IMG/VR virus record: IMGVR_UViG_3300031566_000284
Location: 1 to 28,536 of that record
Length of the DNA stretch: 28,536 nt
From: a virus
Reading direction: 5' to 3' (one strand)
Both the position numbers and the translations under genes were made by a program. Within the stretch, counting starts at the first letter, position 1; every line of letters starts with the position of its first letter. Below the pieces are notes generated by a model. That model saw only the letters and a list, made by a program, of their open reading frames with translations. It was not told the DNA's origin and searched no databases. Of this stretch, positions 1-28,536 are shown one piece after another.

Positions 1-518
1 AGGAGCTTGCCCATCTCGTTCAAGTCATACATGCCTTCCCGTGCCTTGAACATCGCACGAACCACCTGGTCCATAGGCATACCGAGCGCGGCCGCAGCAT
101 CACCGAGAAGGGTAAGAGTTTCCGTCGTGGTGCCGATTTCGAGGCCGAGTGCTGAAATGAGCAGGCTTGCCTCTATAATCCCCGGCAAATCGAAGGGGGT
201 CTTTGCGGCAAAATCTACTAGCTCTTTGAGGCGGGCCTTTGCGGCCTCCGTGGAACCCGTCAAGACCTTGAACTGCGCCTCGTAGCGTTCCATCTGCCCG
301 GCCGCCTGAACTAGTTTCCGGCCAAGAAGAATGCCCGCCGCACCCATCGCTACCAGCGCCAAGCCAGCGCCCTGAATCGCCTGTTGGTGCTTCGCGACCG
401 CCGCGGACATCCGGCCCATCGCGTCCTTCGTCTGCTTCTCGACCGCGTTCAGGGCCTTGATCGCTTTGTCGTAGCGCAGTTCGATTGTGCCGAATATGCC
501 GCCGACATCCAATGCCAT
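1..518 (-). CDS. Tail tape measure protein, N-terminal part (cut by window edge)
   Basis: The reading frame starts at ATG 518, one base after the stop of the tail chaperone gene, and stays open to base 1, so the 3' end lies outside the window. The 172 visible residues begin MALDVGGIFGTIELRY and form an amphipathic helix region. A hydrophobic Gly/Ala segment follows at about residues 50-67 (GAGLALVAMGAAGILLG), then a stretch reading FKVLTGSTEAAKARLKEL. That last stretch is typical of the N-terminal domain of siphovirus tape measure proteins, which set tail length and are ejected with the DNA. The position directly after the frameshifted chaperone pair is the standard place for this gene. Length and C-terminal domains cannot be judged here. 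Confidence 0.88.
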   Translation of the reverse strand, partial: MALDVGGIFGTIELRYDKAIKALNAVEKQTKDAMGRMSAAVAKHQQAIQGAGLALVAMGAAGILLGRKLVQAAGQMERYEAQFKVLTGSTEAAKARLKELVDFAAKTPFDLPGIIEASLLISALGLEIGTTTETLTLLGDAAAALGMPMDQVVRAMFKAREGMYDLNEMGKL

Positions 519-519
519 A

Positions 520-1193
520 TCAGTGTCTCTCGCCCTTCAAGATTCGTCTCCCCTTCTCGTCGAGCGGCCACTTCTGGCGTTCCCGGGCTATCAGCTGGCC
601 GAGCGCATCCCAACCCGACACGTCTTTTTGCTGGGGGCCAGGGGCAATTACTGGCGCGGGATGGCTGCTCTTGGCCATGGCCTCAAGTTGACGAGCAATG
701 CGGTTGCGCGCGGTCTTTTCCAGGTACGGAAACGAGGCGGCCTCAACCGCCGCGATGTGTTCCCTCGCGTTCCACCGCAGTCCAGCATTTAGCAGGCTTG
801 TGAACAAGCGGAAGTCCATCGGCAGGAGGCCGTCTAAGGTATAGCCTCCTCCGACGTAGCGGAGGAATCCGGCGATGGCATCGGGCCAGTCAATTTCATG
901 GCCGCCTCCGCTACCCGCAGCGTTTCCGCTGCCTCGGGGAAAAAATGGGCCGTGACCAGCTCGGAGAGTTTCAGCGCCTGCTGCGCGTTCAGAGCCAGAA
1001 ACTCCTCCCGCGGCATCCCCGCCGCCTCCATCGTTAGGGCGACCAGTTCCCATTGATCCTCGCTGCCGTCTTGCCGCGCTTTGTCCAGTTTGATCATCGT
1101 CGCGACCGTGATCGCGACAGGATAGGACTTGCCGTTCACCTTGACCGCCAGCGGCTCGACCGCTAACGCGTCGAGATCGTGCTCAACTGCCAT
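520..1193 (-). CDS. Tail assembly chaperone fusion (gpGT type) made by -1 frameshift
   Basis: Two overlapping frames lie between tail tube and tape measure, the usual G/GT arrangement. The zero frame (1193-834, 119 aa) starts MAVEHDLDALAVEPL, after a GGAGAGGAG ribosome site. The -1 frame continues to a stop at 520. The slippery heptamer T TTT TTC lies at 945-939 in the correct phase. After it the fused product would read HFF then PRGSGNAAGS, giving about 224 residues. The T-like part contains IDWPDAIAGFLRYVGGG. Such proteins coat the tape measure during tail assembly and are absent from the virion. The unshifted and shifted products are both expected. Assignment rests on position, the two overlapping frames and the slip site. 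Confidence 0.82.
834..1193 (-). CDS. Tail assembly chaperone, unshifted product (gpG type)
   Basis: This is the zero-frame product of the chaperone pair, 119 aa, with a strong Shine-Dalgarno (GGAGAGGAG) ahead of ATG 1193. It begins with a short beta-rich segment (VKVNGKSYPVAI) and continues as helices with KLSELVTAHFFPEAAETL, ending in an acidic tail EEAIP. The His-Phe-Phe codons within it form the slip site used to make the longer GT product. The family is very divergent in sequence, so recognition is by context: downstream of the tail tube and upstream of the tape measure. Confidence 0.8.
   Translation of the reverse strand: MAVEHDLDALAVEPLAVKVNGKSYPVAITVATMIKLDKARQDGSEDQWELVALTMEAAGMPREEFLALNAQQALKLSELVTAHFFPEAAETLRVAEAAMKLTGPMPSPDSSATSEEAIP
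939..945 (-). other. Programmed -1 ribosomal frameshift slippery site
   Basis: On the minus strand the bases read TTTTTTC, in phase as T TTT TTC after the CA of a His codon. This fits the X XXY YYZ rule for -1 slippage. The zero-frame codon positions count exactly from ATG 1193 (codons 83-85). The -1 frame beyond it is open to 520. A GC-rich segment follows downstream that could act as a stimulatory structure, but I did not fold it. Confidence 0.8.
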
Positions 1194-1213
1194 TGTTCAG
1201 GCTCCTCTCCAAA

Positions 1214-1786
1214 CTAGCAGGGCAGATTTGCTTCATTGCCCATGAAGAACAGTCGCGGGCAAGCCTGGCTTACCGGGAAGATCTCGAACAGGACGTGGAT
1301 GACCTTCTGCACATCCGGGCCGTGCTCGATCTCTGCGTCTATCCGCGGAAACGCCAGGGGGAAGATGAACCACGTCTCCGGGTTGGTATCAGGTGCATTC
1401 TCCCAATACGGCTTCAGGATGAGCCGCTTCGAGTATGAGCGGTGCGAAGTCCCCAAACCAACCTGAATATCGAGGGCCTGGTCGCCAGGCGCCGGTGTCG
1501 GAGTAGTTACGCCGCCGCCGTAAATCTTCGCTTCTGTGGGCATCACGTTTAGCAGCAAGTCCCAGCCCATATTGGCGAAGTTGGCCTCAACCTCGACCGT
1601 CTTTCCGACCCCGTAAATGTCCCAGGGGTTGACGCCCGTCTGGTGGAATGTGACGGGAAACGTCTCCTCCCGGATACGCACGATTGTAGGGCCAGCTTCC
1701 GTCTTGCCGAACTCCTCTTCTACTCCCGCGTCGCCCCATAGAATCTGCGCAGGACCGGCGAGGGTAAATTCAGTTGCGTCTGCCAT
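1214..1786 (-). CDS. Major tail tube protein
   Basis: 190 aa protein with an AGGAGG ribosome site just before ATG 1786. It begins MADATEFTLAGPAQILW, followed by a beta-rich protein with VRIREETFPVTFHQTG, TVEVEANFANMGW and HRSYSKRLILKPYW, then a segment WFIFPLAFPRIDAEIEHG. This is the pattern of siphovirus tail tube proteins: an opening strand, a loop, then alternating strands with a late FPLAFP-type strand. It sits directly before the tail chaperone pair and after the tail terminator candidate. It would polymerise in hexameric rings around the tape measure. Confidence 0.78.
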   Translation of the reverse strand: MADATEFTLAGPAQILWGDAGVEEEFGKTEAGPTIVRIREETFPVTFHQTGVNPWDIYGVGKTVEVEANFANMGWDLLLNVMPTEAKIYGGGVTTPTPAPGDQALDIQVGLGTSHRSYSKRLILKPYWENAPDTNPETWFIFPLAFPRIDAEIEHGPDVQKVIHVLFEIFPVSQACPRLFFMGNEANLPC

Positions 1787-1798
1787 CTTATTTGCCTC

Positions 1799-2230
1799 CT
1801 AGACTGCAAAAAGCTCCGCCGAGCGCGCCCGCACGACATACATCGCTGAGACCTCATGCCGGAAACGCTCATCGCCACCAATCAGTTGCGGCTTCGCCTG
1901 CGCCAGGATGGTGTCGGCTATCCACTCCGCAGGATAGCTCCCGTCGCCTAGACGCACCGATGCCGCGTCGCGCAGGACCCGGTGAATCAATATCCCCAGG
2001 TCGTGCGCCTCCCAGAAGTCCGGTTCGACCGGCCCCAGGCAGAGCACCTGGAAGACCGCCATCTCAAGATTGTGCCGGAGCCGCGGAGACATAGGGTCTC
2101 CGCCAGCCTCCAGCAACACAGCTACAGCTCCGCTCGTCTTGGCAGGCAGATAGCCGCAGTGCCAGTCCACGCCGCGCTCCAATCCTGTCTGCGCGGCCAC
2201 CCAGTCGAAGAGTTCCTTTACCAGAACCAT
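1799..2230 (-). CDS. Tail terminator / minor capsid-type head-tail protein
   Basis: 143 aa. Start ATG 2230 follows the stop of the previous gene by one base, with GGGGACGG upstream. The protein begins with a helix (VKELFDWVAAQTGLE). A central strand-rich part contains VAVLLEAGGDP and VFQVLCLG, followed by helical segments and a C-terminal SAMYVVRARSAE strand. This matches the general plan of minor capsid 3 / tail terminator proteins, which cap the tail and join it to the head. Gene order (connector, gp10-like, this gene, tail tube) supports this. The exact family is not certain. Confidence 0.6.
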   Translation of the reverse strand: MVLVKELFDWVAAQTGLERGVDWHCGYLPAKTSGAVAVLLEAGGDPMSPRLRHNLEMAVFQVLCLGPVEPDFWEAHDLGILIHRVLRDAASVRLGDGSYPAEWIADTILAQAKPQLIGGDERFRHEVSAMYVVRARSAELFAV

Positions 2231-2231
2231 C

Positions 2232-2621
2232 TCAGGCCGTCCCCTGAATCTGGGCTATCTTGCGGCCCCAACTGCTCACATATTGCTGGCGGAAGCGCTG
2301 GAGCTTGGAGGATAGGAAGTAGTTCCCTGATCCCGGCTCCCGGAAAGTCATCGGCACTTGATGGACATGGGCCGCGTAGGGTGTATTGAAGCCTACGGTC
2401 AGCGTCGCACCAGAGGGCCGGGCGAACACCTCAAAGGTTCCGCTTGACCGCAGGTTACCAGTGTCGATTGGCACGGTTGGAGGAACATTGATCGAGTCCC
2501 AAATCACCTGCTTTCCGATCTGCCCGGCCGCTTTCTGGGCAGCGGTGGGGTAGGATCGCGTGAGACGACGTAGCCTCGCCTGCATCTCGCGCCACTTGGC
2601 CTCATCCCAGCGGATGCTCAT
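2232..2621 (-). CDS. HK97 gp10-like head-tail joining protein
   Basis: 129 aa. ATG 2621 overlaps the stop of the upstream gene (ATGA), and the longer upstream frame is not needed. The protein starts with helices rich in Arg (MSIRWDEAKWREMQARLRRL). It then has the signature of gp10-like / minor capsid 2 proteins: VPIDTGNLRSSG, then VGFNTPYAAHVHQ, then YFLSSKL. These proteins sit at the head-tail interface or initiate tail attachment. It lies in a run of small connector genes between the minor head protein and the tail tube. Confidence 0.75.
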   Translation of the reverse strand: MSIRWDEAKWREMQARLRRLTRSYPTAAQKAAGQIGKQVIWDSINVPPTVPIDTGNLRSSGTFEVFARPSGATLTVGFNTPYAAHVHQVPMTFREPGSGNYFLSSKLQRFRQQYVSSWGRKIAQIQGTA

Positions 2622-2992
2622 CGGATCGCCACTCTCCAGTGATCGCCCTGGTCGCCCAACCAACCTCGCTCCCAATTCACCTGCGCTACCGCATAGGTGC
2701 GTCCCAAGAAGATGATCCGATCCTGGCCGCCTATGGTAAGATCGACATCTTCCCCCGTCGCCGGGTCGGGGTAGGTTGGGGGAATGTAGACCTCGGCCGC
2801 GCATGGAACTTCATCCCCATGTGGTCCGATGGTCCGGTTCACAGTGAAGTCCACACGGACATTCAGCATCAGCGATTCCGGCGTTGGTTCAGATAGTGGT
2901 TTGCCATAAACATCTGTGCCAGTACCTGCATCGCAGGTCGGCCCCCGCAGAAGCTGAATCACGTCGTAGCAATAGCGCGATATCTGACGCAT
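2618..2992 (-). CDS. Small head-tail connector / head completion protein
   Basis: 124 aa. ATG 2992 overlaps the previous stop as TGATG, and its own stop overlaps the next start. It begins MRQISRYCYDVIQLLRG and contains a Pro-rich loop (YIPPTYPDPATGEDVD), then GGQDRIIFLGRTYAVAQV, a beta hairpin typical of small stopper or minor capsid proteins. No strong sequence family is recognised. The call rests on size, fold impression and position between the minor head protein and the gp10-like gene. Confidence 0.55.
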   Translation of the reverse strand: MRQISRYCYDVIQLLRGPTCDAGTGTDVYGKPLSEPTPESLMLNVRVDFTVNRTIGPHGDEVPCAAEVYIPPTYPDPATGEDVDLTIGGQDRIIFLGRTYAVAQVNWERGWLGDQGDHWRVAIR

Positions 2993-3981
2993 CAAGCCGC
3001 CCCCAGCGTCGCCGGACTCGCACCGACGAACTTTCCCCAGGCCTGGGCCGAATCTACTGCTCGGTCAGAGGCCGAGAAGTCGCGTAGGCCACCCATCCAT
3101 CCCCGCTCCTCAAGAATGTCTGCGTCTACGCCTATGGTCGCGTGTCTGCACCTCGGATGGAGAGGGGCTCTTCGCTCGTTCGTCAACAGTGGAAAGCCCG
3201 GGGTACGCCCGGAGATAGAGAAGATCTTACCCTGCCAGGGCAAGCAGACTGGGCAAGCACCGCTGTGCACGGTAAGTTGCATCAAGTCGCCGCCGAGGAC
3301 CAATGTTTCGGCAATCGCCCCCTCCGTCGCCGCTTGGCGCGTGGCAGTCTGGGCGACGAGTTCGCCATACTTCTTCATGTTGTAATGGCGGCCCTTGATG
3401 GTGATGAACTCTCCCCGGGCCGCCCGCTCAAGGTTGCCCCGCAAGCCTTCGGGGACATACCCTTTCAATCGCTGCGAAGCCCCGTCTTTCAGGGTTTGGG
3501 TTATTCGCCGCCCCAGCTCTTTCGGCCCCAAGCCTTCGACTCGACCCTCAGCGATAAGCTGGGCCATCTGAGTCTCTTTCACGATCGTCTGTTGGGTGTC
3601 AACCCACATGCGCCGCGCAAAGGGCGCGATGCTCTCCAGACCGCCTGCCGTATCTGCCATGACGCGGGCGATCACGGCCTCGATGCTTCCCCGGTCTATC
3701 AGCGTCATCGCGGGTAGAACAGGGAGTCGATAGGCCTCGGCCGTGAGATTCACACCCTGGCGGTAGGCTGTCGGCAGATGCTTCTGGCTCCACCCCCGCT
3801 GGCCCTGCTCCAATGCCCGGACTGTTGAATCAATCTGTTGGAGCAGGAGTTCCGTGCGTCGGTAGGAAAAACGGCTTATCCCGGCTTGTCCGAGCAGAAG
3901 CGTCAGCCGCTTCTCTGCCTGCTCATAGAAGCGTAGCAGCTCCGGCGTCATCCGGTCGAACATGGTGACGTCGATTGGCAT
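2992..3981 (-). CDS. Minor head protein (phage minor capsid 2 / Mu gpF-like)
   Basis: 329 aa. ATG 3981 is preceded by GGTGG, three bases after the upstream stop. The N-terminal two thirds are helical. The C-terminal part carries the family signature: FITIKGRHYNMKKYGELV, then TATRQAATEGAI, then HSGACPVCLPWQGKIFSISG, and a closing HPRCRHATIGVD. The Cys-x-x-Cys and the later His-Pro-x-Cys-x-His probably bind metal. Proteins of this family are present in few copies near the portal and may be ejected or help head maturation. Usually the gene lies next to the portal; here it is about 18 kb away, separated by the capsid genes and the sugar block. Confidence 0.82.
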   Translation of the reverse strand: MPIDVTMFDRMTPELLRFYEQAEKRLTLLLGQAGISRFSYRRTELLLQQIDSTVRALEQGQRGWSQKHLPTAYRQGVNLTAEAYRLPVLPAMTLIDRGSIEAVIARVMADTAGGLESIAPFARRMWVDTQQTIVKETQMAQLIAEGRVEGLGPKELGRRITQTLKDGASQRLKGYVPEGLRGNLERAARGEFITIKGRHYNMKKYGELVAQTATRQAATEGAIAETLVLGGDLMQLTVHSGACPVCLPWQGKIFSISGRTPGFPLLTNERRAPLHPRCRHATIGVDADILEERGWMGGLRDFSASDRAVDSAQAWGKFVGASPATLGAA

Positions 3982-3983
3982 TC

Positions 3984-4409
3984 TTACCACCCAGCATCAG
4001 GGTTGTCGAATTGACCACGCCTAAAACTACTCTTCGTCCGGTCGGTATCCAGACTGCGGGTCGCCTTATCAGAAACGCTAATGCCTCCCACAAAGGCACC
4101 GATTCCAGCCGCGGCTGCAGAAGCCAAGATCTTCTCGGCCTTCTCCTGCATAGTTGCTGCCGCTGCATTCCAGTCCTCAGAGAACCGTCCAATTCGGAAG
4201 TTGGGACTATGGGCTATTCTCCGCGCCCAGGCGAGCAGCACCAGCCCTGCCGCTTGTGTCGCATTTGTGGCCCCGGCGAGAATCCCCGAGATTTCCGAAT
4301 CGTGGATATACCAAGGCTCGCCAGAATAGGCCGGCCCCGTGTCCTGGATCGTGAATCTGATCCAGTCGAGGTCCGACGCAGCTGGATTTCCAGAATACGA
4401 GTGGCTCAT
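3984..4409 (-). CDS. Head-tail connector (neck) protein
   Basis: 141 aa, with ATG 4409 overlapping the upstream stop (ATGA). The start, MSHSYSGNPAASDLDWIRF then TIQDTG, matches a widespread connector opening: SYSG-P-SS-D-VRF-IGDT. It is followed by WYIHDSEISGIL and a helical part (GLVLLAWARRIAHSPN), then an Ala-rich helix. Such proteins form a ring below the portal and stop DNA leakage. Position after the capsid genes agrees. Confidence 0.72.
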   Translation of the reverse strand: MSHSYSGNPAASDLDWIRFTIQDTGPAYSGEPWYIHDSEISGILAGATNATQAAGLVLLAWARRIAHSPNFRIGRFSEDWNAAAATMQEKAEKILASAAAAGIGAFVGGISVSDKATRSLDTDRTKSSFRRGQFDNPDAGW

Positions 4410-4807
4410 ACCGCGACCTTCGGCGGCCTACCACGGCGTTTTCGCTCGACGTTGTCCTGTGCGGGGCTTTCGACCTGGCCCGGTAGGGAAGACGCCAATG
4501 TCTCAATCGCTGCCGCAGGGCCGCCCCCTAGAGCTTGCTCTGGTATCCCCATGGCCTCCATCGGCTCCGCATTGATCGTCTCGTGTTCGTCGGCCATGAA
4601 ATGTGGGTTATCGGCATTCCAAAAGCGTCGACCGCACGTGCAGACGACCGTCTCGGCAAAGTCCGAATCGCTCAGAACTGAGACCTGGCCGGACTGGATA
4701 AGCGGGTCCTGCGCTCCCAGGCGCAGCACCTCGCCCCTAACATACTCACGCTGCTCCCCCTCCTCAAAGAGGCAAAACTGCGCGATCTCTACCTTCACAT
4801 AAGGCAT
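4406..4807 (-). CDS. Hypothetical head-module protein with basic AT-hook-like tail
   Basis: 133 aa. GGAGA precedes ATG 4807. The N-terminal half is mixed (VKVEIAQFCLFEEGEQREY). The middle has VCTCGRRFWNADNPHF, a short Cys-x-Cys-Gly segment that could be half a metal site. The C-terminus is low complexity and ends RKRRGRPPKVAV, close to the AT-hook core (R-G-R-P flanked by basic residues). Genes of this size commonly lie between the major capsid and connector genes in related phages, with no assigned role. Function unknown; the basic tail could contact DNA or acidic capsid surfaces. Confidence 0.55.
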   Translation of the reverse strand: MPYVKVEIAQFCLFEEGEQREYVRGEVLRLGAQDPLIQSGQVSVLSDSDFAETVVCTCGRRFWNADNPHFMADEHETINAEPMEAMGIPEQALGGGPAAAIETLASSLPGQVESPAQDNVERKRRGRPPKVAV

Positions 4808-4832
4808 GTCTCGTTCTCCTCAATCTGTAAGA

Positions 4833-4886
4833 CTATGGGGGGCAGGCCGGCCGGTCTGGGCAGAGCGAAAAGCCCGCCCCCCATAG
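4833..4886 (-). repeat. Large hairpin (11-bp inverted repeat) downstream of the major capsid gene
   Basis: CTATGGGGGGC at 4833-4843 and its exact complement at 4876-4886 flank a 32-base loop, in the 99-base gap between the major capsid stop and the next start. In the minus-strand mRNA it forms a very stable stem with a possible inner GGGC/GCCC stem. No U-run follows, so it is not a canonical intrinsic terminator. It could protect the abundant capsid mRNA or partly uncouple the downstream genes. Confidence 0.7.
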
Positions 4887-4906
4887 AACAGCAGTCCCCT
4901 ATCTCC

Positions 4907-5914
4907 TTACCGGCAGATCGGTATGTTCACCACTGACTGGTTTACAATCCCAACTCCAGCGATGACATTCGGGAAGAACACTCCGAGGTCCGGCTCCACG
5001 ATCTGCGTATCAAAGTGGATGTCGCCCACGAAGATATCCTTTCGAGAGTCTTCCTCGCCCCGGTATTGCGAGATCGCAATGTTCGTCCCGGTAAAGTTCG
5101 CTCCGGTGTAGCTGAACATGTAGCCCGACGAGGGCTGCTCAATCGAAGGGGTCGGCGTGGTGTAGCACAGCAGAGCATGGTTGCCGTAGCACCACCGACC
5201 GTCCCACTGGCCCTGCATCGGCCCCTCGTCATATACAGCCTCGGCCACGATCAGTCGCTCAATGTCCAGCGCCGCCGCGACCTGCTGCACGTTCAACCTC
5301 GGCTCGGCCGCGGTGAGGTTGCGGTAGATCGCGGTGATGGTCGGGTGAGTCCGCAGGAACCTGAAGACCTGCTTGTTGACCAACAGCGTATTAGGCTGGA
5401 AGCCCGTGGTCAGATGCATCAGGATTCTCTGGGTGTCCACGTCCACGATCGGCGTGGCGTTCGCATTGTTCCAGGCGATCGGCACAGCGACCTGATTGGT
5501 CCAGACGCCGGGCACGAAGGCGGCCTGGGCGAACAGATACTCCAGCTTCAACTTGAGCCGCTGGGTGATGATCTGAACGCCGGTCCGCTCCGGTTGGATC
5601 GGCGCCGTCGCCTCCGCGCGCACTTCGTCGGGAAGCTCGTAGCGCGTGGCGTAGTTCCGGCACAGAAAATGGGTGTCCGTATTCACGTGGAAGCCCACGC
5701 CCTGGCTCTTAGCGCCGGGGGCGCGCGGCCTCACATCGTGAAGGTTGAAGAAGTCCTTGCGGCAGTAGCGGACGATCAGCCCGCTCATTTGGTTGGTGGG
5801 GACCATCGGGAACACCCGCTGGGCGACGAACTGCTCGTCACCCACCAGCCACTTCTCCGCTATATTCGTCAACGGCACGTTGACATGGACATCTCTGACT
5901 GTTGGTAGTGGCAT
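4907..5914 (-). CDS. Major capsid protein
   Basis: 335 aa with an AAGGAGCG ribosome site before ATG 5914. It starts MPLPTVRDVHVNVPLT, then AEKWLVGDEQFVAQRVFPMV, the opening of many phage major capsid proteins: an N-terminal segment describing the subunit edge and a conserved VFP motif. The middle is mixed helix and strand, with QRLKLKLEYLFAQAAF, and it ends in a beta-rich domain. It follows scaffold and decoration genes in the normal order. The first dozen residues resemble the N-terminus of the head protease gene (18990-20177); see findings. No evident maturation cleavage site is visible. Confidence 0.88.
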   Translation of the reverse strand: MPLPTVRDVHVNVPLTNIAEKWLVGDEQFVAQRVFPMVPTNQMSGLIVRYCRKDFFNLHDVRPRAPGAKSQGVGFHVNTDTHFLCRNYATRYELPDEVRAEATAPIQPERTGVQIITQRLKLKLEYLFAQAAFVPGVWTNQVAVPIAWNNANATPIVDVDTQRILMHLTTGFQPNTLLVNKQVFRFLRTHPTITAIYRNLTAAEPRLNVQQVAAALDIERLIVAEAVYDEGPMQGQWDGRWCYGNHALLCYTTPTPSIEQPSSGYMFSYTGANFTGTNIAISQYRGEEDSRKDIFVGDIHFDTQIVEPDLGVFFPNVIAGVGIVNQSVVNIPICR

Positions 5915-5927
5915 TGTCTATCGCTCC

Positions 5928-6365
5928 TTACGGCCCGAAGTCCGTCCACGCGGCATCCGTCTTCCACGGGTTGAGGGCCTCAACGTCAAGAGTGGCCTTC
6001 TCCGATCCCGTAGGAGTCGGTGACAGCGTTCCGGGTTCATGCATCTGGCCGCCGATCCATTGTGTTTGCTGCGCAACAGCAGCGATTGCGTGGCCGTTTG
6101 CATCGGACATCCAAGAAGTCGCACAGGCTATGGCTGCGGAAATGACGCAGGGGCTCTTGCCCACGCGCATAACCAAACCCGGCTCGGTGATGTTAGGATC
6201 GTCCTGTAGGATCCCGCACATCTTCTGCCGGAGTCCGCATAGCCCGATCAGCGGCGAGTTCCAACGGTTGGACCAGCAGACGATGTCCACGATGTGGTAC
6301 TGGTTCGCCCGCAAGTCCTCGTTGGCAATGAAGGTGTGGAGAACTTCTCCTAGCTCGACTGCCAT
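5928..6365 (-). CDS. Head decoration-like protein
   Basis: 145 aa. ATG 6365 has GAGGGGA upstream and starts just after the scaffold stop. It reads HTFIANEDLRANQYHIVDI, then CGILQDDPNITEPGLVMRVG, then a Gly/Ala-rich beta part (GHAIAAVAQQTQWIGG). This matches small beta-rich DUF2190-like or decoration proteins that bind the outside of the capsid, usually encoded next to the major capsid gene as here. It has an unusual number of Cys residues for a decoration protein (four). The call is from pattern and position. Confidence 0.65.
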   Translation of the reverse strand: MAVELGEVLHTFIANEDLRANQYHIVDIVCWSNRWNSPLIGLCGLRQKMCGILQDDPNITEPGLVMRVGKSPCVISAAIACATSWMSDANGHAIAAVAQQTQWIGGQMHEPGTLSPTPTGSEKATLDVEALNPWKTDAAWTDFGP

Positions 6366-6368
6366 CGG

Positions 6369-7232
6369 TTATCCCCTCCCCTGCAGCTCGGCCCGATGGC
6401 GGGCTGCTAGTTTCGGATCGTCTTCGAGCACTTTCAATCCGGCATCGGCCTCGTCCAGCTTGCCGTCCGATTTCTCGACCAACTCCTTCGTGCGCTTTGC
6501 GATCTCTTCTCGCGCCGAACTGGCGTCAAGAGAACCGCGCCGCGAACTGCCGATCTCTGTGGTCGGGGATTCGGTGCCGGAGGCATGAAGGGCCGGCGCC
6601 CAGGCCGCGATCTTCTTGCGGCCTTCGGGATCCATGCTCTTTACGAAGGCCACTTGGTCTTCGAGCGACATGCCGGGAAGGTTCATCTCCTCGACTATCT
6701 CTCGGACCTGACGTTCGTCTTCTTTGACGCCCACCGCGGCCTGGAACTTCGTAAGCTCCGCGATCTTATCGTCGCGGCTCTTCAGCATCTCCACGAACAG
6801 CCCCAGAATCGCGGGCTGCTCGCTGGCGGCCTTCATCACCGCCTCATAGTCCCCGGCCTTGGCAAGCGTCAGAACCTCGGCGGGAAGAGCATCCTTCCCC
6901 GCCGCCTTCTTCTTCTCGTCCTCGGCCTTCTTGAGGGCGTCGGCCTTCGCCCGGGCCTCCTTCTCCTCGTCCTCGACGGACTTGGTCTTGGCCTCGGCGA
7001 AGCCGAAGCCGGCGACGGAGGCGAGCTTCTTGAGCACGTCCTCCCCGACTTCGTCCTTGTAGGCGTTCAACAAGCGCAATGCGCCCTTGATCGCATTCTT
7101 GGCCTTGTCGGAGACGCCGGCTTTCGCAAGCTTTTCGAGGGCTTCCAGCGCCTCGGCCTCATTAGTGGCCGCGGTGTTGAGAGCGTCCTCGATTGCTTCA
7201 GACTCTGCATCGGTCAAAGCATCTTGTGGCAT
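6369..7232 (-). CDS. Capsid scaffolding protein
   Basis: 287 aa with a strong AAAGGAA site before ATG 7232. Almost entirely helical and highly charged. It has SDKAKNAIKGALRLLNAYKD then EDVLKKLASVAGFGF near residues 40-78, a segment often seen in prohead protease or scaffold proteins of related phages. A long Lys/Glu/Ala coiled-coil region follows (residues 80-115), and a C-terminal part rich in acidic and basic residues. It lies immediately before the decoration and capsid genes, the standard scaffold place. It is the first gene after the leader with tandem promoters and a terminator. Confidence 0.78.
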   Translation of the reverse strand: MPQDALTDAESEAIEDALNTAATNEAEALEALEKLAKAGVSDKAKNAIKGALRLLNAYKDEVGEDVLKKLASVAGFGFAEAKTKSVEDEEKEARAKADALKKAEDEKKKAAGKDALPAEVLTLAKAGDYEAVMKAASEQPAILGLFVEMLKSRDDKIAELTKFQAAVGVKEDERQVREIVEEMNLPGMSLEDQVAFVKSMDPEGRKKIAAWAPALHASGTESPTTEIGSSRRGSLDASSAREEIAKRTKELVEKSDGKLDEADAGLKVLEDDPKLAARHRAELQGRG

Positions 7233-7407
7233 CTCAGTTCCTTTCTCCGATTTGTAAAGCAGGAATTTCCTTCGGTTGGCCGCTCGTCAGCGGTCAACGA
7301 GTGAGATTTCTCGAACGAAAAGCCGTCGAAGTTCTGTCGGCTGTTCTTCCTCGTCGTCTCGCTCCGTTGACACAAGCACCACCTCCTTCGGGGGTGTCCG
7401 GGCCAAC

Positions 7408-7443
7408 AAAAAAGCGGCCCGGCAACTTTCGTTGCTGGACCGC
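7408..7443 (-). terminator. Intrinsic terminator in the leader of the scaffold/capsid genes
   Basis: On the minus strand the left arm GCGGTCC-A-GCAAC, loop GAAA and right arm GTTGC-C-GGGCCGC form a stem of 12 pairs with one mismatch. It is followed directly by six T. It lies about 85 bases after the expected start of the promoter at 7534-7561 and 175 bases before the scaffold start. Just past the T-run is GGCCCGG, which could pair with CCGGGCC of the right arm. Confidence 0.85.
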
Positions 7444-7533
7444 TGGGGTCTCTACTTATTTAGGCCGCTGATGGGCGCTTGGCCCGGTCGCGAGGACTCA
7501 ATGGGCCGAGGTATTCAGTTGTCAACTAATACC

Positions 7534-7561
7534 AGTATAGCATGGAGACGAAGCCTGTCAA
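7534..7561 (-). promoter_or_regulatory. Sigma70-type promoter P2 upstream of the scaffold gene
   Basis: Minus strand TTGACA (7561-7556), 16-base spacer, TATACT (7539-7534). Both boxes are near consensus. Transcription should start near 7527 and run into the terminator at 7443-7408, then the scaffold and capsid genes. Confidence 0.75.
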
Positions 7562-7709
7562 GGGCCTCGCCTCCATTTCTTGCCTCAACTGCCTCGCCGC
7601 ACCGAGCCTTGCCAAACCAGGACAAGCCAAAGTCTACCCGATCATGCCTTGCCGCACCGCTCCTGTGGATTGGACTACTACCCTATTATACACTAAGTCC
7701 ACAGAAGAG
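7562..7709. other. Non-coding control stretch between the Com-like gene and the scaffold leader
   Basis: Together with 7233-7561 this makes a 477-base gap with no convincing gene on the minus strand. It holds two tandem promoters, one terminator and a near-perfect 14-base direct repeat (plus strand GCCTCGCCGCACCG at 7591-7604 and GCCTTGCCGCACCG at 7646-7659). The repeats lie between the two promoters and could be operator sites. Only trivially short peptides with start codons are present. Confidence 0.6.
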
Positions 7710-7713
7710 TCAA
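7685..7713 (-). promoter_or_regulatory. Sigma70-type promoter P1 with consensus -10 box
   Basis: Minus strand TTGACT (7713-7708), 17-base spacer, TATAAT (7690-7685). The -35 box overlaps the last codon and stop of the Com-like gene. It is the upstream member of a tandem pair that restarts transcription after the sugar block. Confidence 0.75.
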
Positions 7714-7910
7714 CCTCTTTTCTTTACCTCCCTCGCTGGGGGCCTACCATTCTCGAACTCCCAGATCACCAGGCGACCACACTTCCCGCAAACATGCTCT
7801 ACAGATCCCTCCGCTTTGACGAGCATCTCACGGAACAGCAGACGCCCACACTGGCAGCGCATCGTGCGCCAGCGGGTCTTCTCTTTCGGCTCTAGTTCGC
7901 TAGCGCGCAT
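7710..7910 (-). CDS. Com-like zinc-ribbon protein
   Basis: 66 aa. ATG 7910 overlaps the 3' end of the GT gene; an internal ATG at 7862 would give a 50 aa product beginning MRCQCGRLLFRE. The core, MRCQCGRLLFRE then a second knuckle CGKCGRLVIWEF, is the layout of Mu Com: two CxxC-type knuckles about 25 residues apart with LLF after the first. Com is a small zinc protein that binds mRNA and activates translation of the Mu DNA modification gene mom. Com-like proteins are common in phages and usually have no known target. It is the last gene of the sugar block. Confidence 0.68.
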   Translation of the reverse strand: MRASELEPKEKTRWRTMRCQCGRLLFREMLVKAEGSVEHVCGKCGRLVIWEFENGRPPAREVKKRG

Positions 7911-8661
7911 CGGCTTTGTCCACCGTCAGGTGCTTGCAGATCGTCGGGACATACCAGGCCCGGTAGCCCGCCCTGAAGGCCTCCAATGCGAAGCCCACGT
8001 CCTCCTGCCGCCCCCTGGCGTCTGTTTGCCACCGCGCCGCCAGGAGCAAGTCGCGGGAATACCAGCAGACGGCCCCCGCCGCGAGGCAGGCTTCATGTGT
8101 GGGGTCATGTGGGTCGCCGCTTCGTGGCTCGCGCCCTCCGCTGCCGCCGCCGACCTGCATTCGTTCTTGCGCCACCGGAAGGGGCCGGAAATGGCTCACC
8201 AGGCCACCCTGCGTTGCGACCTCTCGGAGCTTGAAGACATTCCAGTATCTCCCATCGGGGCTGTTTCGCACCAAGCCGGCGGCCCAATCCTTCTGGCTGC
8301 CAACCAAGTCCTGAAGAAGCCGAGAGGGCGCCGCGATATCGGAATCCACGGAGAGCAGGCCATCACAGCCAAGGCCTAGGGCAGTTTCGGCCAAGATGTT
8401 GCGCATGGTCGCTAGGCGGCCGTATTCTATCCTCCCATTCTCCCGGCTTCTGTTGTAATGCGGGCCGGGAATCGTGACCTCTACGACTGCCCCTTCAACG
8501 GCAGGCCCGATGGGCAATGGCGTTTGCCACTTAGAGATTCGCTCGTCGCAAACAAAGGCCCAGCGGAGTTCGAGTCCCGTCGTGTCCAGCCGCTCCAGGC
8601 TGCGGAACCACGGCTCTATAGTCCAGCGGTCATGAACGATGCCGCCGATAGCTACTCTCAT
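7900..8661 (-). CDS. GT-A fold glycosyltransferase (GT2-like)
   Basis: 253 aa. GGGAG precedes ATG 8661, which overlaps the stop of the small upstream gene (ATGA). The start is MRVAIGGIVHDRWTIEPWF. The nucleotide-sugar binding acid motif appears as DGLLSVDSDIAAP at about residues 100-112 (DSD in place of DxD). Later there is YSRDLLLAARWQ and RQEDVGFALEAFRAGYRAWY, resembling the ED-type catalytic segment of GT-A enzymes, and KHLTVD at the end. It would transfer a sugar from a nucleotide sugar to an unknown acceptor. It is the last enzyme of the sugar block. Confidence 0.72.
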   Translation of the reverse strand: MRVAIGGIVHDRWTIEPWFRSLERLDTTGLELRWAFVCDERISKWQTPLPIGPAVEGAVVEVTIPGPHYNRSRENGRIEYGRLATMRNILAETALGLGCDGLLSVDSDIAAPSRLLQDLVGSQKDWAAGLVRNSPDGRYWNVFKLREVATQGGLVSHFRPLPVAQERMQVGGGSGGREPRSGDPHDPTHEACLAAGAVCWYSRDLLLAARWQTDARGRQEDVGFALEAFRAGYRAWYVPTICKHLTVDKADAR

Positions 8662-8786
8662 ATTACGATCTCCCGCTCAATGCGCCTCTCAATGTTGCGC
8701 TTAGTTATCGGACGCGCTTTCCGTGCGATTGTAGCCGCCTTCCGCCGCCGATACTCCAGGTAGCGCGCTTGGTAGTCGTCACTCAT
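8658..8786 (-). CDS. Small highly basic protein, 42 aa
   Basis: ATG 8786 lies inside the end of the upstream methyltransferase gene, and its TGA overlaps the next ATG (ATGA), so it fills the gap exactly. The peptide starts MSDDYQARYLEYRRRKAAT and is an Arg/Lys-rich amphipathic helix ending RRIEREIVI. The precise fit between neighbours is the main evidence that it is translated; the ribosome site is weak. Function unknown. It may be an adaptor or RNA-binding peptide, or serve mainly to couple translation to the GT gene. Confidence 0.6.
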   Translation of the reverse strand: MSDDYQARYLEYRRRKAATIARKARPITKRNIERRIEREIVI

Positions 8787-9396
8787 GCGGATCTCTTCGC
8801 AGCTTCGCCGCCGCCTCGCTGGTTGGCGCCCGCCTCAGCAGCTCCCCCGGCGGAAAGTGCGCCGTCTGAATCGGCAGTATGTCGCGCCCATCAGCGAATC
8901 CCAAGGGCCCCTGCCACGACGCCCTCCATTCCTCATAGCCGATGTGCTTGGCGGCCATTTCCGGGTCATGTTCCTTGTAGGCCAGTAGCTTCCAGTAGAG
9001 GCGAAAGGCCGTATGTTCCATCTCGATTGTTATGAAGGTTGCCGGGCTGTAGTAATACCAGGCATGCCCCGGCCGGAAATACTCCATGTTCTCCGGGTGC
9101 CAGCAGGTGCGGTGGGTTGGGTCTGACCAGGCTGCGGGGTTATACACCATGTTTGGCGTCTCTACCTCGCAGATCGCCCCGTGGCAGCAGACGCGCCACA
9201 TCTCGCCCATCGAGTGCATCTTGTCGCGGAGATGCTCGAAGACGTCCGAGGCGAAAACCTGCTCCACAGAACCGTCCTCCCAGGGCCAGGGTTCGTTCAG
9301 GTCGCAAACTCTATCTATCCCGATCAGAGGCATGATGTCCACATTCTCCCAGCCTGGGCGCAAATCGGTTCCGCAACCTAGATTCAGCTTGAGCAT
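8779..9396 (-). CDS. Class I SAM-dependent methyltransferase
   Basis: 205 aa. GAAGGGG precedes ATG 9396. Motif I reads KLNLGCGTDLRPGWENVDI at residues 3-21, giving the Gly-rich SAM loop and the Asp at the end of strand 2. A motif IV region follows (QVFASDVFEHL) and then SDPTHRTCWHPENMEYF. This LNLGCG...GWxNVD opening is typical of small methyltransferases in polysaccharide clusters. It may methylate a sugar or a sugar-nucleotide made by neighbouring enzymes. Its start overlaps the end of a glycosyltransferase remnant. Confidence 0.78.
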   Translation of the reverse strand: MLKLNLGCGTDLRPGWENVDIMPLIGIDRVCDLNEPWPWEDGSVEQVFASDVFEHLRDKMHSMGEMWRVCCHGAICEVETPNMVYNPAAWSDPTHRTCWHPENMEYFRPGHAWYYYSPATFITIEMEHTAFRLYWKLLAYKEHDPEMAAKHIGYEEWRASWQGPLGFADGRDILPIQTAHFPPGELLRRAPTSEAAAKLRRDPHE

Positions 9397-9518
9397 ATCA
9401 CCCCTTCCTCACGCATATCGTTGTGTAGACCCCGCCACCGCAGCGCGCGGCCGAGGTAGAGCATGTGCTGCTCGACGCCGCCGAGGGCCATCACGGACTG
9501 GAGGAGGACGATCCTCAC
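9384..9518 (-). pseudogene. Remnant of a GT4-type glycosyltransferase (N-terminus only)
   Basis: GTG 9518 overlaps the previous stop (GTGA), with GAGAGG upstream, so the stub can still be translated. The first about 33 residues are a textbook GT4 N-terminal Rossmann opening: RIVLLQSVMALGGVEQHM, then LYLGRALRWRG. The frame then leaves the family pattern and ends after 44 codons inside the next methyltransferase gene. A full enzyme would need about 300 more residues. A deletion has joined the first helix directly to the leader of the methyltransferase gene. The intact GT4 in this window (12276-13265) has a comparable opening but is not the same sequence. Confidence 0.62.
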
Positions 9519-9754
9519 TTTTGGCCTCTCATCAGACACCAGCACGCGTAGCAGATCTCATGCTCCAACGGTTCCTCCACCGGCACCCACTCCTGGCTGT
9601 CATTGTCGCGCTTGCGGCCGCAGACGGCGGTCTCTTCATCGGCCATCGCGTGGACGCAGCCTTGGCGGTCGGGGCGCGGGACGCAGCGAAGGCGGGCGTA
9701 GTTGACAGTGCCAGGATAAGATGATAGACTCTTCACAATGGAGGCCACAGTCAT
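9515..9754 (-). CDS. Cysteine-rich small protein, copy 1
   Basis: The conserved core reads YARLRCVPRP, then CVHAMADEE, then SQEWVPVEEPLEHEICYACW. It aligns over its length with the protein at 11895-12086 (same SQEW, PLEHE and CxxCW positions). The start is unclear: ATG 9754 and GTG 9736 are in frame, but the segment matching the paralogue's ATG (near 9710) reads as a GTC codon. That segment overlaps the -35 box of the plus-strand HNH promoter. The stop overlaps the next start (GTGA). Probably a zinc-binding protein of unknown role, translationally coupled to a glycosyltransferase (now a stub). Confidence 0.55.
   Translation of the reverse strand: MTVASIVKSLSSYPGTVNYARLRCVPRPDRQGCVHAMADEETAVCGRKRDNDSQEWVPVEEPLEHEICYACWCLMRGQK
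9702..9730 (+). promoter_or_regulatory. Sigma70-type promoter for HNH gene 1
   Basis: TTGACA (9702-9707), 17-base spacer, TAGACT (9725-9730). The start would be near 9737, 16 bases before the HNH ATG. It faces against the late genes. Confidence 0.75.
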
Positions 9755-10268
9755 GCTCCGGTACCCGAAGAAGAGTAGGCCCGGCCCGCTCCACCCCCTC
9801 TGGAAGGGCGGCCGCAAGACCGATGAACGCGGATACGTTCGAATCTGGATCGGTTGCAGGAAATGGAAGTATGAACATCGGCTAGTGATGGAGCGGTTGT
9901 TGGGCCGGCCGTTGCTACGATCTGAGTCAGTCCACCACAAGAATGGCAATCGAGGCGATAACCGGTCTGGGAATCTAGAACTCTACTCGCCCTCCAGCCA
10001 CATGGTCCACCACTGGCGAGAGGGAGATATTGAGGCCTTCGGACGACCCCCGCGCCAGCAACCAGTATGTCACCCCGACCGCCCCTATTATTGCAAAGGC
10101 ATGTGCAAGCAGTGCTATAGCCGACGAAGTGCGCGCGAATGGGCGCTTGCGAATCCGGAGCGGAGGCGACAGCAAGGTCGCCTTTACTACCAGCGGCATC
10201 TCGAACAAGAGCGCGCCCGAAGCAGGATAAAGAGCCGGTGTCAGCGCCTGCAGAAGAAACTCGCGTAG
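9753..10268 (+). CDS. HNH homing endonuclease 1 (antisense to late genes)
   Basis: 171 aa. ATG 9753 has GGAGG seven bases upstream, better than the in-frame ATG at 9738. The N-terminal half has the HNH_3 layout: LWKGGRKTDERGYVRIWIG, EHRLVMERLLGRPLL, SVHHKNGNRGDN, then SGNLELY. The second half holds a CHPDRPYYCKGMCKQCY zinc-type motif and a basic helical tail for DNA binding. Free-standing HNH endonucleases of this type cut genomes lacking the gene and spread by repair. It fits exactly between the stop of a methyltransferase (10272) and the cysteine-rich gene, on the opposite strand, with its own promoter. About half its residues match HNH 3 (15848-16438). Confidence 0.88.
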   Translation: MLRYPKKSRPGPLHPLWKGGRKTDERGYVRIWIGCRKWKYEHRLVMERLLGRPLLRSESVHHKNGNRGDNRSGNLELYSPSSHMVHHWREGDIEAFGRPPRQQPVCHPDRPYYCKGMCKQCYSRRSAREWALANPERRRQQGRLYYQRHLEQERARSRIKSRCQRLQKKLA

Positions 10269-10271
10269 CGC

Positions 10272-11147
10272 TCATAGTTTCTGCACCCTCATCGTAGTAT
10301 AGTTCCCGAATGCAGGGGGCACTAGGCACTCCACTCGTAGGCCTGGATCGTCATCATGTAGTAACCGCCGCAGGTCTTGTTCCGTGAACGCATGCAGGTG
10401 CATGGACCAGCCATCGTCCCACGGAGTGGTTGTCAGTAGAGTTCCTCTTGTAGCATCAAGCAGTGCATCGCAGGTTGGTTGCAACAGCCGGGTCGGCACG
10501 TGCTCAAGCGTCTCTTGGCAGCAGACGATATCGAATGGCTCAAGGACTGGTAGGACTTCATGTAGTGGCCCGGCGCGGAAGCCGAGATACCTCCCCCTAT
10601 CCTCTGGCTTCAACCATGACACTCGCTCCTCGATGATCGGCTCCATGCCTCCTGCTATGTCGCAACCGCCAGCCCTGTGTCCGCGTTGTAGGAGTTCACA
10701 GAGAAGGGTGCCCTGCCAGCAGCCCGCGTCGAGGGTAGCGGGGTGATCAATGCTCAGGTGCTCCCGCTCCTGATCTACCAGGGCAAGGAACTGCGCCCAC
10801 CTCGCCGCCTGGCCACACTCAAACCTTATCCCGCCTCCCTCCAGGCGAATAACCTTGTCGTCAAACACATTCCCCCGGTGCAGCTGGAAGATCAAGTCGT
10901 TGAAGGCGGCCCAGGCCTCGAATGGCATAGCGTCAGCGGCTTCTCGCAGCGTGGACACTTCGGCGTCGTCTGTCCCCCCGTCTGCATATAAGACAGGCCT
11001 CACTACATCCCACAAAGCTATTTGCTCTTCATCCTTGGGCTGGAATAGCACGGCGCGTCTAAGGGCCTGCCGCTGCAAGGGAGTGCAAGCTGAGAGCGTC
11101 TCCACAACTCGTTGTGCTAGATCGCATCCTGTTAGACTGGTAGACAT
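10272..11147 (-). CDS. Class I SAM-dependent methyltransferase with helical N-domain
   Basis: 291 aa. GGAG lies ten bases before ATG 11147, which overlaps the upstream GT-D gene by 16 bases. Residues 1-130 are mostly helical with no recognised family. The methyltransferase fold begins near residue 137: TLDAGCWQGTLLCELLQRGH (motif I, GxxxG form), then GCDIA, and FDIVCCQETLEHVP at about residue 205, the usual E-HV motif before strand 5. The TLLTTTPWDDGW segment follows. This resembles O-methyltransferases of glycan clusters more than DNA methyltransferases, which have an N/DPPY motif that is absent here. Confidence 0.75.
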   Translation of the reverse strand: MSTSLTGCDLAQRVVETLSACTPLQRQALRRAVLFQPKDEEQIALWDVVRPVLYADGGTDDAEVSTLREAADAMPFEAWAAFNDLIFQLHRGNVFDDKVIRLEGGGIRFECGQAARWAQFLALVDQEREHLSIDHPATLDAGCWQGTLLCELLQRGHRAGGCDIAGGMEPIIEERVSWLKPEDRGRYLGFRAGPLHEVLPVLEPFDIVCCQETLEHVPTRLLQPTCDALLDATRGTLLTTTPWDDGWSMHLHAFTEQDLRRLLHDDDPGLRVECLVPPAFGNYTTMRVQKL

Positions 11148-11902
11148 TGATCTGCCGCTCCCGCATGTCGATAGTGTTGCATCGTCCCCTCCGGACTATC
11201 CGGGCAACAGGTATTCAGCCGGTATTGCCAATGGGGTTCGTTGAATTGGAGGTTGTGATCGGGGGCATGCCCCCAGTCTATGCCGATTTTGCCCAACCCC
11301 TTCGCGCAGTCGCAGACGGGAAGTGCCCATACCCCAAGGCTTGCCATAATCACCCTCGCTTCTGAGGCCTCTATCGCCCGGAAGATTCCCCTTAGTTCGC
11401 GTTCGTTTGATGGCGTTGACTGACCTCGATAGACCTTGGCCTTCTCGCCCAGGCCCAGCGGGCGTAGATAGTCAGCTAGCCACCTCTCCATAGGTTCACC
11501 AATCAAGAAGAGTGGCTCCTGCCTCAGCACCCGCTCGACAAAGCTGCGTCGAAGACCCATGTGTAGATTCACCCAGGCATAGGCGCTTCGCTCATAGAGC
11601 GCAGGTAGCAATCCGAATGCTTCCATCCAGAAGCCCAGCCAGGGGTCTTGATGCCAGCCCACCCAGTCGGCATTGCGGATTGCCTGAATCGAGCTTCGCC
11701 GAAGCATCCCCAAGTCGCTAGTGGAGGCCACGCGGTTCTCTACGTGGCTAAGTGGAGCATGAGCCATACCCAATATCTTTAGTTCGCCATCGCCAAGTCT
11801 TACTAGCGACCAAGGCCGGCCCTCTTCGAGTGCTGAGTAAAGGCTGGTCAGCGTCTCGCGGATAGGCTGCGCGATCGGTTCCTTCGGACTTGCCTCAGTC
11901 AC
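11132..11902 (-). CDS. GT-D fold glycosyltransferase (DUF1792-like), copy 3
   Basis: 256 aa. Starts at GTG 11902, overlapping the cysteine-rich gene. The N-terminal motif SLVRLGDGELKILG at residues 32-45 is the hallmark of GT-D enzymes, whose DxE motif binds the metal and nucleotide sugar. A SNERELRGIFRAI segment, a strand VIMASLGVWALPVC and IGIDWGHAPD fit the C-terminal half of this fold. GT-D enzymes extend glycans on surface glycoproteins in some bacteria. Two further GT-D-like genes lie upstream (13268-14050, 14056-14826), more similar to each other than to this one. Confidence 0.72.
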   Translation of the reverse strand: MTEASPKEPIAQPIRETLTSLYSALEEGRPWSLVRLGDGELKILGMAHAPLSHVENRVASTSDLGMLRRSSIQAIRNADWVGWHQDPWLGFWMEAFGLLPALYERSAYAWVNLHMGLRRSFVERVLRQEPLFLIGEPMERWLADYLRPLGLGEKAKVYRGQSTPSNERELRGIFRAIEASEARVIMASLGVWALPVCDCAKGLGKIGIDWGHAPDHNLQFNEPHWQYRLNTCCPDSPEGTMQHYRHAGAADQCLPV

Positions 11903-12086
11903 TATGTTTGATCCTCCAGCACAGAATGCAGACCTCGTGCTCCAGGGGTGCTTCGACTTCTTCCCACTCCTGGCTCTTGTTCGTTGGCGCGGCCCCGCAT
12001 AGGGCTTGAGCTTCAGTGTTCATCGCGTGCACCGGACTCGTAAGCTCTGGCTTACTCCGGCAACAGATACGAGCATATTCCGTCAT
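11895..12086 (-). CDS. Cysteine-rich small protein, copy 2
   Basis: 63 aa. GGAG lies ahead of ATG 12086; an in-frame TTG two codons upstream is less likely. The sequence MTEYARICCRSKPELTS, then HAMNTEAQALCG, then SQEWEEVEAPLEHEVCILCW matches copy 1 (9515-9754) throughout. Four or more cysteines in CC, C and CxxCW positions suggest metal binding. It overlaps the start of the GT-D gene that follows, just as copy 1 overlaps a glycosyltransferase stub, so the pairing with a glycosyltransferase is repeated. Function unknown. Confidence 0.68.
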   Translation of the reverse strand: MTEYARICCRSKPELTSPVHAMNTEAQALCGAAPTNKSQEWEEVEAPLEHEVCILCWRIKHSD

Positions 12087-12100
12087 CCTCAATCTCCAGG

Positions 12101-12129
12101 TTGTCTCGCGTAGGCAGCATAGCTTTATT
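12101..12129 (+). promoter_or_regulatory. Possible weak promoter of the HNH relic
   Basis: TTGTCT (12101-12106), 17-base spacer, TTTATT (12124-12129). It is in the same relative place as the strong promoters of the two intact plus-strand HNH genes, but decayed. Supported only by that analogy. Confidence 0.3.
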
Positions 12130-12147
12130 CATGACCCAACCCCTACG

Positions 12148-12306
12148 ATTATCGCAAAAACGCCGATTTGCCATCCCGACCGGAAGCATCGTGCCCTCGG
12201 CCTCTGCGACCAATGTTACGAAAGAATAATGTCTCGCAAGTGGCGACGAGAACACGCTGGCTATCATCGTCGGTATTATCCTCGGCTGTCCAGCACTGCC
12301 ATATAA
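12148..12306 (+). pseudogene. Relic of an HNH homing endonuclease (zinc-motif domain only)
   Basis: The plus-strand frame reads CHPDRKHRALGLCDQCY, then MSRKWRREHAGYHRRYY, and stops at 12306. This is the second domain of the HNH proteins at 9753-10268 and 15848-16438 (CHPDRP...GxCxxCY plus basic helix). The HNH domain itself is missing, and no good start codon or ribosome site is in frame. The relic lies between the cysteine-rich gene copy 2 and the GT4 gene, whose 3' end it overlaps by 31 bases. That is the same kind of site occupied by the intact HNH genes. A short independent protein is possible but less likely. Confidence 0.6.
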
Positions 12307-13265
12307 AGATTACGAATCTTCCTACACTGTATTTCCAGACTATGCTCCCGCTCGATGTAGGCTCTTATCGCCTTCCGTTCCGTGAGAAAGTCTTCTTTCT
12401 GCGCACTCCGAAACTGGGACAGAACGAACTTGGGCGACGGGTCCGAAGCATCATGCGGCCAACGCTGCGCCGCCCATTGGTCGCGACTAAGGGCCTCCAG
12501 AAGATGGGGCTGGACAAGATGGCCGTAGGCCGGTCGGTCGGCGTAGGCTGTGCCCGAACTACCAACGATGACGAGACGCCCCGCCGCTGCCGCCTCCATC
12601 GCTGTATTCGCTGCCGCGAAGACGGTGCGATAGCGATAGATGGTATCTTCTGTCGGCTTGTAGTCGAACCACGGAGCACATTCCTGTGGGGGCCAATCCG
12701 GCAGTTCGGTTTCGCCTACGGTAGTCCCATAGCAATCCACCTTGATCGTAGGGTCAAGGCTGCAAACCTTCTTGACATTGATCGCCTTGAATGCTCGCCC
12801 GACAAAACACGATCCCTCGCCCAGCTCCTTCCGGAAGGGGAACTTCTCCAGGTTGACCCAGTTGTAAATGGTCGTCACCGGTGGTAGGTTGAGATACTCA
12901 ACACAGATGATGCCGGCCCAGGGCAGTTCGGGCATTGGTTGTGTCACGCCATGCATGGTGAATACCGCAGGAATCCGTAGCTCCTTCGGTAGGCAGGCTG
13001 ACCACTGAATGTCGAAGAGGTCGCCTTTCAACTCGTCAGCCATATAGACGAGAAAGTCCTCGTAGACTTCGCCCGGCCCCATCATGATTATTCTATCCGA
13101 GGGGACGCCACACTGGCCGTAAAGTGTTGCCCGACCATAATGACCCCATCCGGACGCCAAGAGCCAGCACTCATCCCCATTGTCAAGAAGCCAGCGCATT
13201 AGCTCCCCCATGCGCCGCTCACATCCCCCGCCCTGGAGAATGCCGTAGGCGAAAATGATTCGCAT
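12276..13265 (-). CDS. GT4-type glycosyltransferase
   Basis: 329 aa. GGAAGG precedes ATG 13265, three bases after the upstream stop. It begins MRIIFAYGILQGGGCERRM then GELMRWLLDNGDECWLLASG, the classic GT-B N-terminal Rossmann opening. The middle has VFTMHGVTQ and VTTIYNWVNLEKFPF (the GT4 N-V-x-x-x-F linker), then GSCFVGRAFKAINVKKV. The C-terminal domain has VFAAANTAMEAAAAGRLVIVG, equivalent to the E-x(7)-E donor-binding region. It would use a nucleotide sugar to extend a glycan. Length is a little short for GT4 but no domain appears missing. Confidence 0.78.
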   Translation of the reverse strand: MRIIFAYGILQGGGCERRMGELMRWLLDNGDECWLLASGWGHYGRATLYGQCGVPSDRIIMMGPGEVYEDFLVYMADELKGDLFDIQWSACLPKELRIPAVFTMHGVTQPMPELPWAGIICVEYLNLPPVTTIYNWVNLEKFPFRKELGEGSCFVGRAFKAINVKKVCSLDPTIKVDCYGTTVGETELPDWPPQECAPWFDYKPTEDTIYRYRTVFAAANTAMEAAAAGRLVIVGSSGTAYADRPAYGHLVQPHLLEALSRDQWAAQRWPHDASDPSPKFVLSQFRSAQKEDFLTERKAIRAYIEREHSLEIQCRKIRNLYMAVLDSRG

Positions 13266-13267
13266 CT

Positions 13268-14050
13268 TCACCCTTCCTCCAGATACCACGAGTGGACTTG
13301 CTTCCAGCGATCCCCCGTCTCGTCCCAGGGCGAATGCAAACGATCAAGAGCTTGGCCCATGTCCAAGGCGGGGATCGCATACCTCTCTGCAATCTCAACG
13401 CAGAGGTGGGCTGCTCGGGGGCCGGCGCCGATCAGTGCTATATCCGGTCGCCAATTGGCAAGGCAGGACGTCTCGTAAAGTCTATTGATGTCAGCCAAAG
13501 CTTTCCCGGAGCCGGACAAGCCATTCTCCAGCACGATCGGCGTGACTGTAGCTGGCTTCCATTCGTGAGGGCCGGGGATGTAGGCCTTGAGGTCGGTCGA
13601 CAGATCGCCACTCTCCAAGGCCTTTGCGACCTCCACAGCGTGGTTATTTACCACTAGCACTCGCCGTTTCTCCATTAGACCCCAGAGCCAGAGGTCGAAC
13701 AGCAGGTAGAACACCACAAGCCGATCTACGATCTGAGCGTCAGGCCGCAGCTTGATATCCCACAAGCGGAGTGTCGCCTCGGTTTTCGGCCTCATCTGCG
13801 GCCAGCGCGCGCAAGGGCCGGAATGAGCGATGCCAATGAACCGCAACCGCTCTATCGCTTCAGCCAATTGCTTCGCCGCCGACTCGGCCTCGCCCGTCAC
13901 CCCCATCGTGGACAGCCAATGCCAGGTCTGAAAACCCTTGCCCGCCCAGAGAAGACCGGCCTCACTTTCGCACAGAGTAGCGAGCGAAGCCGGTTCCTTC
14001 CTTTCCATTGCCAGCGCAAGGTCTACCGCTACTCCAGCCGTATCTAGCAT
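13268..14050 (-). CDS. GT-D-like glycosyltransferase, copy 2, altered DxE motif
   Basis: 260 aa. GGAGGAAGG lies nine bases before ATG 14050. It aligns along its length with the upstream gene: RKEPASLATLCESEAGLLW against the SLISMADGESAVLW of copy 1. Shared segments are LRLWDIKLRPDA, FYLLFDLWLWGLMEKRRVLVV, LIGAGPRAAHL and the YLEEG end. The DGE expected in GT-D enzymes is ESE here, so metal or donor binding may be changed. It probably arose by tandem duplication followed by divergence. The pair may act as a complex or on successive linkages. Confidence 0.65.
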   Translation of the reverse strand: MLDTAGVAVDLALAMERKEPASLATLCESEAGLLWAGKGFQTWHWLSTMGVTGEAESAAKQLAEAIERLRFIGIAHSGPCARWPQMRPKTEATLRLWDIKLRPDAQIVDRLVVFYLLFDLWLWGLMEKRRVLVVNNHAVEVAKALESGDLSTDLKAYIPGPHEWKPATVTPIVLENGLSGSGKALADINRLYETSCLANWRPDIALIGAGPRAAHLCVEIAERYAIPALDMGQALDRLHSPWDETGDRWKQVHSWYLEEG

Positions 14051-14055
14051 TGTCT

Positions 14056-14826
14056 CTATCCTTCCTCCTGATAGAGCTTGAATATCGTAGCTGGCTCGCT
14101 AGGCGTATGAAACCACGAGAATACGCAGCCGAGTTCTATCACTGGCATGCTGTGCATCTCGGCCAAGGCCACAGCTAAATGCGCCGCCCGTGATCCTGCA
14201 CCCAGCAAACAGAGGTCGGGCTTCCAAGGCAGATTGCCCGCGTCGACAAGGCATTGGGCCGAGCCTGCAAGTCCATCCGCCAGCATTATTCCGGTGGTCT
14301 CTGCCTGCCGCCACCATTGACCGCCGGCAAAGGTCGCCAATCCGACTGGAGGCTGCCGGCCATTCAGCGCGGCGACGACCTTCTCGGCCTCGCTCGTTAC
14401 TACAAGCACTTTGCGATTTTCCATCAGCGACCAGAGCCAACAGTCGAAGAGAAGATAGAAGGAAATGAGGGAGTCACCAATCAGTGCCTCGGGCTTGGGG
14501 CGAATATCCCAGAGATACAAGGCCTCCCTCAGCCGAGGTCCCATGCCCGGTTGACTCGCTTGTGTCCCGGAACGCGGCAAACAGACGATATCGCATTTGG
14601 GGATCGCTGCCGCCAATTGTTCTGCCACGCCCAAACGATCCTCGGCCGAGAATCCCCAGGCGCTCAGGTAATGGAACGATCCGAATCCCTTCGCTCCCCA
14701 TAGCACTGCCGACTCGCCATCCGCCATCGAAATAAGGCTGCATGGTTCTTTTTGCTCAATCGCCTGCGCTAGCCGACATGCCACGCGGGCCGTATCCGCC
14801 TGCTCATTGGGGAAACCATAGATCAT
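14056..14826 (-). CDS. GT-D-like glycosyltransferase, copy 1
   Basis: 256 aa. AAGGAGA precedes ATG 14826; a longer upstream frame lacks a ribosome site. The metal-binding region reads CSLISMADGESAVLWGAKG, with the DGE expected of GT-D enzymes. Further segments are LYLWDIRPKPEALIGDSLI, FYLLFDCWLWSLMENRKVLVV and CLLGAGSRAAHLAVALAEM. These give alternating strands and helices of a Rossmann-like fold. It is followed after five bases by its paralogue. Its last codons, for EEG, form the ribosome site of that gene. Substrate unknown. Confidence 0.68.
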   Translation of the reverse strand: MIYGFPNEQADTARVACRLAQAIEQKEPCSLISMADGESAVLWGAKGFGSFHYLSAWGFSAEDRLGVAEQLAAAIPKCDIVCLPRSGTQASQPGMGPRLREALYLWDIRPKPEALIGDSLISFYLLFDCWLWSLMENRKVLVVTSEAEKVVAALNGRQPPVGLATFAGGQWWRQAETTGIMLADGLAGSAQCLVDAGNLPWKPDLCLLGAGSRAAHLAVALAEMHSMPVIELGCVFSWFHTPSEPATIFKLYQEEG

Positions 14827-15446
14827 TGTGCTCTCCTTAGAAATCCGCCCCGACATAGGGTCATGCCAAATCTCTCCCTAGCGAGATCCGGGGCAAACTC
14901 AGGGTGTTGAGGTAGCCAGTCGGCAAGCGCCTCCGCTGGCCCCCGGTCTATCCCAGGGACTTTCCAGGGATGATTGATATGTGTATCTTCGACGATCAAG
15001 TAGCTTCCGGGCGTAATTAGCGGACCATAAAGATCCAGCTCCCGGAGAACATGGTCGGCCTTGTGGTCGGAATCCAGAATCGCCATGACGGGCGAGCAAC
15101 CTCCCAACCATTCCTGTACCGCTACTAGCCTTTCTGGCGAAGTCGTATTCCCAAAGTGGTACGTCAATGCCGGATGCTGAGGATAGACGGGCTGGGGCGC
15201 GATATCTATCGTGAGCACCCGCCCATCGCCAATCATTCCCAGCACCGCCGCGAGCCAGGCAGAGGTTCCGCCCGATGACGTACCGCACTCAATCACGGCT
15301 GCCGGACGAACGTCATGGAGCATCTCTTGGTAGATCCAAAGGTCACACGGGGTCTTCCAGATCGGTGTCCCCAGCCAAGACATCTGGCAGATGAGGCCCG
15401 ACTGATAGAACTCCATCATATAGGCATCAATGACTTCTTGGTTCAC
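14823..15446 (-). CDS. CmcI-family methyltransferase / hydroxylase
   Basis: 207 aa, starting at GTG 15446 with AAGGGGA eleven bases upstream. It has the full CmcI pattern (cephalosporin hydroxylase family, which includes rhamnosyl O-methyltransferases). Segments are WLGTPIWKTPCDLWIYQEML, then AAVIECGTSSGGTSAWLA (SAM loop), then TIDIAPQP, then MAILDSDHKADHVLRELDLY, and YLIVEDTHINHPW. A metal-dependent O-methyltransferase acting on a sugar fits the neighbourhood. The ATGA-type overlap with the next gene links it to the GT-D pair. Confidence 0.83.
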   Translation of the reverse strand: MNQEVIDAYMMEFYQSGLICQMSWLGTPIWKTPCDLWIYQEMLHDVRPAAVIECGTSSGGTSAWLAAVLGMIGDGRVLTIDIAPQPVYPQHPALTYHFGNTTSPERLVAVQEWLGGCSPVMAILDSDHKADHVLRELDLYGPLITPGSYLIVEDTHINHPWKVPGIDRGPAEALADWLPQHPEFAPDLARERFGMTLCRGGFLRRAQ

Positions 15447-15483
15447 CGCGCTACGATCCCCTTCCCGACACCGCGCAAGGCCC

Positions 15484-15750
15484 TCACGACATTGACGTTC
15501 CCGGCGGTATCGTTCTGCTCGGCACCAAGATCTTACTCTGTGGTGGCGCCTTCCGCCATTGAAGGCCTATCTTCTTCATCATACACTCCATGCAGATCAC
15601 CGCGACGAAGACCTCTCTCTTTCCGTTTACAACTTCGGCCTTGCCAAATACTTGCGCACCGGGAGGCCGCACCTCCTTGCCGCATACCTGGCAGGCCGTC
15701 GGGGACGGCTGCCCGGACGCTGCCTCGGGCTTGCCTCCGTTATCGCTCAT
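15484..15750 (-). CDS. Small zinc-ribbon-like protein
   Basis: 88 aa. GGAGG lies seven bases before ATG 15750; a GTG two codons upstream is possible. It has one CQVCGKEVRPPG knuckle at about residue 20 and a second ICMECMMKK near residue 54, spaced as in a treble or ribbon zinc site with a strand-rich middle (AEVVNGKREVFVAV). The ends are Pro/Ser rich. It lies between HNH gene 3 (divergent) and the CmcI-type gene. It is not clearly related to the two cysteine-rich paralogues. Function unknown. Confidence 0.6.
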   Translation of the reverse strand: MSDNGGKPEAASGQPSPTACQVCGKEVRPPGAQVFGKAEVVNGKREVFVAVICMECMMKKIGLQWRKAPPQSKILVPSRTIPPGTSMS

Positions 15751-15797
15751 CTCCACTCCTCCGGGTTCGCCTTGCCGGCAATGGCGGCCGGACTAGC

Positions 15798-15826
15798 TTG
15801 TCCTGGCGCACCATATCTGCTATACT
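15798..15826 (+). promoter_or_regulatory. Sigma70-type promoter for HNH gene 3
   Basis: TTGTCC (15798-15803), 17-base spacer, TATACT (15821-15826). The transcript would start near 15833, just ahead of the TAGGAGGAAA ribosome site. Confidence 0.68.
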
Positions 15827-15847
15827 GCCTATAGGAGGAAAATCGCG

Positions 15848-16438
15848 ATGCCACACAGAGATCAGCATGGAATGTGGAAAGGCGGCCGCTACAAAGATTC
15901 CCATGGCTATGTTCATATATGGGTCGGGCCGCGATGCTACAAGTTAGAGCACCGTCTCGTAATGGAGAATGCCCTGGGCCGGACGTTGCTTTCTTCGGAA
16001 ACCGTCCATCATCTAAACGGTATGACGACGGACAATAGACCAGAGAATCTAAGCTTGTTCCAGTCCACCAATGCCCACACGAAGACTCATTGGTTGGAAG
16101 CCGGTGTGGATGGTTTCGGCCGCGCTCACAAGAAGAAACCGATGGCGACATGCCATCCCGACCGACCCCATAATGCTCGTGGGCTCTGCGGTCCCTGCTA
16201 CTGGCGTATGATGGGTCGCAAATATCGTCTGGAAAGACCTGAGCGACTCCGGCGGATTCGCCAGAGATGCCAAGAGAAAGACCCAGTTGCCTTTCTGGAA
16301 AAGCGCCGTGTCGCCGCCAAGAAGAAATATCATGAGAATCCTGCAATAATGCGAGCCAGGAGACGAATCTATTACCAAGCACATATTGAACAGGAACGTG
16401 AGCGCGCTCGCAATTATCAACGACAACGGCGATATTAG
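15848..16438 (+). CDS. HNH homing endonuclease 3 (antisense to late genes)
   Basis: 196 aa. AGGAGGAAA lies six bases before ATG 15848. HNH_3 layout: MWKGGRYKDSHGYVHIWVG, EHRLVMENALGRTLL, ETVHHLNGMTTDNRPENLSL with the catalytic His pair and Asn. Then comes CHPDRPHNARGLCGPCYWRM, a zinc motif, and a long Arg/Lys-rich helical tail ending ERARNYQRQRRY. It ends four bases into the 3' end of the CgeB-like gene and starts close to the zinc-ribbon gene, filling an intergenic site on the opposite strand. It is a selfish mobile gene. Its own promoter and strong ribosome site let it be expressed independently of the late genes. Confidence 0.88.
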   Translation: MPHRDQHGMWKGGRYKDSHGYVHIWVGPRCYKLEHRLVMENALGRTLLSSETVHHLNGMTTDNRPENLSLFQSTNAHTKTHWLEAGVDGFGRAHKKKPMATCHPDRPHNARGLCGPCYWRMMGRKYRLERPERLRRIRQRCQEKDPVAFLEKRRVAAKKKYHENPAIMRARRRIYYQAHIEQERERARNYQRQRRY

Positions 16439-17364
16439 TCCCAGGCATCAGGATTGGCCTTTCCGCTAATAGCTTTGACAATCCGATCCAATCGTTTTCC
16501 ATAAGTGTGGAATCGCCTCACGAACTCCATTCCGGTCTTCGCCTTCGTCGCCGCGGCGCAGGCATTGTCCAGCAGGTCCTCGCCCCATTCGACGGCCTGT
16601 TCCGGGGTATCCACCCAGACCATGTGCTTGTGATTCACGAACCCCAGGGCCCCATAAGCGTCGGAATATGGGGCCAAGAATGGTTTGCCGCAGGCCAATG
16701 CCTCGAAGGTGCGCATCGAGGTCATTACCGTCTTCGCCCGCCCGTCCATGCCGCTCCGCTGATTGTTCTGGCCTAGCACTATTCGCCCATGTCGATACTG
16801 CTCAGCCGAGGTATAGCAAGAGGTACCGCCGCGCCAGAATGGTTGCAGTTCCGGGTAGGGCGGTATCTCATAGGAGAAGATCGCCATGCTGTAGCCAGCC
16901 CGGGCCAAAGGCAAGATCATCGTCTTTGTCGCCCATTTTCTGGCCTCCCATTGAGTGTCATACCAATTGCAACTCAGGGCTATGTCGGCCGCATCGTCTG
17001 CTAGCGGCATCGGCACGTGCATCTTCAGCGGCTCCGCCGCCAGGGGTAGCCAGAAGACGCGGTTATGCTGAAGGGCAGCTCGGTAATTCGGAATGCAGCA
17101 GCGGTCACTGGTGAAGACGAAGTCAGCCATGCGCGCCTCGGCCAGAAACGGGTGATAGGCGTTCGGGTCTTCGATAGTCCACCAGCAGAAGGGCTTGCCC
17201 GCCTTCTCGGCCGCATCCCGCGCAGCGGCGGTCGCTGAAAGCCCGTCATGCGTCGCCATGTTCATCCCCAGAACGAAGTCGGCCTCCGCCGCCGAGCCTA
17301 CGAACTCAGCATATGGCTCGCAGTAGGGCTGGAGGAAGCCGAAGGTGGGTGCGAAAACTCTCAT
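16435..17364 (-). CDS. CgeB-like glycosyltransferase (GT-B fold)
   Basis: 309 aa. GAGGAGAG precedes ATG 17364; the in-frame upstream ATG at 17400 lacks a site. It reads MRVFAPTFGFLQPYCEPY, FCWWTIEDPNAYHPF, ADFVFTSDRCCIPNYRAA, WLPLAAEP, DIALSCNWYD. The C-terminal motif is TVMTSMRTFEALACGKPFLA, followed by LGFVNHKHMVWVDTPEQAVEW. This is the layout of the CgeB / DUF3880 plus Glyco_trans_1_2 group. In CgeB-like enzymes the R-x-F-E-x-x-A-C-G motif binds the donor. CgeB acts in spore coat glycosylation, and relatives are frequent in phage and polysaccharide clusters. Confidence 0.82.
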   Translation of the reverse strand: MRVFAPTFGFLQPYCEPYAEFVGSAAEADFVLGMNMATHDGLSATAAARDAAEKAGKPFCWWTIEDPNAYHPFLAEARMADFVFTSDRCCIPNYRAALQHNRVFWLPLAAEPLKMHVPMPLADDAADIALSCNWYDTQWEARKWATKTMILPLARAGYSMAIFSYEIPPYPELQPFWRGGTSCYTSAEQYRHGRIVLGQNNQRSGMDGRAKTVMTSMRTFEALACGKPFLAPYSDAYGALGFVNHKHMVWVDTPEQAVEWGEDLLDNACAAATKAKTGMEFVRRFHTYGKRLDRIVKAISGKANPDAWD

Positions 17365-17389
17365 CTCTCTCCTCGATGCCTCATGTGCT

Positions 17390-17560
17390 TCAAGGGGCAA
17401 GGCTTTGTCCCCATATCTTGAAAGGGCCTAGATAGATCCGGTATCCCAGTCCTCCGAACCAACGGCAGGAGATGCCGAATGCCAGTTGATAAGGAAAGAA
17501 AACCATGCCTCCTAATGCAAACGACGTTCTCCACTCCCAAAAATCATATGCACGCTTCAT
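17390..17560 (-). CDS. Small membrane-type protein, 56 aa
   Basis: ATG 17560 overlaps the previous stop as TGATG, and the frame ends 26 bases before the next start. The peptide begins MKRAYDFWEWRTSFALGG, continues with a hydrophobic aromatic stretch (MVFFPYQLAFGIS) and ends YLGPFKIWGQSLAP. One membrane-associated segment is likely. The overlap and the tight fit between GT genes are the main evidence. Function unknown; it might anchor neighbouring glycosyltransferases to the membrane. Confidence 0.6.
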   Translation of the reverse strand: MKRAYDFWEWRTSFALGGMVFFPYQLAFGISCRWFGGLGYRIYLGPFKIWGQSLAP

Positions 17561-17754
17561 CAGCCATCCGTCTCTATGACCTTCACTGTCCTAGCGAACC
17601 ACCAACCCCCAAGGCGTCTCATCGTAGATTCCCGTATGAGCTTGAGATTGACGAAGCAGTCAAGGGCCATTAGGCCAACCCATGCCAAGGCGGACACCTT
17701 GATCTCAATAATCTCTCCATCCTCTAGATAGGCCGTGATTGTCTTTGGTCTCAT
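17560..17754 (-). CDS. Small hypothetical protein, 64 aa
   Basis: ATG 17754 overlaps the GT2-like stop (ATGA), with GGAGAGG upstream. It starts MRPKTITAYLEDGEIIEIKV (a beta hairpin). A moderately hydrophobic helix follows (ALAWVGLMALDCFVNLKLI), then RRLGGWWFARTVKVIETDG. The layout of strand, helix and strand suggests a compact domain rather than a membrane protein. No family recognised. It is coupled to both neighbours by overlap, so it belongs to the sugar block operon. Confidence 0.65.
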   Translation of the reverse strand: MRPKTITAYLEDGEIIEIKVSALAWVGLMALDCFVNLKLIRESTMRRLGGWWFARTVKVIETDG

Positions 17755-18659
17755 CTGTAAGCCCTCTCCATCCAGCGGCCGATAGTCGTGGTCACGAAAG
17801 TCACGAACTCCGGCCCATGCTTGAGCTGGCAGTAGACATTGTTCGCGTCATAGTCCTGCGGATGGTTCGACAGCCCCAGCCGCGTCAAGTAGTAGTGGTG
17901 GTAGACCAGTGATCCGAAATGAATCAGCACATTCCACGATGCCTGGTGGAACCGGTAGGCCTCCTCGGTATCCTCGAAGTTTTGGCGGCCCGGCATGTCC
18001 GGGTCGTAGGGATACAACAGCCCATCGCGCCTGATGCCGACCTCCTCCAACGCCGCCCAACGCTTCACCGCCGGATGCGTCAAGCCCGGCCGCACCCGGT
18101 GCGCCCTCCGCCATACCCGTGCCAACCGGTTTATCTCCGCCTGGAACATCGCCGCGTTCTGGAGCTGATTGTCGTTCACCACATAAGGCAGCACCGGCCT
18201 CGGCGTACGAAACTGCCCACCCCCCGTCGCCAGCGCCGGCCCCATTATCGCCGCCCTCGCCCCGTGCGGATGCTCCATGAAGTCTATGATCGGCTTCAGC
18301 CAACCGAGCGGCCCCAGGGAATCCTGCGCCGCCGGGAACACATGATCGGTATGCACTTCCACCACATACTCCGGCGCGAACCATTCATGCAGGAGCTGAT
18401 AGCCCCGGTTCCGGCCCCGGGCGATGCCAAGATTTTCATCCTGCCAATCCACCCTTACCCGCTCCTCGGCCGCCTCCAGCCGCTGGAGCATCTCGACCGT
18501 GCATGGACAGGTGCTGCCATTGTCCACTACCACAAGCCGCCAATCGTAGAGCTGTAGATCACTCCCGAGGAGACTGTCTATTGCTTGCCTTGTCGCCTGC
18601 CAGTGAGTCGGGCACTGCGCCAGATTGCACGTCAGGAGATTCACTCCTACCTTGACCAT
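17751..18659 (-). CDS. GT2-like glycosyltransferase
   Basis: 302 aa from ATG 18659, the first start giving the family opening MVKVGVNLLTCNLAQCPTHW. The frame is open for about 130 further bases upstream (see zinc-ribbon entry). Motifs are WRLVVVDNGSTCPC (nucleotide binding Asp-Asn-Gly-Ser), then DENLGIARGRNRGYQLL, then VVEVHTDHVFP, in the place of the DxD motif. This is the standard GT2 order. The C-terminal half is long, with RHQAS-type tails not seen in short GT2 enzymes, and NFEDTEEAYRFHQA fits the ED catalytic segment. It is the first enzyme of the sugar block. Confidence 0.8.
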   Translation of the reverse strand: MVKVGVNLLTCNLAQCPTHWQATRQAIDSLLGSDLQLYDWRLVVVDNGSTCPCTVEMLQRLEAAEERVRVDWQDENLGIARGRNRGYQLLHEWFAPEYVVEVHTDHVFPAAQDSLGPLGWLKPIIDFMEHPHGARAAIMGPALATGGGQFRTPRPVLPYVVNDNQLQNAAMFQAEINRLARVWRRAHRVRPGLTHPAVKRWAALEEVGIRRDGLLYPYDPDMPGRQNFEDTEEAYRFHQASWNVLIHFGSLVYHHYYLTRLGLSNHPQDYDANNVYCQLKHGPEFVTFVTTTIGRWMERAYR

Positions 18660-18993
18660 GCGCCATCGTTTCTCTGCCCATTCGGCCTTCTCTAATGCGC
18701 CTACGCATTGGTATTGATCGCGGTGGTGATAGCCTCGCTTGGACCGCCGGCGCACATACCAGGCGAAGCGTAATGTCCGGCGTGCCCCGATAAGCCGTCT
18801 CCGATATCTCTGCTATCCAGCCGCAGTCGAAGCATCTGAATCTGCGTTGGCTTGACCGCGCATTCTCCCGCGACACAGTAGCCCGCCCTAGACAGGCCGG
18901 GCAAACTCCCCGATGACGCAAGGCCCAAGCCGCCGCCCCCACCGGGTCCGTTCTCTGAAGCTCTGTGATCTTTTGATCTATTCGGTCTGTCAT
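18559..18993 (-). CDS. Zinc-ribbon protein, possibly frameshifted
   Basis: 144 aa as read, ATG 18993 overlapping the protease stop, with AAGGAAGGAG upstream. The N-terminal part is convincing: GVCPACLGRATVSREN, then RRFRCFDCGWIAEISETAYRG, a two-knuckle zinc ribbon. After about residue 75 the frame becomes low complexity and runs 100 bases into the GT2-like gene. In the GT frame just upstream of its ATG the sequence reads FAWYVRRRSKRGYHHRDQY, then QCVGALEKAEWAEKRW, which looks far more like a natural continuation. A one-base slip, mutation or assembly error near 18790 would join them. Role unknown. Confidence 0.55.
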   Translation of the reverse strand: MTDRIDQKITELQRTDPVGAAAWALRHRGVCPACLGRATVSRENARSSQRRFRCFDCGWIAEISETAYRGTPDITLRLVCAPAVQARLSPPRSIPMRRRIREGRMGRETMAHGQGRSESPDVQSGAVPDSLAGDKASNRQSPRE

Positions 18994-20177
18994 TTCACCA
19001 GCTCCTTCCTTTCTCCCCAGCCTCCGATGCTATAGCCAGTCAGGCGTCCCGCCTTCACATCCGACCAGGCCTGGTCGTCATTTACCTTAACAGCCAGCAC
19101 CCAACTCCCCTTCTTTACTGGGTTCTCGCCCATGTTCATGTCCTGCGGCGCGAGGTAACACTCAACAATGTCTGCCGCAAGCGGCTCTTTATGCTGCCGC
19201 CCGATGGCCGCCTTCTGCTCTTTCCACCGCGCCATGAAATCGTGGCAAGCCTCCTCGATCTCCTCCGCCTTGATAAAATCGCCCTGGCTATCCGTCCGGC
19301 GCGGCGTCCCCGGCTCCAGTACGATGCCATAGACGAGTCGCTTCTCCTTGTCCGCCTTCAGGATCGGGCAGAAAAGCTCCCAGGATGCCCCAGGAGAAGC
19401 GGTTCGGCCCCGGGAGAGCCTGCACCATAGCTTGCCGCTTGAATTCGCAATGTGGGCGAACATGACGCGGCTCTTGCCGCCCCGGAACCAGTCTTCTTTG
19501 GCCTTTGCCACCCACGCGCCGTCGGCCTGCTGCCGATACTGCGTCTTCACTGCCGCCCAGGCCGTCGCGTGCGCCTTCGCTTCATCGCCTTCATACTCTT
19601 GCCAAGCCGCATTGAAGGCCGCCCGCCATATCTCCTGCCCATGCTTCGGGAGCTTCTTCACCGTGGCTGGCAGATCGGCGAGGGTAGCATAGGGTTTGGA
19701 GACCGGTTCGTGGGTCTTTTCCATTTCCGCGGCCGCCTCGAAGGCCCCATCATGCTCCTGGCAGTGCGTCTCAGCCGCCGGGGCCATCCACTTGTCCTTG
19801 GGGTAGCGAAAGGCCTGAATCTCGCTACTGCCGTCCTCACGCACGCCGAAGATCACGTCTATCGGCTTACCGTCATGTTGTAGCTTTGCGTTCTGCCGCC
19901 GCATCCGCTGATACCCCGTCGGAGGCTTCAGCCGACAGGCATGCTCATTCGGGTAGGGCTTGAATATCTCGACATAGGCCTTCTCGAAATCTTCGTCGGT
20001 TGCCATATCAGTTCTCCTTTGAATCACCTTCTCCAGCGGCGTGATATGGCGCATTCCCCGCCTCTTCATTTCAGCGGCCAGCAGATCGTGCACCGCCTTC
20101 AGCCGCTCTGGCGTCAACTTGCTCTCGGCCGGTGAGATAGGCACATTTACGTGGACTTCGGAGACGGTGGGGTTCAC
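18990..20177 (-). CDS. ChaB/XkdF-type head maturation protease region protein
   Basis: 395 aa from GTG 20177, whose codon overlaps the previous stop (GTGA). A second start at ATG 20006 has a stronger AAAGGAGA site and would give 338 aa. Both may be used. Domain order: a short N-terminal segment (PTVSEVHVNVPIS, then LLAAEMKRRGMRHITPL), then FKPYPNEHACRLKPPTGY. A ChaB-like domain follows (ATLADLPATVKKLPKHGQEI then RAAFNAAWQEYEGDEAKAHA). The C-terminus is XkdF-like: LVYGIVLEPGTPRRTDSQGD, ECYLAPQDMNMG and RLTGYSIGGWG. XkdF-type proteins are predicted serine proteases of prohead maturation. Position between portal and scaffold agrees. Confidence 0.8.
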   Translation of the reverse strand: MNPTVSEVHVNVPISPAESKLTPERLKAVHDLLAAEMKRRGMRHITPLEKVIQRRTDMATDEDFEKAYVEIFKPYPNEHACRLKPPTGYQRMRRQNAKLQHDGKPIDVIFGVREDGSSEIQAFRYPKDKWMAPAAETHCQEHDGAFEAAAEMEKTHEPVSKPYATLADLPATVKKLPKHGQEIWRAAFNAAWQEYEGDEAKAHATAWAAVKTQYRQQADGAWVAKAKEDWFRGGKSRVMFAHIANSSGKLWCRLSRGRTASPGASWELFCPILKADKEKRLVYGIVLEPGTPRRTDSQGDFIKAEEIEEACHDFMARWKEQKAAIGRQHKEPLAADIVECYLAPQDMNMGENPVKKGSWVLAVKVNDDQAWSDVKAGRLTGYSIGGWGERKELVK

Positions 20178-20407
20178 GGATTTGGCATCCCCGCAAGCAT
20201 CCGCGAAAAGTCCTGGGTTCCTCGCTCCCACAAGTCCCATCCCACGATCATCGCGACGGCTATCACCCCGACTCCCAACAGCCCGATGAGAAAGCGCGAC
20301 GCGAAGCTCAAATCCGCGTGGCACCCGCCCGCCCCAGTAGAGACGATGGCCTCCAGGGCGCGAAACACAATGTAGGTTGCGATCAGAATCCCGATCTCGG
20401 GTATCAT
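20174..20407 (-). CDS. Two-helix membrane protein, 77 aa
   Basis: ATG 20407 overlaps the previous stop (ATGA), and the stop overlaps the next GTG (GTGA), so it is tightly coupled. It starts MIPEIGILIATYIVFRALEA, a transmembrane helix. A polar loop with one Cys follows, then a second helix FLIGLLGVGVIAVAMIVGW and a short charged tail. Size and topology resemble class II holins, but the position in the head module is wrong for lysis genes. Small membrane proteins of unknown role occur here in related phages. Confidence 0.65.
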   Translation of the reverse strand: MIPEIGILIATYIVFRALEAIVSTGAGGCHADLSFASRFLIGLLGVGVIAVAMIVGWDLWERGTQDFSRMLAGMPNP

Positions 20408-20886
20408 GCCCCGCCCTTTCCGCGGCCTCTCGATGACTGGAACCATTTCTCTTCCTTGCCCACCATCGCTACGCCGCACTTCTCGCACTTCATCTCCGCG
20501 CACGGCGTCCCGCGGTCGTGCTTCGTCTCCCACTTGCACTCTGGGCAGATGCAGGTGTCCGTCCCGCCCACGCCCTGCCGCGGGCCGCCCACTCCCCGTC
20601 CTTCTCCGAGAGCCATTTCCTTGTCTCCCTTCGCCGCCGCTTGGTGGCAGCGCCTATGCAGTGTCAGCAAGTCCTCATCCGACAGATTCTTGACTGATGC
20701 CGCGGTCAACGACTGGAGCGCCACCTTCTCCAGTCCGGGTGTCCCCTTACTGCGCCCCCCGGCCTCGCCCCTCGCCTGGAGGCCAATCCTCCCGGCGATT
20801 CCAGACAGGTAGCGGCTGAACCACGGCTTCACCCGGTCGTGGAAGGCCTGGAGGTAAGACCGCGATAGCCCACGCTTCTTCTTCAT
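20404..20886 (-). CDS. Hypothetical head-module protein with C-terminal zinc ribbon
   Basis: 160 aa. GAGGGG precedes ATG 20886 (MKKKRGLSRSYLQAFHDRV). A farther in-frame ATG at 20964 has no good site. The N-terminal half is basic. Near residue 80 it has SLTAASVKNLSDEDLLTLHR, resembling the helix-rich lsdeELl-LHrr-HQ segments of prohead protease and scaffold proteins. A Gly-rich linker follows, then CICPECKWETKHDRG and MKCEKCGVAMVG, a clear two-knuckle zinc ribbon. Next to the membrane protein and the protease gene, it likely belongs to head assembly. Function unknown. Confidence 0.62.
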   Translation of the reverse strand: MKKKRGLSRSYLQAFHDRVKPWFSRYLSGIAGRIGLQARGEAGGRSKGTPGLEKVALQSLTAASVKNLSDEDLLTLHRRCHQAAAKGDKEMALGEGRGVGGPRQGVGGTDTCICPECKWETKHDRGTPCAEMKCEKCGVAMVGKEEKWFQSSRGRGKGGA

Positions 20887-20947
20887 GCCATCCCCTCTTC
20901 TCTCATGGCCGCCATAGGCCATCATGTCAGACGAGGGATATTGACGT

Positions 20948-21238
20948 TCATTCTCGGTTCGCATTTATCGCCTCGCGCATCTTCTCCACTACTTGCCTCA
21001 GCCCAAAGTCCAGCGCGAGCAGCACGAAATCCCCCGGCCGCCGCGGCATCCACGTCCCGCCCACCGGGCAGGTATACTCCAACCTGATGTTCGGGTCGGG
21101 CAGCCATGTTCCCGGCAGCCGCCAGGGCACGTCCTTCCCATTCCCCAGTGAGAGCATCATGTCAGTCATGCCCACAACCGGCGCCCAGGATTCGGCCCCA
21201 AGTTGTGCCCACCATCTGCGGTCAGCGGCCTTCAGCAA
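20948..21238 (-). CDS. Hypothetical protein, 96 aa, TTG start
   Basis: TTG 21238 lies inside the end of the upstream gene, with GGAGAA eight bases ahead, and its frame is open to 20948. An internal ATG at 21169 (MTDMMLSLGNG) is the alternative. Visible segments are ADRRWWAQLGAESWAPVVG, then VPWRLPGTWLPDPNIRLEY, and GDFVLLALDFGLRQVVEKM. No family is recognised; aromatic and Pro-rich content suggests a small folded domain. It sits between portal-associated genes and the protease. Confidence 0.55.
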   Translation of the reverse strand: MLKAADRRWWAQLGAESWAPVVGMTDMMLSLGNGKDVPWRLPGTWLPDPNIRLEYTCPVGGTWMPRRPGDFVLLALDFGLRQVVEKMREAINANRE

Positions 21239-21533
21239 GGCGCTTCTCCAATCTCGGCGGGACGAAGAAGAACCGCAGCCGCCGCCAGAAGGTCGGCCGC
21301 ACGTAGTAGCGGCTGATCTCATCGCCGACCCGCGCCTCCCCGATGAACATCAGTCCGCGCCGCGCCGCTTCCCGGTCGCCCGTCGCCCGCACGCTCGCGA
21401 GGAACGCGTTCGGCTCGATATGGTTCCACCGCAGGCAATCATAATCGTCAAGCCAAGTCGCCGGGTAGCGCTGCTCGAACTCCTGGCCGATCTTCTCGGA
21501 GGCGATCTGCACCGTCTGCTCGAACTCTTTCAT
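21222..21533 (-). CDS. Hypothetical protein downstream of the portal, 103 aa
   Basis: ATG 21533 overlaps the portal stop (ATGA). It starts MKEFEQTVQIASEKIGQEFE with a long helix, then CLRWNHIEPNAFLASVRATG, MFIGEARVGDEISRYYVRP and a basic end FWRRLRFFFVPPRLEKRL. The mixed helix-strand content and coupling to the portal suggest a structural or assembly role. No family recognised. Longer upstream frames overlap the portal and are not needed. Confidence 0.6.
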   Translation of the reverse strand: MKEFEQTVQIASEKIGQEFEQRYPATWLDDYDCLRWNHIEPNAFLASVRATGDREAARRGLMFIGEARVGDEISRYYVRPTFWRRLRFFFVPPRLEKRLAEGR

Positions 21534-22912
21534 GGCTGGAAGTCCATCGCGGTATAGTGCTTGTCTTCGTCCGGCACGACACGCTTCTCCATCCCCTCCT
21601 CCTCTTCTTCGGGCAGTTTGCCGACTTGCCGTAGCCACGTCTCCATCGCCGGCCCCGGTGTTATCAGCATCGCCTGTGCCAGCTTGCCCAGAGGCTCGGC
21701 GATGTCCGAAAGGTCGGGGGCCTGAATATCCGACGCCACGAAATACGGGAACTCGGTGAGGCGGAAGCTCCCGGCATTCAGCCCAAAGAGCCTCGGGACC
21801 TCGTAGCGGTTGATCGTCTCAGCAATGGTATGGCCTAGCATCGCCTCCAGGCTCATCAGGAAGAAGTCCTTATCCGACTGGGACTTGGCGAAACTCCCCT
21901 TCGGCGCTTGACCCAATTCGAGGAACTGCGCCAGCACCGACCCCAGAATCCGCCAGGAGCAGAGCTGGATATAGGCGATCACATCCTCCAGCTTGATCGG
22001 GGGTGTCTTCAGGTCGAACCCGATGCCCCAGGGGACCAATGCCCCCATTTGCTCGTCGAGGCGGAAGGCGGTCGCCGCGTTCTCCAGATAGGCCCGCAGT
22101 TCGTTCATCCCGTCAGAGCCGTCGAAAAGTGTAATATCCCTTTCGCCGACGGAGAAGACGGGCACGCCGCCCATGCGCTCGATCAGGATGCCGGCCCAGA
22201 TATCCGCGTGCTTGAGTCCATAAAATGGTTGATAAGCCGCACGCAAAAGCGACTCTCCTTCCGGGTTATTCATCTGGCCTTCGAGGGTGAAGTGCAGGCT
22301 GCGGTCAAGCGGGATCTCAACGTGGGACCCGCTCCCGCTCCGCGTGTCCGTCTGAATAAGCGCCTCCACGTCGCCGTCCTCGTCGAACTTCCAGCCGTCC
22401 CAGGTCTCCTGCCCGCGGGGCGACCACTTGCGCCAGCCCCAGAGTCCGTCGTCATGCTTGCTTCGCTTGCTGCCGTCCTTCTGCTGGGGCCCCAGCCGCC
22501 GCTTGTAGATGATCTGGAACCAAGAGGCGCCATAGACGGCCGTGCCGGTGATGATCTCGGACATTGCCTCATACCAGGTATGGGACATGTCATCCATGCA
22601 GGCCTCGAGGAACTCCCGTGCTTTCTCCGCATCCGGTCCCTTGCCGCCTTCCACCCGCCAGGTAGCGGCGAGCATGGGGAGCTTGATCGCCCGGAGCGCC
22701 CGCCGCACCACGTCGTGGTTATACATCTCGCGGTATTTCGCGCGGCCCTGCGCTCCCTGCAGCTCCTGGAGGTATTCCTCGCGGATATAGGGGCCGACCC
22801 GCTTCAGCCCGGTGGTTCCAATCTGCGTGATGCGCTCGCTAAAAGTCAGGGGCGCCCGGAGCGCGATGGGGGTTTTGTCGGGTTCGGCCTGCTTGCTCGG
22901 CTTCCGCGGCAT
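21530..22912 (-). CDS. Portal protein (DUF935-like)
   Basis: 460 aa, starting one base after the terminase stop with a Met-Pro-Arg-Lys opening. Family features: EEYLQELQGAQGRAKYREM, then FLEACMDDMSHTWYEAMSEI, GASWFQIIYKRRLGPQQKDG, KHDDGLWGWRKWSPRGQETW, then MNNPEGESLLRAAYQPFYGL. These are the signature segments of DUF935-type portals, which form the dodecameric DNA entry ring of the capsid. The C-terminus has a run EEEEEG and ends DKHYTAMDFQP. It follows the terminase and starts the run of head genes. Confidence 0.88.
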   Translation of the reverse strand: MPRKPSKQAEPDKTPIALRAPLTFSERITQIGTTGLKRVGPYIREEYLQELQGAQGRAKYREMYNHDVVRRALRAIKLPMLAATWRVEGGKGPDAEKAREFLEACMDDMSHTWYEAMSEIITGTAVYGASWFQIIYKRRLGPQQKDGSKRSKHDDGLWGWRKWSPRGQETWDGWKFDEDGDVEALIQTDTRSGSGSHVEIPLDRSLHFTLEGQMNNPEGESLLRAAYQPFYGLKHADIWAGILIERMGGVPVFSVGERDITLFDGSDGMNELRAYLENAATAFRLDEQMGALVPWGIGFDLKTPPIKLEDVIAYIQLCSWRILGSVLAQFLELGQAPKGSFAKSQSDKDFFLMSLEAMLGHTIAETINRYEVPRLFGLNAGSFRLTEFPYFVASDIQAPDLSDIAEPLGKLAQAMLITPGPAMETWLRQVGKLPEEEEEGMEKRVVPDEDKHYTAMDFQP

Positions 22913-22913
22913 C

Positions 22914-24362
22914 TTATCTCCTCCCGAAGTCCCTTCGCATGTCCACGCCCAGCCCCGCCCCGTAGGGCGTCTTCTTGAACGGCTTGAAGTTCTTCAATCC
23001 CTTATACATCCCGTCGTGCAGGTGGGCTGTCGCCGGCCGGGGCATTGACGTCCAAGCAAGCGCGCAGGCCATCACCCGGTCATCGAAGCCGCCCTCGGGG
23101 GCCGCGAAGCGGATGTTGCCCGTCTTACCCTCCGTCATCTCGAAGGCCTCGAACTCGTTCACCAGTTCTTCGTCGGGCAGGAGCGTAACCTTGCCCTGCT
23201 CGAAGGCGATCACCAAGGCGTCAATCATCTGCCGCTTGCTCTGGGCCGTGGTGGCGAAGGGCACTATCTCCGGCTGCCGCGGCATCTCTTGGCGGCGATG
23301 GTGCAATTCCGTTAGTATCATGTCATAGAATGGCTCACCTGGGCCGTTGGACTCGATGACACATTTGCGCACACCCAGGCGGCCGAGCAATGAGATTAGG
23401 CGCTCGGCCTGGATCGAATAGCTCGCTTCTCGAAGGCGCTCAATCTCCACCATGCATCCATCGGCATCGAACACCGAGAAGACAGAGAAGTCCGAGTGCT
23501 TGGCGAGATCCACCCCGCAGACGAGGGGCTGCTTCGGAGGAGAGGGAGCAGATGCGATCCGCTCCCGTACGTTGCGGAAGACCGCGCCCTCGCCGGTGAG
23601 GAACTCGGCCAGATATTCCTGCCGCCACCATCGCTCCGGGTAGTTCCGCTTCTCCTCCTGCAGCCGTTCTGTTGAGGGAATCTTGCTGTAAACATTCCGT
23701 TGCCCATCGGCGTCAAAAGCAGGTATGCGCCACCCCTGCCATTCCGGGAATAGCGCGTCCTGACTCGTCTGGTAGAGACGGGCAAACCAGTTGCCTCCCT
23801 TGGGCGTAGAGTTGAAAACGACATGACCATAGCGGCCCTCGGAGACAAGTGTCGGCCGCACGTTCAGCCAGGCGGCCTCTTTCATTCTCGCGGCCTCTAT
23901 CATGTAGAGCGCGTCTATGCCCGCCGACACCAGGTCGTCGGGGTTCTCGGCCGACCGCAGTTCGATATGAACGTCGCCATGCAAGTCCATCAGGTAGGGC
24001 TTGCTCTCCAACTTGCGGATGACCTCCGACTCCGGCACGAACCGCTTCCAGTCGCTCCATAGTTCTGAGGCGAGAGGGTAGGTGGGGAAGACGAACCAGA
24101 TGACGACTTTCGGGTTCAGGAGAGGCCGCGCCTGCTGACGCAGGCGGTTGATCTTCTCCCAAGCATCCCAGATGCAGGCCCAGTTCTTGCCTGCCCGCCG
24201 ATGGGCGACCAGGACGCGGAAGCGGGCTTGGGAATCGAGGAGCAGACGCTGGCCGGCATGGGGGGTGTATTCGACTGTCGGCTGGCCGGCCGAGGAGGAG
24301 AAGATCGCTCGCTCTAGCATCTCCCCGAATGGGGGAACTGACTTAGCGGCCGTTGCCGGCAT
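22914..24362 (-). CDS. terL: Terminase large subunit
   Basis: 482 aa from ATG 24362, overlapping the small subunit by 20 bases. N-terminal ATPase: YTPHAGQRLLLDSQARFRV, then VAHRRAGKNWACI as Walker A (Asn where Thr or Ser is expected). Then VIWFVFPTYPLASELW, and ALYMIEAARMKEAAW as Walker B (Ile where Asp is usual, Glu retained), followed by FNSTPKGGNWFARLY (motif III). C-terminal RNase H-like nuclease: VCGVDLAKHSDFSVFSVF (first Asp), KCVIESNGPGEPFYD and EGGFDDRVMACALAW (final Asp). It would pump DNA into heads and cut concatemers. It is a normal-length, complete protein. Confidence 0.9.
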   Translation of the reverse strand: MPATAAKSVPPFGEMLERAIFSSSAGQPTVEYTPHAGQRLLLDSQARFRVLVAHRRAGKNWACIWDAWEKINRLRQQARPLLNPKVVIWFVFPTYPLASELWSDWKRFVPESEVIRKLESKPYLMDLHGDVHIELRSAENPDDLVSAGIDALYMIEAARMKEAAWLNVRPTLVSEGRYGHVVFNSTPKGGNWFARLYQTSQDALFPEWQGWRIPAFDADGQRNVYSKIPSTERLQEEKRNYPERWWRQEYLAEFLTGEGAVFRNVRERIASAPSPPKQPLVCGVDLAKHSDFSVFSVFDADGCMVEIERLREASYSIQAERLISLLGRLGVRKCVIESNGPGEPFYDMILTELHHRRQEMPRQPEIVPFATTAQSKRQMIDALVIAFEQGKVTLLPDEELVNEFEAFEMTEGKTGNIRFAAPEGGFDDRVMACALAWTSMPRPATAHLHDGMYKGLKNFKPFKKTPYGAGLGVDMRRDFGRR

Positions 24363-25122
24363 TGACCTTCCCGTTCCCGTTCGCGGACTCCACCAGTTCC
24401 GTCACCCGCGCTGCCGCCTCGCGCCAGTTCTCGCGGGGCACGAACTCCCGGATCGCCTCACCCAGGGCCAGGGCCAGCTTCTCGCTCAGCATCACCTGGA
24501 CGTTCTCGGTAGACTGGCCTTCCTCCAGCCGCGCCTGCCGAAGGGCCGAGGTCATCACCATCGCCATTCGCGGGGCGTGGTAGAGAAGGTCAGCGAAGGG
24601 CATATTCTCCAATGCCTTCTTGTCTATGATATGCCCAAGCAGGGCATGGAAGACCCGACCAGAGACGGCCTCCGCTTCCTGGCGGGCCTGCCGGCGGCGG
24701 CGAGTAGCGGCTATCGCCTCTTCCTGTTCTCGCCCTCGCTCATCAAGCGCCCGGTCGAGTTCCCGGTCGCGGCCGGCCTCGCGCACCTGAGCATCCCAGG
24801 CCTCGCAACGAACCAGCCAACGCCATTTCTTCGACCACTGCCACATATAACCAGGCACGCGGGCCTCCGAACGGACGCCCGTCCGCTTGTGCTTGGCCGG
24901 CCTGGGCTTGGCGAAATAGAGCCGCCAGGCTTGGTCAAGGGTGCGGCAGGAACCTTGCAGGCGGAAGCACTCGAAGGCGCGGAAGGCGGCATCGGATTCG
25001 CCGGCCTGACGCTCCCAGGTGGGCGGAGGGGCTGGGGATGGCATACTGACTGCCTGGGGCACCGGAACCTCGCCCTGGGCCGCCTGGAGCGGCAAGACGT
25101 GCCTCGTGGTAGGGTCAGCCAT
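24343..25122 (-). CDS. terS: Terminase small subunit
   Basis: 259 aa from ATG 25122 (MADPTTRHVLPLQAAQ). After a Pro-rich start it has the common opening PPTWERQAGESDAAFRAFEC, then a helix-turn-helix-like region with YMWQWSKKWRWLVRCEAWD. A long charged helix follows (RELDRALDERGREQEEAIAA) and a C-terminal helical part with HLLY-type repeats. TerS binds the packaging site and recruits the large subunit. It is the first gene of the leftward late region and lies just after its promoter. No strong ribosome site is seen; the leader is only about 11 bases. Confidence 0.78.
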   Translation of the reverse strand: MADPTTRHVLPLQAAQGEVPVPQAVSMPSPAPPPTWERQAGESDAAFRAFECFRLQGSCRTLDQAWRLYFAKPRPAKHKRTGVRSEARVPGYMWQWSKKWRWLVRCEAWDAQVREAGRDRELDRALDERGREQEEAIAATRRRRQARQEAEAVSGRVFHALLGHIIDKKALENMPFADLLYHAPRMAMVMTSALRQARLEEGQSTENVQVMLSEKLALALGEAIREFVPRENWREAAARVTELVESANGNGKVNAGNGR

Positions 25123-25139
25123 TGGCTTTCACCGTCTCT

Positions 25140-25167
25140 AGTCTACACCATATGGGGCCGAAGTCAA
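25140..25167 (-). promoter_or_regulatory. Leftward promoter for the terminase and late genes
   Basis: Minus strand TTGACT (25167-25162), 16-base spacer, TAGACT (25145-25140). The start would be near 25133, eleven bases ahead of the TerS ATG, giving a very short leader. Confidence 0.65.
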
Positions 25168-25322
25168 GACGTCTGGAAGCTTCAAGGGGAGGCGAGGAGT
25201 AGAGGGGCGGGGGATTTAGGATCGCGGCAGGGCTTGTCGCGAGGGGCGAGAGGAATGCGGCCTATCAGCGGAGGCAGGGAATAGCTGGCGCGGATGGGAG
25301 TCAAAATACTTTCCTGGGACGC
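25168..25322. other. Divergent control region between late and early promoters
   Basis: 155 bases with no gene, lying between the two divergent promoters. GAGGGGCG occurs twice in direct orientation (25202-25209 and 25241-25248). An operator or packaging-site role is possible; I see no clear palindrome or origin-type repeat array. Confidence 0.5.
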
Positions 25323-25351
25323 TTGACAAAGAGGGGGAGGTGAGGTATATT
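25323..25351 (+). promoter_or_regulatory. Rightward promoter for the early cluster
   Basis: TTGACA (25323-25328), 17-base spacer, TATATT (25346-25351). Near-consensus. The predicted start, near 25358, is the first base of the structured leader. Confidence 0.82.
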
Positions 25352-25357
25352 AGATAT

Positions 25358-25446
25358 GGTAGCCTCCGATGACACATGGCGCGAAGCGTACCCAACCCAA
25401 TACAGGCCACAAGACAGGCCGTCTTCCCGCGCGCCAGGAGGCTACC
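25358..25446 (+). ncRNA. Predicted structured RNA at the 5' end of the early transcript
   Basis: The RNA would begin with GGUAGCCUCC (25358-25367), which pairs perfectly with GGAGGCUACC (25437-25446). Inside, UGGCGCG (25377-25383) pairs with CGCGCCA (25430-25436), stacked directly on the first stem on the 3' side. AAGAC/GUCUU (25411-25415 / 25421-25425) makes a small hairpin. The 5' side has a 9-base bulge GAUGACACA and a single-stranded, C-rich stretch. No convincing gene starts inside it. It may be a leader regulator, a stabilising 5' structure or a small RNA; no known class is recognised. Confidence 0.6.
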
Positions 25447-25476
25447 ACCGCTTTGCGCTCAGGGGAGGCGGCCTGT

Positions 25477-25626
25477 TTGCTGGCCGAGCTGACTACGGAA
25501 CGGACGTTGAAGGAGAAGAGGATGCCAACGCAGACTTTTCCGCGCGAATGTCAGCAAGCGAATGGGTTCATTCCTTCCAATAAGCCGAGGACCAGTAGCA
25601 GGGAAACCAACTTCCCCGCCGACTAA
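25477..25626 (+). CDS. Small hypothetical early protein, 49 aa
   Basis: TTG 25477 has AGGGGAGG eight bases upstream. A second start, ATG 25522, has AAGGAGA and would give 34 aa (MPTQTFPRECQQANGFIPSN). Both share the stop at 25626. It is the first gene after the structured leader. No family recognised. The strong ribosome sites and the downstream AAAGGAGA of the next frame support translation in this cluster. Confidence 0.45.
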   Translation: MLAELTTERTLKEKRMPTQTFPRECQQANGFIPSNKPRTSSRETNFPAD

Positions 25627-25652
25627 CGGGAAGTCATAGAAAGGAGAGACCG

Positions 25653-26171
25653 ATGCGAAAGCCAAGACCGAGGTGCGGGGCGGAGGTGGTGGCGACGGAG
25701 GCTGCGGTGGCAGGTAGAATGCGCGGCTTGCCTCCTGGTATCCCGGAAAGCGTAGAGCCTCCCAGAGAGGGAGGCCCCACACCGTCTGTCAAGGGGGTAT
25801 CCAGTGAACACCGAAACCAGTTTACCACAACGAGAAGAAGGCGTCAAGAGGGGGAGCTTCCGGCTCCAGCAGGCCGAAGCCTCCGAGGCAAGATTCTGGT
25901 TGGAGGAGTGGAGGCAGGAAAGCGAGCGGAGAGTCCGCCGGGACTTAGAGCGGCGGGGGAGCATCGAGGGGAGGCATGTCCGATGACCAAGCTGATACTG
26001 GCTGAGATCAGGGCTAGGGCCGAGACGCTGCGAATGATCGCCGTCCGGTTGCGCGCCCAAGCGGACGGGCTGGAGGACGAGGCCCGCGTCTGCGAGCAGT
26101 GGGTGCGGGAAATGGTAGCGAAAGGAGACGATCCCAAGGAGGAAGAAAGAAATGGTCGCGAAACTGATTGA
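25653..26171 (+). CDS. Open frame with strong ribosome site, uncertain gene
   Basis: AAAGGAGA precedes ATG 25653 (MRKPRPRCGAEVVATEAAVA) and the frame stays open for 172 codons. The first 110 residues are low-complexity and Arg/Gly/Pro-rich, unlike a folded protein. The frame also contains the better-supported start at 25983. A hairpin lies inside it (25757-25775), and a competing frame at 25804 looks more natural. It may be a short early peptide whose stop was lost, or not a gene. Confidence 0.3.
   Translation: MRKPRPRCGAEVVATEAAVAGRMRGLPPGIPESVEPPREGGPTPSVKGVSSEHRNQFTTTRRRRQEGELPAPAGRSLRGKILVGGVEAGKRAESPPGLRAAGEHRGEACPMTKLILAEIRARAETLRMIAVRLRAQADGLEDEARVCEQWVREMVAKGDDPKEEERNGRETD
25757..25775 (+). 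repeat. Hairpin GCCTCCC-AGAGA-GGGAGGC
   Basis: A perfect 7-bp inverted repeat with a 5-base loop. The stem is identical to that of the hairpin at 26243-26260 and shares GCCTCC with the 5' leader stem. No U-run follows. Confidence 0.7.
25804..25986 (+). CDS. Small early protein, 60 aa, GTG start
   Basis: AAGGGGG lies ahead of GTG 25804. The protein is charged and helical: REEGVKRGSFRLQQAEASEA, then FWLEEWRQESERRVRRDLER. The stop overlaps the next ATG (ATGA), a good sign of genuine coupled genes. No family recognised; a small helical regulator or structural peptide is plausible. Confidence 0.52.
   Translation: MNTETSLPQREEGVKRGSFRLQQAEASEARFWLEEWRQESERRVRRDLERRGSIEGRHVR
25983..26171 (+). CDS. 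Small early helical protein, 62 aa
   Basis: ATG 25983 overlaps the previous stop (ATGA), with GGGGAGG eight bases upstream. It reads MTKLILAEIRARAETLRMIA, then VRLRAQADGLEDEARVCEQW, a long amphipathic helix suggesting a coiled coil, and ends in a charged tail. The stop overlaps the start region of the next gene. Function unknown. Confidence 0.6.
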   Translation: MTKLILAEIRARAETLRMIAVRLRAQADGLEDEARVCEQWVREMVAKGDDPKEEERNGRETD

Positions 26172-26970
26172 ACTCTACAAGCTCACGAATGGGAACGGCC
26201 AAACCCGCGGAGCCATGGCGTGGGAAGTGGGGACGACGCATCGCCTCCCGCGCGGGAGGCGCGGGACCGCACTTTGTAGCAAGGAGGTGCTCCATGCCTA
26301 TCGAGGAGCAAACCTCGCGCTGCTGATGAATCCGATTGGCGCGAACTTCCGCCCGCCCCGTCTCTGGCGGATTCGGGGGGATGTACGGGCTGATGACGGG
26401 ACCAAGGTGGGCTCTTGGACACAGAGAGTCGAGGCCGAGTTGCCGCTGCCCACATGGTGGGCCAAACCGGGGTTGCGACATCGGGTGCATCTCCGCTTCG
26501 CCCTCCTCGCAAGTCAAGGCGTCAATGCTGAGAAGCCGTATATGGAGGTCATTACCGCTGCGGTGGAGCGCGTAATCGCCCTCCTCCGTTCGGCATGTAG
26601 AGATGAGACGCAATGGAAGCGGGCGGCGGCGGCGGCGCGGGCAGGTGCGGAGGCGGCGGTTGGCCATGTCCACATAGATCTGCGAGGCGTCGGCCCCGGC
26701 CCACCGAAGCCCCAGCTTCTCGGCGGCGAGGTCAGGAGACAATTCACGCTCTCCGGCTCCAGCGAAGCCAGGAAGTCTCGGCACTCAGCGCGGGCGAGAG
26801 ACATCTCGCCTCCCTCGCCCACTCCGTCAGGGCCCGCCCCAGCGCCGCCCAGGGGAAGCGTGTCTCTCGCATGGCGGCGAGTAGCGGGTCTTCTAATCGC
26901 GCCGGCGGCTCCGTGCCGTGCGTCTTGCGGCAGAAGGCGCGCCGCCCATTCTCGAAAAGCAGCCTCTTGA
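26152..26970 (+). CDS. Phage early protein of the LYKLT/NPIxANF family with odd C-terminal extension
   Basis: 272 aa. AAGGAGGA precedes ATG 26152. The N-terminal 130 residues match a widespread phage family of unknown function: LIELYKLTNGNGQTRGAMAW, LCSKEVLHAYRGANLALLMN, PIGANFRPPRLWRIRGDV, DDGTKVGSW. Such proteins usually continue into an Ala-rich tail; here RAAAAARAGAEAAVGHVHI at 155-175 is its start. From about residue 175 the sequence is low-complexity Pro/Arg and lies antisense to a methyltransferase remnant, so the true end was probably altered by rearrangement. A 20-bp palindrome lies inside the gene near codon 30. Confidence 0.65.
   Translation: MVAKLIELYKLTNGNGQTRGAMAWEVGTTHRLPRGRRGTALCSKEVLHAYRGANLALLMNPIGANFRPPRLWRIRGDVRADDGTKVGSWTQRVEAELPLPTWWAKPGLRHRVHLRFALLASQGVNAEKPYMEVITAAVERVIALLRSACRDETQWKRAAAAARAGAEAAVGHVHIDLRGVGPGPPKPQLLGGEVRRQFTLSGSSEARKSRHSARARDISPPSPTPSGPAPAPPRGSVSLAWRRVAGLLIAPAAPCRASCGRRRAAHSRKAAS
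26243..26260 (+). repeat. Perfect palindrome with GCCTCCC/GGGAGGC stem
   Basis: GCCTCCCGCGCGGGAGGC is self-complementary and extends by one pair each side (26242-26261). It lies inside the coding region of the early family gene. It could be a protein-binding site or an mRNA hairpin; the stem matches that at 25757-25775. Confidence 0.7.
26644..26804 (-). pseudogene. Remnant of an N4/N6 DNA methyltransferase with internal deletion
   Basis: ATG 26804 has a strong GAGGGAGG site. The frame reads SLARAECRDFLASLEPESVN then CLLTSPP, i.e. the motif IV entry of a DNA methyltransferase. Within the same bases the frame changes, and the next recognisable part is LAAEKLGLRWAGADASQIY then VDMANRRL, the conserved C-terminal end (FxGxG region and following helix) of the same family. 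The middle, a hundred or more residues, is missing. The join lies at CTCGCCGCC, which encodes both the SPP and the LAA. It is a dead gene, and its former 3' end is fused to the early gene on the other strand. Confidence 0.72.
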
Positions 26971-26972
26971 CT
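26744..26972 (-). pseudogene. Possible 3' fragment of a small gene, cut by the LAGLIDADG insertion
   Basis: In the same frame as the LAGLIDADG gene, directly after its stop, the sequence reads VKRLLFENGRRAFCRKTHGT, then ARLEDPLLAAMRETRFPWAA, then LGRALTEWAREARCLSP, looking like a real protein. No start codon with a ribosome site exists before an internal ATG at 26872. It may be the 3' part of a gene whose 5' part was replaced by the endonuclease gene. Speculative. Confidence 0.35.
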
Positions 26973-26974
26973 GG

Positions 26975-27469
26975 TCACTCCGGCAGCTCCCGGTTATGAA
27001 AACACAATGTTGGCAAACTCGGCCTAACTTCTTCAACCTCCACCATATCTGTAACCCTCGACGCGACGGCAGCCCTCAATTCTCTACGCAAACGCTGATA
27101 TTCAGCCCAACGGCGATGATCCTTCTGGCATCCACCTCCCCCATAGCGCCTCTGGGCATTAGCGAACTGTAAGGCTATGATAGCCTGTTCTTTCTTCACC
27201 CTCAAGTATGGTAGAATCATCTCCAGAAAGGCTGCGGCCTTTTGGCCTGCGGTACGCCATATCCATCGCGCACGCTGCCTTTCTGAACGTTCCTCCCGCC
27301 GGATGCTACCCAATCCAGTCAGCCTGCGGAGCTCACTAATCATCCTATAGTCGGTGTTAGATACACTGACGAAAAGCCTCGCACGACTGCTCCTCTCTAT
27401 CACATGAATGCACATTGTGCCTTCACCATCCATTACCCCAGCCATCCAACCCAGACTAGCGTCTTCCAT
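26975..27469 (-). CDS. LAGLIDADG-type homing endonuclease
   Basis: 164 aa from ATG 27469, with a GGGGGGG run upstream. It reads ASLGWMAGVMDGEGTMCIHV near the start (LAGLIDADG motif: the helix ends in an acidic Asp-Gly-Glu-Gly). Then come VSVSNTDYRMISELRRLTG and LGSIRREERSERQR, as in single-motif family members that dimerise, and VKKEQAIIALQFANAQR. It is a selfish site-specific nuclease. Its transcript starts at its own promoter and has a long 5' stem-loop. Confidence 0.8.
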   Translation of the reverse strand: MEDASLGWMAGVMDGEGTMCIHVIERSSRARLFVSVSNTDYRMISELRRLTGLGSIRREERSERQRARWIWRTAGQKAAAFLEMILPYLRVKKEQAIIALQFANAQRRYGGGGCQKDHRRWAEYQRLRRELRAAVASRVTDMVEVEEVRPSLPTLCFHNRELPE

Positions 27470-27516
27470 TATGCCCCCCCCAAAGATTACGGCCCTAAAC
27501 GGCAGCCGCTTCTTTT

Positions 27517-27589
27517 GTGGAAGTCGCGGGCGTCCAGGGCCGCAAAGCCAGGGCAACAAAAACACGCCTGCCATTCCCGCGACTTCCAC
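27517..27589 (-). ncRNA. Long 5'-terminal stem-loop in the LAGLIDADG transcript
   Basis: GTGGAAGTCGCGGG (27517-27530, plus strand) and its exact complement at 27576-27589 flank a 45-base loop. The minus-strand promoter at 27596-27624 should start at about 27589, the first base of the stem. This mirrors the leader at 25358. It could stabilise the RNA or control translation of the endonuclease gene. Confidence 0.6.
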
Positions 27590-27595
27590 GGGAGC

Positions 27596-27624
27596 AGTAT
27601 ACCAGACAGATACACTCAGGTCAA
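27596..27624 (-). promoter_or_regulatory. Sigma70-type promoter for the LAGLIDADG gene
   Basis: Minus strand TTGACC (27624-27619), 17-base spacer, TATACT (27601-27596). The -35 box overlaps the end of the zinc-ribbon gene. Confidence 0.72.
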
Positions 27625-28046
27625 GCCGGGAGCTCCCGCGGCTCGGCCCAGACCACCTTGCACTGCGGACAGACTCGAGGCAGCGGGTCGCAAGGGTGGC
27701 ATCGCCCATCCCAATGGCAGGATGGGCAGAGGTAGAGCGCACTGCCAGAAGGCCGACGCCACACGAACGGCCTCACCTTCTCCGGCTCCGGGGCGATTTT
27801 GCGGATGGCGTAGCGGCCGGGCGCGAATGTGATACGACTTCCCTTGACCATATTGTGGCTCTCGTAATTGGCGTCTATGTGGAACTCACATATCGCACGA
27901 ATCACCCGCTCCCCCTCCAACTCGGCCTCGGCGGCGGCGATGGCTTCGAGTATCCGTAAGCATAACGGACATTCTTGCCCTGGCCGCGAAAAGAAGTTGT
28001 GGGCCTTTACAGCTTCAATCAACGTCCTCTCCGCGCTCTCGGTCAT
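27621..28046 (-). CDS. Zinc-binding hypothetical protein, 141 aa
   Basis: AAGGAGG precedes ATG 28046 (MTESAERTLIEAVKAHNFF). An early pair GQECPLCLRILEAI gives a CxxC, and the C-terminus has LYLCPSCHWDGRCHPCD then VCPQCKVVW, giving further knuckles. The middle is mixed helix and strand (EGERVIRAICEFHID). It resembles the many small zinc-rich phage proteins whose function is unknown. It is not like the two cysteine-rich proteins of the sugar block. Confidence 0.65.
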   Translation of the reverse strand: MTESAERTLIEAVKAHNFFSRPGQECPLCLRILEAIAAAEAELEGERVIRAICEFHIDANYESHNMVKGSRITFAPGRYAIRKIAPEPEKVRPFVWRRPSGSALYLCPSCHWDGRCHPCDPLPRVCPQCKVVWAEPRELPA

Positions 28047-28063
28047 GTGCGGGAACCTCCTTC

Positions 28064-28536
28064 TTAGAATAATCTTCCGCAGAACTCCTGAGGCGTCCGG
28101 GTCCATTTTCTACGGTTGCAAGGGCCACAGGCCAGCACCAAGTTGGAGGGATCATTCGTGCCGGCTCGGGTCAAAGCGAAGCGATGATCTACAGTATGCC
28201 GTTTCATCGGCTTCCCACACCACCAACACCGTCCTTTCTGATTCCTGAGCATGATCGCAATGTCGGCGGCCCCAAAGCGGCCTTCGGCCCCTCGCATTCT
28301 TGCTCTACGCCGATGCCTTCCTGTTCTTTGACTTTCGACATGTTTCTCAGGATATCTCGCTCTATATCGCGCCTCCGCGGCCCGCATTCTATCTTTATTT
28401 CGGCAAGCCCAATCTCGCTTCTTAGCTGCAACCTCTTTCCGGTGACCGACACAATACTTGGCATCATACAGTTTCTGGCGTTCCCCGTTCGCCTTCCGGT
28501 AAGCAGCAATCTTCTCACCGTGAGTCTCTCTGTATA
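28064..28536 (-). CDS. HNH endonuclease, C-terminal part (cut by window edge)
   Basis: The frame is open to the window edge, so the start is outside. The visible part is basic (AAYRKANGERQKLYDAKYCV), with a repeated A-x-x-R-x-R-Y-P-E-K pattern typical of phage HNH proteins. A canonical HNH domain follows: RCWWCGKPMKRHTVDHRFAL then DPSNLVLACGPCNRRKW, with CxxC pairs and the His-x-x-Asp-His core. It is a different type from the plus-strand HNH genes. It may be a homing endonuclease or a packaging-associated HNH. Confidence 0.82.
   Translation of the reverse strand, partial: YRETHGEKIAAYRKANGERQKLYDAKYCVGHRKEVAAKKRDWACRNKDRMRAAEARYRARYPEKHVESQRTGRHRRRARMRGAEGRFGAADIAIMLRNQKGRCWWCGKPMKRHTVDHRFALTRAGTNDPSNLVLACGPCNRRKWTRTPQEFCGRLF

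Follow-up and report, generated by a model that had tools for sequence, protein, structure and literature searches.

The window analysed here is a 28,536-nucleotide stretch from an uncultivated soil phage, in which a block of glycosyltransferase and methyltransferase genes (7710-18659) lies amid the genes for head building. The block is flanked by an XkdF protease on one side and by a scaffold on the other, and the neighbouring head genes are as follows.

18990-20324, minus strand: XkdF-type head maturation protease that carries a ChaB domain and bounds the block upstream (PF14550 8e-31, PF06150 5e-18)
6369-7232, minus strand: putative scaffold, bounding the block downstream (by position; 31-46% homologues lie beside the major capsid protein in relatives)
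5928-6365, minus strand: decoration/cement-type capsid protein with a conserved LSPTPTGxE loop (LSPTPTG at residues 114-120)
4907-5914, minus strand: major capsid protein, E type (tblastn to annotated major capsid proteins, 33%, E 1e-48)

Seven glycosyltransferase genes (GT2, CgeB/GT-B, three GT-D, GT4 and GT-A), three methyltransferase genes and a glycosyltransferase stub make up the block, together with HNH genes and small proteins.

18559-18993, minus strand: small Cys-containing protein (tblastn 39-59% in L004, L006 and L008)
17751-18659, minus strand: GT2b, GT2-type glycosyltransferase, core gene (PF00535 4.8e-9)
16435-17361, minus strand: CgeB-like GT-B glycosyltransferase, core gene (PF13524 2.8e-13)
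15848-16438, plus strand: HNH endonuclease, HNH_3 (PF13392 3.1e-7)
15484-15756, minus strand: small four-Cys protein (open reading frame)
14823-15446, minus strand: CmcI/rhamnosyl O-methyltransferase-type methyltransferase (PF04989 8.6e-45)
14056-14856, minus strand: GTD3, GT-D glycosyltransferase, conserved copy (PF22882 2e-16)
13268-14050, minus strand: GTD2, GT-D glycosyltransferase, paralogue of GTD3 (PF22882 4e-19)
12276-13265, minus strand: GT4-type glycosyltransferase (PF13439 0.0012, under the curated cut-off)
12016-12306, plus strand: third HNH gene, a remnant reduced to its C-terminal Cys motif (CHPDR..C..C, common to the other HNH proteins)
11132-11902, minus strand: GTD1, divergent GT-D-like glycosyltransferase, variable gene (PF22882 8e-16)
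10272-11147, minus strand: MTb, class I methyltransferase (PF08241 3.9e-6)
9738-10268, plus strand: HNH endonuclease, HNH_3 (PF13392 3.1e-8)
9384-9514, minus strand: GT4 gene stub, N-terminus only (57% over 30 residues to the intact G001 GT4, E 2e-8)
8779-9396, minus strand: MTa, class I methyltransferase (PF08241 3.7e-4, PHROG methyltransferase 2.4e-6)
7900-8661, minus strand: GT2a, core gene adjoining the scaffold, a GT-A glycosyltransferase bearing DSD and ED motifs
7710-7910, minus strand: small zinc-ribbon-like protein with four Cys, encoded between GT2a and the scaffold

A preliminary description had counted at least seven glycosyltransferase genes of five architectures between protease and scaffold, and the open reading frame list and profile searches bear out both the coordinates and the content. 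The three methyltransferases it named, one CmcI-type and two class I, were recovered as matches to PF04989 and PF08241, and most genes of the block do overlap or almost abut. The GT4 stub is genuine: its opening ~30 residues correspond to the start of a GT4 of which two relatives keep an intact copy. Placement of every gene on the late strand was correct for the glycosyltransferases and methyltransferases and incorrect for the two HNH genes and the HNH remnant. Because the plus strand encodes HNH proteins there, the minus-strand reading frame 15747-16502 was rejected as a gene, as was the N-terminal half of another minus-strand frame, 9515-9949; both are regarded as shadows. The HNH gene at 15848-16438 is likely mobile, judging from its homologue in L005, which lies in the same place on the opposite strand, and from G001, which has about 155 bp there instead. 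Its counterpart at 9738-10268 has a 71% homologue in L093, also on the opposite strand.

The core of the block in relatives consists of GT2b, the CgeB-like gene and GT2a, which are kept in all relatives reaching them. GT2b was found in every relative whose contig extends to its position, and its profile matches the Listeria enzyme RmlT (PDB 8bz8/8bz4) at 4e-4. The CgeB-like protein is 43-62% identical to its counterparts, and GT2a shows 41-50% identity in 7 relatives. A PDB sequence search returned no match for GT2a or the CgeB-like protein. The family evidence for GT2a is a weak Anp1 match (0.018), and its predicted fold agrees with GT-A enzymes. The closest PDB fold to its AlphaFold model (pTM 0.76) is that of COLGALT1, a collagen galactosyltransferase that glycosylates protein, although this match is modest (TM 0.56) and many GT-A enzymes score alike. 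GT2a is a candidate for the enzyme that attaches the first, protein-linked sugar.

The three GT-D proteins score 58.5, 69.3 and 60.3 bits against a curated cut-off of 27 for PF22882, which places them in that family, and they fall below the NCBIfam NF040628 cut-off of 75. GTD3 is 67-83% identical to its counterparts in relatives and 43% identical to GTD2, and GTD1 has a 25% relative in G001. The GT4-type protein shows 41-48% identity to relatives, with conserved C-terminal motifs. Among the methyltransferases, the CmcI-type protein belongs to RMNT_CmcI (PF04989; 153 bits against a curated cut-off of 23.2) and matches PDB CmcI at 1.3e-5. Since it reaches 131 bits against the NF045824 (RhmsylMtase) equivalog cut-off of 400, we do not claim specificity for rhamnose. 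MTb is 37-70% identical to proteins in relatives, and MTa has homologues at 59% in G001 and 43% in L101. The small proteins also recur in part: the N-terminal part of the 18559-18993 product, which has no Pfam family above its cut-off, is conserved immediately after the protease in relatives, a short Cys protein similar to that at 15484-15756 precedes a GT-D gene in L090, and the place of the 7710-7910 gene is conserved in G009 and G002.

Relatives were found with TerL, portal and alignments as queries; the major capsid protein as a single query gave no match against viral contigs. In all close relatives spanning the junction (5 contigs and the window, with capsid identity down to about 40%), the block occupies the same slot in the late head operon. 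The preliminary description had proposed a comparison with relatives lacking the block, and in homologous head modules without it the protease indeed lies directly beside the scaffold. Genes of the block have dN/dS values of 0.08-0.31, similar to structural genes, indicating purifying selection on all tested genes; these values, together with the recurrence of the same, identically ordered genes across independent contigs, show that the block is not a chance assembly. Most non-core genes recur in order among relatives, and the variable content comprises methyltransferases, GT-Ds, a sulfatase, a nitroreductase and an ATP-grasp protein. G001 and L099 are 99-100% identical in their head DNA and divergent in the block, with the break at the scaffold start; this sharp change between near-identical heads suggests that the block is exchanged like a serotype locus. 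Among 50,697 phages, megablast with the whole block gave no match, nor did tblastn with the CmcI-type, GTD2, CgeB-like, GT2a and GT2b proteins. A profile of the major capsid protein found no prophage of the lineage in GTDB genomes and so pointed to no host. The bacterial relatives of the CmcI-type protein (36-46%) are spread over phyla and indicate no host, the closest match found (46%) being in a Bryobacterales MAG.

Taken together, these observations suggest, with a probability that we put at about 70%, that the block is a virion-glycosylation cassette with variable methylation, placed in the head operon where protease and scaffold genes meet. Having inserted there, the cassette would be produced together with the capsid. 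A cytoplasmic glycosyltransferase, possibly GT2a, would attach the first sugar to a virion protein, and GT2b, the CgeB-like enzyme, the GT-Ds and the GT4 may then lengthen the chain with nucleotide sugars supplied by the host; the methyltransferases could O-methylate sugars of this chain. The absence of genes for nucleotide-sugar synthesis, stated in the preliminary description, holds for the two sugar-donor families searched (NTP_transferase and epimerase) in eight records, including G009 with its terminal repeats. That description had also proposed glycosylation of virion proteins followed by methyl capping. The late head-operon place, the selection and the lack of donor genes agree with the glycosylation; methyl capping seems to be a variable addition rather than the central function, since the CmcI-type gene, among the phages found, is present only in this one and the block proper of G009 is without methyltransferases. 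A speculative candidate for the glycan acceptor is the decoration protein, whose RDJL phage homologue matches Phage_cement_2 weakly and whose AlphaFold model (pLDDT 49) was too poor for a fold search.

The position in a late operon informs on timing, not on substrate, and other targets have to be weighed. Late modification of the host's envelope or its capsule, which might for instance keep progeny or competing phages from re-adsorbing, is unlikely in our view. The core glycosyltransferases do resemble polysaccharide enzymes (TuaG, EpsD and RmlT) at weak scores, and the variable gene content recalls polysaccharide loci. However, the block holds no membrane glycosyltransferase, flippase, polymerase or lipid-carrier transferase, and its enzymes, with no clear transmembrane segment and a hydropathy maximum of about 1.6 over 19 residues, are predicted to be soluble. 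The block is, moreover, fixed in the head operon of every relative, a position that would bring no benefit to a surface-modifying gene. Glycosylation and methylation of the phage DNA as nuclease protection would suit the cytoplasmic location of every enzyme, and many phage glycosyltransferases are generally known to use modified DNA bases (cited in PMC12619734). We nevertheless consider it very improbable: a head-operon location would be unusual, the thymidylate synthase/hydroxymethylase family (PF00303) was absent from the eight records including G009, in a search whose control worked, and the scanned replication-side genes of G009 included no DNA-modification family. The Tet_JBP (PF12851) search was run without a positive control.

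We also give little weight to the view that a recombination-prone junction gathers, by means of HNH activity, glycosyltransferase and methyltransferase genes that belong to no common pathway. The HNH genes, the HNH remnant, the glycosyltransferase stub, the paralogous GT-Ds and the highly variable extra genes are what such a hotspot would leave, yet purifying selection, the retention of the three core enzymes and the ordered recurrence of most others speak against it. Under the virion-glycosylation reading, recombination, probably aided by the HNH endonucleases, swaps the enzyme set between close relatives, so that an identical capsid would wear different glycans. A doubtful extension of this reading is that the head operon of this soil lineage holds a rapidly exchanged, O-antigen-like glycan locus that puts varied coats, methylated ones and, in relatives, otherwise altered ones, on the conserved loop of the decoration protein; the association with the LSPTPTGxE loop is a single-lineage correlation.

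If the virion-glycosylation reading is correct, soil phage particles would bear complex, changeable glycan coats made with their own enzymes and host sugars, which would help to explain unassigned glycosyltransferases beside head genes in environmental phages. The roles of such coats outside an animal host, in stability, surface adsorption and escape from predators or host defences, would become testable, and the mosaic between phages whose heads are identical provides a natural experiment.

Several known systems share features with the block. Like the T4-type DNA glucosylation and hypermodification systems, it encodes cytoplasmic sugar transferases, but it differs from them in its head-operon place and in having no detected thymidylate synthase/hydroxymethylase partner. 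Gtr serotype conversion by temperate phages likewise involves phage-encoded glycosyltransferases with variable alleles; unlike Gtr, the block has no membrane glycosyltransferase or flippase, and no prophage of the lineage was found in GTDB genomes. In chlorovirus PBCV-1, virus-encoded glycosyltransferases also occur alongside a methyltransferase, as in A064R, where two rhamnosyltransferases are joined to a methyltransferase capping the major capsid protein glycan (PMC7019647). PBCV-1, however, is a eukaryotic virus, and its enzymes are fused in one protein outside any head operon.

The closest parallel is with Corndog-type (cluster O) mycobacteriophages, in which an O-methyltransferase, two glycosyltransferases and a putative N-acetylglucosaminyltransferase lie between portal and protease; all four proteins were detected in infected Corndog cells and not in virions (PMC4351075). 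Corndog, Che8 and Myrna are reported to have glycosylated capsids (PMC12363180). In both the Corndog-type cassette and the block, at least two glycosyltransferase genes and a small-molecule-type O-methyltransferase gene adjoin one another on the late strand, among the head genes and by the protease. Compared with Firecracker, a Corndog-type genome, the O-methyltransferases of both match Methyltransf_24 (25% identity, E 6e-5), whereas Firecracker gp34-36 gave no blastp match to the glycosyltransferases of the block and an hhalign probability below 1% in the two pairs tried. The slot is protease/scaffold here and portal/protease there, the capsid lineage and glycosyltransferase families differ, and seven glycosyltransferases and three methyltransferases face three glycosyltransferase-type genes and one methyltransferase. 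HNH genes and allele exchange inside the block further set it apart; membership of the Corndog kind would imply glycans on a capsid or tail-tube protein. Most likely, the block is a larger, differently placed version of a cassette known from a few mycobacterial phages.

The block of glycosyltransferase (GT) and methyltransferase genes at 7710-18659 is real, conserved and exchangeable, and its function is most likely virion glycosylation with variable methylation. The window is a partial viral record 28,536 bases long. Its minus strand carries, in order, TerS, TerL, a Mu-type portal, an XkdF protease that has ChaB, then the block, followed by a putative scaffold, a decoration-type protein, a major capsid protein (MCP) of the E type, adaptors and the beginning of the tape measure. 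Pfam bore out most of the GT and methyltransferase assignments in the preliminary description, and the GT4 stub is real, being the N-terminus of a GT4 found intact in the relatives G001 and L093. GT2a (7900-8661), the GT gene adjoining the scaffold side, gave a weak Anp1 match only in Pfam; its DSD and ED motifs are kept in eight sequences. The predicted GT2a model (pLDDT 69.5, pTM 0.76) resembles GT-A enzymes in structure comparison, with the collagen galactosyltransferase COLGALT1 as top match (E 5e-8, TM 0.56). COLGALT1 is a GT25 enzyme, the family that one of the Firecracker proteins described below resembles, and this likeness of fold is no more than suggestive. For the CmcI-type methyltransferase gene, the nearest NCBIfam model was rhamnosyl O-methyltransferase, at a score far under the equivalog cut-off.

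The block had been described as lying entirely on the late strand, which stands except for two HNH_3 endonuclease genes and one remnant inside it:

9738-10268, plus strand, HNH_3 endonuclease
12016-12306, plus strand, HNH remnant
15848-16438, plus strand, HNH_3 endonuclease

The two intact genes share 63% identity over 137 aligned bases. L005, a relative, has an HNH homologue at the site of the 15848-16438 gene, where G001 has a short sequence only, and in L093 another homologue adjoins GT4. Upstream of TerS lie a LAGLIDADG-type endonuclease (26975-27742, minus) and an HNH endonuclease (28064-28534, minus); counting this pair and the block HNH genes, the phage is rich in homing-type endonucleases. 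From TerS to the LAGLIDADG gene, ~1.7 kb (25200-26980) show an inverted GC skew, and no gene there is convincing.

Relatives were gathered by TerL, portal, GT2a, CgeB and MCP searches of IMG/VR; lineage members come mostly from one metagenome group, and G009 and L101 from others. L002 and L003, which come from separate assemblies, are 99.6-100% identical to the window, protein by protein, and since L003 spans protease to GTD3, that half of the window assembly is supported. Besides the window, five contigs (G001, G002, G009, L101, L091/L171) reach from the protease to the scaffold or the decoration gene; the upstream part is present in L005, L009 and L090, the downstream part in L093, L099, L100 and L172. 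Block genes occur in all of them, and no contig covering the junction without the block was among the lineage contigs found. Most relatives share the order GT2b, CgeB, GTD3, GT4, MTb, GT2a. The G009 block holds GT2b, GT4, a sulfatase-family protein, CgeB and GT2a, and that of L101 GT2b, CgeB, two methyltransferases and GT2a. Additional genes encode a nitroreductase (G001) and an ATP-grasp protein (L093); a second GT4 is present in G001, L093 and L099, and GT2b is duplicated in L090 (6762-7664 and 7604-8497; 64% and 44% to the window protein). Among the lineage contigs found, the CmcI-type gene occurs in the window only.

Several smaller features accompany these genes. The G009 protease gene (L012:11623-13083 and L084:1-1926, across the ends of G009) is a single open frame of ~1090 codons that fuses the XkdF protease with two further domains, one a class I methyltransferase and the other resembling ATP-dependent DNA ligases. 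In L101, protease and GT2b are separated by a repetitive protein of 634 residues (3741-5645) that is rich in Ala, Gly, Thr and Val and may be a fibre or coat protein. A four-Cys zinc-ribbon-like small protein, possibly similar to Mu Com, lies between GT2a and scaffold (window 7710-7910, minus; L084:6593-6847; L101:9916-10395). A small-protein motif, CG..W..VE.PLEHE.C..CW, recurs in the window and in several relatives ahead of a GT or an HNH gene, at sites including:

window 11895-12092, minus strand, motif
window, end of 9515-9949, minus strand, motif
G009, L084:5684-5872, motif

The block is absent from more distant head modules of the same gene order, where protease and scaffold are indeed neighbours, the scaffold being assigned by position and weak similarity. 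One base separates the XkdF protease gp71 from the scaffold-like gp72 in Roseobacter phage RDJL Phi 1, ORF084 and ORF085 almost abut in KPP23, and the protease gene and its scaffold-like neighbour overlap or abut in the contigs L059 and L060. This adjacency, the outcome of a comparison proposed in the preliminary description, favours insertion of the block at the protease/scaffold junction.

Block genes have dN/dS of 0.08-0.31, and structural genes are alike. G001 and L099 are 99-100% identical across most of the scaffold, decoration, capsid and adaptor genes; their dS is 0-0.07 for decoration and MCP but reaches 0.41-0.46 for GT4 and GT2a. A stretch separating GT2a from the scaffold could not be aligned, and the break falls at the scaffold start. 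Between G001 and L005, dS is 0.11 in GT2b versus 0.85 in CgeB, beside the HNH insertion. Chimeric assembly is a possible source of such breaks, but the two fall in different contig pairs, near gene borders.

As the preliminary description had it, nucleotide-sugar synthesis genes were not seen: the two families searched, NTP_transferase and epimerase, were absent from eight records, with controls positive, and sugar donors would therefore be host-derived. None of the block enzymes shows a clear transmembrane segment, and no thymidylate synthase family was found in a search of eight records, G009 among them. The two ends of G009 share a 114-base repeat, as a complete genome would, and the non-structural genes scanned in G009 encode a DnaB-type helicase, a RecT-like protein, DUF5131 and small proteins. 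Given soluble enzymes, no thymidylate synthase family and this gene content, a protein acceptor is the simplest reading. The decoration-type protein (48-82% identity within the lineage) has a loop rich in Ser, Thr and Pro, HEPGxLSPTPTGxExxTLDVEALNPW, which is missing from block-less homologues; the loop is the first-choice candidate acceptor, though the link is a correlation in one lineage.

Comparable cases are known. In PBCV-1, virus-encoded enzymes build a glycan on the capsid and O-methylate it (PMC7019647). Between portal and protease, the mycobacteriophage Corndog and its relatives encode an O-methyltransferase, two GTs and a putative GlcNAc transferase; the capsid peptides detected in Corndog virions were few (PMC4351075). 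Two later papers report that mycobacteriophages, among them Che8, Corndog and Myrna, bear glycans on capsid and tail tube, and that gp38 is required for this in Corndog (PMC12363180, PMC12619734). In mycobacteriophage Firecracker, the counterparts are a TylF-type methyltransferase, an unassigned protein, a GT2-like protein and a GT25-like protein; of these, the methyltransferase alone resembles a counterpart in the block, weakly, whereas sequence comparison detected no similarity between the GTs. By analogy, the block probably acts like the Corndog cassette, yet it differs as a cassette: Corndog's is smaller, of other enzyme families and in the portal/protease slot, whereas the block is larger and occupies the protease/scaffold slot.
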